Positions 1-64,000 of a stretch of 64,000 nt of DNA are shown one piece after another (the first letter of the stretch is position 1; each line of letters starts with the position of its first letter). Under the pieces are notes generated by a model that had not been told where the DNA came from, made no database searches, and was given only the letters and a program-made list of their open reading frames with translations. A program made the translations under genes and the position numbers. This stretch comes from Micromonospora peucetia. Lineage in GTDB: Bacteria > Actinomycetota > Actinomycetes > Mycobacteriales > Micromonosporaceae. The stretch lies in the NCBI RefSeq assembly GCF_900091625.1, contig NZ_FMIC01000002.1, positions 5,270,001 to 5,334,000 of the forward strand. Reading direction: 5' to 3'.

Positions 1-270
1 CGTGCCGAGCGCCGGGGGCTGCTCGCGCGTGGCAAGAGTGCCGAGGACCGCCGAGCCGTTGACGTGTTCCTCACCGCGGTCGGACTTGAGTTGACCGAGC
101 GGCTCTACGGCGAGGTCAGGGCCGCGCTGCTGCCGGCAACCGGCCGGCTGGACCCGGAGCAGCGCCATCGGCTCACCGAACTGATCGAACCGGTCCTCGC
201 TCCTGTCGCTGGCGCCGGGGAGCCCTCGCCGAAGAGAATCCCGGCGCGCTTGGAACTCGCTGCCGACTGA
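1..270 (+). CDS. MarR-family transcriptional regulator, C-terminal part (cut by window start)
   Basis: The frame is open from base 1 and stops at 270, giving 89 residues; the N-terminus lies outside the window. The visible part begins with an ERRGLL stretch, then AEDRRAVDVFLT and a long helix. This matches the MarR wing (usually ERRG...DRR...V.LT) followed by the C-terminal dimerisation helices. MarR proteins are dimeric winged-helix DNA-binding proteins, usually repressors that respond to small ligands. The internal GTG at 64 would remove the wing, so I do not treat it as the start. Ligand and targets cannot be read because the recognition helix is missing. The gene converges on the oxidoreductase to its right, with a probable shared terminator between them. 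Confidence 0.7.
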   Translation, partial: RAERRGLLARGKSAEDRRAVDVFLTAVGLELTERLYGEVRAALLPATGRLDPEQRHRLTELIEPVLAPVAGAGEPSPKRIPARLELAAD

Positions 271-352
271 CGGTCTTCCAACGAATCGGTCTCTACTGGC
301 GCGAAGGTGAAACAAACGTCCAGTCAGACGCGCCCGGCGCTCCGCACCGCGA

Positions 353-383
353 GCGGGAGAAGGGCGGCTCGCCCGTTTCCCGC
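353..383. terminator. Probable bidirectional terminator hairpin
   Basis: Arms at 353-366 and 370-383 pair at 12 of 14 positions around a 3-base loop. The hairpin lies between the convergent MarR-like and DadA-like genes and could serve both. It has no T-run, which is common in high-GC actinomycetes. Confidence 0.55.
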
Positions 384-432
384 CTGCCAGCCATCAGCTC
401 AGCACTGCTGAACCGGCCCGCCATACTCACCG

Positions 433-1695
433 TCAGCGCAGCGGGTCGAACGGGCGGAGCTCCACGGGCTGCCCGTCGCCGGTGATCTGCGCGGCGAGCA
501 GCTCGCCGGTGAGCGGGCCGAGGGTGATGCCCCACATGCCGTGGCCGCCGGCGGCGAAGACCCGCGGTGACCTGGTCCGCCCGATCAGGGGAAGGCCGTC
601 GGGGGTGCAGGGCCGCGAGCCGACCCACTCGTCGGTGCGGGCATCCAGGTCGGCGCCCCGCAGCAGCGGTCGCGCGGCCTCGGCGATGGCCGAGATGCGA
701 CGCCGGTCCAGCGGCGCCTCGGCGCTGCGGAACTCCATCATCCCGGCGACACGCAGCCGGTCGTCCAGCGGCGTGCAGGCCACGCGCTGCGCGGGGAAGT
801 AGACCGGACCGGCCGGCAGGTGCTCGATCGCGACGCTGAAGCTGTATCCGCGGCCGGCCTGCACGACGGTCCGGACGCCGAAGCGCCGGGCCAACTGGCC
901 GAGCCAGGTGCCGGTCGCCAGCACCACCGCGTCGTAGCGCTCGTCGGTGCCGGCGGAGGTCACCACCCGGACCCCGGTCCCCTCGTCGCGGACGTCCACG
1001 ACGTCCACCCCGGCCACGATCGCCGCGCCCCGGGCGCGGACGGAGTCGGCCAGTGCGTGCACGTACTGCCCGGGGTTGATGTAGCGCTGGTCGTGCAGGC
1101 GGATGGCGGCGCCGACGGTGTCCGCCAGCGAGGGCTCCACCTCCCGCGCCTCGGCCCCGGTCAGGACGTCGAACTCGATGCCCTGGCCCGCGGCGTGGAT
1201 GTGCGCCAGCTCGTCGAGCAGGACCGACCGCTCGGCCTCGGTCCGGTATGCCGCGATGAACGACTTCGCCTCGTGCGTCGGCGCCCCGACCCCGCCGGCC
1301 GCCAGCACGTCGAACGCCTCCAACGCCCGCCGGTTCATCGGGATGAAGGCCCGCATCGCGGCCTGCCACTTCGACGGGGTGCTGTGTCGCGCGAAGCCCG
1401 CCAGGAACCGCAGGAGCCGGGGGTCCGCGCGCGGCGGCACGTAGACCGGCGAGGACGGGCTCAGGACGGCGCGCAGCCCGTAGCGCAGCACCGCCGGCTC
1501 CGGCAGGGGAGTGGTGATGCCGGGAGTGAGCCAGCCCGCGTTGCCCCACGACGCGCCCGCCGCCACTCCCGTACGGTCGAGCACGGTGACCCGGACCCCC
1601 CGCTCCTGCAGGAACCAGGCGGTGGCCAGCCCGACCATCCCCGCGCCGACGACGGCGACGTGCTGGGGGGCGGGCACTGACTCGACGGGGGACAT
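433..1695 (-). CDS. FAD-dependent D-amino-acid dehydrogenase / oxidase (DadA-like)
   Basis: The product is 420 residues. An N-terminal Rossmann FAD motif (VVGAGMVGLATAWFLQ) is followed by the typical DAO-family stretch GASWGNAGWLTPG, and the C-terminus carries the second FAD contact region (GHGMWGITLGPLTGELLA). DadA-type enzymes oxidatively deaminate D-amino acids, or sometimes proline-like imino acids, to 2-oxoacids, passing electrons to the respiratory chain or to oxygen. I chose the ATG at 1695 because GGAG lies about 9 bases upstream; an upstream in-frame ATG at 1734 has no comparable site. It is divergent from a PucR-type regulator, a common arrangement for amino-acid catabolic genes, so substrate-induced control by that neighbour is likely. 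The exact substrate is not evident. Confidence 0.85.
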   Translation of the reverse strand: MSPVESVPAPQHVAVVGAGMVGLATAWFLQERGVRVTVLDRTGVAAGASWGNAGWLTPGITTPLPEPAVLRYGLRAVLSPSSPVYVPPRADPRLLRFLAGFARHSTPSKWQAAMRAFIPMNRRALEAFDVLAAGGVGAPTHEAKSFIAAYRTEAERSVLLDELAHIHAAGQGIEFDVLTGAEAREVEPSLADTVGAAIRLHDQRYINPGQYVHALADSVRARGAAIVAGVDVVDVRDEGTGVRVVTSAGTDERYDAVVLATGTWLGQLARRFGVRTVVQAGRGYSFSVAIEHLPAGPVYFPAQRVACTPLDDRLRVAGMMEFRSAEAPLDRRRISAIAEAARPLLRGADLDARTDEWVGSRPCTPDGLPLIGRTRSPRVFAAGGHGMWGITLGPLTGELLAAQITGDGQPVELRPFDPLR

Positions 1696-1830
1696 GTCGT
1701 TTTCTCCTTCAGGGGCAAGCGAGGTTGCGGCCAATCCTGTCCCCGCCGGGCCGAGAGGTCATTGTTCGTTGCGACCAAGGATCGCCCAGGTGGTTGGCCG
1801 GACCGGACAAGACCGAGGCACAATCGGGTC

Positions 1831-3408
1831 ATGCTCACCGTGGCTGGCGTGGTGGACGCGGCCGGCGCCGCGTTGCTCAAGATCGTCGTGGCCGCCGGCG
1901 AGGCGGAGGTCCGCGACGTGACCCTCGCCGAACTCGACGACGCCACGACCGGCCAGAGCGGCGACCTCGTCCTCGGTGCGGGCATCTCGACACCGGACCA
2001 GGCACTCGCCGTCCTCGCGCGCTGCGACGAGACCGGGGCCGCCGGCCTCGTCCTCAAGCCCCCGCTGGCCGCGCACCCCGGGGTGACGTCGGCCGCCGCC
2101 GAACGGCGCCTGACCCTGGTCGAGTTGCAGCGCCACGGCTCCTGGGCGCAGCTCGTCTGGCTGCTGCGCGGGGTGATCGACCGGGCCGTCGCGCCCGGCT
2201 CGCCGGAGACCGGGGAGCCCGGCGTGTACGACGAGTTGTTCGCCCTCGCCGACGCGACCGCCGCCGTCGTCGACGCGCCGGTGACGATCGAGGACGCCCA
2301 GTCGCGGGTACTCGCCTACTCGTCGCGGCAGGACCGAACCGACCCGGCGCGCGTGTCGACCATCGTCGGACGCCGCGCCCCCGGCAACGTGATCGCCCAC
2401 TTCCGTTCCCGTGGCGTCTTCCGCAAGCTCGCGACGGGCAGCGAGCTGATCTTCGTACCGCAGGGCCCGGACGGGACGCTGCCCCGGCTCATCGTCCCGA
2501 TCCGCGCCGGCGGCGAGCTGCTCGGCTCGATCTGGGCCGTTGTCGAGGGCCCGGTGCCGGACGGGCGGCTGCGCGATCTCCAGGGCACCGCGTCCGTGCT
2601 GGCCCTGCACCTGCTTCGCCTGCGGGTTCAGGCCGACGTCGCGCGCCGGGTGTCGGCCGACCGTCTGCGGGCCGTCCTGCGGGCCCCCGGCAGGATCGGT
2701 CGGGAGGAGCTGGCCCTCTCCGAGGGGCCGTGGCGGGTCGTCGCGCTCGGCGTGGACGGTGGGACGGGGGAGATGGTCGACAACCTCGCCCTGTGGGAGT
2801 CGATCACCCGCCGGCACGGCTGGCGCCAGCCGCTGCTCGCCGACGTCGGAGACGTCCTGTTCGCCGTCCTGGTCGACGAGGGAGCCTCGCCCGGGTCCCG
2901 GCGGTGGATGGAGAAGCTGATCCACGACGTCGCCGTGCACGACCCCGGGCTGCACGCCGCGTCCGGCGGCGTCGCCCGTGACCTGACGGACCTGCCGCGC
3001 TCGCGCGCCGAGGCGGCGGAGCTGCTCGCGTTGCGTGGTCCGGCCGGACCGCGGGGCCCGATGCTGCGGTTCGAGGACCAGTGGGCGGAGGTGGTCGTGC
3101 ACCGGCTGGTCGGCGCGATGCCGAGCGTCGACCTGCTGGTGGGTGGGCCGCTGCCCGACCTCGTGGCCCACGACCGGGAGCACGGCACCGACTACGTCGC
3201 CACGGTCGCCGCCTGGCTCGACCAGCAGGGCGACCCGAAGCGGGCCGCCCGGCAGTTGCACGTACACCCCAACACGCTCCGGTACCGGATGCGCCGGCTC
3301 ACCGAGGTCGTCCCCGTCGATCTCGGGTCGCCGCGTACCCGACTGGCGTTGCAGATCCAGCTCGCGGCGCTGCGCCCCGCGCCGACCACACCCCGTTCGG
3401 CTGGGTAG
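1831..3408 (+). CDS. PucR/CdaR-family transcriptional regulator
   Basis: The product is 525 residues. The C-terminus (about 453-515) holds the PucR-type helix-turn-helix, with WLDQQGDPKRAARQLHVHPNTLRYRMRRL as the core; the NTLRYRMRR recognition helix is diagnostic. The middle carries a GGDEF-like CdaR segment and the N-terminus an unassigned effector domain. Members usually activate neighbouring catabolic genes for purines, amino acids or sugar acids. The gene is transcribed away from the DadA-like gene, with only 135 bases between the chosen starts, so it probably controls that gene and perhaps itself. The ATG at 1831 was chosen over 1762, which would run into the divergent gene's promoter. 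The ligand is unknown; a D-amino acid or proline is a reasonable guess from context. Confidence 0.85.
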   Translation: MLTVAGVVDAAGAALLKIVVAAGEAEVRDVTLAELDDATTGQSGDLVLGAGISTPDQALAVLARCDETGAAGLVLKPPLAAHPGVTSAAAERRLTLVELQRHGSWAQLVWLLRGVIDRAVAPGSPETGEPGVYDELFALADATAAVVDAPVTIEDAQSRVLAYSSRQDRTDPARVSTIVGRRAPGNVIAHFRSRGVFRKLATGSELIFVPQGPDGTLPRLIVPIRAGGELLGSIWAVVEGPVPDGRLRDLQGTASVLALHLLRLRVQADVARRVSADRLRAVLRAPGRIGREELALSEGPWRVVALGVDGGTGEMVDNLALWESITRRHGWRQPLLADVGDVLFAVLVDEGASPGSRRWMEKLIHDVAVHDPGLHAASGGVARDLTDLPRSRAEAAELLALRGPAGPRGPMLRFEDQWAEVVVHRLVGAMPSVDLLVGGPLPDLVAHDREHGTDYVATVAAWLDQQGDPKRAARQLHVHPNTLRYRMRRLTEVVPVDLGSPRTRLALQIQLAALRPAPTTPRSAG

Positions 3409-3547
3409 AAACGCGGGCCGGCCACGCCCCGGTGCCCAGCATCCGGGCCACCGCCTCCGTCGGGCTCGCCCGGTGGACCCCGCAGTCAGGGCATGCCAGG
3501 ATGTCCGTTCCGGCCGGCAACTCGTCGGACAACAGTTCGTCGTCCAT
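3299..3547 (-). CDS. Possible small CPxCG protein (weakly supported)
   Basis: This is an 82-residue open frame on the minus strand, starting 43 bases after the helicase stop. The N-terminal half contains an acidic start, a CPDCG knuckle and a plausible hydrophilic body, reminiscent of short zinc-ribbon-like proteins. Only one cysteine pair is present, so a complete zinc site would need a dimer. I see no Shine-Dalgarno sequence before the ATG. The last third runs antisense to the end of the PucR gene, where high GC favours chance open frames. If real, it would be read through from the helicase transcript. Confidence 0.3.
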   Translation of the reverse strand: MDDELLSDELPAGTDILACPDCGVHRASPTEAVARMLGTGAWPARVSTQPNGVWSARGAAPRAGSATPVGYAATRDRRGRPR

Positions 3548-3589
3548 GGGCGGTGGCTGAGGCCGTCACGGGCCGGAGCGTCGAGTCGC

Positions 3590-5794
3590 TCAGCCGAGGC
3601 GGTGGTCGAGGGCGGTGTGGCGACGCCCGGCGCCGACGGTACGGACGGCAGCCGCGAGGGCGCGGCGGGAACCGACCAGGACGACCAGCTTCTTGGCGCG
3701 GGTGACGGCCGTGTATAGCAGGTTGCGTTGCAACATCATCCAGGCGCTGGTGGTCAGCGGGATGACGACGGCAGGGTACTCGGAGCCCTGCGAGCGGTGG
3801 ATCGTCATGGCGTACGCGTGGGCGAGTTCGTCGAGTTCGTCGAAGTCGTAGTCGATGCTCTCGTCCTCGTCGGTGCGTACGGTCAGGGTCTGCTCCTCGG
3901 TGCTCAGGGCGGTGACGATGCCGACGGTGCCGTTGAAGACGCCGGCCTGGCCCTTGTCGTAGTTGTTGCGGATCTGGGTGACCTTGTCGCCGACGCGGAA
4001 CACCCGTCCACCCAGACGTCGCTCGGGTTGCCCGTCGCGGGCCGGCGTGAGCCGCTGCTGGAGCAGTGTGTTCAGGGCCGCCGCACCGGCGGGGCCGCGG
4101 TGCATGGGGGCGAGGACCTGGACGTCGCGGCGCGGGTCGAGGCCGAAGCGGGCCGGGATCCGGGTGCAGGCGACGTCGACGGTCAGGGCGGCGGCGGCCT
4201 CGGTGTCGTCGCTGGCGAACAGGAAGAAGTCGCTGAGGCCCTGGAGCAGGGGTGGCTTGCCGGCGTTGATGCGGTGGGCGTTGGAGACGACCCCGGACTC
4301 CGCGGCCTGGCGGAAGACCTGCGTCAGCCGGACCCGGGGGATGGCCGGGGCGGCGAGCAGGTCCCGCAGGACCTCGCCGGCGCCGACCGAGGGGAGCTGG
4401 TCAACGTCCCCGACGAGCAGCAGGTGCGCGCCCGGTGGTACGGCCTTGACGAGCTTGTTGGCCAGGATGAGGTCGAGCATGGAGGCCTCGTCGACGACGA
4501 GGAGGTCGACGTCGAGGGGATTGTCCCGGTCGTGGCTGGCCTCTCCGCCGGGGCGTAGCTGTAGCAGTCGGTGCACGGTGGCCGCCGGATGCCCGGTCAG
4601 CTCCGACAGTCGCTTCGCGGCGCGGCCCGTCGGCGCGACGAGGGTGACCTTGGCCCTCTTCGCGGCGGCGAGTTCGACGATCGAGCGGACGGTGAAGCTC
4701 TTGCCGCAGCCGGGACCGCCGGTCAGCACGGCGACCCTGGAGGTGAGGGCGAGCCGGACCGCCTGTTCCTGCTCGGCGGCGAGGTCGGTGCCGGTGCGGG
4801 CCTTCAACCAGGCCAGCGCCCTGCCCCAGTCGACGCCTGTGAAGTGGGGCAGCCGGTCGGCGCGGTCGCGCAGCAGCCGCAGCAGGGATCCGGCCAGGGA
4901 CTGCTCGGCGCGGTGGAACGGCACCAGGTACACCGATGCCGTCGGCTCGCCGTCCGGTCCGGGCAGCGTCTCGCGGACCACACCCTCCTCGTCGACGAGT
5001 TCGTCGAGGCAGGCGGTGACGAGGTCGCCCGGCACGTTGAGGATCTTGGTCGCGTCGGCTACCAGTTGCGGGTGGGGCAGATAGCAGTGCCCGTCGTCGG
5101 TGGCCTCGGACAGGGTGTGTTGCAGGCCGGCCTTGACCCGCTGGGGGCTGTCGTGCGGGATCCCGACGGCCTGGGCGATCGTGTCGGCGGTCTTGAACCC
5201 GATGCCCCACACGTCGGCTGCCAGCCGGTACGGCTCGTTGCGGACCACGGTGACGGAGGCGTCGCCGTACTTCTTGAAGATCCGCACGGCCAGCGAGGTG
5301 GACACGCCGACGCCCTGGAGGAAGAGCATCACCTCCTTGATGGCCTTCTGCTCCTCCCACGCCGCGGAGATCTTCGCGGTGCGTTTCGGTCCCAGGCCGG
5401 GCACCTCGACGAGGCGGGCCGGCTCGTCCTCGATGACGCGGAGGGTGTCGAGGCCGAAGTGGGCGACGATCCGTTCGGCGAACACCGGACCGATGCCCTT
5501 GACCAGCCCGGAACCGAGGTAGCGGCGGATGCCCTGGATGGTGGCCGGCAGAACCGTGGTGTAGGAGTGCACCTCGAACTGCCGGCCGTACTGCGGGTGC
5601 GACGACCACCCTCCGGACAGCCGCAGGCTTTCCCCCGGCTGGGCTCCCAGCAGCGCACCGACCACTGTGAGCAGGTCACCGCCGCGGTCGGTGGACACCC
5701 GGGCGACGGTGTAGCCGGTCTCCTCGTTGACGTAGGTCAACCGCTCCAGCACCGCGTCCAACACGGCCGACGGCGGGCGGGTGGCGGCAGTCAC
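3590..5794 (-). CDS. recD2: SF1B DNA helicase, RecD2/RecD-like
   Basis: The product is about 734 residues, the usual size for stand-alone RecD2. Order: N-terminal OB-like region (about 1-90), helix-hairpin-helix segment (IEDEPARLVEVPGLGPKRTAKI), Walker A GGPGCGKS near residue 357, DEAS Walker B near 434, and a C-terminal UvrD_C-like motif with MTIHRSQGSEYPA near 665. RecD2 proteins are 5'-3' ATP-dependent helicases working outside RecBCD in DNA repair and replication-fork maintenance; this function is inferred from the family. I chose the GTG at 5794 because AGGAGG precedes it, although the 12-base spacing is long. An ATG at 5854 would add 20 arginine-rich residues that look like untranslated leader. 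No recB or recC lies nearby. Confidence 0.93.
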   Translation of the reverse strand: MTAATRPPSAVLDAVLERLTYVNEETGYTVARVSTDRGGDLLTVVGALLGAQPGESLRLSGGWSSHPQYGRQFEVHSYTTVLPATIQGIRRYLGSGLVKGIGPVFAERIVAHFGLDTLRVIEDEPARLVEVPGLGPKRTAKISAAWEEQKAIKEVMLFLQGVGVSTSLAVRIFKKYGDASVTVVRNEPYRLAADVWGIGFKTADTIAQAVGIPHDSPQRVKAGLQHTLSEATDDGHCYLPHPQLVADATKILNVPGDLVTACLDELVDEEGVVRETLPGPDGEPTASVYLVPFHRAEQSLAGSLLRLLRDRADRLPHFTGVDWGRALAWLKARTGTDLAAEQEQAVRLALTSRVAVLTGGPGCGKSFTVRSIVELAAAKRAKVTLVAPTGRAAKRLSELTGHPAATVHRLLQLRPGGEASHDRDNPLDVDLLVVDEASMLDLILANKLVKAVPPGAHLLLVGDVDQLPSVGAGEVLRDLLAAPAIPRVRLTQVFRQAAESGVVSNAHRINAGKPPLLQGLSDFFLFASDDTEAAAALTVDVACTRIPARFGLDPRRDVQVLAPMHRGPAGAAALNTLLQQRLTPARDGQPERRLGGRVFRVGDKVTQIRNNYDKGQAGVFNGTVGIVTALSTEEQTLTVRTDEDESIDYDFDELDELAHAYAMTIHRSQGSEYPAVVIPLTTSAWMMLQRNLLYTAVTRAKKLVVLVGSRRALAAAVRTVGAGRRHTALDHRLG

Positions 5795-5940
5795 CCGCCC
5801 ATCCTGCCTCCTGCTGAGGCGGGGGCGCCGTCGGCCCAGCCGTCCTGCCGCCACGAACTCCCGGACGGGCCTTCAGGCCCTGGTGCCGGAAACCTTACTG
5901 TCGGGTATCCGGGCTGGCGGCGTACCGGCACGATGGCACC

Positions 5941-6402
5941 GTGACCGAGCCCCAGAACACCACCGCCGAACTGGTTGTGGACGCCGCTCACGCGGCGGTG
6001 CGTCGACTCGCCCCCGAGGAACTTCCGATCTTCGACGAGGTGGCCGCCGGCTGGCGACGGCAGCTGTCGAAGGGAGGCCCGACCTGGTCCGTGCCGCAGG
6101 GCGGGGTCGGCTTCGGCATCGACGTCACCCTGCTCACCGAACTCGTGCTCCAGGTGGTGGCCGCGGCCGTGGGTGAGGTGCTCGTCCTCGGTGCCACCGC
6201 CGCCCGGGTCGGTCTGCTGCGTCGCCGTCGCCGTGAACTGCCTGCCCCGCCCGAGGCCGGACCGGGACTGGATTCCACCCAGGCACGCCGACTGCGGGAG
6301 GCGTGTCACCGGCACGCGGTGGCGCTGGGTCTCGATCCCGCCCGGGCGGAACTGCTCGCCGACGCGGCCGTCGGCGCGATGGTCGATCCACCGGACGCAT
6401 GA
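5941..6402 (+). CDS. Small protein of unknown function, coupled to the M48-like peptidase
   Basis: The product is 153 residues from a GTG start. I do not recognise a family. The first 55 residues are polar and predicted helical; a segment around 60-95 (VTLLTELVLQVVAAAVGEVLVLGATAARVGLL) is amphipathic to hydrophobic and may lie on or in the membrane; then follow an arginine cluster (RRRRR) and a helical C-terminus. Its TGA overlaps the ATG of the next gene (ATGA), so the two are almost certainly translated together. A role as partner or regulator of the membrane peptidase is therefore likely but unproven. It is divergent from the helicase; the 146 bases between them must hold both promoters. 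Confidence 0.75.
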   Translation: MTEPQNTTAELVVDAAHAAVRRLAPEELPIFDEVAAGWRRQLSKGGPTWSVPQGGVGFGIDVTLLTELVLQVVAAAVGEVLVLGATAARVGLLRRRRRELPAPPEAGPGLDSTQARRLREACHRHAVALGLDPARAELLADAAVGAMVDPPDA

Positions 6403-9137
6403 CCGGGCCAGGTGCCGGCCCAGGCACCCCTCCGGACCGGCTCGGCTGGCTCTACACACTCGTGCTGGCATCCCTGATCAGCGTCGGGATCAGCGCCGGC
6501 GGCCTCTACTTCCACGCCGACCGCTCGCTCGCCCGCCCCTGGGCGGTCGCCGTCGACGTCTGCACCCGGGTCCATCCGGCGGAACAGTCGGCTGCCCGCG
6601 AGCGTTGTCTGGCCGGGCAGTTCGGCCGGCGCGGAGCGGTCATGGCCACCGGGGCGGGGATCGCGCTGGGCGGGGCGGTGGTGCTCGTCCTGGTACTGCC
6701 GCTGACCGACCGGCGCCGGCTTCGTCGCCGGCTCACCCTGCCGGGCGCACAGGAACGGTTCGTCGAGCTCTGCGACCGGAACCGGTTGGTCGGGCGACAC
6801 CGGCCGAGGTTGGTCGTCGCCGCCCCACCCGTACGGCAGGCGTACACCACCGGTGGCGTGCTCGGCCGGCCGACGGTGGTGCTCCCGGCGGCCGTCGCGG
6901 TGGCCCATGCCGACCCGGCGCGGTTCGACCCCGTCGTCGAGCACGAACTCGCGCACGTCCTCGCCCGGGACGTGGCCTGGGCATCGGCCGTCCGGGGCCT
7001 GATCTGGCTGCCGGTGCCGGCGGTGCTCGCCGCCGGCCTGCTCGAGGTGGCCTTCTTCGGGCTGAACGCGACCTACCTGGCGGCGCTCGGCCGGACGGCG
7101 CTCATCGCGGTGGTGGCCGCGCTGCTGGCTGCCGGGCTGCTGCGGCGACGTGAGCGGGAAGCCGACCGGTATGCCGCCGACGCCGGCCACACCGAGCACC
7201 TGGTCGCGCTGCTGGGCACCGGGACCGCTCGGCCGACACGACGGAGTTGGCTGCTCGCCCGGCATCCCGCTCCGGCGGTCCGGGCTGCGGCGCTGGGCCG
7301 GCCCGCGGACCCGCCGGGTGGCTGGACCCACGGGCTGGCGGTCGGCGCGGTCGCGATGCTGGCGATGAGCTCCGCTGCCGCCCTCGTGGGTGATCTCTTC
7401 CTGACCGGGCAGGCGACCGTCGGGCCGCCCGTCGCGGTCTGTGTCGGCTCCGTCCTGCTGAACCTCGGACTGCTGCCCACGCTGCTCCGCCGGGCCACCG
7501 CCGGCGCGGGCGGCTGGTGGCGGCCCGTTCTCGGCGTGGCCACCGGCTTCGCGGGGGCGGCGTTCATCGCCACCGCGCTGCCGGTCCCGGGAAGTTCGGG
7601 CGTGACCGCCCGGGCGGACGTGTCGGTCGCGATGCTCGTCGCCGCACTGGCGGGAGCACTCGCCGCCGCGGTGGCCGGGCTGTGCGTGTTGCTGGCGCGA
7701 CTGGTGGTCGCCCTCCGGCCCGGACCGGCCGGCTGGCGTTCGGCCACGTACCTGGTCGCGGTAGCTGCCGGTGTCGCGGTGCTCTGGCCGTTGCCGGCGC
7801 TGGCGTCCGTGCCGACCGATGGCCAGGCGGCCCGCGACTGGCTGGTCTTCGCGCTGCCCCGCACCGGTTGGCCGCTGCTCGCGTTACTGGTCCCGGTGCT
7901 GGTCGGCCTGCTGCTCCGCGAGGGCCACCGGCGCCCTGCGTCCCAGCGGGACCGGGGGATCGTGGCGGCGGTCCTGATCGCCGTGCTGATCGGTGCCGGG
8001 GCCGCCATCTGGCGGACCGAACTGTTCCCGCCGGACACGCTGGCCGAGGCGAACCGGATGGCCCAACAGCGCTGGCTGCTCTGCGCGCTCACCGGCTGGG
8101 CGGTCCTGGTGGTGCTCGCGTTCGGCCGTCATGCCGGTGTCGGCCGGGCGTTGACCGCAGGCTGGCTGGCCGGCACGGCGGCGGCGCTGTCGCAGTACCT
8201 GCACGCCCTGCTCACCGGACGGGCGGACGGGCTGGGAACCGTCGAGGCGCACCTGCTGGCACCGCTGGTCTGGCTGGGCTACCTCGTCGCGTTCACCCTC
8301 CCGTTCCTGGTGTCCCGACCGCCCGTGCCCGGCCCGGATCCGTCCTCTTCGGACCGGCACCGGTCGGCCGTGCCGGCGGTCGCGATGCTGGCGGCCGCGC
8401 TTGCGGTGGCGGTGCTCGGGCCGGGGATCCCCGGGGTGTACGCGCCGGTCCCGGCGGCTCCGAACGGAGCCGCAGCGCCGTCGGCGGTCCCGGCCGTCCC
8501 GCCGGTGCCCGACGCCACCCCAGGGCCCGCGCGACCCGGTCCCGGTCGGCTGCTCACCCGTGCGGAGGCCCGCCGGGCGGCCGGTGCGGTGCGGGCGGTG
8601 CTGCCGCGGGGCTGGCGGGTGCCGCCCGACCGGGCCGACAGCGGCAGCTCCCGGATCGACCCGTCGGCCTGCCGGCCGCTGGCCATGGACTCCTACCTGG
8701 ACCGCCTCGGTAAAGCCGAACGGGTTCGGGAGCGGATCCGCTACGCGACGGTACCCGGCCCCACGGCCACCGCGTCGACCGAACTGGTGGTAGAGATCAG
8801 GTCCCATGCCGCTCCGGTGCCCGTGTCGGTGCTCGCCGAGGCAGAGTCGTCGCGCCGGGCCTGCCCCCGCTTCACCGCCCGGGGCGCGAACGGCTCGGCC
8901 ATCCGGTTCGCGGTCGGCGCGAAGCCGCCGCCCACGCTCGGTGAGCAGTCCTGGCGGGTGGACTACCGGCTCACCGCGGGCAGCGGGCAGACCCGGATCA
9001 CCGGACAATCGGCCTTCGTGATCGTCCGGGCGGGGCACAACCTGGTGACCGTCTATGCCAGCGCCATCGAGGAGCCCCTCGACGAGCGGCTGCTCGGTGC
9101 GGCGGTCGAGGCCGCCGTCGCGGGACTGACCGGCTGA
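6399..9137 (+). CDS. Polytopic membrane metalloprotease (M48/M56-like) with extra C-terminal domain
   Basis: The product is 912 residues. After a first membrane helix (about 12-33) and an extracytoplasmic loop with two cysteines comes another helix, then a cytoplasmic peptidase region with HELAH (H182, E183, H186). A plausible third zinc ligand is E254 in the EREADRY segment, as in M48 proteases. About ten further hydrophobic segments follow to near residue 670. A Pro/Ala-rich linker then leads to a C-terminal domain of about 200 residues, predicted outside, with paired cysteines and a fold pattern like PknH-type sensor domains (my impression). M48 enzymes such as HtpX degrade membrane proteins. 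The large added membrane part and sensor-like tail are unusual. The start overlaps the preceding stop (ATGA). Substrate unknown. Confidence 0.8.
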   Translation: MTGPGAGPGTPPDRLGWLYTLVLASLISVGISAGGLYFHADRSLARPWAVAVDVCTRVHPAEQSAARERCLAGQFGRRGAVMATGAGIALGGAVVLVLVLPLTDRRRLRRRLTLPGAQERFVELCDRNRLVGRHRPRLVVAAPPVRQAYTTGGVLGRPTVVLPAAVAVAHADPARFDPVVEHELAHVLARDVAWASAVRGLIWLPVPAVLAAGLLEVAFFGLNATYLAALGRTALIAVVAALLAAGLLRRREREADRYAADAGHTEHLVALLGTGTARPTRRSWLLARHPAPAVRAAALGRPADPPGGWTHGLAVGAVAMLAMSSAAALVGDLFLTGQATVGPPVAVCVGSVLLNLGLLPTLLRRATAGAGGWWRPVLGVATGFAGAAFIATALPVPGSSGVTARADVSVAMLVAALAGALAAAVAGLCVLLARLVVALRPGPAGWRSATYLVAVAAGVAVLWPLPALASVPTDGQAARDWLVFALPRTGWPLLALLVPVLVGLLLREGHRRPASQRDRGIVAAVLIAVLIGAGAAIWRTELFPPDTLAEANRMAQQRWLLCALTGWAVLVVLAFGRHAGVGRALTAGWLAGTAAALSQYLHALLTGRADGLGTVEAHLLAPLVWLGYLVAFTLPFLVSRPPVPGPDPSSSDRHRSAVPAVAMLAAALAVAVLGPGIPGVYAPVPAAPNGAAAPSAVPAVPPVPDATPGPARPGPGRLLTRAEARRAAGAVRAVLPRGWRVPPDRADSGSSRIDPSACRPLAMDSYLDRLGKAERVRERIRYATVPGPTATASTELVVEIRSHAAPVPVSVLAEAESSRRACPRFTARGANGSAIRFAVGAKPPPTLGEQSWRVDYRLTAGSGQTRITGQSAFVIVRAGHNLVTVYASAIEEPLDERLLGAAVEAAVAGLTG

Positions 9138-9398
9138 CGGCGAACCCCAGCGGCTCGTGCCGCCAAAACCGCCCGCTCAACCGCCGCACCACCACGGCGT
9201 CGTCGAAGTCGCCAACCCCGCCACGACCGGCACTTCGGCCGTCGGGCGGGTCGACCGATGTGGGCGGCGGGGCAGGATCGGCGATCTGCGGCAGTCCGGT
9301 GACCCGACCGGCGATGAGCCACTGCCTGATTCTCCTGATCGAGGTTTCCCGCGCCGCCCGGGTGGAAGACGGGACTGTCGCCGAGAGGAAGGGTCCGC

Positions 9399-10451
9399 AT
9401 GTCTGCTGATCGCTATCTGGCAGTCGCCGGTCCGCGCGAGCTACGCGAGGGTGAGGTGTCCCTGGCTGACCCGGGAGCCGGCCGCGTGACGGTCGACATC
9501 ACGTACACGGGGATCTGCGGCACGGACGTTCACGGGTACACCGATGGGCACATGCTGCCGCCGGCTGTCTTCGGGCACGAGTGGACCGGATCGATCTCGG
9601 CAGTGGGCGAGGGCGTGCAGGGGCTGCGGGCCGGCCAGCGGGTGGTCGGCGGCGTGGGGTCGGCGTGTGGTCGTTGTCCCCAGTGCGTCGCCGGGCATGC
9701 CCGCAACTGCGACACCGTGTTCGCCGAGGCCAACGGGGTCGACGCCGACGCACCTGACTACGGCGCCTTCGCCACCCGGGTGCAGGTCTCGGCGCGGCGG
9801 GTGATACCCGTTCCGGAGAGCCTCTCGGATGTCGAGGCGGCGCTCGTGGAGCCGACCACGGTCACCTTCCACGCCGTACGGCGCGTCGCGGCCGAGTACG
9901 GCGCCACCACCGTGGTCCAGGGTGCCGGACCGATCGGGCTGCTCACCGCCCAGAACGCGCGCAACGCCGGAGCCGGACCGATGATCATCTCCGAGCCCTC
10001 GCCGGCTCGCCGTGCGCTGGCCGGCAGGCTGGGATTCGCCCATGTGGTCGAGCCGGCCGACCTGCGGACCGCGCTGGACGAGCTCACGGCCGGTCTGGGC
10101 GCAGATCTGGTGTACGAGTGCACCGGCGTACCGTCGCTGCTCCAGCCGTCGGCGGAGCTGGTGCGCCGGGGCGGGACGCTCGCGTTGCTGGGCTACCCGC
10201 TGGAGAACTCGAGCATCAGCTACGGCGACTGGCAGAGCCGCGAGCTGACCGTGATCGGGTCGCTGGCCTACCACCACGAGGACTTCGTCGGCGCCATACG
10301 CGGGATCGCCGCGGGTCGGATCGACGTGGCGGCACTGCACACCGCCACCTTCGGCCTGTCGTCGCTCAGGGATGTTCTCGAAGAACTCGATTCGGGCCGC
10401 AGCGAGCACACCAAGGTGCTGATCGACCCGAAGCGGGACGGTCGGGCCTGA
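9399..10451 (+). CDS. Zinc-dependent medium-chain alcohol/polyol dehydrogenase
   Basis: The product is 350 residues, standard for zinc MDR dehydrogenases. The catalytic zinc cysteine is C40 in GICGTDVHGYT, followed by the GHE signature (FGHEWTG). The structural zinc lobe has four cysteines in CGRC-x2-C-x6-C. A Rossmann segment (VVQGAGPIGLLTAQNARNAG) begins near 170 for NAD(P). It probably oxidises a secondary alcohol or sugar alcohol; the sequence resembles threonine, sorbitol and butanediol dehydrogenases, and I cannot choose among them. AGGAAGG lies about 7 bases before the ATG. It is preceded by 260 bases without a gene and appears to be transcribed alone. Confidence 0.88.
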   Translation: MSADRYLAVAGPRELREGEVSLADPGAGRVTVDITYTGICGTDVHGYTDGHMLPPAVFGHEWTGSISAVGEGVQGLRAGQRVVGGVGSACGRCPQCVAGHARNCDTVFAEANGVDADAPDYGAFATRVQVSARRVIPVPESLSDVEAALVEPTTVTFHAVRRVAAEYGATTVVQGAGPIGLLTAQNARNAGAGPMIISEPSPARRALAGRLGFAHVVEPADLRTALDELTAGLGADLVYECTGVPSLLQPSAELVRRGGTLALLGYPLENSSISYGDWQSRELTVIGSLAYHHEDFVGAIRGIAAGRIDVAALHTATFGLSSLRDVLEELDSGRSEHTKVLIDPKRDGRA

Positions 10452-10578
10452 TCCGGACGGCAGCGCGCCGATGCCGGGCAGGGTGCCGGGTGCAGGCCGG
10501 GAGGCCGCGACGAGAGCTCCCGTGGTCGTCGACCAGCGATTGTGGACATGTTCTTCCGCCGGTGGGCAGGATGGGCGC

Positions 10579-11352
10579 GTGGACATCGAGCCGGTCGACT
10601 CGGCGCCCGGGCAGGCGTTTTCGCGGACGATCCTCCGACAGCGCTGGGCGGACCTCACGTTCCTGCACTGGGCGGTCGCGCCGGAGCTCGTCGCGCCCCT
10701 GCTGCCCGCCGGCACCCGCCCCGACACCCTCGACGGGGTCAGCCACGTCGGCCTGATCGGCTTCCGCATGGTGGGGCTGGGCCTGGGCCGCGGGCCGGGG
10801 GTGCCCTACTTCGGCAGCTTCTGGGAGACGAACGTGCGGCTCTACTCGGTCGACGACACCGGCCGGCGGGCCGTGGTGTTCCGCTCGCTCGACGCGTCGC
10901 GGCTGGTCCCGGTGCTGGTCGCCCGGGCGACCCTGCGCCTGCCGTACATGTGGTCGGCGATGCGGCTGGACCGGGACGGTGACCGCTACACCTACCGGTG
11001 CCGGCGCCGCTGGCCCGGCCCGGTCGGTGCGACGAGCCGGATGGTGGTGCGGGTGGGGGAGCCGATCGCCGACCCGACCCCGCTGGAGCACTTCGTCACC
11101 GCCCGATGGGGGCTGCACACCCGGGCGTACGGGCGCACGCTGCACCTGCTGAACTGGCATCCCCGCTGGCCGCTGCACCGGGCGCAGCTGTTGCACCTGG
11201 ACGACGAACTGGTCACCGCCGCCGGGCTGCCGGCGCCGATCGGAGCGCCGGCCAGCGTGCTGTATTCCCCCGGCGTCCCCGTCCGGTTCGGCCCACCGGT
11301 CCCGCTGCGACGGCCCGGTGGCCGGGCCGAGCCGTCAGGCGCAGCCGGTTGA
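10579..11352 (+). CDS. DUF2071 (YqjF-like) protein
   Basis: The product is 257 residues from a GTG start. Features typical of DUF2071 include the opening (LRQRWADLTFLHWAV, with pairs of Trp), a LLPAGTRPDTLDG segment, VGLIGFRM, a central FWETNVRLYS motif (usually F.E.NvR.Y) and a later YMWSAMRL. The family is widespread in actinobacteria and bacilli with no established reaction; the fold is acetoacetate-decarboxylase-like. No signal peptide or membrane segment is visible, so it is cytoplasmic. The gene follows the dehydrogenase by 127 bases and may share its transcript. The upstream ATG at 10471 adds low-complexity residues and is unlikely. Confidence 0.8.
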   Translation: MDIEPVDSAPGQAFSRTILRQRWADLTFLHWAVAPELVAPLLPAGTRPDTLDGVSHVGLIGFRMVGLGLGRGPGVPYFGSFWETNVRLYSVDDTGRRAVVFRSLDASRLVPVLVARATLRLPYMWSAMRLDRDGDRYTYRCRRRWPGPVGATSRMVVRVGEPIADPTPLEHFVTARWGLHTRAYGRTLHLLNWHPRWPLHRAQLLHLDDELVTAAGLPAPIGAPASVLYSPGVPVRFGPPVPLRRPGGRAEPSGAAG

Positions 11353-11425
11353 GAGCGGGCTAGCCGTCCCGCAGAGCTCGCTTCGGCAGCGGACCTGGAC
11401 GCGTTCTGCCCAAGTCAGGCAGTCG

Positions 11426-11998
11426 TCATGAACCGCTGACCTTCGGCTGCTGGTGGTCGGTCAACCGGAACCCGACGCCGCGTACCACGTCGATGGCCAC
11501 ACCGGTGCCGAGTTCGTGGAGCTTGCGACGCAGCCGCTTCACCAGGGACTGCACGTCGGCCTTGCGTTCCCGCCCCTCGTCCCGCCAGACCGCGTGGTGA
11601 AGTTCGGCGTAGCTCCAGGCCCGGATCGGCTCGGTGGTCAGGCAGGCCAGCAGGTCGTGTTCCAGCCGCGTCAGGCCGATCTCGCGGCCCCGGATGCGGG
11701 CCGTCGACCGGGCCGAGTCGATCAGCAGAGTGTCGTCCTCGTTGGCCGTGGTTGTGCCGGCGGGCGCCCCCGCGGAGGGCTCCGAGCCAAGCCGCGGTGA
11801 GGCCGAGATCAGTCTGCGCAGCTCGTCGAGGTCGGCGACCAGCAGCAGCGGCGCGACGCCGTCCAGGCGTTCCGCGAGTCGTATCCGCTCGGCTGGCGAC
11901 GGCGTCACCGCGATCACCAGCGGAAATGGTTCGTCGGCCGGATCTGGTCCGGCCGGCGCAGTGCTTTCGTCGCGTGCCCCCACAGCACCCACCCGCAA
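11426..11998 (-). CDS. Winged-helix regulator with degenerate receiver-like N-terminus (paralogue of 16816-17331)
   Basis: The product is up to 190 residues. The C-terminal half is an OmpR/PhoB-type DNA-binding domain: IGLTRLEHDLLACL, WSYAELHHAVW, a recognition helix around VQSLVKRLRRKLHEL, and the closing wing VVRGVGFRL. The N-terminal half (LVIAVTPSPAERIRLAERL...LLLVADLDELRRLI) has the size and alternation of a receiver domain but no phosphoacceptor aspartate, so control is probably not by classical phosphorylation. The start is uncertain: TTG at 11998 or GTG at 11983, the latter with a GGGTGGG stretch just upstream. It is divergent from the secreted subtilisin gene and likely regulates it. 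A clear paralogue lies at the other side of that gene. Confidence 0.75.
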   Translation of the reverse strand: MRVGAVGARDESTAPAGPDPADEPFPLVIAVTPSPAERIRLAERLDGVAPLLLVADLDELRRLISASPRLGSEPSAGAPAGTTTANEDDTLLIDSARSTARIRGREIGLTRLEHDLLACLTTEPIRAWSYAELHHAVWRDEGRERKADVQSLVKRLRRKLHELGTGVAIDVVRGVGFRLTDHQQPKVSGS

Positions 11999-12272
11999 AC
12001 CATGGGCAGTCTCTGCCCATTCTCGTCATGACCGTGACAATCATTGGCAAGCTCTCCGAACGCCGGCCAACGGTTAGTGACAAATTGCTTACGGCAAGTT
12101 CTTGATCGTCCTTTCTTGTCGATCATAGTGTCCACACGGGCAGCCAGCGCGACCCGCGCGGTGCCTGGGGGGCATGTAGGGGTCGGTTCCGGTTCAACCG
12201 AACGGAGACGAGTCCCTGCACCCTCCACCATGGCTCGTTCCACTCTGGGTCGTTCTGGAGGAGGCACCACCG
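11999..12272. promoter_or_regulatory. Divergent control region of the winged-helix regulator and the subtilisin
   Basis: These 274 bases are less GC-rich than their surroundings, notably 12030-12130, and hold no supported gene. The octamer AATTGCTT occurs here (12081-12088) and again upstream of the paralogous regulator (17457-17464). It may be a shared binding element, though an octamer is short. AGGAGG lies just before the subtilisin ATG. Confidence 0.4.
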
Positions 12273-15200
12273 ATGTTCATACGTCCACCCACGAGGCGTT
12301 TAGCCAGATCCCTGGTCAGCGCCGGCGCGGCGATGATCCTCGCCGCAACAGCTCTGGCCGCGACCGGTGCAGGCGCACAGGCCGCTCCGTCCGACAAGAT
12401 CCGGCCGGAACTCACGAAGGAACTCCAGGGCAAGACCGAGGGAGACTTCTGGATCCGCTTCAAGGCCCGGCCGGACTTCGGCCAGGCCACCGCGATCAAG
12501 GACTGGGCCAAGCGTGGCACCGCGGTCGCTGACGCGCTGAAGAAGACCGCCGCTGACAGCCAGTCCAAGATCCGGGCTGAGCTCGACGGCTCGGGAACGA
12601 AGTACCAGACCTTCTGGGCGACCAACGCGATCAGGGTCAGCGGTGGCTCCCTGGCGATGGCGCAGAACTTCGCCGCGCACGCCGAGGTCGAGGGCCTGTA
12701 CGCCCCGATCGCCTACAAGGTGCCCGAAGTCAGCAAGGGCACCGACGAGAAGACGGTGAACGCCCTCGAGTGGGGCATCGCGAACATCAACGCCGACGAC
12801 GTCTGGTCCCAGTACGGCGTCAAGGGCGCCGGCATCACGGTGGCGAACATCGACACCGGGGTCCAGTTCAACCACCCCGCGCTGGTGAACTCCTACCGGG
12901 GCAACAACGGTGACGGCACGTTCGACCACAACTACAACTGGTTCAACGCCGCCGGGACCTGTGCCACCGCGCCCTGTGACAGCAACGGTCACGGTACGCA
13001 CACGATGGGCACGATGGCGGGCTCCGCCGGTGCGAACCAGATCGGCGTCGCGCCCGAGGTCAAGTGGATCGCGGCGAACGGCTGCTGCCCCAACGACGCG
13101 GCGCTGGTCACCTCCGGCCAGTGGATGCTCGAGCCGACGGACCTCAACGGCCAGAACGCGGACGCCAGCAAGCGGCCGAACATCATCAACAACTCGTGGG
13201 GAACGACCCTGCCCTCCAACGACCCGTTCATGGAGGACGTGACGCTGGCCTGGACCGCGTCGGGCATCTTCGGTGTCTGGTCCAACGGCAACAGCGGATC
13301 GGCGTGCCAGACCAGCGGCTCACCGGGCAGCCTGGTCAGCAACTACTCGGCCGGCGCCTACGACGTAAACAACAACATCGCCAGCTTCTCGGCCCGCGGT
13401 GCCGGCCAGAACGGCGAGATCAAGCCCAACATCGCGGCGCCCGGTGTGAACGTCCGGTCGAGCATTCCGGGCAGCGGGTACGCCAGCTACAACGGCACCT
13501 CGATGGCCGCCCCGCACCTCGCGGGCGCGATCGCGCTGCTGTGGTCCGCCGCACCGGCGCTGGCCGGTGACGTCCCCGCGACCCGGGCGCTGCTCGACAA
13601 CTCGGCGATCGACAAGGCCGACGCACAGTGCGGCGGCACCGCCGACGACAACAACGTCTTCGGTGAGGGACGGCTGGACGCGCTCGCGCTGCTCAACGCC
13701 GCCCCGATCGGCGACACCGGCACCCTGGCCGGCAAGGTCACCGACGCGGCCACCAACGCCCCGATCGCCGGTGCCACGGTGACCCTGACCGGCCCGGCGG
13801 ACCGCGAGCTGGTCACCGGGGCCGACGGGACGTACTCGTCCCTGCTGCCGGTCGGCGACTACCAGGTCGCCGTGGCGGCGTTCGGCTACCAGGCCAAGAC
13901 GACGCCGGCAGCGGTCGCCCGCAACGCCACCACGACGATCGACGTGGCCCTGACGGCCGTGCCGAGCGTCACCGTCAGCGGAACCGTCACCGACGGCTCC
14001 GGGCACGGCTGGCCGCTCTACGCCAAGGTGACCGTGGAGGGTTCGTCGGGCGTCTCCGACTACACCACGCCCGTCAACGGCCGCTACAGCCTCAAGCTGC
14101 CGGCCGGGAGCACGTACAACCTGAAGGTCGAGGCGCAGTACCCGGGCTACCAGACGGCGACCAAGCAGGTCGTCGTCGGCACGGGCAACGCCACCGCCAA
14201 CGTTGCGGTGCCGGTGCAGACCAACGCCTGCAAGACCGCGCCCGGATACACGTTCGGCTCGGACGGCGAGTACGAGACCTTCGACGGCAGCACCGTGCCG
14301 GCCGGTTGGTCCGTGGTGGACCACGCGGCCAGCGGCCAGGTCTGGAAGTTCACGGATGACGGTGCCCGCGGCAACCTGACCGGCGGCACCGGCAACTTCG
14401 CGATCATCGACAGCGACGAGTACGGCTCCGGCGGCAAGCAGGACACGTCGCTCGTCAGCCCGGTCGTCGACCTGACCGGCGTCGCGGCACCGGTGATCCG
14501 GTTCAACCAGGACTACAACTGGCTGGGCAGCGACCGCGCCGACGTCGACCTCAGCCTCGACGGCGGGACCACGTGGACCAACGTGCTTCGGCAGGCGGCC
14601 GACGTCCGCGGTCCGAAGGTGACCGAGGTCGCGATCCCGCAGGCCGCGGGCCAGGCCCAGGCCCGGGTCCGGTTCCGCTACTACGACGCCTCGTACGAGT
14701 GGTGGTGGGCGGTCGACAACGTGCTGATCGGCAGCAAGCTCGTCTGCCAGCCGATCGACGGCGGTCTGGTGCTCGGCCACGTCCGCGACAAGAACAACAA
14801 CGGCTACGTCAACGGCGCCACCGTCACCAGCGACGACCGGCCGACGGAGAAGGCCACCACGGTGGCGACCCCCGACGACCCGGGCCTGGCGGACGGCTTC
14901 TACTGGATGTTCTCGTCGCTGACGGACACCCACGGTTTCACCGCGCGGGCCGGCAACTACGTCAGCCAGAGCAAGCAGGTCGACGTCCAGGCAGACTGGG
15001 CGACCGCGTCGACCTTCCAGCTGGCGGCCGGCCGCCTGTCGGTCAAGCCGGCCCAGGTCACCGGGACGGTCCGGATGCCCACCGGCAAGGTCACCAAGGC
15101 GTTCACGGTGACCAACACCGGCGGGGCCCCGGTCGCGGTCGAGTTCAGTGAGCGCGACGGCGGATTCGAGCTGCTCCGGGCCGACGGGTCCCGGATGAGC

Positions 15201-16658
15201 AAGCAGGAGGTGCTCGGCTCCCGCGGCGCGCCGGAGCAGCGGCTCGAGGTCCCGACCTCGTTCGCCGCGAAGACGTCCGGCAAGTCGGCAGCGGCGACGT
15301 CGGCCGCGGTCGGCCCGCAGGCCGAGCCCTGGACCGACATCGCCGACTACCCGGCGGTCGTGATGGACAACCGGGTGGTGAACCTGGACGGCAAGGTGTA
15401 CTCCATCGCCGGCGGCACCGGATCGGTGTCCAGCGCGAAGAACTACGCCTACGACCCGATCGCGCAGACCTGGGCGCCGATCGCCGATCTGCCCGGCGCG
15501 CGCACCGCCATGACGGTGGGCGTCGTGGATGGGAAGATCATCGCGACTGGTGGCTGGGCGGCGGCCGGCCCTGACGGCACCACCTGGTCGTACGACCCGG
15601 CGGCCAACACCTGGACGGAGAAGGCCGACAACCCCGCGCCGCGCTCCGCCGCCGGTCAGGCGGTCGCGGACGGCAAGCTCTACGCCATCGGTGGCTGCAC
15701 CACGTCGTCCTGCACGCCGATGTCGAACGACGTCGTGCGGTACGACCCGGCCAGCGACAGCTGGGAGACCCTGGCCGACTACCCGAAGTCGGTGGCCTTC
15801 GTCTCCTGCGGCGGGATCGACGGCATCGTCTACTGCACCGGAGGCAACGACGGCTCCGCGGCGCAGAAGGCCAGTTACGCCTTCGACCCGGGTGCCAACA
15901 CCTGGACCGCCATCGCCGACGCGCCGTCCGACAACTGGGCCAGCTCGTTCGCCGTGGCCAACGGCAAGTTCCTCGTCGTCGGTGGCTCGCAGGGCGGCGC
16001 CATCACCAACGCGGGCTTCGCCTACGACCCGGCCACCAGCTCGTGGTCCAGCCTGCCGAACGCCAACACGGCACGGTATCGCGGTGGCGCGGCGTGCGGC
16101 TTCTACAAGGTCGGCGGCTCGTCCGGTGGCTTCACCGCCACCAACGACAGCGAGGCGCTGCCCGGCTTCGATGAGTGTGCCGCCAGCAGCGCCGACGTCA
16201 GCTGGATGACGATCGACAAGACGGCGGCCACCCTGGCGCCGGGCCAGGCTGTCACGGTCAACGTCGGCATGACGGCGAGCGTGGACCAGCCCGGCACCTA
16301 CACCGCCTCGGTCGCCATCAAGGAGAACACCCCGTACACGGTGGAGCCGGTCGCGGTCACGATGAACGTGCTGCAGCCGACCACCTGGGGCAAGTTGATG
16401 GGTACGGTCACCGGGACGAGCTGCCAGGGTGGCAGCTCGCCGATCTCCGGTGCCATCGTCCAGGTCGACTCGTGGGCGATGTCCTGGACCTTCGCCACCG
16501 ACGCCGAGGGCAAGTACGCCTACTGGATGGACCGCCGGAACAACCCGTTGACGATGATCGTCGCCAAGGACGACTGGAAGCCCCAGACCCGTCAGACGAA
16601 GATCAACACCGCCACCCCCACGGTGGAGGACTTCGCGTTGTCACCCGTGCGCTGCTGA
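12273..16658 (+). CDS. Secreted S8 subtilisin-like protease with Kelch and carboxypeptidase-regulatory-like domains
   Basis: The product is 1,461 residues. A long signal peptide (cleavage near the AQA-APS junction at about 37-40) is followed by a prodomain and the S8 catalytic domain with D194 (NIDTG), H240 (GHGTHT) and S410 (GTSMAAPH), so it should be active. Then come carboxypeptidase-regulatory-like beta domains (about 480-650), a MAM/immune-inhibitor-like beta-sandwich (about 665-830), another regulatory-like domain, roughly five Kelch repeats (about 1015-1300, recurring YDP...W), a BACON/Ig-like domain and a last regulatory-like domain. The head resembles bacillopeptidase F. No sortase motif or C-terminal membrane helix is present, so it is released. 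Likely roles are extracellular protein degradation or processing. A strong hairpin ends the transcript, and two paralogous winged-helix regulators flank the gene. Confidence 0.93.
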   Translation: MFIRPPTRRLARSLVSAGAAMILAATALAATGAGAQAAPSDKIRPELTKELQGKTEGDFWIRFKARPDFGQATAIKDWAKRGTAVADALKKTAADSQSKIRAELDGSGTKYQTFWATNAIRVSGGSLAMAQNFAAHAEVEGLYAPIAYKVPEVSKGTDEKTVNALEWGIANINADDVWSQYGVKGAGITVANIDTGVQFNHPALVNSYRGNNGDGTFDHNYNWFNAAGTCATAPCDSNGHGTHTMGTMAGSAGANQIGVAPEVKWIAANGCCPNDAALVTSGQWMLEPTDLNGQNADASKRPNIINNSWGTTLPSNDPFMEDVTLAWTASGIFGVWSNGNSGSACQTSGSPGSLVSNYSAGAYDVNNNIASFSARGAGQNGEIKPNIAAPGVNVRSSIPGSGYASYNGTSMAAPHLAGAIALLWSAAPALAGDVPATRALLDNSAIDKADAQCGGTADDNNVFGEGRLDALALLNAAPIGDTGTLAGKVTDAATNAPIAGATVTLTGPADRELVTGADGTYSSLLPVGDYQVAVAAFGYQAKTTPAAVARNATTTIDVALTAVPSVTVSGTVTDGSGHGWPLYAKVTVEGSSGVSDYTTPVNGRYSLKLPAGSTYNLKVEAQYPGYQTATKQVVVGTGNATANVAVPVQTNACKTAPGYTFGSDGEYETFDGSTVPAGWSVVDHAASGQVWKFTDDGARGNLTGGTGNFAIIDSDEYGSGGKQDTSLVSPVVDLTGVAAPVIRFNQDYNWLGSDRADVDLSLDGGTTWTNVLRQAADVRGPKVTEVAIPQAAGQAQARVRFRYYDASYEWWWAVDNVLIGSKLVCQPIDGGLVLGHVRDKNNNGYVNGATVTSDDRPTEKATTVATPDDPGLADGFYWMFSSLTDTHGFTARAGNYVSQSKQVDVQADWATASTFQLAAGRLSVKPAQVTGTVRMPTGKVTKAFTVTNTGGAPVAVEFSERDGGFELLRADGSRMSKQEVLGSRGAPEQRLEVPTSFAAKTSGKSAAATSAAVGPQAEPWTDIADYPAVVMDNRVVNLDGKVYSIAGGTGSVSSAKNYAYDPIAQTWAPIADLPGARTAMTVGVVDGKIIATGGWAAAGPDGTTWSYDPAANTWTEKADNPAPRSAAGQAVADGKLYAIGGCTTSSCTPMSNDVVRYDPASDSWETLADYPKSVAFVSCGGIDGIVYCTGGNDGSAAQKASYAFDPGANTWTAIADAPSDNWASSFAVANGKFLVVGGSQGGAITNAGFAYDPATSSWSSLPNANTARYRGGAACGFYKVGGSSGGFTATNDSEALPGFDECAASSADVSWMTIDKTAATLAPGQAVTVNVGMTASVDQPGTYTASVAIKENTPYTVEPVAVTMNVLQPTTWGKLMGTVTGTSCQGGSSPISGAIVQVDSWAMSWTFATDAEGKYAYWMDRRNNPLTMIVAKDDWKPQTRQTKINTATPTVEDFALSPVRC

Positions 16659-16680
16659 CACCGGCCGTCAGCTGACAGAT

Positions 16681-16713
16681 CCGGCCCGCCTGGTTTCCGA
16701 CCAGGCGGGCCGG
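16681..16713. terminator. Strong terminator hairpin after the subtilisin gene
   Basis: A perfect 13-base-pair stem (16681-16693 with 16701-16713) surrounds a 7-base loop, starting 22 bases after the subtilisin stop. It also lies downstream of the minus-strand regulator at 16816 and so can end both convergent transcripts. Confidence 0.85.
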
Positions 16714-16815
16714 ACCGCGTCCGGCCCGCACCGGATGAGGGTTCGACGGCCGACAGGCTGCGACCCCGGTGGTGCACGTCAGACCCTGATGGCCGTCAGA
16801 CCTCGGTGGTGCCCG

Positions 16816-17331
16816 TCAGAGCGGGGCGAGGCGGAAGCCGACCCCGCGGACCGCGTGGATCGTCGCCGAGGCGTTCAACCGGGCGAGCTTGTGCCGCACC
16901 CGCCGCACCACCGAGTGCATGTCAGAGCCCCGCCCGAGGTGGACGTTGCCCCAGACCTCGAGGTGCAGCCGCTCGTAGGTCCAGACCTGCCCGGGTGCGC
17001 CGAGCAGGCACCGCAGGAAGTCGTGCTCCAGCCGGGTCAACTCGATCTCGCGGTCCAGCCAGCGCAGCACGCGTCGGTCGGAGTCGACGCTCAGGCCGGT
17101 CGGCGGAGGTGTCACGGCGCCCTGCGCGGGCTCGGCTGTCACGGCCACCGGGGGCGCGGCCACGGCCACGGGCGCGACGTGGGGCGTCCCGGCCACGTCG
17201 AGGAACTTCCGTGCCTGATCGACGCTCGACACGATCAGAAACGCCTCGGTCCCGCCGAGCAGACGCGCGAGCTGCCTGCGTTCGGCCGGCGAGGAGGCGA
17301 TGCCGATGACCAACGGAGCGACCCCCCTCAT
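16816..17331 (-). CDS. Winged-helix regulator with degenerate receiver-like N-terminus (paralogue of 11426-11998)
   Basis: The product is 171 residues from an ATG with GGAAGGGG close upstream. A longer frame reaches 17502 but lacks a good site. The order is the same as in its paralogue: a short receiver-like N-terminus beginning APLVIGIASSPAERRQLARLL without an acceptor aspartate, a Pro/Ala/Val-rich linker (about 50-75), and an OmpR-type winged helix with IELTRLEHDFLRCLL, WTYERLHLEVWG, VVRRVRHKLARL and AVRGVGFRL. The shared TRLEHD and VRGVGFRL blocks show that the two genes are duplicates. No sensor kinase is nearby. It probably acts as a phosphorylation-independent regulator, perhaps of the protease or of itself. 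Confidence 0.78.
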   Translation of the reverse strand: MRGVAPLVIGIASSPAERRQLARLLGGTEAFLIVSSVDQARKFLDVAGTPHVAPVAVAAPPVAVTAEPAQGAVTPPPTGLSVDSDRRVLRWLDREIELTRLEHDFLRCLLGAPGQVWTYERLHLEVWGNVHLGRGSDMHSVVRRVRHKLARLNASATIHAVRGVGFRLAPL

Positions 17332-17721
17332 TCCCACCCCTTCCGGTTCTCCACCCACTCCGGGACGAATTCCGTCACGACGCCGATCAATCAGCGCACT
17401 GACCCTAGTGGTGTCTTGTCTCGCTTCGGTTAAAAACAGTGACACTTTGGCATGGCTGAATTGCTTGCGATTCGCGGGTGGAGCCGGGGTGTCGCCCTTC
17501 ATGATGGCTTGACCTCATTCGACGGATGTGTTCTCCGGCTGTACGGGTCCAACAACCGACAATGCCCTGGCCGGAGTGATCGGGGCCGCGCGTCAGGTCC
17601 GGTGAATCGTCACACCTCGGCACCCGCCGACGGCGGTTCGGTCACCATGTCGACGCTCCCGCGCCCTGCCGGACGGTGCCGGCGGCGAGGCGACGGACCC
17701 GGGGCGTACCACGTCGGCCGG
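17332..17721. promoter_or_regulatory. Gene-free stretch upstream of the second winged-helix regulator
   Basis: No reading frame here is supported. The left part (about 17380-17480) is AT-richer, with GGTTAAAAACAGTGACAC and a following AATTGCTT, and is the likely promoter of the minus-strand regulator. The right part is plain GC-rich spacer after the serine hydrolase stop at 17722. I see no convincing hairpin. Confidence 0.4.
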
Positions 17722-19521
17722 TCAGGTCCGGGCGGGCGACCAGCCGGCGGGAACGAGCCGGGCGCCGTCGCCGCCCTCGCCCTGGAACAGGAACCCGTCC
17801 CGGTCCGCCGCCACGATCCGATCGACGTAGACGCCCCGACCCTGGCTGGAAGCGTCGGTGCTGCTGCTCCAACGCAGGTGGGTCGCCCGGTCGGGCAGTT
17901 CGACCGAGACCTGCCACCAGACCCGGCCGCCGTAGCCGGTGACCGTGCCGTCACTGGCCCACCGCCGGTCCCCCTGGCGTAGCAGCATCCGTCCCGGAGC
18001 CCAGGTCGAGCCTCCGTCGGTGGAGACCTCGAACCGGGCACTGTCGTAGCGGGGCTCGGTGTCGTACCAGAGCAGGAAGCTCGCCGTGCCGCCCCGCGCC
18101 GCCCGGCGTAGCGGGGCGGTGAGGGTGACCGTCGCGAGGTCGCGCGGGTCTGCCCGCCAGGCCTCGCGCGACCGGGGTCGCACCGGCATCGCCTCGGCGA
18201 GATCGCGGGCGACGGCGCGCCGGGCGACGTTGTTGCTGCCCCAGCCGCGATCGGGGTGCACCCGGTTGCTGAGCAGGATGACGAACGAGTGGGAGAGCGG
18301 GTCGACGACGATCGACGTCCCGGTGAAGCCGGTGTGCCCGAAGGCCACCGGGGAAGAGAGCCCCGTCATGTACCAGTGCTTGTTGAGCTCGAAGCCCAAC
18401 CCGCGATCGCTTTCGGGGTAGGCCTGCTCCAGCGGGGCGTTGTGGTTGACCAGCATCGCGCGCACCGTCTCCGGGCGCAGGATCCGTCGCCCGCGGTACT
18501 CGCCGCCGTTGAGCAGGGACTGGCAGAGCACGGCCAGGTCCGCCGCGGTGGAGAAGACGCCCGCATGTCCGGCCACGCCGCCCAGCGACCACGCGTTCTC
18601 GTCGTGCACCTCACCGTGGACCATGCCCCGTCCGGTGTACGGCTGGTACTCGGTCGCGGCGATCCGCGACCGTCGCTCCGGCCCCGGGTTGTAGCCGGTG
18701 TCCGTCATGCCCAGCGGCGCGGTGACGCCGTCCGAGACGAGCGCGGCCAGCGGCCGGCCGGTCACCCGTTCCACCAGCACGCCCAGCGCGATCAGCCCGA
18801 GGTCGGAGTAGACGTAGCGGGTACCGGGCTGCACCCCGGGCGCGAGCGGCGTGGCGAGCGCGGCGGCGAACCGCTCCGCCGGCGTCGGGTACCTGCTCCA
18901 CAGCGGCGTGAAGGCGGGCAGGCCCGAGGTGTGGGTGAGCAGCATCCGTACGGTGACCGCCTCCTTGCCACCGGCTGCGAACTCCGGCACGTACCGGGCG
19001 ACCGGCGCGTCCAGGTCCACCCGTCCCCGCTCGACCTGCTGCATGGTCACGATGGTGGTGAACAGCTTCGACACCGACGCCAGGTCGAAGATGGTGTCGG
19101 GCCGCATCGGGATCTGCTCATCGGCGGGGAGTTCCACCCCGACCAGCCCGGGCGGCGGTCCGACGGCGGCGTATCTCAGCGCGGACCCCACCGCGGCGTG
19201 CTGCACGATGACGCCGTCCTTGGCCGCCAGGACCACGGCACCCGAGTAGGCGGGATGGCCGGGGTGGTCCGGCGTCGGGCGCAGGTACGCCGCCAGGTCG
19301 GCGGGCAGCCGATCCACGTGTTCGGGGAGTAGCCCGGCCTCGCGGGCGTGGCCGGGCCGCAGCGTGTCGTGCCGGAAGTGGATGTCGGCGGGCGTGACGG
19401 CCGGCGGTGCCGATCCGGCTGGCGGCGGCGCGGCCCCGGCGCCGGCCTGGACGGGCAGCGGTGTGAGGGTGGTCGACAGTGTGGCCACCAGGACGGTCGC
19501 GGTAAAGAGTCGGGCCTTCAT
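17722..19521 (-). CDS. Secreted serine hydrolase of the beta-lactamase / class C penicillin-binding family
   Basis: The product is 599 residues. A signal peptide (about 1-26, ending PVQA) precedes a serine beta-lactamase domain: SxxK at S149-K152 (SVSK), YSD as the YxN-like motif, and HTG (HTGFTG) in place of KTG, as in esterase EstB and D-aminopeptidase relatives. The last 170 residues form a beta-sandwich (fibronectin/discoidin-like pattern) that may bind cell wall or sugar. Such enzymes cleave peptidoglycan-type peptides, D-amino-acid amides or esters; the exact substrate is open. The ATG has AGAGG about 9 bases upstream. AT-rich sequence follows on the promoter side (19540-19600), where a 9-base CATCGATGA occurs twice. 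Confidence 0.85.
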   Translation of the reverse strand: MKARLFTATVLVATLSTTLTPLPVQAGAGAAPPPAGSAPPAVTPADIHFRHDTLRPGHAREAGLLPEHVDRLPADLAAYLRPTPDHPGHPAYSGAVVLAAKDGVIVQHAAVGSALRYAAVGPPPGLVGVELPADEQIPMRPDTIFDLASVSKLFTTIVTMQQVERGRVDLDAPVARYVPEFAAGGKEAVTVRMLLTHTSGLPAFTPLWSRYPTPAERFAAALATPLAPGVQPGTRYVYSDLGLIALGVLVERVTGRPLAALVSDGVTAPLGMTDTGYNPGPERRSRIAATEYQPYTGRGMVHGEVHDENAWSLGGVAGHAGVFSTAADLAVLCQSLLNGGEYRGRRILRPETVRAMLVNHNAPLEQAYPESDRGLGFELNKHWYMTGLSSPVAFGHTGFTGTSIVVDPLSHSFVILLSNRVHPDRGWGSNNVARRAVARDLAEAMPVRPRSREAWRADPRDLATVTLTAPLRRAARGGTASFLLWYDTEPRYDSARFEVSTDGGSTWAPGRMLLRQGDRRWASDGTVTGYGGRVWWQVSVELPDRATHLRWSSSTDASSQGRGVYVDRIVAADRDGFLFQGEGGDGARLVPAGWSPART

Positions 19522-19663
19522 CGATGACGACCTCTCAGTCCGGATGGCTGAAACTTAGCTACGCATCGATGAATCGTCAAGAAGGTTTGCTACAGGTCGG
19601 GGAACCGGGACGACCTGACGAACGCGCTCTCCCGAATGGAACCCGCGGGACGCGGGCGGTGTC

Positions 19664-19986
19664 ATGAAATCGTCCCCACCGGAGGTATCCCTGAACGACG
19701 AAGAACTGGTCGCCCGCGCCGGAGCGGGCGACCTGGAAGCCTATGAGTTCCTGGTCGCCCGGCACACCGCATCCGCATACCGGACGGCGGTGCTGCTCGG
19801 GTGCGGGTTCGGACGCGGAGGACGTCGTCCAGGAGGCGTTCGTGAAAGGACACCGCACACTCTCGCGCTACCGGGGAGAGTCGTCGTTCCGGTCGTGGCT
19901 GATGGCGATCGTGGCCAACGAGACCCGCAACCTGCACCGGTCGCGCGGCCGGCGCGACGGGCTCGCTGCCGCCGGTCGACGAGGCA
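19664..19986 (+). pseudogene. Broken ECF sigma factor gene (frameshift, region 4 lost)
   Basis: Frame 2 from the ATG at 19664 reads [20 protein letters not shown] and [15 protein letters not shown], a normal start of ECF sigma region 2. One extra G in the GGG near 19799-19801 shifts the frame; the +1-shifted frame continues [36 protein letters not shown] and a basic tail, which is the rest of region 2. The similarity ends about 19980, and the next bases are the terminator of the opposing NlpC/P60 gene. The linker and region 4 (-35 recognition) are missing. No anti-sigma gene is present. The gene is therefore a remnant unless the G is a sequencing error, and even then region 4 would be absent. 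Confidence 0.8.
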
Positions 19987-20028
19987 GCCCCCACGGCGGG
20001 GCCGGTGGCACCGTCCCGCCGTGGGGGC
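19987..20028. terminator. Terminator hairpin of the NlpC/P60 gene
   Basis: A perfect 14-base-pair stem (19987-20000 with 20015-20028) surrounds a 14-base loop. It begins 7 bases beyond the NlpC/P60 stop on the minus strand and abuts the broken sigma factor gene. Confidence 0.8.
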
Positions 20029-20034
20029 TGGGCG

Positions 20035-21564
20035 TCACTCGCCGACGATCACCAGTTGGGTGGAGTTGTCCGGGAGGCCGGCCATGCTGACCCGGCTGCC
20101 CTTCGCCCCACTGGTGGTGCCGACACCCGCGACTGTCCGGAACTCCGACCACGCACCCGTCGCCGCCCGGACCCGGTGGTGGATCTGGTTGTCCGCGCCG
20201 ACGATCGTCACCTGCGACGTGCCGTTGGGTAGCCCGGCGACGGTGACGTCCTTCGCCACGGCGGGCGTGCTGGTGCCGGCTCCGTTGAGCGGCTGGAACT
20301 CCGACCACGAGCCGTTCGCCTGGCGGATACGGTGGTGCAGTTGGCCGCCCGACCCGGCGATGACGACCTGGGACGACCCGTCGGGCAGCCCGGCGATGGC
20401 AACCGCGCTGCCCTTGGCGGTGGTGGTCGTGCCGGTGCCGGTGAGCGGTCGGAACTCGGTCCAGGTGCCGTCGGCGTGCCGGCCGCGGTGGTAGATGCCG
20501 TCGTCCATGCCGACGATGAGGACCTGCGCCGAGTTGTCCGGCTGTCCGGAGATCGCGACGTCCCGCGCCCCGGCCGCGCTCGTGGTTCCGTACCCGTTGA
20601 GGCGCCCCCACCCGGTCCAGTTGCCGTCGGTGTTACGGACCCGGTGGTAGACCGTGTCGTCCGTGCCGATCATCACGACCTGGGTGGTGCCGTTGGGCAG
20701 GGCCGCGATCGCGACCCGCTTCCCCTGGGCGGGACTGGTCGTGCCCATCCCGTTGAGTGGTTGGAACTCGGTCCAGGTGCCGTTCGCGTGCCGGCCACGG
20801 TGGTAGATCCGGTTGTCCGCGCCGACGATGACCACCTGGGCGGTGCCGTCGGCGAGCCCGGCGACGGCCACGTCCTTGGCGTCTCCCGGCAGCGGCGTCT
20901 GGTAACCGTTCAATGCGCCGAAGCCGCTCCACGACCCGTTCGCCGCCCGCACCTGGTGGAACATCGGCCCGGCCCCGGCCGGCTGCGCCCCGGGCGAGGT
21001 GAAGATCCGCACCGCGCCGATGAAGTCCGAGCTGCCGCTCTGCGCGCGGGTGCGCACGGTCAGGCCGGGGGAGGGCGCCTCCACGATGGCGTTCTGCCCC
21101 AGGTACATGGCGACGTGGTAGATGCCGGCGGCGGTGCCGTTGTCGCTGTAGTAGATGAGGTCACCGGGGAGCATCGCGGACCAGCTGAAGACCCTCGGCC
21201 AGCCCTCCGCCTGCGCCCGCGCCCACTGGGCACGGGTGCTCCCGGCGCCGAGGATGTCGCGGCCGGTAGCCCGGGCGTACGCGTACCGCACCAGGCCGGA
21301 GCAGTCGAAGCCGCCCCCGGTGGCCCCGGGGCTGCTGCCGTGCCCACCGCCCCAGACGTACGGGACGCCGAGCTGGGAACAGGCATGATGGATGGCGGTC
21401 TGGGCCTGCGGTGCGGCCCCGGAGGCCAACACGCCACAGGCGGGCGCGGCCTTCGCCGGGGCGGCCACCAGCAGGGAGGCCGCCAGGACGACGAGCGCGG
21501 CCAGCGTACGCAGGTAGGTGAGCCGCCAGCGGGCGGTCGGGTGGGGGAGGGCGGGTGGAGACAT
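20035..21564 (-). CDS. Secreted NlpC/P60 peptidoglycan hydrolase with C-terminal propeller-like repeats
   Basis: The product is 509 residues; the ATG at 21564 has AAGGAG about 7 bases upstream. A signal peptide (about 1-40, ending AKA-A) is followed by an NlpC/P60 domain with C88 ([13 protein letters not shown]) and H150 ([10 protein letters not shown]) as catalytic residues. From about residue 190 a repeat of about 52 residues recurs, with cores like [20 protein letters not shown] and [15 protein letters not shown]. The first unit lacks its front half and the last lacks its back half, so the ends should close a beta-propeller of about six blades (PLL/tectonin-like). NlpC/P60 enzymes cut peptide stems in cell wall, usually D-Glu-mDAP bonds; the propeller probably binds glycans. 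Confidence 0.9.
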
Positions 21565-22013
21565 GACCACTCCTTGCATCGGTGGGCTCGGGCGGGGCCG
21601 GCTCGCATTGTGCGGGACCGCGACGGCTGCGGAACAGATCGCTCTTCGTAGATACACTTTCGTCGACGGGTGCGGGGCCGGGACGTGCCATCACGGGAAT
21701 GGTCAGTCGCTTCGCCTGGGCGTTGGCCTGGTTGTCGGCGGCCTCGGCCTTGAGCGCCCGGTAGTAGCGCCCCGGATGCCGGTCGAGCGGCTTCGGAAAT
21801 GTTGCAACGGATGTCAAGACATCGATCTACTGTGGCGTTTCGGTGAAACTCGACGGTCCGTGCCGCTGCCACCGACGTCGATACCCGCGCCGGCTGCGTA
21901 CGCATTGCGGTGACGACCGCGAACCGCCCGCGCCGCGAGGGCGCCTCAGGCGGCCCGGTCGAGGGTTCGCACAGCTTTGCCGGGGCACCGGAGCGCATGG
22001 CAGGATATCGACC
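21565..22013. promoter_or_regulatory. Divergent intergenic region, NlpC/P60 and aminopeptidase P
   Basis: These 449 bases separate divergent genes and must hold both promoters. Open frames here have atypical composition and no recognisable content. The AT-richer part around 21780-21850 (TGTTGCAACGGATGTCAAGA) is the best place for promoter elements. I see no strong palindrome. Confidence 0.4.
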
Positions 22014-23510
22014 ATGACAAGCGACGAGCAGGTGAAAGCCAGCCATCGGAACACCCCGACGAGCGACGAATTCCGCGCTTTCATCGCCTCCGGTTGGGCC
22101 CGTCCGGAGGCGGCGCCTGTCCCGCGCGTGGAGGTCGCCGACCACGCGGCCCGCCGCCGGGCGGCCTTGTCACGGCGGTTCCCGGGCGAGCGCCTCATCA
22201 TCCCCGCCGGCGGCCTCAAGGTGCGCAGCAACGACACGGACTACACCTTCCGGCCGCACACGGCCTTCGCCTGGCTGACCGGGCTCGGGTTCGACAGCGA
22301 GCCCGACAGCGTCCTGGTGATGGATCCGAAACCCGACGGCCACGAGGCGATCCTGTTCTTCCGGCCGCTGGCCCCGCGCGACAGCGAGGAGTTCTTCGCC
22401 GACTCCCGGTTCGGCGAGTTCTGGGTCGGGCCCCGCCCCACCATGAGCGAGGTCGAGCAGCGGCTGGGCATCGGCACCCGACACGTCGACTCGCTCCCGG
22501 ACATCCTGGCCAAGGACGCCGGCGCGACTGTCGTACGCGTCGTGCGCGGGGCCGACAGCGAGCTCGCCCGGCTCGTCGACGAGACCCGGGCCCAGGCGGA
22601 GGCGTCCGCGCCGGTGACGCAACAGCACGAGGCGGATGAGGAACTGGCCCGCCATCTCTCGGGGATGCGACTACTCAAGGACGAGTGGGAGGTGGGCGAG
22701 ATGCGCAAGGCGATCGCCGCCACCCACCGTGGCTTCGACGCGATCATCGCCGGGCTGCCCGAGGCCGTCGGCAAGGAGCGCGGCGAGCGGTGGGTCGAGG
22801 GCCTCTTCGGCCTGTACGCCCGGCACGACGGCAACGGGATCGGCTACGAGACCATCTGCGCGTCCGGCGACCACGCCAACACCATCCACTGGACGAAGAA
22901 CACCGGGCCGGTCCGCGACGGCGACCTCATCCTGGTCGACGCCGGGGTCGAGGTCGACTCCCTCTACACCGCCGACATCACGCGCACCCTCCCGGTGACC
23001 GGTCGCTTCACCGACGTGCAGCGCAAGATCTACGAGGCGGTCCTGGAGGCGCAGGAGGCCGGCCTGGCGGCGGTGAAGCCGGGCAACAGGTTCAGCGACA
23101 TCCACGCCGCCGCCAACGTGGTCATCGCCCGGCGGCTGCACGAGTGGGGGCTGCTGCCGGAGGGGGTGACCATCGAGCAGACCCTGGACCGCGAGCGTGG
23201 CGGCTGGCACCGGCGGTGGATGGTCCACGGCACGTCCCACCACCTCGGCATGGACGTGCACGACTGCCAGATGCTGCTGCGTGAGGAATACAACGACGGC
23301 GAACTGAAGCCCGGGATGATCCTCACCGTCGAGCCCGGCCTGTACTTCAAGGCGGACGACCTGCTGGCGCCGGAGGAGTTCCGCGGCATCGGCGTCCGCA
23401 TCGAGGACAACGTGCTGGTCACCGAGGACGGTCACGAGAACCTCTCGTCGGCCATGCCGCGTACCGCCGACGACGTCGAGGCCTGGATCGACCGGGTGCG
23501 CTCCGCCTGA
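22014..23510 (+). CDS. pepP: Aminopeptidase P family (M24B) Xaa-Pro aminopeptidase
   Basis: The product is 498 residues, the normal length for PepP. The N-terminal creatinase-like domain spans about 50-215; the pita-bread catalytic domain follows with dimetal ligands in VDAGVEVDSLYTADITRTLP (two Asp), HGTSHHLGMDVHD (His), TVEPGLYF (Glu) and RIEDNVLV (Glu). These enzymes remove the N-terminal residue before proline in the cytoplasm. The ATG at 22014 has AGGA upstream at normal spacing; the longer frame from 21843 is basic and out of character. It converges on the ATP-grasp gene with a very strong terminator between. Its closeness to a predicted pseudopeptide pathway may be chance or may reflect self-protection. 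Confidence 0.92.
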   Translation: MTSDEQVKASHRNTPTSDEFRAFIASGWARPEAAPVPRVEVADHAARRRAALSRRFPGERLIIPAGGLKVRSNDTDYTFRPHTAFAWLTGLGFDSEPDSVLVMDPKPDGHEAILFFRPLAPRDSEEFFADSRFGEFWVGPRPTMSEVEQRLGIGTRHVDSLPDILAKDAGATVVRVVRGADSELARLVDETRAQAEASAPVTQQHEADEELARHLSGMRLLKDEWEVGEMRKAIAATHRGFDAIIAGLPEAVGKERGERWVEGLFGLYARHDGNGIGYETICASGDHANTIHWTKNTGPVRDGDLILVDAGVEVDSLYTADITRTLPVTGRFTDVQRKIYEAVLEAQEAGLAAVKPGNRFSDIHAAANVVIARRLHEWGLLPEGVTIEQTLDRERGGWHRRWMVHGTSHHLGMDVHDCQMLLREEYNDGELKPGMILTVEPGLYFKADDLLAPEEFRGIGVRIEDNVLVTEDGHENLSSAMPRTADDVEAWIDRVRSA

Positions 23511-23518
23511 GCCGTCGG

Positions 23519-23555
23519 CGGCCGTCGGGCACCGGGATCCGGTGCCCGACGGCCG
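23519..23555. terminator. Bidirectional terminator, aminopeptidase P / ATP-grasp
   Basis: A perfect 17-base-pair stem (23519-23535 with 23539-23555) surrounds a 3-base loop, filling the 49-base gap between two convergent stops. It also marks the left border of the biosynthetic region. Confidence 0.88.
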
Positions 23556-23559
23556 TCGG

Positions 23560-24942
23560 TCAGCCGCCGTGGAAGGTGCAGCCGATCTTCGCGCCGCCGG
23601 CCATGCTGACCACCCCGACCTCCGGGTCGGTGCTGCCGCGGACGAGGCAGCCGGCATACCCGTCCTCGTCGACGACGTCGCGGTCGGCCAGATAGATCCC
23701 CCAGTTGAGATAGAGCTCCTGTACGCCGCCGACCCCGTCGGGAAACGGCTCGGCGGTGGGCTGGACCCGGCGTTGCAGCACGTACGGGCCGTCCATCGCA
23801 GAGTCGAGCCGGGCCTGCCACTCGGCCTCGCCCACCGTCCAGCCGGCGAGGACTCCGTTGCCGCCGTGCAGCAGCGTCGGCTTCAGGATCAGCTCGTCCC
23901 GCCGGGCCCGGGCGTAGGCGAGCAGGTCGACCTCGGCCCCCTCGGGATCGGTGCCGCGCGGTCGCACGTGCCGGGTCCACGGCAGGATCCGGTCGATGCA
24001 GGCCAGCTCGTCGGCGTCGAACAGGCCCCGGTGCCGATCGTCGGAGAGCATGGCCAGGGTGCCCTTGTTGCCGTAGAGCTCGGCGTCCAGGCGGCTGAAC
24101 AGGCCGACCTTCTCCTGCTCCACGGCGGCCAGCAGCGGTTCCACCTGCGCCTCCACTGCCGGGTCGGCGAGGTCCTCGGGCAGGAAATATCGCAGGACGA
24201 CGTCGACGGCGCGGCCCGCCACCGTCGGCCGGCCGTTCGGGTATGTGAACTGGCCGAGGTGGCAGCCGATCCCCTCGACCCCGTACCCGGTCAGCATCTC
24301 GGCGAGCACCTCGAGCCGGGACCCCACGATCGGGTAGTTCTCCGTGGTGTCCACCACGGCGACGACCGGTGGCCGGTCCGTGGGGATCATCGCGGCGCAC
24401 TCCGCGTACATCGTCCGCACGATGCAGCCCAGCGTGTCCTGGTACCCGAGCCGGTGCTGCTCCACGAACTCCCGCAGCGGGGGGTACGCCAGCATCGCCC
24501 GGTTGATGTCGGCACTCTCGAAGCCGCCGAGCGCGCTGGTGACGTTGAATTCGAGCAGGCGGAATCCCGCGCCGTCGTGGTAGAGGTCGGCGCGGCCCAG
24601 CGGGACGAGCGACCCGGCGCGGGCGCCGCGCGTGATCAGCGCCGTCTGCCGGGGATCCATGCCGACGGCCTCGGCCAGTGCGGTGAGGTCTCCGTCGAAG
24701 ACCCGCTCCGGCAGGGCACGCAGCAGGTCGTAGACCGTGCGCAGGTCCCGGGCGACGGTCCGGCATTCGGTCTCACCGAGGAAGGCCGGGCCGTTCATGA
24801 ACCGGTCCCGGTACGGCTCGAGGGTGGCCGACTCCCGGGCGGCGGCGGTCGGGTCGTCCGTCGACGCACTCCGGGCGAGTTGCCCGACGTACGTGCGGCC
24901 CAGTGCCGACCTGCTCAACACGGGCGGGTGGCTGGTCGTCAT
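23560..24942 (-). CDS. Circularly permuted ATP-grasp ligase (glutathionylspermidine-synthase-like), copy 1
   Basis: The product is 460 residues; AAGGAC lies 7 bases before the ATG. Conserved blocks are LLEFNVTSALGGFE (about 138-150), a long middle, DRILPWTRHVRPRG near 325, and an ATP-binding stretch DELILKPTLLHGGNGVLAGW near 355-375, followed by YVLQRRVQP. This K-P...GG-x-G pattern is that of permuted ATP-grasp enzymes, which make amide bonds through acyl-phosphates. A paralogue at 32503-33867 shares the EFNV..ALGG and PWTR blocks. It is divergent from the biosynthetic operon and likely co-regulated with it. I infer that it joins an amino acid to another building block of the pathway; substrates cannot be read from sequence. 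Confidence 0.8.
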   Translation of the reverse strand: MTTSHPPVLSRSALGRTYVGQLARSASTDDPTAAARESATLEPYRDRFMNGPAFLGETECRTVARDLRTVYDLLRALPERVFDGDLTALAEAVGMDPRQTALITRGARAGSLVPLGRADLYHDGAGFRLLEFNVTSALGGFESADINRAMLAYPPLREFVEQHRLGYQDTLGCIVRTMYAECAAMIPTDRPPVVAVVDTTENYPIVGSRLEVLAEMLTGYGVEGIGCHLGQFTYPNGRPTVAGRAVDVVLRYFLPEDLADPAVEAQVEPLLAAVEQEKVGLFSRLDAELYGNKGTLAMLSDDRHRGLFDADELACIDRILPWTRHVRPRGTDPEGAEVDLLAYARARRDELILKPTLLHGGNGVLAGWTVGEAEWQARLDSAMDGPYVLQRRVQPTAEPFPDGVGGVQELYLNWGIYLADRDVVDEDGYAGCLVRGSTDPEVGVVSMAGGAKIGCTFHGG

Positions 24943-25829
24943 GGAGTGTCCTTTCGGGCGGATGGCACGTCCGGTCCGGGGCGGGCGGGGGTGCGGCGGC
25001 GAGCTTTGTCGGCGACGAGGCCGACGATTCGTTCCATTTCCTTTCGATCTGTCGGCCCACCACCGCCGCCGCCGATTCGACCGGACAGTCTGGAATTGTC
25101 AGCAGGGTGGAACTGACGAAGATGGTCGCAAATTGGCGCGACGGCGTCGACGGCGCAGTGTCGCCGGTGCGGCACGACGGATCTGTGACCTGACGCGGAA
25201 GGGGCCCGGGTTGCGGGGAGGGCGCGGAACGGGGCGGGTGGACGACCCGCCCAAGGGGTGTCAAAGTGCCGCAACCTGGCCGACGGGCAGGTCGGCATGC
25301 TCCACCATCGGCAGTTCTGTGACCGTTTGCGCTCCAGCATGGACTGTCGTGAGAGTGACGTAACAGCCCGGTCCACTTCCGGTGACCATCTGATAGCTTC
25401 GATGCCGGCGAGCCGCTGCGGCTGACGGGAGCGCAACGGCAGCATTGGTTGTCGTGCATGCAGACGGGAGCTTCTTCGGTTGTTACGTCGAGACTTCTGA
25501 GATCAAGCTGTATGTCCGATTGTTGCTCGACGACGTGGCAATTCCAGCCGAACGGAATCCGCCGACCTGCTCCCGGCCACGAGGTGTCCCGACACCCGCC
25601 CGGCGTACCCGCCTCCCGGCGACCCACCGATCGCGACGTCCCTGAGGGGCGGCAGCGCCGCTGTGGGCGTCGCGCGCGTCGTCCGGACACCGAGCCCAGG
25701 CTCGGCACGGCTGGTCAGCCCCGGCGGCGACGCCGACCCCGCGCACCCGGTCCCGGTGGTGCCGGCACGGAGTTCCACCCGGGCCGCTGCCGGTCCCGCA
25801 GCGCACATCGAATGGTGAGGACGACGTAC
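24943..25829. promoter_or_regulatory. Long divergent control region at the head of the biosynthetic operon
   Basis: This is an unusually long gene-poor stretch of 887 bases. It contains AT-richer islands (about 25080-25140, 25300-25400, 25440-25550) and a pair of inverted 12-mers described separately. No reading frame in it has a recognisable product. It should hold the promoters of ATP-grasp copy 1 and of the aldehyde dehydrogenase operon. Confidence 0.5.
25357..25489. repeat. Inverted 12-mer pair GACGTAACARCC
   Basis: GACGTAACAGCC at 25357-25368 recurs on the other strand at 25478-25489 as GACGTAACAACC, one mismatch in 12. The centres are about 121 bases apart, between the divergent transcription units. 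Two copies of a regulator site, possibly allowing looping, is the simplest reading; no known binding motif is recognised. Confidence 0.4.
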
Positions 25830-25937
25830 ATGAGAACCTACGATCCGGACACCGCGAGCCACGCGACCCGCACCCGCCGATCCTCCGCCCAGCGGTCGCG
25901 GACCGACCGGCTCCGGCGCCGTGGAGGCACGCCTTGA
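25830..25937 (+). CDS. Possible 35-residue basic peptide, coupled to the aldehyde dehydrogenase start
   Basis: The short frame begins MRTYDPDTASH and is rich in Arg, Ser and Thr, ending RRRGGTP. GAGG lies about 10 bases before the ATG. Its TGA overlaps the TTG start of the dehydrogenase (TTGA), and the dehydrogenase ribosome site lies inside it, so at minimum it could act as a leader that couples translation. Third codon positions are mostly G or C, as in real genes here, but the length is too short for that to be decisive. No family is recognised. Confidence 0.35.
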   Translation: MRTYDPDTASHATRTRRSSAQRSRTDRLRRRGGTP

Positions 25938-26863
25938 GTCTCACCGTGGACGTGACCGACGCCGAGGCCCGGTTCGCCGAGCCCGCCTCCGTCGCCGTCA
26001 TCGGCACCGGGGCGATCGGCCAGGACCTGATCAGCAAGATCCACCGTTCTCCCTCGTTGGACTGCCGCCTGGTGGCCGGGCGCAACCCGGCCTCGGCCGG
26101 CCTGCGGCACGCCGAGCAGTTCGGCTACCCCGTCACCGCCGCCGGGATCGACGCCGTGCTGGCGGCGGGCGATCCGTTCGACGTCGTGTTCGACGCCACC
26201 AACGCGGCGTCCCACCTGCGCCACTGGGCGCTGCTGGAGCCGCTGGGCACGCTGGTGGTCGACCTGACGCCCAGCCGGGTGGGCCAGATGGTGGTGCCGA
26301 CCGTCACCGGGGTGGGAGCGACGACCGGGCGCAACATCAACCTGATCAGCTGCGGCGGCCAGGCGTCCATCCCGGTCGCGCACGCGCTCGCGAACCGCTT
26401 TCCGGTGACCTACATCGAGGTCGTCTCGACGGTGGCCAGCGACGTCGCTGGCCGCGGCACGCGACTGAACCTCGACGAGTACGTGGCGACCACCCGGCAC
26501 GCCATCACGACGTTCTCCGGCGTGTCCGACGTCAAGGCGATCCTCAACATCAGTCCGGCGGTGCCGCCGGCGACCTTCCGGACGGCCGTGCACGCGCGGA
26601 TTCCCGGCGCCGACGTCGCCGCGGTGCGCGCGGCGGTCGAGGGGGTGGCCGAGCAGGTGCGCTCCTTCGCCCCCGGTTACGCGGTGACCGCCTGCACCGT
26701 GGTCGACGACCGGGTGACCGTCGCCCTCCAGGTCACCGCCCACAGTGACGTCCTGCCCGGGTACGCCGGCAATCTCGACATCATCAACTCGGCCGCCATC
26801 CTGGTCGCCGAGCAGCACGCGGCCCGGCTGGGCCGGACCGCCCGCACGGAGGCGGCCCGATGA
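25934..26863 (+). CDS. Acylating acetaldehyde dehydrogenase (MhpF/DmpF family)
   Basis: The product is 309 residues, the family length. The NAD motif [11 protein letters not shown] starts near residue 20; the catalytic cysteine is C140 in [14 protein letters not shown]; the C-terminus has the conserved [12 protein letters not shown]. The TTG start is supported by GGAGG 6 bases upstream and a 4-base overlap with a short frame. MhpF enzymes interconvert aldehyde plus CoA plus NAD+ with acyl-CoA and form a channelling complex with a 4-hydroxy-2-oxovalerate aldolase, which is the next gene here (ATGA overlap). In degradation operons the pair makes acetyl-CoA. No meta-cleavage genes are present, so I infer that it runs in reverse, reducing an acyl-CoA to an aldehyde as in nikkomycin NikA/NikB. 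Confidence 0.88.
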
Positions 26864-27870
26864 GAAGCGTCGTGATCCACGACCCGACCCTGCGCGACGG
26901 CCAGCACGCCGTCCGCCACCAGCTCGGGGCGGTCGCCCTGCGCCGGTACGCGGAGGCGGCGGACGCGGCGCGGATCCCGGTGGTGGAGGTCGGTCACGGC
27001 AACGGTCTCGGCGCGTCGTCCCTCCAGGTCGGCCAGGCCGCGGTGAGCGACGACGAGATGCTGTCGACGGTCCGGCAGGCGCTGCGGCACAGCCGGATGG
27101 GCGTGTTCATGCTGCCGGGCTGGGGCACCTCCGACGACCTGCGGCGGGCCATCGGCCACGGCGCCGACGTCGTCCGCATCGGTGTGCACGCCACCGAGAC
27201 ATCGCTGGCGGAGCGTCACCTGGAGGTCCTGCGCGAGGCCGGCGCCGAGGCGCACTGCGTGCTGATGATGAGTCACATGGCGTCCCCCGACGAGCTGGCC
27301 GAGCACGCCGCGCAGGCCGTCGGGTACGGCGCGCAGGCGGTGGGGATCATGGACTCCGCGGGCCACTTCCTGCCCGCCGACGTCACCGCGCGGATCGGTG
27401 CGATCGCCGCGGCGGTCGACACGCCGGTGATCTTCCACGGCCACGACAACCTCGGCATGGCCGTCGCCAACTCGGTGGCCGCGGCGGAGGCCGGCGCCCG
27501 GATCATCGACGGGTGCGCGCGGGGCTTCGGCGCCGGGGCGGGAAACACCCAGCTCGAGGTGCTCGTGCCGGTGCTGGAGCGCAGCGGATTCACGACCGGC
27601 ATCGACCTGTACGCGCTCCTGGACGCCGCCGACCTCGCGGAGCGCGAGCTCATGCCCGCGCCACCGGTGACCGCCTCGATGACCATCGTGAGCGGCCTGG
27701 CGGGGGTGTTCTCGGGATTCAAGCACCGGGTGCTCGAACTCTCCACCCGCGCCGGTGTCGACGCGCGTGACGTGTTCTTCGAACTGGGCCGGCGGCAGGC
27801 CATCGCCGGCCAGGAGGACCTGATCGTGGACGTGGTGGCGGAGTTGAGTGCCCGCAGGGCCACCACGTGA
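26860..27870 (+). CDS. 4-hydroxy-2-oxovalerate aldolase family (MhpE/DmpG-like)
   Basis: The product is 336 residues. The HMGL-like TIM barrel opens with [13 protein letters not shown] (metal Asp at D13 and catalytic Arg at R12), and the metal histidines are H193 and H195 in [14 protein letters not shown]. The C-terminal communication domain ([28 protein letters not shown]) is that of DmpG. Two differences from typical degradative members stand out: TLRDGQHA where TLRDGMHA is usual, and HGHDN where HAHHN is usual. These may indicate another donor or acceptor. The family cleaves or forms 4-hydroxy-2-oxoacids from pyruvate and an aldehyde. Here it probably extends the aldehyde from its coupled partner to a 2-oxoacid for the downstream CoA-ester lyase; that is inference. 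Confidence 0.85.
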
Positions 27871-27911
27871 CCGGCCGCGCACCGCGGCCTTCAGCAGTGA
27901 GGAAAGGCGAC

Positions 27912-28778
27912 ATGGGAGTTTCGGACGCAGTGTCCAGGGCGAACGGGTCGGCGGGTGTCCCCGTCGCCCGCATGACGTTCGACGAGTTCATGGCCGTCGG
28001 CCCCGGCGGCCTCTTCAAGGCCGACGTGCCCGTGGTGATCGCGCTGCCGGGCGACGTGCAGGGGCTCGGCCGCGACGGCGTGGCGGCCCGGCTGGCCGAC
28101 CTGACCGTCACCCTGTTCACCGAGCCTGGCGACAAGAACCATCCGGGACGCTGGGAGACCCGGGACATCAGGCTCCGCGACTTCTTCGCCGACGAGCGTC
28201 ACCTGAACAGCCCGGACACCTGGCACCGGGTGGTGTCCAACATCCGCAACAGCCCGGCCGACGTGAACGCCGTCATCGGCTTCGACGCGGACAGGTTCTT
28301 CGGCTACGGCGACACGTTGTACGCGGCGAACCTGTGGATCAGCCACCGCGGCGTGTTCACCAAGAACCACTTCGACGAGTTCGAGAACTTCAACATCGCG
28401 TTGGAGGGCCGCAAGCGGTTCATCATTGCCCCGCCCGGCTCCCGTGAGTACTACCCGCGCTCGGTGTTGCGCGGGTTCGGGGACAAGTCCCAGGTGTTCG
28501 ACCTGGACAACGTCGACCTGGCGCGCTTCCCGAGGCTGGCGCCCAAGCTCGCCCAGCGCCGTGACTTCGTCCTCGAACCGGGCCACATGCTCTACCTGCC
28601 GCTCGGCTGGTGGCACCAGGCCGAGTCGCTGGACGAGATGAACATCAACGTCAATTTCTGGCTGAAGTCGAAGAAGCTCCTCCGTAGGCCGCACGCGCTC
28701 GGCGTCGCGATGTACACGTACGCCTACCGGAGGGTCAAGGGTGTCTACAGCTACAAGCCCACCGAGGTGAACTCCTGA
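27912..28778 (+). CDS. JmjC/cupin-like Fe(II)/2-oxoglutarate-type hydroxylase
   Basis: The product is 288 residues; GAGGAAAGG lies just before the ATG at 27912. The core is a cupin-8/JmjC fold: H153 and D155 in NHFDEFENFN, a lysine in EGRKRFIIAPPG that fits the 2-oxoglutarate contact, and distal H235 in LPLGWWHQAESL. This facial triad is complete, so an iron oxygenase reaction (hydroxylation) is likely. Relatives include FIH-like and peptide or amino-acid hydroxylases. The gene sits in the middle of the operon, 41 bases after the aldolase and overlapping the next gene by one base (TGATG). I infer that it hydroxylates an amino-acid or pseudopeptide unit. The C-terminal tail (KKLLRRPHALG...YAYRRVKG) is basic and unassigned. 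Confidence 0.82.
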   Translation: MGVSDAVSRANGSAGVPVARMTFDEFMAVGPGGLFKADVPVVIALPGDVQGLGRDGVAARLADLTVTLFTEPGDKNHPGRWETRDIRLRDFFADERHLNSPDTWHRVVSNIRNSPADVNAVIGFDADRFFGYGDTLYAANLWISHRGVFTKNHFDEFENFNIALEGRKRFIIAPPGSREYYPRSVLRGFGDKSQVFDLDNVDLARFPRLAPKLAQRRDFVLEPGHMLYLPLGWWHQAESLDEMNINVNFWLKSKKLLRRPHALGVAMYTYAYRRVKGVYSYKPTEVNS

Positions 28779-30031
28779 TGAGCGACCGCAAGACCATCAC
28801 CCCCACCCACCGCTACCGCAACAACGACAAGCTCATCGGGGTGGGAAACACCTTCTGGAACATGTCCGAGGAGCACGGGGTCGCCGGCATCGTCGGCGAC
28901 CTCTCCGACGGCGTGTTCCGGATGGCCGACGGCCACGAGTTCGTCAACTTCACCGTCTGCTCCTACCTGGACCTGGACACCCACCCCAAGGTGATCGACG
29001 GGGCCGTCGCCGCGCTGCGCCGCTTCGGGGTGCTGGACCACTGCATCCCACGCACCCGGGTCCAGACGTCGGTGCTGCTGGAGCTGGAGGAGTCGCTGGG
29101 TGAGCTGTTCGACGCGATGGTGATCAGTGCGATCTCCACGGCGGCGGCCAGCACCGGCCTGCTGCCGCTGATCGCGTCGGGGCACCTCGGCAACGGCACC
29201 CGACCGCTGATGGTCTTCGACAAGAACGCCCATGTGTCGTTGGCCAACGCCAAGCCGAGCTGCGCCGACGAGACCGAGGTCGTCACCTGCCGCCACCACG
29301 ACCTCAACTACCTCGAGGACATGTGCCGCAGCTACGAGCGGGTCTGCTACGTGGTGGACGGCTCGGACAGCCTCGGCGGCTACGCGCCGGTCGAGGAACT
29401 GGCCGAACTGCAGGACAGGTACAACCTCCTGGTCTTCTACGACGACTCGCACTCGCTGTCCGCGTACGGCGAGCGCGGCATCGGCTACGTCCGTACGCAC
29501 TGCCCGGTGCGCGACGACCGGACCATCACCGTCGCGACCCTGAGCAAGGGTTTCGGGGCGGGCGGCACGGCGATCCTGCTCGACGGCTTCCCGAAGGAGA
29601 CGCGGCGGATCATCGAACGCTTCGCGGGCCCGCTGGGCTACTCACAGAAGATGAACGCCGCCGCGGTTGGTGCCGCGCTCGCCTCGGCCGAGATCCACCG
29701 CACCGAGGAACTCACCCGGTTGCAGGGACGGCTGCGATCCAACATCGCGCTGTTCGACTCGCTGCTCGCCACCGAGCAGTCCGGCAGCACGTACCCGATC
29801 CGGGTGGTGCCGATGAACGACGAGACCGTCGTCCAGGCGGCCCAACAGGTCTTCGCGGCCGGGTTCTACACCTCGCCGGTGTTCTTCCCGATCGTCGCCC
29901 GCGGCACCGCCGGACTGCGGGTGATGCTGCGCGCGGGCCAGACCGAGGAGCAGATCACCAGGCTGTGCTCCGTGCTCGTCGAGGCGGGTGCCCGCCCGGC
30001 CGCCGCGCTGCCCGAGCCGGTGACCCGGTGA
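28778..30031 (+). CDS. Alpha-oxoamine synthase-like PLP enzyme (glycine C-acetyltransferase / AONS family)
   Basis: The product is 417 residues. The fold-type I pattern is clear: SYLDLDTHPKV near the start, the PLP aspartate and the following histidine in FYDDSHSLSAYGERG, and the Schiff-base lysine K257 in LSKGFGAGG. Alpha-oxoamine synthases condense an amino acid with an acyl-CoA, losing CO2, to give an alpha-amino ketone. In 8-amino-7-oxononanoate synthase the matching block is DEAHS; here it is DDSHS. The gene overlaps both neighbours, the upstream hydroxylase and the downstream lyase (GTGA). From memory, the ketomemicin pathway uses such an enzyme to join a benzylmalonyl-CoA with arginine, replacing a peptide bond by a carbonylmethylene. 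The same role here is my leading hypothesis. Confidence 0.87.
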   Translation: MSDRKTITPTHRYRNNDKLIGVGNTFWNMSEEHGVAGIVGDLSDGVFRMADGHEFVNFTVCSYLDLDTHPKVIDGAVAALRRFGVLDHCIPRTRVQTSVLLELEESLGELFDAMVISAISTAAASTGLLPLIASGHLGNGTRPLMVFDKNAHVSLANAKPSCADETEVVTCRHHDLNYLEDMCRSYERVCYVVDGSDSLGGYAPVEELAELQDRYNLLVFYDDSHSLSAYGERGIGYVRTHCPVRDDRTITVATLSKGFGAGGTAILLDGFPKETRRIIERFAGPLGYSQKMNAAAVGAALASAEIHRTEELTRLQGRLRSNIALFDSLLATEQSGSTYPIRVVPMNDETVVQAAQQVFAAGFYTSPVFFPIVARGTAGLRVMLRAGQTEEQITRLCSVLVEAGARPAAALPEPVTR

Positions 30032-30897
30032 CCGGCGCCGCGCGGGCGGTCCCGCGCAGCATCCTGTACACCCCGGCGCTGTCGCTGGACCGGGTCGTGA
30101 AGGCCTGGTCCTACGACGCGGACGTCCACCTGATCGACCTGGAGGATTCCGTACCGGCGGCCGACAAGCCGGCCGCACGCGCCGTGTGCCGGGCCGCGCT
30201 GGAGAAGGCTCCACGGCCGGAGAACGTCGCGGTACGCATCAACGAGTTGGGCAGCGTCGCGGCGGTGCAGGACCTGATGACCCTCACGGAGTCTCCGGTG
30301 CGGCCCGGCATCGTCATGATGACGATGGTGACCTCGGCGGCCGAGGTGGCCCTGCTGCGGCAGATCCTGGCCTCGGCGGGCGCGCATCCGGAGATCTACG
30401 TGACGGTGGAGACCGTGGAGGCGGTCGCCCAGATCGACGCGATCGCCGGGGCGAGCGACGGGCTGGTCCTCGGCTCGGCGGATTTGGCCGCCACGCTCGG
30501 GGTCGAGATCACCTGGGAGGCCATGCTGGCCGCCCGGCAGTCGATGGCGCTGGCCTGCGCGCGACACGGCACCGCCTGCATCGACACCGCCAACTTCCGG
30601 CTCGCCGAGCCGGCCGTCCTGGCGCGGGAGACCGCCCGGGTGCGGGCGCTCGGCTTCCACGGCAAGGCGACGGTGCATCCGGGCGAGCTCGACGAGATCA
30701 ACCGGGTACTGCGCCCCCAGGCTGACGACCTGCGACTGGCGCGCAGGGTGGCCGAGGCCGTACGGGCGGCGAACGGCGGGATCGCCGTGCTGGACGGGAA
30801 CATGGTCGGCCCGCCGTTCGCCCGGATGGCCCGCGCCACGGTGGCCCGAGAGGACGCCTGGGCCGCCCGGTTCGGCACCGAAGGAGCTGCCGGATGA
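30028..30897 (+). CDS. HpcH/HpaI-family CoA-ester lyase (CitE / malyl-CoA lyase-like)
   Basis: The product is 289 residues from a GTG overlapping the previous stop. CitE-type signatures are SILYTPALSLDRVVKAW, LIDLEDSVPAADKPAAR (CoA and metal region), VETVEAVAQIDAI (metal Glu), LVLGSADLAATLG (metal Asp) and GFHGKATVHPGELDEIN near the C-terminus. Family members reversibly form beta-hydroxyacyl-CoA from an acyl-CoA and a 2-oxoacid or glyoxylate. Together with the MaoC dehydratase 961 bases away this makes a plausible two-step conversion of a 2-oxoacid and (malonyl-)CoA to an unsaturated acyl-CoA. No transcription break is visible before or after this gene; its stop overlaps the next ATG (ATGA). 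Confidence 0.88.
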   Translation: MTGAARAVPRSILYTPALSLDRVVKAWSYDADVHLIDLEDSVPAADKPAARAVCRAALEKAPRPENVAVRINELGSVAAVQDLMTLTESPVRPGIVMMTMVTSAAEVALLRQILASAGAHPEIYVTVETVEAVAQIDAIAGASDGLVLGSADLAATLGVEITWEAMLAARQSMALACARHGTACIDTANFRLAEPAVLARETARVRALGFHGKATVHPGELDEINRVLRPQADDLRLARRVAEAVRAANGGIAVLDGNMVGPPFARMARATVAREDAWAARFGTEGAAG

Positions 30898-31856
30898 CCG
30901 GGCCGGTGACGCTCGGCGCCGCGCAGATGGCGGGTACGCCTCAGCTGGTGCGGGTGATCGACGTGCTGGGCGAGATGTTCGCGGACCTGGCCGCCGGCCG
31001 GACCAACTCCCCGGCGCGAACCGTTATCGAGCACGGTCCCCAACGGGTCCTGCTGGTCAGCCCCGCGGTCTGGGAGCGGCGCGGGGTGGGCAGCGTCAAG
31101 ATCACCACGCTCACCCCCGACAACCCCGACCGTGGGCTGCCGCTGATCCACGGGATCGTCGCGCTGACGGACCTGACCACCGGGCAGATCACGGCCCTGC
31201 TGGACGGTGCCGAGCTGACCGCCGTACGCACCGGCGCGGTCGCCGCCCTGGCGACCCGCTGGTGCACCGCCGACGACGCCGAGGACCTCGCGGTGATCGG
31301 CGCGGGGGTGCAGGCCCGGGCCCTGGTGCGCGCGGTGTCGGCGGTGCGCCGGATTCGCACCGTCCGGGTGTTCTCCCGGACCCGGAGCAGGGCGGAGCAG
31401 TTCGCCGACTGGGTGCGTGACGCGGTGCCCCACCCGGTGCACGTCAGCGTCGGCGACAGCGCGAAGGCCGCCGTCGCCGACGCGGCGATCATCTGCACGG
31501 CGACCTCGACCAGCGACAACACACCGCTGGTCGAGGCGGACTGGGTGGCACCCGGAGCGCACGTCAACGTGATCGGCGGCACCCACCCGGACGCGATCGA
31601 ACTGGACCCCGCCCTCCTGGCCGGGGCCATGGCGGTCGTCGAGGACCGGACCGCGGCGCTGGAGGGCGCCGGCGAGGTGCGGGCCGCCCTGGCCGCCGGT
31701 CTGATCGGCGTGGACGACCTGCACGAGTTGGGCGCGCTGGTCACCGGCGAGGTCCGGGTGGGGGGTCGGACCTCCGTCCTGCGTACCGTCGGAATGGCCA
31801 TCGAGGACACGGCCGCCGCGGTGGCGCTGTACGAGGGAGCGGCGGCCGTGGCGTAG
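30894..31856 (+). CDS. Ornithine cyclodeaminase / mu-crystallin family NAD(P)-dependent enzyme
   Basis: The product is 320 residues. Family blocks are VKITTLTPDNPDRGLP, TGQITALLDGAELTAVRTGAVAALAT and the Rossmann motif VIGAGVQARALVRAV, ending with the conserved VGMAIEDTAAA. The family spans ornithine cyclodeaminase, ketimine reductase, alanine and opine dehydrogenases and SbnB. All use NAD(P) on an imine or related group. In this operon it may reduce a double bond or imine after the MaoC step, or supply a cyclic or N-alkylated amino acid; sequence alone does not decide. It is the last plus-strand gene of the coupled row, one base from the convergent MaoC stop, with no terminator visible between. 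Confidence 0.85.
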   Translation: MTGPVTLGAAQMAGTPQLVRVIDVLGEMFADLAAGRTNSPARTVIEHGPQRVLLVSPAVWERRGVGSVKITTLTPDNPDRGLPLIHGIVALTDLTTGQITALLDGAELTAVRTGAVAALATRWCTADDAEDLAVIGAGVQARALVRAVSAVRRIRTVRVFSRTRSRAEQFADWVRDAVPHPVHVSVGDSAKAAVADAAIICTATSTSDNTPLVEADWVAPGAHVNVIGGTHPDAIELDPALLAGAMAVVEDRTAALEGAGEVRAALAAGLIGVDDLHELGALVTGEVRVGGRTSVLRTVGMAIEDTAAAVALYEGAAAVA

Positions 31857-31857
31857 G

Positions 31858-32352
31858 TCAGGAGGAGCTCTCCCGGCAGCGGACCATGAAGGAACGCTCG
31901 AAGACGATGACGGTCTCGCCGGTGGACTTCGTGCCCGTCGTCTCCACCGTGATGATGCCCTGTCCGGGCCGGGACCGGCTCAGCCGCCTGTCGAGGATCC
32001 GGCTGGTGGCGTACAACGTGTCCCCGACGAAGACCGGCTCGCGCAGGCGGACCTTGTCCCAGCCCAGGTTGGCCACCGCCCGGGCCGACAGGGCCTGCAC
32101 CGTCATGCCGCCGACCAGGCACAGGGTGATCCCGCTGTTGACGAGCACGCGGCCGTACTCGCTGCCCGCGCCGTAGTGCTCGTCGAAGTGCAGCGGGTGC
32201 TGGTTCATGGTGAGCAGGGTCAGCCAGGTGTTGTCGGTCTCCGAGATGGTGCGGCCCGGCCAGTGCCGGATCACCATGCCGGGCTCGAAGTCCTCGTAGT
32301 CCCCGCCGTGTTCCTCGCGGTACTCGTTGCCCTGGACATGACGCAGCGTCAT
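31858..32352 (-). CDS. MaoC-family dehydratase/hydratase
   Basis: The product is 164 residues, starting at the ATG at 32352 with GGGAGA 8 bases upstream. The hot-dog fold hydratase-2 pattern is present: GRTISETDN, TMNQHPLHFDEHYG with catalytic Asp and His candidates, and YGRVLVNSGITL. The sequence is close in style to mesaconyl-CoA or beta-methylmalyl-CoA dehydratases, which work with CitE-type lyases. I infer that it dehydrates the beta-hydroxyacyl-CoA made by the 30028 gene product. It is divergent from ATP-grasp copy 2. A much longer open frame upstream of this start, antisense to the ligase gene, is a high-GC artefact. Confidence 0.88.
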   Translation of the reverse strand: MTLRHVQGNEYREEHGGDYEDFEPGMVIRHWPGRTISETDNTWLTLLTMNQHPLHFDEHYGAGSEYGRVLVNSGITLCLVGGMTVQALSARAVANLGWDKVRLREPVFVGDTLYATSRILDRRLSRSRPGQGIITVETTGTKSTGETVIVFERSFMVRCRESSS

Positions 32353-32502
32353 CGACGACTCTCCCGTCTCGCTCGTGGACGAACCGGCGCGGTCCACGTC
32401 GGACGTGAATGTTAGTCTATGTCGATCATCGTTTCGGAGATGCCGGCCCGCGGCGAGCACGCTCGGGCGGCCGGCCCGACGTGCGACTCCGGGGAGCGTC
32501 AG
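32353..32502. promoter_or_regulatory. Divergent promoter region, MaoC / ATP-grasp copy 2
   Basis: CGTGGAC at 32374-32380 and GTCCACG at 32392-32398 form a 7-base inverted repeat with an 11-base spacer. An AT-richer patch with GTGAATGTTAGTCTATG follows at 32404-32421. A regulator site plus promoter for the ligase gene is plausible. Confidence 0.4.
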
Positions 32503-33867
32503 ATGACCGTGCGCGAGGATGTCGACCACACCGGGCTGGCCGGGCATCCGTGGTTCGGCGCCCACCAGGTGACGCCGGCCGCACCCGTGGAGACGATCCG
32601 CCAGATGCTCCGCCACGAGCTGCGGGACACCGGCTGGCCCTACCAGCGGCTGCTGCCCGCGGCGCCGATGGCCATCCCGCGCGCCTCGTCCGCCGAGATT
32701 TTCCGGGCAGCCGCCGCGCTGGTCGACCTGCTCCGCCGCACCGCCCTCGAAACGGCGCCCACCACGGCGGGCCGGCTGGCGGCCTACCGCATGCCGCAGA
32801 GCGAGAACCAGCTGTTCGTGCGGGATCCGTTCGTCGAGGAACGCTACCCGGACTGCGTGGTGCGGCCGGACGTCGTCATCGGGCCGGACGGGCCCCAGTT
32901 CCTGGAGTTCAACGTCAGCGGTGCGCTCGGCGGCGTGGTGGAGACGCACTGCCGCCTCGAGGTGTGGCGCAGGCTGCACGCCGATGCCGAGGGTCGGACC
33001 CCGTTCAGCTCCCCCGACCCGTTCGCCGTGCGCGCCGAGATGTACCGGTCGCTCTGCACCGAGCTGGGGCTGGCGCCCCGGGTGGCCATCGCCGGCAGCG
33101 CCCGGGTCGACGGCGTGCGCAGCCGCTATTTCCAGCTGGAGGCCGACTATCTCAACAACCACGGCCTGACCGCGCGGTTCTTCGAGCCGGAGGAGCTGCC
33201 GGAGGCGTGGGACTGCCCGCCCCACCTGCGCTACCCGATCGGGCTGCGCAACTTCACCATCCCGGACTGGCTGGACGCCGGCCTCGACACCACATACGTG
33301 CAGGACGCGCTGGACAACGGCTGCCTGTTGGTGGGCACCCAGACGTCGACCTTCATGCACAGCAAGCTGACCGTGGGCCTGCTGTCGGAGGGCCGGCCCT
33401 GGATGAGCGCGGCCGACCGGAGCCTCGTCGACAGGTACGTGCCGTGGACGCGGATCCTCACGGACCGCCGGACCGGTCGCGAGGGCCGCGAGGTCGAGCT
33501 GCTCCCGTTCGTCGTGGCGAACCGGGACCTGCTGGTGCTCAAGGCGGGTCTGGGCGAGAGCGGCAAGCAGGTGGTCATCGGCCGCGAGGTCGACCAGGCG
33601 ACGTGGGAGTCGGCCGTCGACGAGGCCGCCGCCGAGGGCACCAGCGTGGTGCAGGACTTCGTGGCGCCGCGGACCTGCCGGGTCGCGCTCGTCGCCGATG
33701 GTGCCGACGAGCCGCACTACGCCGAGGTCGCTCCGGTGATCGGGCCGCTGCTGTTCGGCGGACGTCCGGCGGGCCTGTTCTGCCGCTACTACGGCGACGG
33801 CTCCGCCGGCATCGTCAGCGCCCGGGGGAGCGACAGCAGCTCCGACAACTGCATGGTGGCCGTCTGA
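32503..33867 (+). CDS. Circularly permuted ATP-grasp ligase, copy 2
   Basis: The product is 454 residues from the ATG at 32503, with GGGGAG 8 bases upstream; an ATG at 32419 lacks a ribosome site. Blocks shared with copy 1 (23560-24942) are FLEFNVSGALGGVVE, DRYVPWTRILTD followed by EVELLPFVVANRDLLVLKA, and a later ESGKQVVIG and VVQDFVAPR. The usual KP is KA here, and the GG-x-G loop is GESGKQ, so the nucleotide site has diverged from copy 1. It has an extra middle part. I infer a second amide- or ester-forming step in the same pathway. Nothing after it belongs clearly to the cluster. Confidence 0.78.
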   Translation: MTVREDVDHTGLAGHPWFGAHQVTPAAPVETIRQMLRHELRDTGWPYQRLLPAAPMAIPRASSAEIFRAAAALVDLLRRTALETAPTTAGRLAAYRMPQSENQLFVRDPFVEERYPDCVVRPDVVIGPDGPQFLEFNVSGALGGVVETHCRLEVWRRLHADAEGRTPFSSPDPFAVRAEMYRSLCTELGLAPRVAIAGSARVDGVRSRYFQLEADYLNNHGLTARFFEPEELPEAWDCPPHLRYPIGLRNFTIPDWLDAGLDTTYVQDALDNGCLLVGTQTSTFMHSKLTVGLLSEGRPWMSAADRSLVDRYVPWTRILTDRRTGREGREVELLPFVVANRDLLVLKAGLGESGKQVVIGREVDQATWESAVDEAAAEGTSVVQDFVAPRTCRVALVADGADEPHYAEVAPVIGPLLFGGRPAGLFCRYYGDGSAGIVSARGSDSSSDNCMVAV

Positions 33868-34060
33868 CCGCAGGGCGCGTCGTGACACCTGGTCCAGGCC
33901 GGTGCCGGCGCCGGGTGCGCTGCCGACAGCAGTCAGCCCGGACACGGACACCTGTGGGTGGAGGCGGCCGGCCGCCCACGCTCGTTCACGGGGCAGCGGT
34001 GTGCGGTGCCTGCGAGCGAGGGGGGCTCGTGGGAGGCTCATGGGCTGGCAGGATGGGCCC

Positions 34061-34486
34061 ATGGACGGACGACTGGAGGGCGCGGGCTCACCACGAGAGT
34101 CCCGTCGCGACTACTGGGGTGCGGTGCTGGACGCACCCGACGCGGTGGCGCTGGCACGGTTCTACACAGAGTTGCTCGGCTGGGAGACCACGAGGGAGGA
34201 ACCGGGCTGGGCCACCATTGCGCCGCCCGACGGCGTGGCCTATCTGGGCTTCCAGACCGCCGTCGGATATGTGCCGCCGGTGTGGCCGCCGGCCGAGGGC
34301 CGGCAACAGATGATGGTGCATCTCGACTTCGAGGTCACCGACCTCGCCGCAGCCGTCGCGCATGCGCTCGACCTCGGCGCACGAAAGGCCGGACACCAGC
34401 CCCAGGACGATGTCCGGGTGATGCTGGATCCGGCCGGGCACCCGTTCTGCCTCTACGTGTCCGACGGGGCGGACCCTGCTCCGTGA
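34061..34486 (+). CDS. VOC (glyoxalase/bleomycin-resistance fold) family protein
   Basis: The product is 141 residues with the ATG at 34061 (AGGA about 9 bases upstream). The two half-domains show as DYWGAVLDAPDAVALARFYTELLGW and MMVHLDFEVTDLAAAVAHALDLGARKAG, ending with VMLDPAGHPFCLYV, a standard VOC ending with a metal-ligand histidine region. VOC proteins include dioxygenases, isomerases and antibiotic-binding proteins; this subtype is common in actinomycetes and mostly uncharacterised. A sequestration role for the neighbouring pathway's product is conceivable but has no specific support. An in-frame ATG at 34040 has GGAGG only three bases away and is less likely. Confidence 0.8.
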   Translation: MDGRLEGAGSPRESRRDYWGAVLDAPDAVALARFYTELLGWETTREEPGWATIAPPDGVAYLGFQTAVGYVPPVWPPAEGRQQMMVHLDFEVTDLAAAVAHALDLGARKAGHQPQDDVRVMLDPAGHPFCLYVSDGADPAP

Positions 34487-34913
34487 ACGGGTTGCCGCCC
34501 CCGATCGGCCCCTCCCGGGCCTCGGCGTGCCGCCACCCGCCGTCGGGGTCGGCGACCGGACCGCGACGCTGAACGAGTCCGCGCCGAACGCCTTGCGCCC
34601 GGTGATGATGTACTTGCCGCCCTTGCGGGCGGCCACGGTGAGCGTGGCGTTCCACGACGCCCGGCTCGGTGGAGACACCGTCCATGATCAGGTCGGAACC
34701 TCGTGGACGAGGCCCGCGTGGCGTGTTCCGGCCCGTGCTTCCGAGGGCGGCGGTTCGTGGTCGCTCTCCGTTCCGCATCGGCGTGGCCGCGTGTTGCTGT
34801 AAGCAACTTTCATGCCTGGTGCCAATCGGTGTAGACAAATGCCGGCTCGACGGATCAGGATTGCTCGATAGATCAATAGATACGCGTAGGTGTCTGGCAG
34901 CAGGAGGCACGCG
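34487..34913. promoter_or_regulatory. Gene-free stretch before the giant secreted protease
   Basis: No supported gene lies here. The left half carries a minus-strand open frame with a readable stretch (about 34570-34660) but no family or start. The right part, about 34790-34890, is distinctly AT-richer, includes a short GTTGCT-gta-AGCAAC hairpin at 34793-34807, and is the likely promoter of the protease gene. Confidence 0.45.
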
Positions 34914-37900
34914 GTGGCGCTGCGTAGCAAGCTCGCTCATGTTCTGATCGTGGCGATGGTGTGGGGAGCACTCGGCGTCCCCGATGTGGCCGCCGCGGCG
35001 CCGAGCAGCGCCTCGACGGACGGCCGGGTCTCGTTGCGGGACGGCATCCCGGCCGGGCAACAGGCCACGGCTGCGATCGGCACCAGAACCGGGCCGGCCG
35101 CCGCGCTGGTCGGCGAGAAACCGCAGCGCCCGAAGGTCGCCCCGGAGGTGACCGAGGCCGCCGCCGACGGCAACGGCAGGGTCGGCGTCATCATCCGGCT
35201 GCGCGATCAGGTGAACCTGTCCACGGTGGCCCATCAGGCACGCGACGCGGTCGCCGCGTCCGGCGAGGCGGAGTCGCGCGGCCGGACCGTCGTCAAGGCG
35301 TTGCAGGCCAAGGCGGCCACGACCCAGGGTGGGGTTCGCAACCTGCTGGCACGTGCCGGCGCGACCAGGGTGCGGCCGTACTGGGTGTTCAACGGCTTCT
35401 CGGCGTCCGTGCCGGCGTCCGCGCTGGAGCAACTCGCCGCGAGTCCCGAGGTGGAGAGCGTCGCGCTGGACGAGCAGTACACGCTGCCGGAGACGACGCC
35501 GGGTGCGCCGCGCCTGCCGACCTGGGGCCTGGAGAAGGTACGCGCCACCGACGTGTGGGCCGACCACGGCTTCACCGGTGAGGGCGTGGTCGTCGGGATC
35601 ATGGACGGCGGGGTCGACGGTGGACACCCGGCGCTGGCCGGCAGCTACCGGGGTCGCGACGGCGACCACGCGCACAGCTGGTTCGCCGCCACCGGCGAGA
35701 ACTATCCGACGCCGGCCGACGGTGGTGGGCACGGTACGCACGTGGCCGGCACCATCGTCGGCGCCCCACCGGGCGACGTGACCGGCGTGGCTCCCGGTGC
35801 CGAGTGGATCGCCGTCAAGATCTTCAACGACGCCGGCCGGGCCAGCACATCGGGCATCCACGCCGGGTTCGAGTGGATGCTCGCCCCGGGCGGCGATCCG
35901 AGCAAGGCACCCGACGTGGTGAACAACTCGTGGGGCTCGGACGACACCTACGCCACCGAGTTCTGGGAGGACGTCAACGCCTGGGTGGCGGCCGGCATCT
36001 TCCCGAACTTCGCCGCCGGTAACAATGGACCCGGTCCACTGACCGTCGGCTCGCCCGCGAGCTTCCCGCAGACGTTCGCGGTCGGCGCCACCGACATCAA
36101 CGACCAGATCGCCTCGTTCAGCAGCCGCGGGTCGGCCACCTGGGACGGCGTCGCGCACGTCAAGCCCCAGGTGAGCGCGCCCGGCCAGGACATCTACTCG
36201 ACCTGGCCGCGGGCGCTGGATCCGGACGGTTACCACACCATCAGCGGCACCAGCATGGCCACGCCGCACGTCACCGGCGTCATCGCGCTGCTGCTCTCGG
36301 CCAAGCCGGGCCTGTCCGTGGACGCCATCCGCGAGCTGCTGACCTCCACGGCGCGGACCGAACCGCACATGGGCAGGTTGCCCAACAACGACTACGGCGT
36401 CGGTATCGCCGACGCGCGCGCGGCGGTCGTCGCGGCCCGCTTCAGCGGCACCGTCAGCGGCACGATCCGCGGCCCCCAGGGCCCGCTCGGTGCCACCGTC
36501 AGCATTTCCGAACTGGGCGTGAGCACCACCGCCGACCCGGTGACCGGCTTCTACGACCTGCGGGTCAAGGCCGGCACGTGGACCGTCCGGTTCGCCGACT
36601 ACGGCTCGGTGCCGCGGGAATCGCGGGTCACCGTGACCGCGGACGGTCAGCACAAGCTGGACGTGACCCTCGCCGCCGCGGCCGTACACGACGTCTCCGG
36701 CACCGTGCGTGCCGCCGACGGCCCGCCGCTCGCCGACGCGGAGATCAGGTTCGGCGGTACGCCGGTGGCGCCCGTCTACACGGGCCCCGACGGACGGTTC
36801 GCGGCGCGGATCGCGGCCGGGACGTACCCGATGTCGGCGCAGCTGACCGGCTACGCGCGGCAGTCGGCCGAGAAGACCATCTCCGGCGGCACCACGATCG
36901 ACTTCTCGTTGACCCCGCTGAACGTGGACTCGGCGCCCGAGTGGCGGGAGTACCAGAACAACCCGCGGCGCACCGGGCAGTCGGCCGAGCCGCTGACGCC
37001 CGAGGCGCTGACCCGGCGCTGGCAGGTCGACCTGCCGGGCGGGCAGGCCGTGTTCAGCTCGCCGGTGCTGGCCGGCGAGCGGATCTTCCTGGTCACCGAG
37101 GACGGCCAACTGCACTCCCGTGCCGTCAGCAACGGCGTCGAGCTGTGGCGGTTCAGGGGCGGCGGCGCGATGCGCGGCACCCCGGCGGTCGCCGGCGGCA
37201 AGGTGTACGTCGGCGGCGGCGACAACCAGGTGTTCTACGCGCTCGACGCGGGCACCGGAGCGCCGGTCTGGACGTACCCGACCGGGGATCGGCTGACCTA
37301 CACCACGCCGACGGTCGTCGGTGACACCGTCTACTTCGGCACCGGTTGGGGCGAGGGCAACGGCGGCTGGGTGTACGCCCTGGACGCGCAGACCGGCGCG
37401 TTGCGCTGGCGCTCGTTCATCGGCGGGCAGATCTACTTCGCCCCGACGGTCGCGAACGGCACCGTCTTCGCCGGCAGCTTCGACGCGCGTCGGCTGGTCG
37501 CGCTGGACGCCGCCACCGGCGCGGAGAAGTGGGCCCTGACCCGCAACGCCGACTCGTTCGCCGCGATGCCGACCCACGCCGACGGTGTGCTCTACGTGGG
37601 CACCAGCAACTTCGACACGGGCGCGGGCAGCCTGCTCGCCGTCGACGCGAGCACCGGTGCCGTGCGCTGGGAGGCCAGCGGGCACGGCGACGCCTCCGGC
37701 AGCGCCCCGAACGTCCACGGCGACCTGGTCATCGCCGGATCGCACAGCAGGTCGGCGGTCGCGGCGTACGACCGGACCAGCGGCGCCCGGCGGTGGATCA
37801 CCGGGGCCGGCTCGGCGGTGAGCAGCGCGATGGTGCTCGCGGACGGCGTCGTCATCGGCGGATCGCAGCTGGACCGCCGGGCCTGGGCGCTGGACGCCTA

Positions 37901-40900
37901 CACCGGGAAACTGCGCTGGGAAGCGACGGTGTCGGACAACGTGCTTGCCGCCCCGGCGTTCGCCGACGGCAAGCTGGTCGTCGCCGCCCGCAACGGGCAG
38001 CTCTCGATGTTCGAGGCGCCGGGCACCATCACCGGCACGGTAACCGGTCCCGACGGGGCCAGGCTGGCCGCCACCGCGCGGATCGGGCAGACGGGTGCGT
38101 CGAGTCAGACCGATCCGGCCACCGGCGTGTTCACGCTGCCCCACCGGGCCGGTAGCTGGCGGCTGGACGTCTCGGCGTACGGGTACGCCGCAACCAGCAG
38201 GAACGTGGCGGTCCGGCCCGGTCGTACCGTCACCGTCGACACCACCCTCCAGCCGATCGGCACCGGCTCGCTCGCCGGCACCGTGCGCGACGAGTCGGGC
38301 GTACCCCTGGCCGGAGTGACCGTCGCCCTCACCGGCACCCCGGTGCCCACCACGGTCACCGACGACTCCGGGCGGTACGAGTTCGGGGCCGTCGCGGCGG
38401 GCACCTACGAGCTGCGGGTGACCCGCAACGGATACGCGCCGTTCCAGAAGTCCGTCGCGGTCGCCCCCGGCGAGCGCACCGTCGCCGACGCCACCGTGCA
38501 GCGGTACCAGATCGCGGTCACCGGGGACTACCAGGGCATCCTGACCGGACTGCTGACGGCGAAGGGCTACCGGGTCGAGGCGACGACGGTGGCGGCGATC
38601 GCCGACCGGGCGGGCGACTACCGGCTCGTGGTGGCGAACGGGGCGAACGACGACCCGGGCGCGGAGGTGTTCAAGCGGTTCCTGGCGAACGCGGACACGG
38701 CCGGCACCAGCGTCATCTTCCTGGACACCTGGGCCGGCGCCTACGGCTCGCTGACGCATCTGTCCCAGTACACGGGCGATCCGCAGACCGTCGGCACGGG
38801 CTACGACAAGGGCGAGGTGAGCGTCATCGCCCGGGCCGGGCACCCGCTCACCACGGGCCTACCGGTCGGCGCGCAGACCGCGCTGCTCGACAAGAACCGC
38901 GAGTACGCCTGGTTCGCCGGCTACGGCGGTCGGTCGGTCGCGGATCTGCACGTCGGGACGCTGGAGGTCGCCGGGTCAACCATCGGCTACCAGCCGCGGA
39001 CCCCCGACAGCGTGCACGTGCTGCTTTCAGCCAACGGCGTGAGCCCGTGGGCCGGGCCGGGCAACGGCTGGCAGCCGGCGGCGTACACGGTCTTCGACAA
39101 CGCGGTCTCGTACGCCCTGGGCGCCACCTTCGGCACGGCGGCCGGTCGGGTCACCGACGCGAACGGGGCGCCGCTGTCGGCCACGGTGACCGTGGCCGGG
39201 GACAAGGCCACCACCGCGGCGGACGGCTCGTACTCCGTGCTGCTGCCCGCGGGTGAGCACACCCTGCGGGTCGAGGCTCCCGGCTTCACCACCCGCGAGG
39301 TCACGGTCCGGGTGACGGAGCGCGGCACCGTCACCACCGATTTGAGCCTGCTCACCTCGGGTTCGGGCACGGTCACCGGTGTGGTGCGCAGCGGCGACAC
39401 CCTCGTCGCCGGTGCCACCGTCACCGTGGCCGGCGTCGACCGGTCCGCGACCAGCGCCGCCGACGGGCGGTTCACCATCTCCGACGTCCCCGGCGGCACG
39501 TACTCGCTGCGGGCGACCGCGACCGGCTACGTCCCAGCATCGGTGGCCGGCACGGTGGTCGTCGACGGCCAGGTGACGACGACCGACGTCGAACTGACCC
39601 GTTCGACCCGGGTCGCGGTCGTCGGGGACGCCCGGGACGCGGTCGCCGCCGAGCTGACCACGTTCCTGAACGCCAACCACCTGACGGCCACCGCCACCGG
39701 CTGGGAGGCGGTGGACCAGCTCGATCGCTACGACGTGGTGGTGTTCAACACCCCGAGCAACCCGGGCAGGGCCGCGTTCCTGGCCGCGCTCGGCAAGCTG
39801 GATGCGGCCGGGGTGTCGGGTGTCTTCATCGAGGGCGCGACCAGCGCCGCCAGCGGGGCCGGGCTGCTCCGTACCCATCTTGGCAACCCGACCGGCCGGT
39901 CGTTCGAGTCCACGGACGGGTACCCGATGCTGTACCCGACCGACGCGACGCACCCGGTGTTCGCCGGTGTCAGCACACCGCTGCGCATCATGGTCGCCGA
40001 CGAGTGGGCCGGCTACTACACCGGACATACCGGATTCAACCTGGCCGACTTCGGCACCAGCACCAGCGGTGTGCTCGGCGGTGGCGTCTCGTACGAGCCG
40101 CGCACGGCGACCAGCGTCCGGCTGCTGCTCTCCGGGCTGTCGGCCAGCAGCCTCGCCAGCCCGTCGAACGGCTGGAGCGTCGACGGCAAGCGGGTGTTCC
40201 TCAACGCCGTCGGATGGGCCGCCGCGCCCAGACTGGCGGGGTACGACGCCGAGATCACCGGCGTCGACGGTCAGGGCGTGGCCGGGCTCAGCGCCCGGAT
40301 CGTCGAGACCAACACCGCCGCCCAGGTCAGCGACACCGGCCGGATCTCCCTCGCGCACCCGGCGGGCACCTACACCCTCGAGGTGAAGGCGTTCGGCTAC
40401 CAGACCCACACCCGGCAGGTGACGTTGACCGCAGGCAAGGTCGAGGACGTCCAGATCGCCCTCACCTCGGGGGAGGTCGGCACGATCACCGGCACGGTCA
40501 CCGACCGGCAGACCGGTGCGGCCCTGGCCGGCGCCACGGTCCAGCTGGACGGTGCGCCGCGCACCACGGTCACCGGCCCCGACGGCCGGTTCAGCCTGAC
40601 GGAGGTGGAGGCCGGACGGTACGCGGTGCGGGTCAGCGCGGCCGGTCACGTACGCCAGGTCTTCCCGGACGTCGTGGTGACCAAGGGCGCGGGCACCGCC
40701 CTGGCCCTCGGGCTGCGGCCGTCGCCCAAGGTCGCCGTGCTCGGCGACCACGAGGGCCGGGCGAAGGCGCACCTGGCCGGATGGGGTTACCAGGCCGCGG
40801 ACCTGGCCTGGACCGACGTCTCGGCGGTGGGGAACTACGACCTGGTCCTGGCCAACCTGGCGGCGAATTCGGGCACTGACCCCGGCGCCGCCGGGTGGGC

Positions 40901-43900
40901 CGCGTTCGAGGACGCCATCGTCCGGGCCGACGTGCCGGTCGTCTGGCTGGACCAGTACGGCCGCGGCGCGATCAAGTACCTGACCAGGTACGACGGCGAC
41001 CCGCAGGTCCGCGCCGAGGACCGGCTCGACGGCCCGACGCAGGCGAAGGTGCTCGCCGACCACCCCCTCACGGCCGGGTTCCCGGCCGGGTCCACGGTGC
41101 CGCTGACCGCCGACAACGCCGAGTACAGCTACTTCACCGGGTTTTCCGGGGTGACGGTGGCGAACCTGGTCACCGGAGCCCAGGGCGAGCGCGGTGGCAC
41201 CATCGGCTACCGGGGCCGGTCCGCCGGCTCGGTGGACGTGCTGCTCTCCACCATGTCGATCAGCACCTACGGCTACCCGGCCACCGCCGACCAGCCGGCA
41301 AAGAACTGGACCCCGCAGACGGAGCTGCTGTTCCACAACGCCCTGCGGTACGCGCTGGACGCCCCGCCGCTGGCGGCGACCGTGCGCGGCACGGTCCGGT
41401 CCAGCGCGACGGGTGAACCGACCGCGAGCACCGTCACGGTGGTCGAGACCGGTGCGACGGCGACGGTCCGGGCCGGTGACGGCAGCTATGCGCTGCCGTT
41501 GCAGCCGGGCACCTGGACGCTTCGGGTGGGCACCTTCGGCCACCAGGACGTCGAGCGCTCCGTGACCGTCGTCGGGGGCGACACCCCGACCGTGGACATC
41601 ACGCTGCCGGTCGCTGCCAGCGGCACGATCGAGGGCACCGTGCGGACCGCCGAGGGCGCCCCGGTCGCCGGGGCGGCGGTGACCGTGGAGGGCACCCCGC
41701 TCTCCGGGGCCACCGGGGCGGGCGGCACCTACCGGATCGCCGGCGTACCGACCGGCAGCCACTCGCTGCGGATCCACGCCGAGGGGTACGGCATCGCGCA
41801 GCGGCCGGTGACCGTCCAGTCCGAACAGCGCGTCGTGGTCGACGTGGAACTCGCGGCGGCCCGGGTGCTGGCCGTGGCCGGCGACTCGGCCAAGGGCGAG
41901 ATCGCCGCCCTGCTGTCCGCCGACGGGCACCTCGTCCGGAACTGGAACTGGGCCGACATCCACCTGCACGTCCCGGAACTGGGCAAGGTCGACGCGGTGG
42001 TCCTCAACGGACAGTCCCCGTCGCCGACCGCGGCCGAGCTGAACGCGTTCCTGACGGCCGCGGCCGAAGCCGAGGTGTCCGTCATCATGGCCGGACAGTG
42101 GGGTTCCGGCGCCGTCCGGGCGGCCCGTACGGCCCGCAATGATCCGAGCGGCGTCACCGACGGCTTCACCGACGACGGGATGGCCATCACCTACACGCCG
42201 TCGGCGCCGCACCCCATCTTCGCCGGATTCGAGGTCGGCAAGCCGATCCCGCTGATGCGCAACCCGCAGGGCAACGCGCAGCAGTGGCAGTGGTTCTCCG
42301 GCTACTCGGGCGAGACCATCGCCAGCATCGGTGAGGAGAACACCGGTGACCTCGGCGGCGGGGTGGGCGTCAAGTTCACCTCCCCGTCCAGCGTGGAGAT
42401 CCTGCTCGCGGGGCTTGCCTCCGGCTCGTACGGCAGGCCCGGTGACCGGTGGACGCCGGAGGCCGTGGGGATCTACCTGAACGCGGTGAAGTGGGCGCTG
42501 GACGCGAGCCAGGGTGGGCTCGTCGGCACCGTGACCGGCGACGGAGCACCGCTGGCCGGAGCGGAGGTACGCGTCGTCGAGGCCGGCCTCACCACCAGGA
42601 CCGGCGCGGACGGTACGTTCCGGCTCGGAATGCCGGGCGGGACCTACACGGTCCAGGTCAGCGCGCTCGGATTCGTCCGGCACGAGGCCACGGTGACGGT
42701 GAAGACGGGTGAGACGCTCACGCTGCCGGTGGCGATGGTCCCGGTGCCACGCGGGAGCATCTCGGGCACCGTCACCGACACCGACGGTACGGCGATCGCC
42801 GGGGCCCGCCTGGTGGCGAGCGGCCCGACCGCCGGTGAGGCGATCTCGGACGCCGACGGGCGGTACACGCTCGCCGGCCTGATCCCCGGCGACTACCAGC
42901 TCGTCGTCGACGCCAAGCACCACCTGACGGGGTCCGCCAAGGCGACGGTGGTGGCCGACCAGGCTGCCACGGTGGCGGTCCGGCTGAAGCCCACCGACGT
43001 CGCGGTGCTCGGTGACGTCGGTGGGGCACTGACCGGTTTCCTGCGCGGCGAGGGCGTCGCCGCGGAGGCGAACGACTGGTCGGGGACGTTGACCAGGCTG
43101 CCGGCGTACCGGGTGGTCGTGGTCAACGGGGGAGACCCGACGGAGCAGGAGTTCGACGCGCTGGTCTCGGCCGCGGACGCCGCCGAGGTGAGCCTGGTCT
43201 TCACCGGCACCTGGGGTGCGGCCAACGGCGGCATCCGGCTGCTGGAACGGTACGGCGACGGGGCGGTCACGGTGGGCGGGCAGGGCTACCGCAACGGGCC
43301 CGTGGGGCTGGTCGGATTCGACCGGAAGCACCCGGTGTTCGCCGGCATCGCCGACCCGGCGGCGATCGTGGCCCCGGACGGCTACTGGAGCGATCTGGCC
43401 AGCTACTCCGGGACCTACCTGGCGAACCTGTCGGTCGGCGGCGCGGAGGGCAACTCCGGCAAGGGCGTCGCGGTGGCGTACGACTTCCGCACTGCCCGGA
43501 GTATGCATCTGCTGGTCAGCGTCGGCGCGGTGAGCACGCTGATGGGCCCCGGCCACGGCTGGACGGAGGACACCGGACGGCTGGTGCGCAACGCGGTCGC
43601 CTGGGCCGGGGACGCGGTGCAGGCGGTGCCGGCGCGGCCCGTGCTGACCGCCCCGGTGACGAAGGTGTCGGCGGAAACCGTCACCCTCACCGGCTCGGCC
43701 GAGTTCCGGTCCACGGTCGACATCCGGCGCAACGGTGTCCCGGTGGGCACGGCGGTGACCGGCCGGGACGGGCGGTACGCCGTCGAGGTGCCGTTGCGCC
43801 CCGGTGCCAACCGGTTCACCGCGGTGGCGACCAACCACGCCGGGGCGTCGGCGTCGTCGAGGCAGGTCACGGTGATCCGCTACACGGGCCGGTTCACCTT

Positions 43901-44174
43901 CGCCGGCCTGAACGGAAACGGGACCACGGTGGCCTTCGTCGAGTTTCTCGACGGCACCCGAGGCCCGGTCCGGGTGGATGACGGGGTGACCCTGGTGCTG
44001 CGGGACACCAACGGTGCGGTGGTCCGCGAGCAGCCGATGGAATGGGACCGCAGGGGAGAGCGGTACACGACGAGGCTCACGAAGCTGCCGAAGGGTGAGT
44101 ACACCGTGCAGGTACGGGCCACCGTTGACGGCTGGCCGATCCCGTTGGACGGGGGGAAGATCACCCGGGGTTAG
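34914..44174 (+). CDS. Giant secreted subtilisin-like protein with PQQ-like propeller and five repeated GATase-like modules
   Basis: The product is 3,086 residues; the GTG at 34914 has AGGAGG 6 bases upstream. A signal peptide (ending AAAAP) and inhibitor-I9-like prodomain lead to an S8 domain with D231 (MDGGVD), H273 (GGHGTHVAG) and S447 (GTSMATPH), apparently intact. Two carboxypeptidase-regulatory-like beta domains follow, then a PQQ-like propeller (about 36940-38010; recurring YALDA.TG and W). Next come five modules of about 370 residues, each made of two more regulatory-like domains and one alpha/beta domain of about 200 residues resembling ThuA/class I glutamine-amidotransferase-like folds (openings VAVTGDYQG, VAVVGDARD, VAVLGDHEG, LAVAGDSAKG, VAVLGDVGG). 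An Ig-like domain and a short C-terminal domain end it. No membrane or sortase anchor is visible. Function beyond proteolysis is unknown. Confidence 0.9.
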   Translation: MALRSKLAHVLIVAMVWGALGVPDVAAAAPSSASTDGRVSLRDGIPAGQQATAAIGTRTGPAAALVGEKPQRPKVAPEVTEAAADGNGRVGVIIRLRDQVNLSTVAHQARDAVAASGEAESRGRTVVKALQAKAATTQGGVRNLLARAGATRVRPYWVFNGFSASVPASALEQLAASPEVESVALDEQYTLPETTPGAPRLPTWGLEKVRATDVWADHGFTGEGVVVGIMDGGVDGGHPALAGSYRGRDGDHAHSWFAATGENYPTPADGGGHGTHVAGTIVGAPPGDVTGVAPGAEWIAVKIFNDAGRASTSGIHAGFEWMLAPGGDPSKAPDVVNNSWGSDDTYATEFWEDVNAWVAAGIFPNFAAGNNGPGPLTVGSPASFPQTFAVGATDINDQIASFSSRGSATWDGVAHVKPQVSAPGQDIYSTWPRALDPDGYHTISGTSMATPHVTGVIALLLSAKPGLSVDAIRELLTSTARTEPHMGRLPNNDYGVGIADARAAVVAARFSGTVSGTIRGPQGPLGATVSISELGVSTTADPVTGFYDLRVKAGTWTVRFADYGSVPRESRVTVTADGQHKLDVTLAAAAVHDVSGTVRAADGPPLADAEIRFGGTPVAPVYTGPDGRFAARIAAGTYPMSAQLTGYARQSAEKTISGGTTIDFSLTPLNVDSAPEWREYQNNPRRTGQSAEPLTPEALTRRWQVDLPGGQAVFSSPVLAGERIFLVTEDGQLHSRAVSNGVELWRFRGGGAMRGTPAVAGGKVYVGGGDNQVFYALDAGTGAPVWTYPTGDRLTYTTPTVVGDTVYFGTGWGEGNGGWVYALDAQTGALRWRSFIGGQIYFAPTVANGTVFAGSFDARRLVALDAATGAEKWALTRNADSFAAMPTHADGVLYVGTSNFDTGAGSLLAVDASTGAVRWEASGHGDASGSAPNVHGDLVIAGSHSRSAVAAYDRTSGARRWITGAGSAVSSAMVLADGVVIGGSQLDRRAWALDAYTGKLRWEATVSDNVLAAPAFADGKLVVAARNGQLSMFEAPGTITGTVTGPDGARLAATARIGQTGASSQTDPATGVFTLPHRAGSWRLDVSAYGYAATSRNVAVRPGRTVTVDTTLQPIGTGSLAGTVRDESGVPLAGVTVALTGTPVPTTVTDDSGRYEFGAVAAGTYELRVTRNGYAPFQKSVAVAPGERTVADATVQRYQIAVTGDYQGILTGLLTAKGYRVEATTVAAIADRAGDYRLVVANGANDDPGAEVFKRFLANADTAGTSVIFLDTWAGAYGSLTHLSQYTGDPQTVGTGYDKGEVSVIARAGHPLTTGLPVGAQTALLDKNREYAWFAGYGGRSVADLHVGTLEVAGSTIGYQPRTPDSVHVLLSANGVSPWAGPGNGWQPAAYTVFDNAVSYALGATFGTAAGRVTDANGAPLSATVTVAGDKATTAADGSYSVLLPAGEHTLRVEAPGFTTREVTVRVTERGTVTTDLSLLTSGSGTVTGVVRSGDTLVAGATVTVAGVDRSATSAADGRFTISDVPGGTYSLRATATGYVPASVAGTVVVDGQVTTTDVELTRSTRVAVVGDARDAVAAELTTFLNANHLTATATGWEAVDQLDRYDVVVFNTPSNPGRAAFLAALGKLDAAGVSGVFIEGATSAASGAGLLRTHLGNPTGRSFESTDGYPMLYPTDATHPVFAGVSTPLRIMVADEWAGYYTGHTGFNLADFGTSTSGVLGGGVSYEPRTATSVRLLLSGLSASSLASPSNGWSVDGKRVFLNAVGWAAAPRLAGYDAEITGVDGQGVAGLSARIVETNTAAQVSDTGRISLAHPAGTYTLEVKAFGYQTHTRQVTLTAGKVEDVQIALTSGEVGTITGTVTDRQTGAALAGATVQLDGAPRTTVTGPDGRFSLTEVEAGRYAVRVSAAGHVRQVFPDVVVTKGAGTALALGLRPSPKVAVLGDHEGRAKAHLAGWGYQAADLAWTDVSAVGNYDLVLANLAANSGTDPGAAGWAAFEDAIVRADVPVVWLDQYGRGAIKYLTRYDGDPQVRAEDRLDGPTQAKVLADHPLTAGFPAGSTVPLTADNAEYSYFTGFSGVTVANLVTGAQGERGGTIGYRGRSAGSVDVLLSTMSISTYGYPATADQPAKNWTPQTELLFHNALRYALDAPPLAATVRGTVRSSATGEPTASTVTVVETGATATVRAGDGSYALPLQPGTWTLRVGTFGHQDVERSVTVVGGDTPTVDITLPVAASGTIEGTVRTAEGAPVAGAAVTVEGTPLSGATGAGGTYRIAGVPTGSHSLRIHAEGYGIAQRPVTVQSEQRVVVDVELAAARVLAVAGDSAKGEIAALLSADGHLVRNWNWADIHLHVPELGKVDAVVLNGQSPSPTAAELNAFLTAAAEAEVSVIMAGQWGSGAVRAARTARNDPSGVTDGFTDDGMAITYTPSAPHPIFAGFEVGKPIPLMRNPQGNAQQWQWFSGYSGETIASIGEENTGDLGGGVGVKFTSPSSVEILLAGLASGSYGRPGDRWTPEAVGIYLNAVKWALDASQGGLVGTVTGDGAPLAGAEVRVVEAGLTTRTGADGTFRLGMPGGTYTVQVSALGFVRHEATVTVKTGETLTLPVAMVPVPRGSISGTVTDTDGTAIAGARLVASGPTAGEAISDADGRYTLAGLIPGDYQLVVDAKHHLTGSAKATVVADQAATVAVRLKPTDVAVLGDVGGALTGFLRGEGVAAEANDWSGTLTRLPAYRVVVVNGGDPTEQEFDALVSAADAAEVSLVFTGTWGAANGGIRLLERYGDGAVTVGGQGYRNGPVGLVGFDRKHPVFAGIADPAAIVAPDGYWSDLASYSGTYLANLSVGGAEGNSGKGVAVAYDFRTARSMHLLVSVGAVSTLMGPGHGWTEDTGRLVRNAVAWAGDAVQAVPARPVLTAPVTKVSAETVTLTGSAEFRSTVDIRRNGVPVGTAVTGRDGRYAVEVPLRPGANRFTAVATNHAGASASSRQVTVIRYTGRFTFAGLNGNGTTVAFVEFLDGTRGPVRVDDGVTLVLRDTNGAVVREQPMEWDRRGERYTTRLTKLPKGEYTVQVRATVDGWPIPLDGGKITRG
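38508..43620 (+). repeat. Five tandem coding modules of about 1.1 kb inside the giant protease gene
   Basis: The GATase/ThuA-like domains begin near 38511, 39612, 40731, 41868 and 42999, spaced 1,101, 1,119, 1,137 and 1,131 bases. Each contains a YD.VV-type strand, an HP(L/V/I)(F/T)AGF-like motif (for example HPLTAGFPAG, HPIFAGFEVG) and a WFxGYSG-like motif, and ends in FxNAVxWA. Paired beta domains join them, giving twelve such domains in the protein. Confidence 0.75.
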
Positions 44175-44204
44175 CGTCGCGGGCGCACCCACCCCCGACC
44201 GTGG

Positions 44205-44236
44205 CCGCCTGTCCGGGTCCTCATCCGGACAGGCGG
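44205..44236. terminator. Bidirectional terminator, giant protease / isochorismatase-fold gene
   Basis: A perfect 12-base-pair stem (44205-44216 with 44225-44236) surrounds an 8-base loop. The right arm overlaps the last codons of the minus-strand gene that ends at 44221. Confidence 0.75.
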
Positions 44237-44823
44237 TCGACGACCTCAGCGGTGGTGACCACCTCGCCGAACAGGCCAAACGTCTCCAGGCTCACCCGGT
44301 GCGCCTCGTCGGTCGCGGCGGTGCACGCGTCGGAGACGACCACCGGCCGGTAGCCGAGGTTGACCGCCTCGAAGAGGGTGCCGGTGACGGAGAGGTTGGT
44401 GGCGACGCCGGTGAACAGGACGGTGTCCACGTTCCTGCGTCGCAGGACGGTGTCCAACTCACTGCCGAAGAAACCGGTGAGCCGGACGTGGGTGATCACG
44501 ATGTCGCCGGCCTCCGGCGCGAGTTCGTCGATGATCCGGGTCTTCGGCGTGCCCTCGAGGAAGGCCTGTCGCTCCTGGATCATGGCGAAGCTCGGCGCGT
44601 TGGGGATGAGAGCCGGGTAGCCGGGTTGGTGGGCGACCCGGGTGTAGACGACGAGGCCGCCGCTGGCGCGCACCGCCGTGGCGACCCGCGCCGCGTACGA
44701 GGCGACGCGGTGTCGGGACACCTGTTCGGCGAAGAACGGACCGAACACCCCGTCGGGACTGACGACCTCGTGCTGCCAGTGGACGCCGACGACGGCGGTC
44801 CGCAGCGGGTCCAGTTCTCGCAT
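44221..44823 (-). CDS. Isochorismatase-fold (cysteine hydrolase-like) protein lacking the catalytic triad
   Basis: The product is 200 residues; GGGAGGG lies just before the ATG at 44823. The fold is recognisable: a first strand TAVVGVHWQHEV, the Lys region ITHVRLTGFFGSELDTVLRR, and LFTGVATNLSVTGTLFEAVNLGYRPVVVSDA. In active family members these carry Asp (VDMQ), Lys and Cys (TD.CV). Here the three positions read His (VHWQ), His (ITHVRL) and Ser (NLSV), so the usual hydrolase chemistry should not work. It may be a binding protein or use another mechanism. It is 11 bases downstream of the debranching-like glucosidase gene on the same strand and probably shares its transcript. Confidence 0.8.
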   Translation of the reverse strand: MRELDPLRTAVVGVHWQHEVVSPDGVFGPFFAEQVSRHRVASYAARVATAVRASGGLVVYTRVAHQPGYPALIPNAPSFAMIQERQAFLEGTPKTRIIDELAPEAGDIVITHVRLTGFFGSELDTVLRRRNVDTVLFTGVATNLSVTGTLFEAVNLGYRPVVVSDACTAATDEAHRVSLETFGLFGEVVTTAEVVDRLSG

Positions 44824-44834
44824 CGTCCCTCCCG

Positions 44835-46919
44835 TCACGGGCCGGAGAGCTGCTGTGGCGCCGGCTGGTAGCCGCGTCCGCCCGAGCCGGCAGGCCCTCT
44901 GCCGTACGCGTCGAGGCGCCCCCACCGCCCGGGGATGTCGAGCAGCGCCACGTAGTCGAGGTTAGCGGGCAGGACGGGCCTGATCACGAGGTCTTCGCCG
45001 ACCGGGCGCAGCCCGAGCATCGTTCGCAACAGCAGCAGGGTGGCACCGGCGGACCACGCCTGCGGGCTGCACGCGGTGGGATAGTTGACCGGATACTTGG
45101 TCTCGGCCCGGCTGTAGCCGGCGAACGCCTCGGGCAGCCGGCCGTCGTAGAAGACCGCCGCGTCCAGGATCCCGGCGGCGATCCGGGCCGCCTCGTCGGC
45201 GTATCCGTAACGGCGCAGGCCCCAGGCGATGAACGAGTTGTCGAACGGCCAGATGGTTCCGTTGTGGTACCCGATCGGGTTGTAGCGGCCCGCGCCCTCG
45301 GCCAGCGTACGCACCCCCCAGCCGCTGAACAGGGCGGGCGACATCAGGTGCCGCACCAGGGCGGACGCCTTCGACTCGTCGACGATGCCGCTCCACAGCA
45401 GGTGGCCGATGTTGGACGACAGGGCGTCCACCTGCCGGCCGTCGCCGTCCAGCGCGAGGGCCATGTACCCGCCGTCGGCGATCCAGAAGTCGCGGTTGAA
45501 GCGCCGCTTGAGGTCGGCGGCCTCCCGTTCCAGCCGGTCCGCGTACCGCGGGTCGTTCCAGACCGTCCGGGCGAGCCGGGCGGTGCGCATCTTCGCGTCG
45601 TACGCGTAACCCTGCAATTCGCAGGTCGCCCTGGGGAAGCCGGGCAGCCGTCCGTCGTGGTACGAGATGCCGTCCCAGGAGTCCTTCCAGCACTGGTTCT
45701 CCAGGCCGTTGCGGGTGTTGCGCCGTTCGTAGGAGATGTAGCCGGTGCCGGTCAGGTCGGCGTAGTCGTCGATCCAGTCGATCGCCGCCCGCGCCTGCTG
45801 CTCGACGGAGCGGACGAGCCCGGTGTCGCCGGTCCAGCGTTCGTACTCGTCGAGCAGCACCAGGAACAGGGGAGTGGCGTCGGCGCTGCCGAAGTAGGGG
45901 GTGTGCGGCGTCTCCTCGAACACGCTCAGCTCCCCGTACCGCATCTCGTGCAGGATCCGGCCGGGCTCCTCCTCCCGGAAGTCGTCGACCCGACTGCCCT
46001 GACGGAACGCGAGCACCCGGAGCGTGGTGGCGGCGAGTTCGGGCACGAACGGCAGCGCCTGGAGGCTGGTGAGGATGCTGTCCCGGCCGAACAGGCTCAT
46101 GAACCAGGGCAGCCCGGCGGCCGGCACGCTCCTGTCCTCGGCGAGGAAGGGGCTGAACCGCAGCGCGGCCAGGTCGATCAGGCTCCGCCGGTACGCGCCG
46201 CGCAGGGGCTCCCAGCCGGACTCCAGCCGGGGCGCCTCCGCCAGCCATCCGGTGAGCCGGCGTTCCTTGTCGAGGGAGCCCGTCACCCGCCCCGGGATCG
46301 TGAGCCGCTCCAGCCCTCTCGGCATCGGCAGGTCCGGCTCGGCGGTCAGTCTGGTCCGCCACCGGCTGTGCGGTTCGAGGTGGACGGTGAGCGTCAACCC
46401 CTCGTCGTCGACCTCCACCGGCGTCGTCGCCGAGACGATCGTCTCCCGCCTGAACCGTTCCCGCTCGTAGCCGAGGATGAGGCGCCCGTCGTCGACGCGC
46501 CGGTAGTGCCGGCCCTTCTTGCGGGCCGTCGCGTCCTTGACCTCGAAGACGTCCGCGAAGTCGGCGTCCACCTCGACCCTGACGGTCAGGTCGACCGGCT
46601 GACTGTCGTGGTTGATGATGGTCAGTTCCTCGTGCAGGCCGGCGGCGAGCGTGTGCACCCGACGCACCGAGAGCGTGCTGTTGACGTAGACGTCCTGGTG
46701 GCCGGGGACCAGGTAGAACCGGTTCTCGAAGTAGTGGATGTCGTCGATGGCGAGGGTGCTCAGCCGCTCCCCGTCGATCGTCAGCACCCACTTCGACAGC
46801 AGCCGCGTGTCGTGGGCGAACAGTCCGAGCGGGGTGTCGGGTGACGCGTCGATGTCGCCGACGCGGTCACAGACCATGAAGGTCGTGCCGTCCAGGATGC
46901 CCACCTGGTCGTCATCCAT
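44835..46919 (-). CDS. Amylo-alpha-1,6-glucosidase / glycogen-debranching-like protein
   Basis: The product is 694 residues. The N-terminal beta domain (VGDIDASPDTPLGLFAHDTRLLS...) is the GDE_N_bis type; the (alpha/alpha)6 barrel follows with GLPWFMSLFGRDSILTSLQAL, ISYERRNTRNGLENQCWKDSWD (acidic candidates) and YHNGTIWPFDNSFIAWGLRRYG. Relatives act on alpha-1,6 or other alpha-glucosidic bonds in trehalose, glycogen or sucrose metabolism; the exact activity is open. No signal peptide is present, so it is cytoplasmic. I chose the ATG at 46919, preceded by GGAGG, over a GTG two codons earlier. Its start lies inside the end of the SCP2-like gene, so the two are translationally coupled. Confidence 0.87.
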   Translation of the reverse strand: MDDDQVGILDGTTFMVCDRVGDIDASPDTPLGLFAHDTRLLSKWVLTIDGERLSTLAIDDIHYFENRFYLVPGHQDVYVNSTLSVRRVHTLAAGLHEELTIINHDSQPVDLTVRVEVDADFADVFEVKDATARKKGRHYRRVDDGRLILGYERERFRRETIVSATTPVEVDDEGLTLTVHLEPHSRWRTRLTAEPDLPMPRGLERLTIPGRVTGSLDKERRLTGWLAEAPRLESGWEPLRGAYRRSLIDLAALRFSPFLAEDRSVPAAGLPWFMSLFGRDSILTSLQALPFVPELAATTLRVLAFRQGSRVDDFREEEPGRILHEMRYGELSVFEETPHTPYFGSADATPLFLVLLDEYERWTGDTGLVRSVEQQARAAIDWIDDYADLTGTGYISYERRNTRNGLENQCWKDSWDGISYHDGRLPGFPRATCELQGYAYDAKMRTARLARTVWNDPRYADRLEREAADLKRRFNRDFWIADGGYMALALDGDGRQVDALSSNIGHLLWSGIVDESKASALVRHLMSPALFSGWGVRTLAEGAGRYNPIGYHNGTIWPFDNSFIAWGLRRYGYADEAARIAAGILDAAVFYDGRLPEAFAGYSRAETKYPVNYPTACSPQAWSAGATLLLLRTMLGLRPVGEDLVIRPVLPANLDYVALLDIPGRWGRLDAYGRGPAGSGGRGYQPAPQQLSGP

Positions 46920-47283
46920 GGTCACCTCCCCGACGTCGGGACCCCCGGGACGTGGGCGGCGGCGGGAACAGTTTCCGGACCGTCGCGAAGATCCGGGGGC
47001 TGCCCGCCACGGCGGCCTCGCCGCGCAGCACGGTGGTCAGGAAGTACGCCTCGCCGCTGGCGATCCGGTCGAACACGGCCCCGTCCGCCTCGACGACCGC
47101 GTCTCCGCCGGTCGCCTGTTTCGACACCGTGATGTCGCCCCTGTCGATGGCGACCAGCCAGTGGTCGGTCCGGCCGTCGCGGCTGATGTCGAAGCGCACG
47201 CTGCCCTCGTCGATCGCCGTCAGGCGACGGTCGTGTCCCCGGCGCGCGAGGCCGTCGAAGAACTCCTGGGTGGCATCCGCCAT
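46912..47283 (-). CDS. SCP2 sterol-binding-like domain protein
   Basis: The product is 123 residues from an ATG with GAGGAGG 5 bases upstream. The domain runs MADATQEFFDGLARRG...GSVRFDISRDGRTDHWLVAIDRGDITVSKQATGGDAVVEADGAVFDRIASGE, then RGEAAVAGSPRIFATVRKLFP; the small alpha/beta fold with GD.....DF..I..G matches the SCP2 family. Such proteins hold a hydrophobic ligand. In actinomycetes small SCP2-like proteins also sit in operons unrelated to lipids. It overlaps the debranching-like gene by 8 bases, so it is the first gene of a three-gene unit ending with the isochorismatase-fold gene. Its contribution is unknown. Confidence 0.75.
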   Translation of the reverse strand: MADATQEFFDGLARRGHDRRLTAIDEGSVRFDISRDGRTDHWLVAIDRGDITVSKQATGGDAVVEADGAVFDRIASGEAYFLTTVLRGEAAVAGSPRIFATVRKLFPPPPTSRGSRRRGGDHG

Positions 47284-47474
47284 CGCGACCTCCTCACCGG
47301 CCACCACATTTCCCCCGAATCGCGGCTTCCGCCTCACCCCGAAGGGGTGAACTTCGCCGGCTCTCCGCCGTCCGGGAGACAGGGGCAGAACCGGCGTCGG
47401 ACCGCCGCTGTGACGCGTGGGACGGCCGGCGGACATCGCCCGGTCGGCCGGCACCGCCACTAGCCTGGGACCTG

Positions 47475-48236
47475 ATGGATTCCATCCAGGCAACGCTGCT
47501 CCTCGTCGCCGGTGTCGCCACGGGCGCCTTCAACGCGGTCGCGGGCGGCGGATCCCTGATCGCCTTCTCGGCGCTCATGGGTGTCGGCGTGCCACCGCTG
47601 ACCGCCAAACTGACCAGCACGGTCTCCGTGTTTCCCGGCAACGTGGCGAGCGTCGTGGGCGGGCGCCGGGACCTGCCGCCCCGGGCAGACGCCCGGCGCG
47701 TCCTGCCCGCGGCGGTCCTCGGCGGCGTCGCCGGGTCCGTGCTGCTGCTGGTGACGCCCACCCGTGTCTTCGACGTGATCGTGCCGTTCCTGGTGATCGC
47801 CGCCTCGGCCGTTCTCGGCCTGCAGGACCGACTGGACGGGCTGGTCCGGCGCTCCGCCCTGCGGCACGGACGGGAACACCCGGCGGCCCTGCAGGCGTCC
47901 ATCGCCCTGGGCGGCGTCTACGGCGGTTACGTCGGTGCAGGGTTCGGCATCGTCCTGGTTGCCACCCTGGCGCTGCTGCAGCCCGAACCGCTCACCAGGA
48001 TGGTCGCCCTGAAGAACCTGCTGTCGGCAGTCATCTCATTCGTGGCCGTCGTGCTCTTCGTCTTCTTCGGCACCGTCAACTGGGCGGCAGTGGGAATCCT
48101 GGCCCCGGCGACCGTCGTCGGCGGCTACGCCGGGGCACGCCTGCTCCGCAGGCTGCCCGGCGGCCTGCTCAGGGCGGTGGTCGTCACGTTCGGGGTGCTC
48201 TTCGGGCTGGTCCTACTGGGCCGCAACGTCCTGTAG
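47475..48236 (+). CDS. TauE/SafE (TSUP) family membrane permease
   Basis: The product is 253 residues, typical for this family, with about eight hydrophobic helices. The signature FNAVAGGGSLIAFSALMGVGVPPLTAKLTST in the first repeat and YGGYVGAGFGIVLVATLALL in the second are characteristic (two similar halves). TSUP proteins export or exchange sulfur-containing or other small organic anions such as sulfite, sulfoacetate or taurine-derived compounds. Nothing near the gene names the substrate. It is divergent from the SCP2-like gene and ends at a terminator shared with the PIG-L gene. Confidence 0.9.
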   Translation: MDSIQATLLLVAGVATGAFNAVAGGGSLIAFSALMGVGVPPLTAKLTSTVSVFPGNVASVVGGRRDLPPRADARRVLPAAVLGGVAGSVLLLVTPTRVFDVIVPFLVIAASAVLGLQDRLDGLVRRSALRHGREHPAALQASIALGGVYGGYVGAGFGIVLVATLALLQPEPLTRMVALKNLLSAVISFVAVVLFVFFGTVNWAAVGILAPATVVGGYAGARLLRRLPGGLLRAVVVTFGVLFGLVLLGRNVL

Positions 48237-48262
48237 GCCGGGAACGGCGGCGGCCCCGCCGC

Positions 48263-48292
48263 CGGGCGTGCGTCGATTCCGACGCGCGCCCG
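48263..48292. terminator. Bidirectional terminator, TSUP permease / PIG-L gene
   Basis: Arms 48263-48275 and 48280-48292 pair over 13 positions with one G-U, around a 4-base loop. The hairpin lies in the 79-base gap between convergent genes. Confidence 0.75.
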
Positions 48293-48315
48293 ACAGCGGG
48301 GCCATGTCCTACCGG

Positions 48316-51009
48316 TCAGCGTACGGAGACCTGGCGGGCGAGTGCCGCACCGCCGGCCTCGAAGGCGGCCAGGACGGAGCTGGGCGTGCCACCGGCGGCC
48401 GGCACCAGGACGGTCACCGCACTGCCGGAACGTACCTGCACCGTGCGCTCACCGAGCGACCGGTCGCCGTCCCAGGTGTGCAGGTACACCTTGCCGGCGC
48501 GGTCGGCCCGGACGGTGACCTGCACGCCGCCGGCCACCTTGCGTTGGCCGGTCAGCTTCAGCGCCCGCTCGGGCAGCCGGGCGACGGCGGCCGGAGCAAC
48601 CCCGTCCACCGCCGACTGCGCGATGGTCTGCGGGCTGTGCACGCTGCGGGCCGAGGTGTCCGGGAAGACCGGGGCGCTCGGCTGCCGCTGGGCCGGGGTG
48701 AGGCCGGGCAGGGTGACCAGGCCGTAGCGGTACGGGTCGGCCCGGACGCCGGTGAAGGTGGACCAGCCCAGCCGGGACTGGGAGCTGAGGTCCTGGGTGT
48801 CCGAGTCGTACACCAGCACGTTGAAGCCCATCCGGGCCGGGTCGATCGCGTCGGGCAGCACCGCGAACGGGATCCGCGCCTCGAGGGTGTACCCGGTGTA
48901 CGGCGCGGTGACCTTGCTGACGACGGTCATCCCCGGGGCGGTCGTGGCGCCCGGCCCCTGCCGGTTGTCGGCGTCGCGCTGCCAGCACGGCGGGTCGCCG
49001 TTGGCGGGGTCGTCGGTGACCGGGAAGATGCCGGCCTTGAACACGGTGGAGGTGTCCGTCGAGTTCCCCTTCGGGTCCACGATGATCTCCACGCTGTCGG
49101 TGCGTCGCTGCCGCTTGCAGTCCTGCGGCACCACCTTCTTGCCGAGCACGTCGTCGGTCACCTGCACGTACACGAGGAGCGCGTCATCGGTCCAGGCGAT
49201 CCGGCCGGTGGCCGAGGCGTCCTGCGGCGTGGTGGCCTGCCCCTCCCAGATCCGGGACAGGTCCAGTTCCTCGCCGGTGTACTCGCCGGGGGAGGCCACC
49301 CCGTCGACGGCGTGGTCGTGCCCGGCGCGCGGGACCTCGCTGGTCGGCACGATCTCCAGGGCACCGGTCTCGACGGTGCTGCCGGCGGCGCTGGTGGTGG
49401 TGATGGTGATCCCGTAGTCGCCGTTCGTGCCGCCCTCGTTTGCGGTCGGCAGGCTGGCGTCGGCGGTGACGTTGAAGGTGACCGCCCCGGTCGCGCCCGG
49501 TGCCAGGTCGGCGTAGCTCTTGGTCGCCGCGTCGGCGGTGAAGCCGGCCGGCAGGCCGAGGGCGACCGTTCCGCTCTGGGCGGTTTCGCCGTGGTTGCGC
49601 AGGTCCACCCGGACCGACCGGCTCTGGCCGGAGCCGACGGTGAGCACCGGCTTGATCAGGGTGTCCAGCTGCGGGTAGCCGCTGTCGCCGGCCCAGCTGC
49701 GGAACAGCCCCACCTCGGGCAGCGGCTCCAGGGTGCCGCGCACGTCGGCGACCACCCGGACCGCGCGGTCGGTGCGGCCGGCGCCCTGGCCGGTGGTCAG
49801 GGACGCGCCGACGAGGTGCTGCTGGTTGGTGTCGGCGCCGGCGGGGACGGTCACGGTGAAGGTGACGGTCCGCTCCTTGCCGGCCGGTACGGCGCCGCGC
49901 AGCGCGCCGGAACCGGTGGCGGTCCAGCCCTGCGGCAGCCGCAGGGAGACCCGCGGCGCGGTGAGCGCCCGGTTGCCCGGCGCCCGTACGTGCGCGGTGA
50001 CCTCGACGGTCTGGCCGGGGGCGAGGTCGAACCGGTCGGCGGTCAGGTAGAGCTCGCTGCCTCGGGGCAGCGCGCCGGCCGCCGGGGGCAGCACCGAACC
50101 GCGCAGGATCGCCTCGGGGGAGGTGTCCGCCGGGTCGTACGGAACACGGCTGTCGACCAGGGTGTAGAAGTCGCAGCGGATCTTCGCGGGGTCGGTGGGG
50201 GCGGCGGCGCTGCCGGCCCAGCCCTGGCTGACGTACTCCCGGCGGGCCTCGACCTCGACCTCGGCCCAGGTCTTGCCGTCAGCGCTGCGGGTGCCCTCCC
50301 AGACGCCGAACACCTGGTCGGTCGGGACGGTCGGCACGAAGCCGGTGGCGCACTGCGGCCCGGTCGACGAGCTGCCGGTGCCACCGGTACGCAGGAACTT
50401 GGCCGCCCGGAACGGCTTCAGCCCCTCCTTGGTGACCTGCTCGGGGAAGGCCTTCGGGTCGGCGGCGGCGTGGAACGCCTCGGCGGCGAACCGGGCGGCC
50501 TGCTGGTGGTTGCCGTGGTTGCCGGGGGTGGGCGACGGGTTCATCGTCATGATGATCTCGGGCCGGGTCTGCCGGATCACCCGGACGATCTGCCCCAGCG
50601 TGTCGTCGTGTCCCCAGATCTGCTCGGACAGGGGCGCGGACGCGGTGTACCAGAAGTCGACGCGGTCGAGGTTGTACAGGTTCTCCACCCCGGCGCGGCC
50701 GATCGCGGTGCGCTCCTCGCGCTCCCGGATGATGCCTAGCGGCGGGCCCTCCTCCAGGCCGACGGCGTTGCCGCCGCCCTCGCCACGGGTGATGGTGACG
50801 ACGCCGGCCTTGGCGCCGTGCTTCTCCTTCCACTGGCCGAGGGTGGCGAGGCTGCCGGCCTCGTCGTCGGGGTGGGCGCTGACGAAGAGGACGTCGAGGT
50901 CGACGGTGTCGGTCGGCCGGGCGTCGGTGGGGGCGGCGAGGGCGACGGCCGGTGTCCCGGACAGGGCCAGGGCGAGCGCCGTTGGTAGCAGGAACGCCTT
51001 GAGACGCAT
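48316..51009 (-). CDS. Secreted PIG-L family deacetylase with NEW3-like and CBM9-like domains
   Basis: The product is 897 residues with the ATG at 51009 (AAAGGA 8 bases upstream). A signal peptide (cleavage near AVALAAP, about 25) precedes a LmbE/PIG-L domain with the zinc motif AHPDDE (H46, D48, D49) and a later histidine in GNHGNHQQAARFAAEAF. The middle has beta domains typical of NEW3/alpha-galactosidase-associated repeats, and the C-terminal third is CBM9-like (VDGVASPGEYTGEELDLSRIW...AWTDDALLVYVQVTD). PIG-L enzymes remove acetyl from N-acetylglucosamine units. An exported form with a sugar-binding module suggests action on an extracellular polysaccharide or glycoconjugate. It is divergent from the ROK regulator with 414 bases between, and that region has a CTTTGCAAGG motif. 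Confidence 0.88.
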   Translation of the reverse strand: MRLKAFLLPTALALALSGTPAVALAAPTDARPTDTVDLDVLFVSAHPDDEAGSLATLGQWKEKHGAKAGVVTITRGEGGGNAVGLEEGPPLGIIREREERTAIGRAGVENLYNLDRVDFWYTASAPLSEQIWGHDDTLGQIVRVIRQTRPEIIMTMNPSPTPGNHGNHQQAARFAAEAFHAAADPKAFPEQVTKEGLKPFRAAKFLRTGGTGSSSTGPQCATGFVPTVPTDQVFGVWEGTRSADGKTWAEVEVEARREYVSQGWAGSAAAPTDPAKIRCDFYTLVDSRVPYDPADTSPEAILRGSVLPPAAGALPRGSELYLTADRFDLAPGQTVEVTAHVRAPGNRALTAPRVSLRLPQGWTATGSGALRGAVPAGKERTVTFTVTVPAGADTNQQHLVGASLTTGQGAGRTDRAVRVVADVRGTLEPLPEVGLFRSWAGDSGYPQLDTLIKPVLTVGSGQSRSVRVDLRNHGETAQSGTVALGLPAGFTADAATKSYADLAPGATGAVTFNVTADASLPTANEGGTNGDYGITITTTSAAGSTVETGALEIVPTSEVPRAGHDHAVDGVASPGEYTGEELDLSRIWEGQATTPQDASATGRIAWTDDALLVYVQVTDDVLGKKVVPQDCKRQRRTDSVEIIVDPKGNSTDTSTVFKAGIFPVTDDPANGDPPCWQRDADNRQGPGATTAPGMTVVSKVTAPYTGYTLEARIPFAVLPDAIDPARMGFNVLVYDSDTQDLSSQSRLGWSTFTGVRADPYRYGLVTLPGLTPAQRQPSAPVFPDTSARSVHSPQTIAQSAVDGVAPAAVARLPERALKLTGQRKVAGGVQVTVRADRAGKVYLHTWDGDRSLGERTVQVRSGSAVTVLVPAAGGTPSSVLAAFEAGGAALARQVSVR

Positions 51010-51242
51010 GCAGATCCTTTCGCTGGACGCGAAGTCCGCGCAGCGGCCGGCGACGTCGGACGCGGGGGCGTCGACGTGGGGTCGCGGTCGGACGGTGAGA
51101 GGGCGGTCAGGGGGCGTCGGCACAGGGGGCGCCGGCGTCACCGGGGTACGCAGTGGAACGGAGATCCGTACACACTGGAAGGCCTTCGCCCGGTGACGCT
51201 AGGGACCGGCGCGGGGGCCGTCAATGCTTTGCAAGGTCTTTC

Positions 51243-51263
51243 TTAATTTGCGGAAGAAATTAA
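51243..51263. promoter_or_regulatory. Candidate ROK operator, TTAATTT-N7-AAATTAA
   Basis: This is a perfect 7-base inverted repeat with a 7-base spacer in an AT-rich patch. NagC/Mlc-type ROK repressors bind AT-rich palindromes of this design, with A/T-rich outer arms and a GC-containing centre. It lies 161 bases before the ROK start and 234 before the PIG-L start, so it could affect either gene. Confidence 0.5.
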
Positions 51264-51367
51264 CTCGCCGTCGACGGGAGTGCTGCCGGTCGTGAGGGCT
51301 GCCCGTCCGCTGGCCCCGCAGCTCTCACGGAGAGGGCGTTTCTGCTGCTCATCGAGGAGCTCGCAAG

Positions 51368-51388
51368 GTAACGAGACGGTTTCGTTAC
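51368..51388. promoter_or_regulatory. Second palindrome near the ROK start, GTAACGA-N7-TCGTTAC
   Basis: This is a perfect 7-base inverted repeat with the same 7-base spacing as the first palindrome, 36 bases before the GTG. It overlaps the probable promoter and could be a repressor site for autoregulation. Confidence 0.5.
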
Positions 51389-51423
51389 TTGACTCAATAG
51401 TTCGTTCGCCGTAGGAAGGAAGT

Positions 51424-52587
51424 GTGACTGACGTGGTGACGCCACCAACGAGCCCGGTGAGCCGGGAGCGGTCGAAGGAGATCAAGCGGTTGTCCGTGAT
51501 CTCCACCGCCCGCCAGGTGCGGGTGCTCTCCCGCGCCGAGCTGACCGAGCTCACCGGGCTGAGCCCCGCCACGCTCACCCCGCTCGTGCGCGAGTTGATC
51601 GCCGAGGGGTACCTCATCGAGCGCGGCCCCGGGACCTCCCGTACCGGCCGGCCACGGGCGATGTTGGAGTTCAACCCCCGGGCCGAGCTGGTCGCCGCGG
51701 TCTCCCTGGAGCCGTCCCGGATCAGCTGCGAGATCGCCGACAGCGACGGCGCCGTCATCGCCCACCGCGCGGTCCGGCTCGCCGGCGACATCGTCGACAC
51801 CATCTGCCGCTCGGTGCCGGAGCTCGCCGGCGACGGGCTGCCGGCGCTGCGCGGGGTGGCCATCGCCGCTCCCGGCATCTCCACCGGCGGCGCCGTCCGC
51901 CTGGCCCCCTCGGTCGGCCTCGTCGAGGGGCGGCCGGTGGGGGAGTCGGTGCAACGGCGGCTCGGGGTGCCGGTGGTGGTGGACAACGACGTGAACCTGA
52001 TGGCGGCCGGCGAGCACGCCGTCGGCGCGGGCAGCGACGTCGCCGACCTGCTGCTGCTGCACGTGGCCGACGGCATCGGCGCTGGCCTGGTGCTCGACGG
52101 GCAGGTCCGGCGGGGCTCCGGTGGGGCCGCCGGGGAGGTCGGCTTCCTGCCCCTGGACCCGACCGACCGGGGCCACGACGGGATCGGCCCGTTCGAGGCC
52201 CGCTGGTCGGAGAACGCCATCGCCGAGCGGATGGTGGCGATGGCCCCCGGGCGGCGGCCGGACTCGCCCGTCGCCGACCTGGTGGCGTTGGCCGCCGCCG
52301 ACGCACGGGCTGCCGCGTACCTGGACGACGTGCTCGCGGCCTGGTCGCGGCTGATCGTCTCCTGCGTCTGCGTCGCCGATCCCGGGCGGGTGCTGCTCAG
52401 CGGGGCGGCTGCCCAGCTCGACGACGCCGCCGTCGACCGGCTCCAGGCGCTGGTCGCCGCCGCCGCGCCGAGCACCACCGAGGTACGGCGGGCGGTGCTC
52501 GGCGACCGGGCGGTACTGCACGGGGCGGTCAGCTACGCCCTCTCCGCGGCCGCCGCCGGAATGCCCACCCTGCTGCCGACCCCCTGA
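51424..52587 (+). CDS. ROK-family transcriptional repressor
   Basis: The product is 387 residues from a GTG with AGGAAGGAA just upstream. The N-terminal helix-turn-helix (about 18-75, with LSRAELTELTGLSPATLTPLVREL) precedes a ROK ATPase-like body with GVAIAAPG, VVDNDVNLMA (catalytic-type Asp) and GGAAGEVGFLPL. The family zinc motif with three cysteines after the GEVGF block is absent; the segment reads PTDRGHDGIGPFEARW. ROK repressors usually release DNA on binding a sugar or sugar phosphate. It is the first gene of the ABC operon (50 bases to the binding-protein gene) and is presumably the operon's own repressor. A ROK kinase-like gene closes the same operon. Confidence 0.87.
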   Translation: MTDVVTPPTSPVSRERSKEIKRLSVISTARQVRVLSRAELTELTGLSPATLTPLVRELIAEGYLIERGPGTSRTGRPRAMLEFNPRAELVAAVSLEPSRISCEIADSDGAVIAHRAVRLAGDIVDTICRSVPELAGDGLPALRGVAIAAPGISTGGAVRLAPSVGLVEGRPVGESVQRRLGVPVVVDNDVNLMAAGEHAVGAGSDVADLLLLHVADGIGAGLVLDGQVRRGSGGAAGEVGFLPLDPTDRGHDGIGPFEARWSENAIAERMVAMAPGRRPDSPVADLVALAAADARAAAYLDDVLAAWSRLIVSCVCVADPGRVLLSGAAAQLDDAAVDRLQALVAAAAPSTTEVRRAVLGDRAVLHGAVSYALSAAAAGMPTLLPTP

Positions 52588-52637
52588 CCACACACCACGC
52601 ACACCGTAGTTCCCCCCACACCCCTCGGAGGTACCCC

Positions 52638-53693
52638 ATGAGACGTCGACTTCTCCTCGCCGGTGCGCTCGCCACCGTGCTCGCCGCCGGCACCGCCTGC
52701 GGCGGCGGTGGCGGCGGTGGCGACGACACGGCCGGCGGCGCGAGCGCCGAGAAGCTGACCATCTACACGGCCCGCGACAAGAAGGTCTCCACCTACGTCG
52801 TGGACCAGTTCACCGCCAAGTACCCCGAGTACAAGGGCAAGGTCGAGATCCTCAACCTGGGCGCCCAGGAGATCCTGGAGCGGGTCCGGGCCGAGAAGGC
52901 CAACCCGCAGGCCGACGTCTGGTGGGGCGGCACCCAGCAGGGGCTCTCCGCCGGCGCCGGCGAGGACCTGCTGGCCTCCTGGCAGCCGGCGTTCGCCAGC
53001 AAGATGGACCCGAAGTACAAGGACGCCGAGGGCCGCTGGTTCGGGGAGATCCTGCTTCCCGAGGTCATCATGTACAACAACAAGGCGCTCACCCCGGAGC
53101 AGGCCCCGAAGGACTGGGACGACCTGCTGAAGCCGGAGTGGAAGGACAAGATCATCATTCGGGACGTGGCCGCGTCCGGCACGATGCGGTCGATCTACGC
53201 GTCGATGATCGTGCGGCAGTCCCCGGACGGCAGCAACCCGCAGCCCGGCTACGACTGGCTCAAGAAGCTCGACGCCAACACCGGCGCGTACGCGGCCAAC
53301 CCGACCGACCTCTACCTGAAGCTCTCCCGCCAGCAGGGCACGATCAGCGCCTGGAACCTGCAGGACGTCCTGCTGCAGGCCAACCAGTCGAACATGCCGT
53401 TCGGCTACGTGATGCCGGCCTCCGGCGCCCCGGTGCTGGTCGACGGCATTGCCGCGGTCAAGGGCGGCAACACCACCGGCGCGCAGAAGTTCATGGAGTT
53501 CCTCTTCGACGACAAGCTCCGCGCCGACCTGGCCAAGGACTACTACCAGATCCCGGCCGTGGACATCGCCGAGAAGCCGGAGTGGCTGGCCCAGCTCGGT
53601 CTCAAGCCGCTGGACGTCAACTGGGACGTCATCGGCAAGAACGAGACCGAGTGGATCAACCACTGGAACAGCCAGATCAAGAACAAGGGCTGA
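52638..53693 (+). CDS. ABC-transporter substrate-binding lipoprotein (iron/phosphonate/spermidine type)
   Basis: The product is 351 residues. The signal peptide ends in a lipobox AGTAC with the lipid-bearing Cys at 21, then a Gly-rich linker. The periplasmic-type fold matches the Fe(III)/2-aminoethylphosphonate/thiamine class: LTIYTARDKKVSTYVVDQFTAKYP at the front, VWWGGTQQGLSAGAGEDLL, and a hinge around VIMYNNKALTPEQAPKDWDDLL. Tyrosines typical of FbpA-like iron ligands are not obviously arranged, so iron is not assured. RBS GGAGG lies 9 bases upstream. It feeds the ATPase and permease that follow. A strong hairpin after its stop suggests it is made in excess over the rest of the operon. Confidence 0.9.
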   Translation: MRRRLLLAGALATVLAAGTACGGGGGGGDDTAGGASAEKLTIYTARDKKVSTYVVDQFTAKYPEYKGKVEILNLGAQEILERVRAEKANPQADVWWGGTQQGLSAGAGEDLLASWQPAFASKMDPKYKDAEGRWFGEILLPEVIMYNNKALTPEQAPKDWDDLLKPEWKDKIIIRDVAASGTMRSIYASMIVRQSPDGSNPQPGYDWLKKLDANTGAYAANPTDLYLKLSRQQGTISAWNLQDVLLQANQSNMPFGYVMPASGAPVLVDGIAAVKGGNTTGAQKFMEFLFDDKLRADLAKDYYQIPAVDIAEKPEWLAQLGLKPLDVNWDVIGKNETEWINHWNSQIKNKG

Positions 53694-53698
53694 CCGCC

Positions 53699-53727
53699 GG
53701 GCGCGGGGACGGACCGTCCCCGCGCCC
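53699..53727. terminator. Intra-operon hairpin after the binding-protein gene
   Basis: A perfect 13-base-pair GC-rich stem (53699-53711 with 53715-53727) has a 3-base loop and starts 6 bases after the stop. It lies inside the ABC operon, 55 bases before the ATPase start. It could stop part of transcription or protect the upstream mRNA, giving more binding protein than transporter. Confidence 0.7.
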
Positions 53728-53781
53728 GTGCCCCCCTGCCATGACCGACCAGGTCCGGTACCGCCTGAAGGAGAGGACCTT

Positions 53782-54855
53782 ATGATCGATGTCACGCTGG
53801 AGTCGGTGAGCAAGCGCTTCGCGCGCGGCGGCGACACCGCGGCCGTGGACGACGTCGACATCACCATCGCCGCCGGGGAGTTCTTCACGCTGCTCGGCCC
53901 GAGCGGCTGCGGCAAGACCACCACCCTGCGGATGGTGGCGGGGTTCTACTTCCCCACCTCCGGCCGGATCCGGTTCGGCACCGAGGACGTCACCCGGCGC
54001 CCGCCGAACAAGCGCGACACCGGCATGGTGTTCCAGAACTACGCGCTCTTCCCGCACATGAGCGTCGCGCAGAACGTCGCGTACGGCCTGAAGATCCGCA
54101 AGGTCGGCCGGGTCGAGTCGCGGCGGCGGGTCGAGGAGGCGCTCGGGCAGGTGCACCTCGCCGGCTACGGCGACCGGCGCATCGACGAGCTCTCCGGCGG
54201 CCAGCAGCAGCGCGTCGCCCTGGCCCGGGCGCTGGTGATCCGGCCCCGCACCCTGCTGCTCGACGAGCCGCTGTCCAACCTCGACGCCAAGCTGCGCGAG
54301 GAGACCCGGGTCGAGATCCGCCGCATCCAGCGCGAGGCCGGCACCACCTCCATCTACGTCACGCACGACCAGGCCGAGGCGATGGCCATGTCGGACCGGA
54401 TCGCGGTGATGGAGTCCGGCCGGGTGCAGCAGATCGGCGCCCCGCAGGAGATCTACCACCAGCCGGCCACCAGCTTCGTGGCCCGCTTCATCGGGCGCAG
54501 CAACGTGCTCAGCCTGCCGGTGCTCACCGCCGCCGAGCAGTCCGTCACCGTCGGGCTGCCCGCCGGTGGCGAGATCACCGCTCCCGCGCCCACCGGGCAC
54601 GGCCTGCGCCAGGGCGACACCGCGCTGGTGTCCGTCCGTCCCGAGCATCTCGGGCTGACCTCGGCCACCGAGGCGGGCGCGCTGCCGGGCCGGGTCACCG
54701 AGGTGGAGTTCACCGGCATGGCCACCAACCTCGTGGTCGACGTGGCCGGCGAGCCGGTGCAGGTCGCCGCGATCGACGTGCCGGCCGGGATCGCCGCCGG
54801 CGATCAGGTCGGGCTGCGGCTGAACCGGGAGCGGATGTGGGTGGTGCGGCCGTGA
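53782..54855 (+). CDS. ABC-transporter ATPase (PotA/FbpC type)
   Basis: The product is 357 residues, starting at an ATG with AGGAGAGGA upstream. Walker A is GPSGCGKTT (39-47), followed by the Q-loop FQNYALFPHM, signature LSGGQQQR, Walker B LLLDEPLSNLDAKL and the switch histidine in VTHDQAEAM. A C-terminal TOBE-type domain (about 235-357; VSVRPEHLGL) completes the importer-ATPase pattern. It energises the fused permease encoded next, whose GTG overlaps its stop (GTGA). Confidence 0.95.
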   Translation: MIDVTLESVSKRFARGGDTAAVDDVDITIAAGEFFTLLGPSGCGKTTTLRMVAGFYFPTSGRIRFGTEDVTRRPPNKRDTGMVFQNYALFPHMSVAQNVAYGLKIRKVGRVESRRRVEEALGQVHLAGYGDRRIDELSGGQQQRVALARALVIRPRTLLLDEPLSNLDAKLREETRVEIRRIQREAGTTSIYVTHDQAEAMAMSDRIAVMESGRVQQIGAPQEIYHQPATSFVARFIGRSNVLSLPVLTAAEQSVTVGLPAGGEITAPAPTGHGLRQGDTALVSVRPEHLGLTSATEAGALPGRVTEVEFTGMATNLVVDVAGEPVQVAAIDVPAGIAAGDQVGLRLNRERMWVVRP

Positions 54856-56645
54856 GCACCATCCCCGCCACCCCCGGCCCGGCCACCACCGCCCCGGTCA
54901 CCGGGGAGCCGACGCCGCCGGGTGGCTCGCGCCGCCGGTTCGCCGACCGGTTCTCCGGCGGCACCGGCTCCCGCTGGTTCCCGTACGTCCTGGTCTTCCC
55001 GCTCGCCCTGATCCTCTTCGGGTACGTGGTGCAGCCGATGTTCGCCACCTTCGCCGAGAGCGTCGGCGTGGACGGGGTGGAGAACTACGGCAGCTTCGTC
55101 ACCGGCGGCGGGGTCGCCCGGTCGTCCCTGGTCACCTCGCTGATCATCTCCGCCGCCAGCGTGCTGCTCTGCGGGATCGTCGGCGTGGCGATGGCCTTCC
55201 TGCTCAAGCGCTTCTCGTTCCCCGGCCGCAAGCTGATCGAGGCGATCATCCTGGTACCGGCGGCGCTGCCGCCGCTGATCGGGGCGATCTCGTTCCAACT
55301 GCTCTACAGCGAGACCGGCATCCTGCCGCGCGGCCTGCAACAGCTCTTCGGCACCGAGAACCCGGTGCTGCCGTTCAGCGGCATCGCCGGAGTGCTGATC
55401 GTGCACACGTTCACCATGTACCCGTACTTCTACCTGTCCGCCTCGGCCGCGCTGTCCGGGATGGACCCGTCGGTGGAGGAGGCGGCGTACAACCTGGGCG
55501 CCGGCCGGGTCCGGGTGTGGCGCACGGTGCTGCTGCCGATGCTCACCCCGGCGTTGGTCTCCGCCTCGCTGCTGGTGTTCATGACCTCGCTGGCGTCGTA
55601 CACCGCCCCGCTGCTGTTCGGTGTGGACCAGACGATGACCATGCAGATCTACATCAACCGCACCAACGGCGACCTGCCGATGGCCTCCACGTACGCCTCG
55701 GTGCTCGGCGTGGTCTCGGTGCTGTTCCTGCTCGGCATGCGCTGGTACGAGGGGCGGCGCAGCTACCGCTCCCAGTCCAAGGGCGTCGCCGCGCACCGGC
55801 GCGAGATCACCAACCCGCTCGGCAAGTGGCTCGCCCTGACCGCGTCGATCCTGGCCACCGCCGTCCTGCTCGCCCCGGTGGCGACCATCGCCCTGGTCGC
55901 GTTCTCGGCGGACGGCTCGTGGACCACCGAGGTCATCCCGGCGGCGTACACCATGCAGAACTTCGTCACGATCTTCTCCGATCCGGCGGCGTTCCAGCCG
56001 ATCCTCAACTCGCTGCAGATGAGCCTGCTCGCGACCGTCGCGTGCGTCGTCGTCGGCGTGCTCATCGCGTACGCGGTGCGGCGGCTGAACTTCCGCGGCC
56101 GGGGTCTGCTGGACGTGGCGGTCATGCTGGCCTGGGCGCTGCCCGGCACGGTGGTGGCGATCAACCTGATCTCGGCGTTCAGCACCGGCAACGCGTTCAG
56201 CTTCGGGCAGGTGCTGATCGGCACCTTCTGGATCATGCCGCTGGCGTACTTCGTCCGGTTCCTGCCGCTGGTGTTCCGGTCCAGCTCGGCGACCCTGGCG
56301 CAGATCGACCCGTCGCTGGAGGAGGCCGCGCGCAACCTGGGCGCATCATGGTGGCGGGCGTTCGGCACGGTCACCCTGCGGCTGATGCTGCCCGGTGTGG
56401 TGGCCGGCGCGCTGCTCGCCTTCGTGCACGGCGTCGGCGAGTTCGTCGCCTCGGTGCTCATCTACACCTCCGACACCGCGCCGATCTCCGTCGAGATCAA
56501 CAACCGGATGTACTCGTTCGAGATCGGCACCGCCGCCGCGTACGGCATGCTCCAGGTGGTCCTGATCTTCGTGGTGATGGTGGTCTCCGGTCGCCTGGAG
56601 GGCGGCCGGCGTTCCAGTCGGGAGGCGGCGAAGTGGACGGCGTGA
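54852..56645 (+). CDS. ABC-transporter permease, two permease domains fused
   Basis: The product is 597 residues from the GTG overlapping the previous stop. There are about twelve membrane helices in two halves (about 45-310 and 325-590), each with an EAA loop: EEAAYNLGAGRVRVWRTVLLP and EEAARNLGASWWRAFGTVTL. Fused permeases of this kind are typical of the iron (FbpB) and 2-aminoethylphosphonate importers. Together with the lipoprotein and ATPase this is a complete importer. The N-terminal 35 residues are Pro/Thr-rich and cytoplasmic. The cargo is probably the substrate of the catabolic enzymes encoded downstream. Confidence 0.92.
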   Translation: MSTIPATPGPATTAPVTGEPTPPGGSRRRFADRFSGGTGSRWFPYVLVFPLALILFGYVVQPMFATFAESVGVDGVENYGSFVTGGGVARSSLVTSLIISAASVLLCGIVGVAMAFLLKRFSFPGRKLIEAIILVPAALPPLIGAISFQLLYSETGILPRGLQQLFGTENPVLPFSGIAGVLIVHTFTMYPYFYLSASAALSGMDPSVEEAAYNLGAGRVRVWRTVLLPMLTPALVSASLLVFMTSLASYTAPLLFGVDQTMTMQIYINRTNGDLPMASTYASVLGVVSVLFLLGMRWYEGRRSYRSQSKGVAAHRREITNPLGKWLALTASILATAVLLAPVATIALVAFSADGSWTTEVIPAAYTMQNFVTIFSDPAAFQPILNSLQMSLLATVACVVVGVLIAYAVRRLNFRGRGLLDVAVMLAWALPGTVVAINLISAFSTGNAFSFGQVLIGTFWIMPLAYFVRFLPLVFRSSSATLAQIDPSLEEAARNLGASWWRAFGTVTLRLMLPGVVAGALLAFVHGVGEFVASVLIYTSDTAPISVEINNRMYSFEIGTAAAYGMLQVVLIFVVMVVSGRLEGGRRSSREAAKWTA

Positions 56646-57595
56646 GCGCGGCCTGGCCGACTGGCGGCGGACTGGTCCCGGCCGCCCGGATCCCCGGCGG
56701 GGAGTTGGCGGCGGTCGCCGAGGCGGCGGACTTCGCCGTGCTGCCCGTCGGCGCGGTCGAGTGGCACGGCCCGCACCTGCCGCTCGGCACCGACCTGATC
56801 CTCGCCGAGGGCTTCGCCGCCGAGAGCGCGATCGGCGGCGACAGGGCGGTGCCGTCCGGCGGCGGCACCCCGGACGGCACCGCGACCCCGGCCGGCGGGC
56901 CGGGCCCGCGCGGGGTGCTCTTCCCCGCCGTGCCGTACGCCGCCTGCCCCGGCCAGACCCGGCCGTGGCCCGGCACCGTGGCGATCCGGCCCGAGATCGC
57001 GGTCGGATACCTCGCCGACGTCATCGAGGGCATCGTGGCTGCCGGGTTCCCCCGGCTGCTGATCGTCAACGGACACGACGCCAACATGTCCACCGTCCGG
57101 GCCGCCATGGAGTGGGTCTCCGGACGGCGCACGGCGAGCCTGTTGCTGGTCAACTGGTTCCAGCTGGTCACCCCCGCCGAGACCGGCGAGCTGTACGGGC
57201 CGCTGCCGGCGCGCGGCCACGGCGGCGCGTACGAGACCTCCGGGGTGCTCGGCTTCGACCCCGGCGCGGTCCGCCTCGACGCGGTCGCCGACCTGCCGCC
57301 GAAGCCGAAACTGCCGGTGACCCACCCGTACGTGCTGGTGGAGTCCCGGCCCGACCCGTGGCAGGGCTGGTCCGGGCACATCTCGCTGGCCGGCGAGGAG
57401 GCCGGTCGGCAGGTCCGGCAGCTGGCCGGTACCCGGCTGCGCGAGGTCGTCGCAGCCTGGGTGGCCGCCCCGCCGCCCGCCCCGCCGACCGACGCCCCGC
57501 TGCCGACCGACGCCCCGCTGTCGGCCCCCGCCCCGCTGCCCACCGACGCGCCGGCCCGACCGGCCGGCGGACCCGAGCCCGAGGAGGCGCCGTGA
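56642..57595 (+). CDS. Creatininase-family amidohydrolase
   Basis: The product is 317 residues from the GTG overlapping the previous stop. The metal-binding motifs of the family are VEWHGPHLPLGTD (Glu, His, Asp), NGHDAN (His) and GHGGAYETSG (His, Glu). Members hydrolyse cyclic amides (creatinine), formamides or mycofactocin-type peptides. A Pro/Ala/Thr-rich tail of about 45 residues with repeated PTDAPL is unusual and looks unstructured. The insertion around residues 75-95 (Gly/Pro-rich) is also atypical. In context it probably opens a ring or cleaves an amide of the imported compound. Confidence 0.85.
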   Translation: MSAAWPTGGGLVPAARIPGGELAAVAEAADFAVLPVGAVEWHGPHLPLGTDLILAEGFAAESAIGGDRAVPSGGGTPDGTATPAGGPGPRGVLFPAVPYAACPGQTRPWPGTVAIRPEIAVGYLADVIEGIVAAGFPRLLIVNGHDANMSTVRAAMEWVSGRRTASLLLVNWFQLVTPAETGELYGPLPARGHGGAYETSGVLGFDPGAVRLDAVADLPPKPKLPVTHPYVLVESRPDPWQGWSGHISLAGEEAGRQVRQLAGTRLREVVAAWVAAPPPAPPTDAPLPTDAPLSAPAPLPTDAPARPAGGPEPEEAP

Positions 57596-58545
57596 CCGTC
57601 GAGCGTGGACTGGACGTCGTCGACTTCCACCTGCACTTCCGCATCGGCGCCGACGAGACGATCCAGGCCTGCGAGCACGCTGCCGGGATGCACCCCGGCG
57701 GCGAGCACGAGCGCGCCGTGCGGGCCGCCGGCTCCGCCCCGTACGCGACCCGGTGGCGGCAGGCGTGGGCCTTCCCCGACCCGGAGCCGCCCGCCCCGCG
57801 CTGGCAGGACGAGGCGGACCGGTGGGCCGAGGAACTGCGCGCGGTCAACGTGCGCCGAGCCGTCTTCGTCACCGGCGGCGGCAACGACACCGTCGCCGAC
57901 GTGGTGGACCGCCACCCCGACCTGCTGCTCGGCTTCGCCCACCACGACCCGTACGGGACGGGCGCCGCCGCCGAGCTGGAGCGCGCGGTCGTCGAGCGCG
58001 GACTGCACGGGCTGAAGCTCTTCGCCCCGCTGCTGCGCGGCCCGCTCGACGACGAGGCCCTCGACCCGCTGTGGGCCACCGCCCAGCGCCTCGGCGTGCC
58101 GGTGCTGATCCACATCGGTCACTACGGCAGTGCCGGGGGTCTGTCCCACGGCCGCTACGGCGGCCCCGACGAGCTGGCCCGGATGGCCCGACGCTTCCCC
58201 GAGCTGGCCGTGGTGGTGCCGCACTTCGGCGTCCAGCACGTGCAGGACCTGCTCTTCGCCGCCTGGGGCTGCCCGAACATCCACGTCGACACCTCCGGGT
58301 CGAACCAGTGGGTGCGCTGGATGCCGTACAAACTGACGCTGGAGGAGCTTTTCCGGCGCTGCTACGAGACCATCGGTCCACACCGGATCGTGTTCGGCAG
58401 CGACTCGTCGTGGTTCCCGCGCGGTTACGTCACCCGCTACCTCGACGACCAGTTGCGGATCTGCCGCGAGCTGGGGCTGCCCGACGACCACCTACGCGCG
58501 ATCTTCGCCGGGAACGCCGAGCGCCTGCTCGGCCTGCACGACTGA
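57592..58545 (+). CDS. Amidohydrolase-2 family metal-dependent hydrolase
   Basis: The product is 317 residues from the GTG with GAGGAGG close upstream and a 4-base overlap with the preceding stop. TIM-barrel metal residues are HLH in DFHLHFRIG, His in LIHIGHYG, His in VVPHFGVQH, and Asp in FGSDSSWFP. The family covers uracil-5-carboxylate- and ACMS-type decarboxylases and lactone or amide hydrolases. It is third in a row of enzymes after the importer, so it likely acts on the product of the creatininase-like enzyme or on a side branch. The exact reaction is unknown. Confidence 0.83.
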   Translation: MTVERGLDVVDFHLHFRIGADETIQACEHAAGMHPGGEHERAVRAAGSAPYATRWRQAWAFPDPEPPAPRWQDEADRWAEELRAVNVRRAVFVTGGGNDTVADVVDRHPDLLLGFAHHDPYGTGAAAELERAVVERGLHGLKLFAPLLRGPLDDEALDPLWATAQRLGVPVLIHIGHYGSAGGLSHGRYGGPDELARMARRFPELAVVVPHFGVQHVQDLLFAAWGCPNIHVDTSGSNQWVRWMPYKLTLEELFRRCYETIGPHRIVFGSDSSWFPRGYVTRYLDDQLRICRELGLPDDHLRAIFAGNAERLLGLHD

Positions 58546-58608
58546 CCGGCTGACGCCCGGGCGCGGCGCGCGGCGCCACGCCCGGCACGGAAGGAAGTAG
58601 AGACCGTC

Positions 58609-60066
58609 ATGAGCACACCCGCGCTGACCACCTACCAGCGGCACCACCTCCGGCCGACCTACGACCACCACGTCGGGTACCTCTTCCCGGCGATGGTGCG
58701 GGCCAGCCAGGCCCACGTGGTGATGCTGACCGAGCAGGGCCTGGTCCCCGCCGACCGGGGCGCCCGGCTGCTGCGCGGGCTGGCCGAACTGCGCGCCGAC
58801 ACTGCCCCGGCGCCCGAGTTCGACGGCACCTTCGAGGACACCTACTACCTGATGGAGAAGCGGCTGGCGCAGGCGTGCGGCATCCCCACCTCCGACCTGG
58901 ACGTGCAGATGGCCCGCAGCCGCAACGACCTCGACGCCGGGGTGTTCCGGATGCTGCTGCGTGACCAGCTTCTCGGCGTCCTCGACCGGGTGCTCGCCGC
59001 CGGCACGACCGCCCTGGACTCCGCGCACCGGTACGCCGACGTGGTGATCACCGGCTACACCCACCGCCGGCCGGCGCAGCCCACCACCATCGGGCACGCC
59101 CTCGCCGGCTATGCCGAGGCGCTCGCCGGGGAGGCCGTCGGCTACGCCGAGCTGATCGACGCCCTCAACACCTCGCCGCTGGGCTCCTGCGCCTTCGCCG
59201 GCACCGACCTGGACATCGCCCCCGCCCGGGTGGCCGAGCTGCTCGGCTTCGACGGCCTGGTCACCAACTCCTACGAGGCGGTGGCCGGCGCCGACCACCT
59301 CGTACGGGTCGGCACCCTCAACGCCCAGGCGCTCGCGACCGGCGCCCGGCTGGCCCGCACCCTGATGGACTGGCTGACCTGGCGCTGGGTGACCACGCCC
59401 GGCGACTTCACCCAGGGCAGCAGCATCATGCCGCAGAAGCGCAACCCGGTGGTGCTGGAGCACCTCGTCTCGATGGCCGGCGCCACCGCCGCCGACGCCG
59501 CCTCGGTGCTCAACAACGTTGGCGCCGCCTGGTGGGAGGACTCCAACAACGCCACCACCGACGTGCAGGTGCGGCTCTGGGACAGCAACGACCGCACCGA
59601 CCGGTTCTTCGCCCTGCTCGGCGGCTTCCTCGCCGAGATCGAGCCGCTGGAGCCGCCGTCGGCCGAGGAGATCGTCGCCTCCGGCGCCACCACCACCGCC
59701 GCGGCCGACGCGCTGACCCGGCACGGGGTGCCGTTCCGGGCCGCCCACTCGGTGGTCGGGCGGTTGGTGCGGGGTGGCGCCCCGGGCACCTGGACCGCGC
59801 AGACCGTCCGGGCCGCGGCTGAGGGGATCGCCGACGGGCTCGACGACTCCGCCGTCGCCGACCTGATCGCCGCCGCCGTACGCCCGGAGCTGGTGCTCGA
59901 CCGGGCCCAGGTCGACGGTCCCGGCGCGGACGCGGTGCGGGCCCAGGTGGCGGTGCTGCGGGGCACCTTCGACACCGTCGCCGGCCGGCTGGCCGCCGTC
60001 CGTGCCCGCCTCGCCGCCGCCGACGAGGCACTGGACGCGGTCGCCGCGCAGGGGGCCGCTCGATGA
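58609..60066 (+). CDS. Argininosuccinate lyase-like member of the fumarase/aspartase superfamily
   Basis: The product is 485 residues. The superfamily signature GSSIMPQKRNP is present (catalytic-loop Ser candidate), as are the TSDLDVQMARSRND block and GYTHRRPAQPTT. Superfamily enzymes eliminate fumarate from an N-substituted succinate or aspartate. No argA-J, argG or argR genes are nearby, so this copy is probably not housekeeping ArgH. Known specialised relatives include EDDS lyase. If so, the imported compound would contain an N-succinyl (aspartyl) unit. The spacing before the ATG (GGAAGGAAG then about 10 bases) is loose; a 7-base inverted repeat CCGGGCG/CGCCCGG lies just upstream. Confidence 0.87.
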   Translation: MSTPALTTYQRHHLRPTYDHHVGYLFPAMVRASQAHVVMLTEQGLVPADRGARLLRGLAELRADTAPAPEFDGTFEDTYYLMEKRLAQACGIPTSDLDVQMARSRNDLDAGVFRMLLRDQLLGVLDRVLAAGTTALDSAHRYADVVITGYTHRRPAQPTTIGHALAGYAEALAGEAVGYAELIDALNTSPLGSCAFAGTDLDIAPARVAELLGFDGLVTNSYEAVAGADHLVRVGTLNAQALATGARLARTLMDWLTWRWVTTPGDFTQGSSIMPQKRNPVVLEHLVSMAGATAADAASVLNNVGAAWWEDSNNATTDVQVRLWDSNDRTDRFFALLGGFLAEIEPLEPPSAEEIVASGATTTAAADALTRHGVPFRAAHSVVGRLVRGGAPGTWTAQTVRAAAEGIADGLDDSAVADLIAAAVRPELVLDRAQVDGPGADAVRAQVAVLRGTFDTVAGRLAAVRARLAAADEALDAVAAQGAAR

Positions 60067-60106
60067 GCGCGCGGGACGTGTCGGTCCGGGTCGCGAGGGT
60101 GGCCCG

Positions 60107-61036
60107 GTGAGCGTACGGCTGGCCGGCCGGGCCGCCCAGTCCACGTCGCCGGCCGGTGGCGCGGGCGTGCTGCTCGGGATCGACTTCGGCGGCACCAAGA
60201 TGGCGGTCGGGGTGGCCGACGGGGAGGGCCGGCTGCTGGCCCGCGAGCGGGTCCCGACGTACGCCGAGCGGGGTGCCCCGCAGGCCCTGGACCGGGCGCT
60301 GGCGCTGGCCGCGAAGCTGGTGGGGGAGGTCGGCGCGCCGGTCGCGGCGGCCGGCATCGCCTCGCCCGGCGTGGTCCGCTCCGACGGCATCGACCTGGCC
60401 CCGAACGTGCCCGGCTGGGACGGGCTGCGCCTCGCCGACGCGGTCCGCGACCGGCTGACGGTGCCGGCGGTGGCGGTCGACAACGACCTCAACGCCGCCG
60501 CCCTGGCCGAGCTGCGGCTCGGCGCGCTCCGCGACGCCGACCCCGGCCTGGTGGTCGGGATCGGCACCGGGGTGGCGGCGGCGGTCACGGTCCGTGGGTC
60601 CGTGCTGGCCGGGCACCACGGCGCGGCCGGCGAGATCGGGTACGCCGTGACCGGCGGCCCGTGGCCGGGAACCATGCTGGAGCTGGACTTCTCCGGCCGG
60701 GCGCTGGACGGGCTCGCCGACTCGCTCGGGGTGTCGGGCGGGGCGCGGGGACTGGCCGCCGCCGCCGAGCGTCCCGGCCCGGCCCGGGACGCGCTGGCCG
60801 CCCGGGTGGACGAGCTGGCCCGGCACCTGATCACCTGCTGCCTGCTGCTCGATCCGCAGCGGGTGGTGCTGGTCGGTGGGGTGGCCGGCAACGCGCTGAT
60901 CCGTGGCCTGCTGGGGGAGCGGATGGCGGCGGTCCTGCCGTACCCGCCGGAGGTGGTGTTGTCGCGCTTCGCCGACGACGCCGCGTTGCTCGGCGCGGTC
61001 ATCCTCGCCGGTGAGGCGGTCCCGACGTCCCGTTGA
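60107..61036 (+). CDS. ROK-family sugar kinase-like protein
   Basis: The product is 309 residues from the GTG at 60107 (GAGGG upstream). The nucleotide motif GIDFGGTKMAVG, VVGIGTGVAAAV, and VDNDLNAAALAE with the catalytic Asp are all present; no helix-turn-helix is attached, so it is an enzyme rather than a repressor. The zinc motif of GlcK/NagK members is missing after HHGAAGEIGYAV. It should phosphorylate a sugar or amino sugar, possibly making the effector of the ROK repressor at the head of the same operon. A 17-base-pair terminator follows. Confidence 0.83.
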   Translation: MSVRLAGRAAQSTSPAGGAGVLLGIDFGGTKMAVGVADGEGRLLARERVPTYAERGAPQALDRALALAAKLVGEVGAPVAAAGIASPGVVRSDGIDLAPNVPGWDGLRLADAVRDRLTVPAVAVDNDLNAAALAELRLGALRDADPGLVVGIGTGVAAAVTVRGSVLAGHHGAAGEIGYAVTGGPWPGTMLELDFSGRALDGLADSLGVSGGARGLAAAAERPGPARDALAARVDELARHLITCCLLLDPQRVVLVGGVAGNALIRGLLGERMAAVLPYPPEVVLSRFADDAALLGAVILAGEAVPTSR

Positions 61037-61047
61037 CCGGCCGGGTC

Positions 61048-61065
61048 TTTGCAAATGCTTGCAAG
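61048..61065. promoter_or_regulatory. Paired TTGCAA motif
   Basis: TTGCAA occurs at 61049-61054 and again at 61059-61064, just before the ROK-kinase terminator and 220 bases before the amylase start. The motif resembles MalR/LacI-type operators of actinomycete amylase genes. A related CTTTGCAAGG lies upstream of the PIG-L gene. Confidence 0.4.
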
Positions 61066-61066
61066 C

Positions 61067-61105
61067 CGCGAAGCCGACGATCCACTGCGGATCGTCGGCT
61101 TCGCG
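61067..61105. terminator. Terminator of the ROK-ABC operon
   Basis: A perfect 17-base-pair stem (61067-61083 with 61089-61105) surrounds a 5-base loop, 30 bases after the ROK kinase stop. Confidence 0.88.
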
Positions 61106-61171
61106 GTATTTGAGGAGTATGGGGTAGCCCTGCCGGGCGTCATGCCATTGTTGCCATGAAATTTCGAGAAG

Positions 61172-61204
61172 TTTGCTGCAAGGTATTGCAGAGGTTGCCA
61201 GCAA
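61172..61204. promoter_or_regulatory. Repeated TTGC/GCAA elements before the alpha-amylase
   Basis: The bases TTTGCTGCAAGG, TATTGCAG and GTTGCCAGCAA follow each other here, about 80-110 bases before the amylase ATG. Such TTGC...GCAA repeats are typical of maltose-responsive LacI-family (MalR-like) control of actinomycete amylases; binding here is inferred. Confidence 0.5.
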
Positions 61205-61283
61205 TCGAGCATTGTCTTTGCTACGCGGACGGCCGTCCCTTCTCGTCAATGCCTCTTCGTCCCCGGAAGAAGGTCTCTCTGCC

Positions 61284-63704
61284 ATGGCTCGATCGAAACC
61301 GCCCCTGCGCGTCCGTATCCTTCGCCTGCTCCTCGCCGTCGCCGTCGTCGCGTCCGGCGTCACCCCCGCCGTGGTCACCGCCGCCGCGCCCGCCCACGCC
61401 GCCGTCGCGCTCAACGACAGCGAGGTGACGGCCAACCTGTGGGAATGGAACTGGAACTCGGTCGCCGCGGCCTGCACCAACCACCTCGGCCCGGCGGGCT
61501 ACGGCGCGGTCCAGGTCGCGCCGCCCCAGGAGTCGGTCAGCCTGCCCAACAGCGCCGACGGGGTGCACCCCTGGTACGAGGTGTACCAGCCGGTGTCGTA
61601 CAAGCTGGAGAGCCGGTTCGGCAACCGTCAGCAGTTCGCCGCCATGGTCACCGCGTGCCACGGCGCCGGTGTCCGCGTCTACGTCGACGCGGTGGTCAAC
61701 CACATGGCCGGCGTCAACAACGCCCCCGGCACCGTCGGCTACGCGGGCACCACCTTCACCGGCTACGACTACCCGGCCGTGCCCTACGGCAACGGTGACT
61801 TCCACCGCCCCGGCGACAACTGCCCGACCTCGGGCGGCATCAACGACTGGAACAACGAGTCCCAGGTGACCAGCTGCGAGCTGCTGGCCCTGTCGGACCT
61901 GTACACCGAGAAGGAACAGGTCCGCAACAAGATCGCCGCCTTTCTCAACGACCTGATCGGCCTGGGCGTCGACGGGTTCCGCGTCGACGCGATCAAGCAC
62001 GTCAAGAAGGCGGACTTCGCGGCCATCCTCAGCAAGCTGAACAACACCGTCGCGGAGAACAGGCGTCCGTACGTCGCCCAGGAGATCTTCGACGGCGCCT
62101 CGAACGACGCGCTCAAGGCCCGCGCCTTCATCGGCAACGGCGACGTCCTCGACTTCGCCTACGCCAAGGGACTCAGGTCCAGCTTCCAGGGCTCGATCGC
62201 CAACCTCGCCAACATCGGGAGCTGGAACCTCGACGCGCCCAGCGCCAACGTCTTCGCCATGGTCACCAACCACGATCTCGAACGCGACGGGGTGGTGCTG
62301 TCCTACAAGAACGGCACCGACTACACCCTGGCCAACTACTTCGCGCTGGCCTACCCGCACGGTAAGCCCTCGGTCTACGACAGCTTCACCTGGTCCAACC
62401 GCAACCAGTCGCCGCCGGCCACCGGAAGCGGTCACGTGACCGACACCGCCTGCGGCGGAAACTGGACCTGCCTGACCCAGTCGACCGGGATCAAGGGCAT
62501 GGTCGGCTGGGCCAACACCGCCCGGGCCGTCAAGAGCATCTCGGACTTCACCGTCGTCAACAGCAACGTCATCGGCTTCCACCGGGGCGACCGCGGCTGG
62601 ATCGGCATCAACGACTCCGGCTCGGCCAGCACCGCCCAGTTCGTCACCGGCCTCGCCGACGGCGCGTACTGCGACGTCATCTCCGGTGCCGCCACGGCCG
62701 CCGGGTGCACCGGCACCACGGTCACCGTGACCGGCGGCCGGGCCAGCGTCACCATCCCGGCCAACGGCGCGGTCGCGCTGCACGCCAACGCCCGGGGCGG
62801 CCCCGCCGTCAAGATCGCCACCACGTTCACCGCCACGGCTCCGCTGCCCGCCGACCGGACGCTGCACCTCGTGGGCAACACCCCGGCGCTCGGCAACGGC
62901 GACCCGGCCACCTCGGTGCCGCTCACCCGTAACGCCGACGGCACCTGGACCGCGACCGTCGACCTGCCCGCCGCCACCGCCATCTCCTACCGCTACCTGG
63001 CCAAGAGCGGAACGACCGTGGTCGAGCAGGAGGCTGTCAGCCGCACCTTCACCACCCCGGCCGGCGGAACGGCCACCCGGATCGACACGTACGTGCCCGG
63101 GCCCGTCGGTGACACCGTCGCCACCACCTTCACCGTCACCGCCACCGTGACCGCCGGCCAGGAGGTCTATGTGGTCGGCAGCGTCCCGGAGTTGGGCACC
63201 TGGGCGCCGGCGAGCGCGGTGCGGCTGCCGGCCGAGGGCGGGGTGTTCCGCGGCGTGGTCGACCTGCCCAAGTCCGCCGCCGTGGAGTACAAGTTCATCA
63301 AGAAGACCGCGGCCGGCGGCGTGACCTGGGAATCCGGCGCGAACCGTGCCCTCACCACCCCGGCGGGCGGCAGCCACACCGTCACCGAGACCTTCCGCGG
63401 CGACACCGCCGGACCGGTCGCCGTCTCCTTCCACGCCACCGCCACCACCAACTACGGCCAGAACGTGTACGTCGTCGGCAACCTCCCCGCCCTCGGCGGC
63501 TGGAACCCCGCGAACGCCGTCGCGCTGTCCCCGGCCGACTACCCGATCTGGCGGGCCACCGTCAGCCTGCCGCCGAACACGAGCGTCGAGTACAAGTACC
63601 TGAAGAAGAACCCCGACGGCTCCGTCACCTGGGAATCCGGCGGCAACCGGACCTTCACCACCCCGGCCGGCGGTACCAACCCCCGCACCGACACCTGGCG
63701 CTGA
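61284..63704 (+). CDS. Secreted GH13 alpha-amylase with three C-terminal CBM20-like starch-binding domains
   Basis: The product is 806 residues. A signal peptide (ending AHAA, about 40) precedes a GH13 catalytic barrel with DAVVNH, nucleophile D235 (GFRVDAIKH), acid/base E267 (AQEIFD) and transition-state stabiliser D331 (TNHDLER); all three are present. A C-terminal beta domain is followed by three tandem domains of about 95 residues each (about 515-805) with the CBM20 pattern VYVVGNLPALGGWNP...VEYKYLKK...TWESGGNRTFTTP. One CBM20 is usual for such amylases. The first unit is the most diverged (YRYLAK, lacks the WESG block). It hydrolyses starch outside the cell. The ATG at 61284 is preceded by GAAGAAGG. 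MalR-like repeats lie upstream. Confidence 0.95.
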   Translation: MARSKPPLRVRILRLLLAVAVVASGVTPAVVTAAAPAHAAVALNDSEVTANLWEWNWNSVAAACTNHLGPAGYGAVQVAPPQESVSLPNSADGVHPWYEVYQPVSYKLESRFGNRQQFAAMVTACHGAGVRVYVDAVVNHMAGVNNAPGTVGYAGTTFTGYDYPAVPYGNGDFHRPGDNCPTSGGINDWNNESQVTSCELLALSDLYTEKEQVRNKIAAFLNDLIGLGVDGFRVDAIKHVKKADFAAILSKLNNTVAENRRPYVAQEIFDGASNDALKARAFIGNGDVLDFAYAKGLRSSFQGSIANLANIGSWNLDAPSANVFAMVTNHDLERDGVVLSYKNGTDYTLANYFALAYPHGKPSVYDSFTWSNRNQSPPATGSGHVTDTACGGNWTCLTQSTGIKGMVGWANTARAVKSISDFTVVNSNVIGFHRGDRGWIGINDSGSASTAQFVTGLADGAYCDVISGAATAAGCTGTTVTVTGGRASVTIPANGAVALHANARGGPAVKIATTFTATAPLPADRTLHLVGNTPALGNGDPATSVPLTRNADGTWTATVDLPAATAISYRYLAKSGTTVVEQEAVSRTFTTPAGGTATRIDTYVPGPVGDTVATTFTVTATVTAGQEVYVVGSVPELGTWAPASAVRLPAEGGVFRGVVDLPKSAAVEYKFIKKTAAGGVTWESGANRALTTPAGGSHTVTETFRGDTAGPVAVSFHATATTNYGQNVYVVGNLPALGGWNPANAVALSPADYPIWRATVSLPPNTSVEYKYLKKNPDGSVTWESGGNRTFTTPAGGTNPRTDTWR

Positions 63705-63713
63705 CCCGCCGAC

Positions 63714-63741
63714 GGCCGGCCCCCGCCCCCGGGGGCCGGCC
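63714..63741. terminator. Terminator after the alpha-amylase gene
   Basis: A perfect 11-base-pair stem (63714-63724 with 63731-63741) surrounds a 6-base loop, 10 bases after the amylase stop. Confidence 0.85.
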
Positions 63742-63787
63742 ACCCGGGCGCCCACCGCCGTCCCGGTCCACCGGCGGAAGATCCGGG

Positions 63788-64000
63788 ATCACAAACGAGG
63801 CCGAGGACGCCTACGGGGAGCGGTACGACGCGGTGGTCCACGCCTCCGAGCATTCGATCGGTCTGCTCTATCTGTGCCACCTCGGCTGCGCGCTGCGGGA
63901 GACGCTGGTGGTCACCGGCCCGCAGCGGGGCCGGATCTGGGCCGACGACACCGCCGAGAGCGGCGGGTTCCGGCCGCTGCGCGACGACGACGGCACGCCG
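63788..64000 (+). pseudogene. SMI1/KNR4 (SUKH)-like fragment with no visible start, cut by window end
   Basis: The frame beginning ITNEAEDAYGERYDAVVHASEHSIGLL reads on through GLLYLCHLGCALRETLVVTGPQRGRIW and DDTAESGGFRPL to the end of the window. The LVVTGPQRGRIW...D block resembles the central part of SMI1/KNR4 (SUKH) proteins, which in bacteria are often immunity proteins of toxin systems. No ATG, GTG or TTG precedes it in frame back to the amylase stop, and the family's N-terminus is missing; the first GTG in frame is inside the conserved part. It may be a 5'-truncated gene. The right end lies outside the window. Confidence 0.5.

Follow-up and report, generated by a model that had tools for sequence, protein, structure and literature searches.

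A gene cluster of Micromonospora peucetia related to, and distinct from, the ketomemicin clusters, with a probable peptide mimic as product

The 64,000 nucleotides of Micromonospora peucetia analysed here (the window) contain a gene cluster that is related to the ketomemicin (ktm) clusters, yet distinct from them; judging from sequence, its product is probably a peptide mimic in which a C-C link takes the place of one peptide bond. The best explanation, to which a probability of roughly 60% was assigned, is a specialised-metabolite cluster encoding a ketomethylene (carbonylmethylene) pseudopeptide pathway that follows a ktm-like logic with a different reductase, different ligases and different tailoring. 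A literature search of titles and the openings of abstracts, with most subscription journals outside its coverage, returned no description of this cluster, and to our knowledge no product is known for clusters of this type.

Gene calls and profile searches placed nine genes between 23560 and 33867, comprising all those that a first-pass annotation of this DNA had named. The interval it had given was correct but narrow, since a tenth gene outside it, encoding an aminopeptidase P of the M24 family, belongs to the set (Table 1). The stop-to-start overlaps it had described were found at five of five junctions among six plus-strand genes (25934–31856), which form one operon in the order DmpF-like aldehyde dehydrogenase, DmpG-like aldolase, JmjC/cupin hydroxylase, alpha-oxoamine synthase (AOS), CitE-like lyase and OCD-like reductase. 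Its description of the interval as lacking NRPS and PKS genes was accurate for 23560–33867. MFS and ABC exporter queries found no match within the window, and most type I relatives have an exporter. The possibility of an exporter remnant in 24943–25933 was rejected, as an MFS query from a relative produced nothing significant in the window; sister strains show partial similarity over this stretch. For the M24 gene the table gives the longest reading, from a GTG, and the true start may lie downstream; the start of ATPg2 was chosen by the length of its relatives.

Table 1. Genes of the cluster, with positions in the window and the evidence for each assignment.
Gene product	Position	Strand	Evidence
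Aminopeptidase P-like M24 metallopeptidase	21843..23510	+	PF00557 188 bits, PF05195 68 bits
ATPg1, putative ATP-grasp-type ligase, ATPg2-related	23560..24942	-	38% identity over 105 aa to ATPg2
DmpF/MhpF-like acylating aldehyde dehydrogenase	25934..26863	+	PF09290 148 bits; TIGR03215 299 bits (cut-off 282)
DmpG/MhpE-like 4-hydroxy-2-oxoacid aldolase	26860..27870	+	PF00682, PF07836; TIGR03217 354 bits (cut-off 286)
JmjC/cupin_8 Fe(II)/2-oxoglutarate hydroxylase	27867..28778	+	PF13621 (Cupin_8) 96 bits
Alpha-oxoamine synthase (AOS), KtmB-related	28778..30031	+	NF005697 553 bits (cut-off 342); identity; tree
CitE/HpcH-HpaI-type CoA-ester lyase, KtmA-related	30028..30897	+	PF03328 (HpcH_HpaI) 88 bits; identity; tree
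OCD/mu-crystallin-fold NAD(P) reductase	30894..31856	+	PF02423 (OCD_Mu_crystall) 193 bits
MaoC-like dehydratase, KtmC-related	31858..32352	-	PDB relatives; identity to seven ktm loci
ATPg2, predicted circularly permuted ATP-grasp ligase	32503..33867	+	predicted fold and Foldseek

The AOS shared 46–48% identity with the AOS of seven ktm loci, and its K257 was conserved. In the AOS tree, 47 rows from loci bearing CitE and MaoC formed one clade (support 95/82), divided into a branch of 12 rows from ktm, ktm-like and type VI loci (100/99) and a branch of 35 from types I–V, Nostoc and B. ubonensis (100/98); by tree and identity, the cluster AOS form a sister clade to the KtmB-type AOS. Outside this clade fell two rhizobial AOS lacking CitE and MaoC, and Alb29 of albogrisin biosynthesis (PDB 8xha), which is the closest AOS of solved structure to that of the window (305 bits) and, according to the available text of its report, accepts L-glutamate (PMC11906848). 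The exclusion of Alb29 is not firm because its branch is long (1.27); the tree gave no support to Alb29 as the closest family. The use of AOS alone as a diagnostic was contradicted by the two rhizobial plasmid genes (L122 and L124; 43–46% identity), near which CitE, MaoC and OCD queries found no match in 19 kb; a third plasmid locus (L123) carries the whole core.

Identity of the CitE-like lyase to those of the seven ktm loci was 35–39%, and its tree contained one clade of 34 rows, ktm included (100/98), apart from the ten other lyases used for comparison, a set from which the RipC proteins themselves were left out. The RipC model scored 186 bits, below its cut-off of 375. A topology test that constrained 33 pre-labelled rows to a single clade ended in rejection (p-AU 0.029), the reason being that L143, labelled a paralogue, falls inside the clade; the label was wrong, L143 being part of another locus with AOS and CitE (L158), where MaoC and OCD queries found no match. 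The MaoC protein was 51–55% identical to those of the seven ktm loci, and its PDB relatives included a MaoC dehydratase (100 bits) and a beta-methylmalyl-CoA dehydratase (93 bits). The MaoC tree did not separate the cluster proteins, since one host paralogue (L136), of the ethylmalonyl-CoA-pathway (mesaconyl) type, sits among the cluster rows on a long branch. Neither AOS nor lyase fell in an unrelated primary-metabolism clade, a placement that the first-pass annotation had set against its own proposal: both grouped with ktm proteins, apart from the other homologues tested.

Conserved linkage, on which the same proposal had relied, was borne out, as 75 of the 78 OCD-type loci carry all four of AOS, CitE, MaoC and OCD. 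These 78 loci span Actinobacteria, Serratia/Xenorhabdus, Pseudomonas, Burkholderiales, Rhizobium and Nostoc. At one Streptomyces locus (L064, S. goshikiensis), AOS, JmjC, both ligases and MFS were present, and CitE, MaoC, OCD, aldolase and aldehyde dehydrogenase queries found no match; all five of the latter occur at a second locus of the same assembly (L106).

The first-pass annotation had paired the OCD-like protein with KtmF. It is not a KtmF homologue, since the dehydrogenase of the examined ktm loci is a zinc-binding MDR protein. Its best PDB matches were a delta1-pyrroline-2-carboxylate reductase and a mu-crystallin homologue. Across the OCD-type loci K69 was found in 78 of 78 rows and R112 in 77 of 78, and position 230, after the GG motif, which we take to be the site of the catalytic Asp in ornithine and lysine cyclodeaminases, was Asp in none of the 77 rows having a residue there. 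Because K69 and R112 are kept and there is no Asp at 230, the enzyme fits a reductase; an Asp does occur one residue further on, at 231, in eight of the 78 rows, and the alignment there is not certain. OCD-fold enzymes typically reduce C=N rather than C=C bonds. One host paralogue on a long branch (L129) fell among the cluster rows of the OCD tree. At loci of types V (three) and VI (two), only AOS, CitE, MaoC and OCD were found of 17 genes searched, and OCD therefore belongs to the core, in the place taken by the MDR in ktm, although OCD counts within types are partly circular because types were assigned from AOS kinship and gene content.

Neither ATPg1 nor ATPg2 matched a Pfam model, even at E 1. 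The predicted model of ATPg2 (mean pLDDT 79, pTM 0.83) matched glutathione synthetases and glutathionylspermidine synthases in Foldseek, with 45 chains scoring E 5e-6 or lower (the lowest 3e-13; TM to query 0.42–0.59; identity 11–16%), and some of its close relatives are named circularly permuted ATP-grasp in UniRef. On the predicted structure, ATPg2 is a circularly permuted ATP-grasp fold; ATPg1 is a putative ATP-grasp-type ligase by homology to ATPg2 only. All 25 type I loci and 29 of the 31 type II loci contained ATPg2, and ATPg1 occurred in 16 of the 25 type I loci. The JmjC protein had hypoxia-inducible factor inhibitor as its best PDB matches, and its H168, D170 and H250 were each kept in 97% or more of 68 rows.

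The M24 protein had best PDB matches named aminopeptidase P or Xaa-Pro aminopeptidase; D366, D378, H466, E497 and E521, presumably the metal ligands, were invariant in 21 rows. Its gene is one of three strong matches in the host genome, the other two copies matching at 45 and 48%, with one in-frame TGA spanned by each match. Copies from type I clusters were monophyletic (100/100) and separate from the remaining copies found in those genomes, type II copies grouped with Streptomyces paralogues (100/100), and the cluster copies of Serratia and B. ubonensis have a Creatinase_N domain in place of AMP_N. The cluster peptidase is distinct from copies in the same genome, with at least one other copy kept in each of G000, G178, G181 and G037. 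An M24 gene was found at six of seven Serratia/Xenorhabdus loci; matches were lacking near 19 loci, five of the 25 of type I and 14 of the 31 of type II, of which six are truncated by contig ends, and at loci of types IIb, IV, V and VI, of Nostoc and of ktm. That M24 genes of different branches lie beside many clusters suggests that the pathway has an X-Pro peptidase as its target or uses one for processing.

From the genes present, their kinship, the shared core, the M24 linkage and the one ligase fold, we infer the chemical steps, along with the 2-oxoacid, the product and the target. The aldehyde dehydrogenase/aldolase pair, acting in the synthetic direction, would convert an acyl-CoA and pyruvate to a 4-hydroxy-2-oxoacid. 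Given its kinship with KtmA, the lyase would join acetyl- or malonyl-CoA to the 2-oxoacid, yielding an alkylmalyl-type CoA ester, which MaoC would dehydrate to an alkylfumaryl (mesaconyl-like) CoA. The OCD-fold enzyme may then reduce this with NAD(P)H, at the place of the ktm MDR; this is the least certain step. As suggested by KtmB kinship and AOS chemistry, AOS would carry out a decarboxylative condensation of the alkylsuccinyl-CoA with an amino acid, giving the CO-CH2 isostere. The side chain would be hydroxylated by JmjC and amino acids added by one or two ATP-grasp ligases, while the aminopeptidase P could either serve in processing or be an extra copy of the target that protects the producer.

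The same C-C core could also lead elsewhere, if the aminoketone were to close to a cyclic imine that the OCD-like enzyme reduced, and the product were a cyclic, proline-mimicking amino acid capped by the ligases; aminopeptidase P, whose cleavage site precedes proline, would then release the product or be inhibited by it. The structural matches of the OCD protein, the missing Asp at 230 and the resemblance of the linked peptidase to X-Pro aminopeptidases are consistent with this, as are the seven Serratia/Xenorhabdus loci, where four ligase queries found no match and the core may therefore make a free amino acid. This reading was nonetheless judged unlikely, as OCD belongs to the four-gene cores of types V and VI at the place of the ktm MDR, and the predicted AOS product would have no obvious ring-forming carbonyl. 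For the pseudopeptide pathway itself, the role of the peptidase could be otherwise: rather than a resistant target copy, it may unmask the product by removing a protecting residue, as leucylblasticidin S is reported to be unmasked by PepN (PMC4664946). The intact residues, presumed to be metal ligands, would allow this, while the Serratia/Xenorhabdus loci, with M24 but no ligase match, argue against it, and the idea was given somewhat less than an even chance.

That the cluster is a true ketomemicin variant making a ketomemicin analogue is hardly credible, even with relatives of KtmA, KtmB and KtmC in it. The ktm clusters of Salinispora, Micromonospora and Streptomyces share AOS, CitE-like aldolase and MaoC with it, but they have a zinc MDR (KtmF) in place of the OCD-like reductase, a PGM1-type ligase (KtmD) in place of the circularly permuted one, and an amidinotransferase (KtmE), whose absence had been noted at the outset and holds within the window at E 1e-3. 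KtmD likewise gave no match within the window at E 1e-3, and the only match to KtmF was a 30% fragment about 13 kb away; all three occur in the seven ktm loci, which were classed as ktm by having them. The aldolase/aldehyde dehydrogenase pair, JmjC and M24 peptidase are additional to ktm, and one genome taken as Salinispora (G181) carries both cluster types at different places (L032, L038). A catabolic or central-metabolism operon, combining a meta-cleavage aldolase and dehydrogenase with an ethylmalonyl-CoA-like lyase and hydratase and making no natural product, was considered very improbable. The DmpF/DmpG-like pair exceeds its NCBIfam cut-offs and MaoC is not separated from the host's mesaconyl-type dehydratase, but most loci of types I and II have linked ligase, JmjC and exporter genes, and the distribution is patchy, type I AOS occurring in six of 300 Micromonosporaceae genomes, host included. 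The ethylmalonyl-CoA pathway enzymes and RipC of itaconate do share their lyase and MaoC families with the cluster proteins; the host, however, keeps its own ethylmalonyl-type lyase/dehydratase pair (L159; about 9 kb apart), separate from the cluster, and two further aldolases, and the cluster CitE stands apart from the host lyases in the tree.

In vitro work on KtmA, KtmB, KtmC and KtmF was reportedly carried out by Kawata in 2017. According to the accessible part of a 2025 paper (PMC11943689), ketomemicins and arphamenines are the sole known natural ketomethylene pseudopeptides, ketomemicin is ligated without NRPS, a feature that the window cluster would share, and the arphamenines of Chromobacterium violaceum inhibit aminopeptidase B. 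No arphamenine gene cluster was found in the literature search. DynZ of dynaplanin biosynthesis in Couchioplanes caeruleus is reported to be a stand-alone PLP C-acyltransferase discovered through a KtmB search; unlike the window cluster, its cluster consists of five genes, in which DynZ adjoins one for a GNAT (PMC9239090).

It is possible, if doubtful, that these loci represent a large, undescribed and horizontally spread family of ketomethylene-pseudopeptide pathways (Actinobacteria, Enterobacterales, Pseudomonas, Burkholderiales, Rhizobium and Nostoc), with ktm as a side branch and the OCD-fold enzyme as C=C reductase, in which inhibition of aminopeptidase P or prolidase by the products led several lineages to gain an M24 X-Pro peptidase independently. 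If so, a four-gene core over several phyla would turn the rare ketomethylene pseudopeptides into a broad pathway class, and the OCD-fold enzyme would be a new type of reductase within it; the repeated X-Pro peptidase linkage provides a concrete target hypothesis. Cluster finders keyed to NRPS and PKS may miss such clusters. A link between the Nostoc relative (L121) and suomilide-type azabicyclononanes was rejected, that core being reported to arise from prephenate in the available parts of two papers (PMC10157211, PMC8609519). An NRPS gene lies about 5 kb from the Nostoc locus.

The first-pass annotation had named a set of biosynthetic genes at 23560–33867, and this was confirmed: nine genes were found there, with a tenth immediately before them (shown in the table). 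The host genome measured 7.37 Mb in two contigs, and the alpha-oxoamine synthase (AOS) of the window showed 96% identity to an AOS named for Micromonospora echinofusca. Neither of the ATP-grasp-type ligase genes, ATPg1 and ATPg2, had a Pfam match; the predicted structure of ATPg2 (pLDDT 79, pTM 0.83, with a 31-row alignment as input) matched glutathione synthetases and glutathionylspermidine synthases in structure comparison.

Features of the window in and around the cluster
Feature	Position	Strand	Remarks
Second subtilase	12273–16658		with Kelch repeats
Lectin-like beta-propeller fused to NlpC/P60 domain	20035–21657	-	
Aminopeptidase P (M24)	21843–23510		directly before 23560–33867
ATPg1		-	
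Six-gene operon			five stop-start overlaps; acylating aldehyde dehydrogenase, 4-hydroxy-2-oxoacid aldolase, JmjC/cupin hydroxylase, AOS, CitE-like lyase, OCD-like reductase
MaoC dehydratase		-	tail to tail with six-gene operon
ATPg2			ligase gene, last of set
Subtilase	34890–44174	+	3094 aa; ten CarboxypepD_reg stretches and PQQ/BamB-like propeller

One search of genome contigs gave 70 loci, to which 17 further loci and one Rhizobium plasmid locus were added. The 88 tabulated comprised ten ketomemicin (ktm) or ktm-like loci and 78 of the types bearing the ornithine-cyclodeaminase-fold (OCD) protein, which were set by AOS kinship and gene content, the window cluster being type I; since L033 and L059 were the same contig, 77 of the 78 were distinct. 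Among the 78 OCD-type loci, CitE was present in 77, MaoC in 75 and OCD in 77, the OCD count being partly circular because gene content entered the typing. The gene linkage expected among relatives was observed, with all four core genes (AOS, CitE, MaoC and OCD) kept together in 75/78; L064, L073 and L084 were the exceptions, the contig of L084 being 7.8 kb long. L064, from S. goshikiensis JCM 4640, was a reduced locus with AOS, JmjC, two ligases and MFS, where searches for CitE, MaoC, OCD, aldolase and aldehyde dehydrogenase found nothing; a second locus in the same assembly (L106) had the complete set. In Nostoc (L121), a core copy was accompanied by an NRPS gene approximately 5 kb away and an adjacent glycosyltransferase gene.

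CitE/MaoC loci contributed 47 of the 64 rows in the AOS tree, with types I and II sampled (9 of 26 and 6 of 31, respectively) and every other type included in full; the remaining rows were 13 distant Micromonosporaceae AOS, two rhizobial AOS and two PDB sequences. The 47 formed one clade (95/82), with Alb29, the AOS of albogrisin biosynthesis, just outside on a long branch. One side of this clade held ktm, ktm-like and type VI sequences (12 rows, 100/99), the other types I–V, Nostoc and B. ubonensis (35 rows, 100/98). The CitE tree (44 rows: 33 of the 88 cluster rows at hand, nine paralogues and two PDB sequences) separated 34 rows (100/98) from ten other lyases, and split them as in the AOS tree, with support of 92/78 for the ktm side and 97/89 for its counterpart; the 34th row, labelled a paralogue at first, was part of another AOS and CitE locus. 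The kinship proposed for lyase and oxoamine synthase was thereby upheld, both grouping with ktm rows, apart from other lyases and distant AOS. Types I–III nested likewise in the MaoC (38 rows) and OCD (28 rows) trees, where one host paralogue each (L136 and L129, respectively) fell among cluster rows on long branches. In a clade of 13 AOS (99/93), those of Serratia and Xenorhabdus were nested within Actinobacteria, a pattern suggestive of cluster transfer. OCD is present not only in types I–V but also in type VI, whose AOS group with those of ktm; the simplest reading is therefore that OCD was ancestral and that an MDR enzyme took its place in ktm. Pseudoduganella violacea had a second AOS (54%) and CitE (43%) pair (L158), with no MaoC or OCD match within 19 kb. 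Two AOS of this family, encoded on rhizobial plasmids (L122, L124), occurred without CitE/MaoC, that of L124 adjoining a gene annotated as autoinducer-binding.

An AOS search of 300 Micromonosporaceae genomes (threshold E 1e-20) produced matches in 34; identity was at least 88% in six, own genome counted, 40–49% in 12, with G181 in both sets, and lower in the remainder. The 19-kb surroundings of the 12 loci with 40–49% AOS were examined, and seven (L036–L041, L043) combined PGM1-type ligase, zinc MDR dehydrogenase, CitE, AOS, MaoC and amidinotransferase, the last matching at only 34% in L038 and lying on the opposite side of the ligase. The other five (L042, L044–L047) had other gene sets; L042 had AOS, CitE and MaoC of ktm-like kind with an ATPg1-type ligase, MFS and carbamoyltransferase, and no MDR or OCD match. 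Roles of ktm genes were taken from PMC11943689. Window-type and ktm-type clusters were both present in G181, and five Salinispora loci (L056, L058, L059, L063, L119) were window-type. The window cluster probably works by the ketomemicin-like core logic first proposed, AOS and CitE being kin of KtmB and KtmA, and MaoC probably of KtmC. However, three ktm features were not found, namely the ligase KtmD, the amidinotransferase KtmE, as the first-pass annotation had stated, and the dehydrogenase KtmF. The cluster was therefore classed apart from ktm, as a probable variant among ketomethylene-pseudopeptide pathways. The first-pass interpretation is partly supported.

The biochemistry of KtmA, KtmB and KtmC underlies the predicted steps. 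By kinship with KtmA and, probably, KtmC, CitE and MaoC would yield an alkylfumaryl-CoA; by kinship with KtmB, AOS would couple the reduced ester to an amino acid, giving NH2-CHR-CO-CH2-CHR'-COOH. The OCD protein is probably a reductase, because K69 (78/78 rows) and R112 (77/78) were kept and Asp was absent at position 230 (0/77), although 8/78 rows had Asp at position 231; its substrate would be either a C=C bond, as for KtmF, or a cyclic imine. The aldolase and aldehyde dehydrogenase, which may supply a 4-hydroxy-2-oxoacid, occurred in 16/25 type I, 30/31 type II, 3/4 type IIb, 7/7 type III and 4/4 type IV loci. Another aldolase (39–42%) was encoded elsewhere in five genomes whose cluster had none (G181, G290 and the genomes containing L054, L073 and L099), and supply from outside the cluster is therefore possible. 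JmjC, suggestive of a hydroxylation, was present in types I (25/25), II (31/31), IIb (3/4) and III (7/7) and in Nostoc; in all four type IV loci (L110, L111, L112 and L123, from Trinickia, two Pseudomonas protegens and Rhizobium lusitanum) a NodU-type carbamoyltransferase replaced it. The ligases may cap the product by peptide bonds. Among exporters, MFS genes occurred in 16/25 type I, 31/31 type II and 7/7 type III loci, and ABC genes in 5/25 type I loci; L052, L058, L113, L119 and the window had no MFS/ABC exporter match.

The M24 gene accompanied the cluster in 20/25 type I, 17/31 type II and 6/7 type III loci and in B. ubonensis; loci of types IIb, IV, V and VI, the Nostoc locus and the ktm and ktm-like loci gave no match. 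Types I and II left 19 loci without M24, six of them truncated by a contig end. Elsewhere in the host genome of the window there were two strong M24 matches (45 and 48%, each across one in-frame TGA) and one weak. In the M24 tree (29 rows, 27 different; Serratia and B. ubonensis copies left out), seven type I cluster copies formed one clade (100/100), with other copies from those genomes elsewhere, and the eight type II copies grouped with Streptomyces paralogues (100/100) in a clade of 13 rows, of which two were cluster genes entered twice. In the cluster copies of Serratia and B. ubonensis, Creatinase_N took the place of AMP_N. Separate recruitment, three or more times, is the simplest reading. 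Type I copies kept the invariant active-site residues, which we take to be the metal ligands, and were altered (7/7) at three positions nearly constant in 14 other copies, one adjoining a putative metal-binding His. The linkage, separate recruitment and type I-specific changes hint, short of proof, that an X-Pro peptidase is either the target of the cluster product or the enzyme that processes it.
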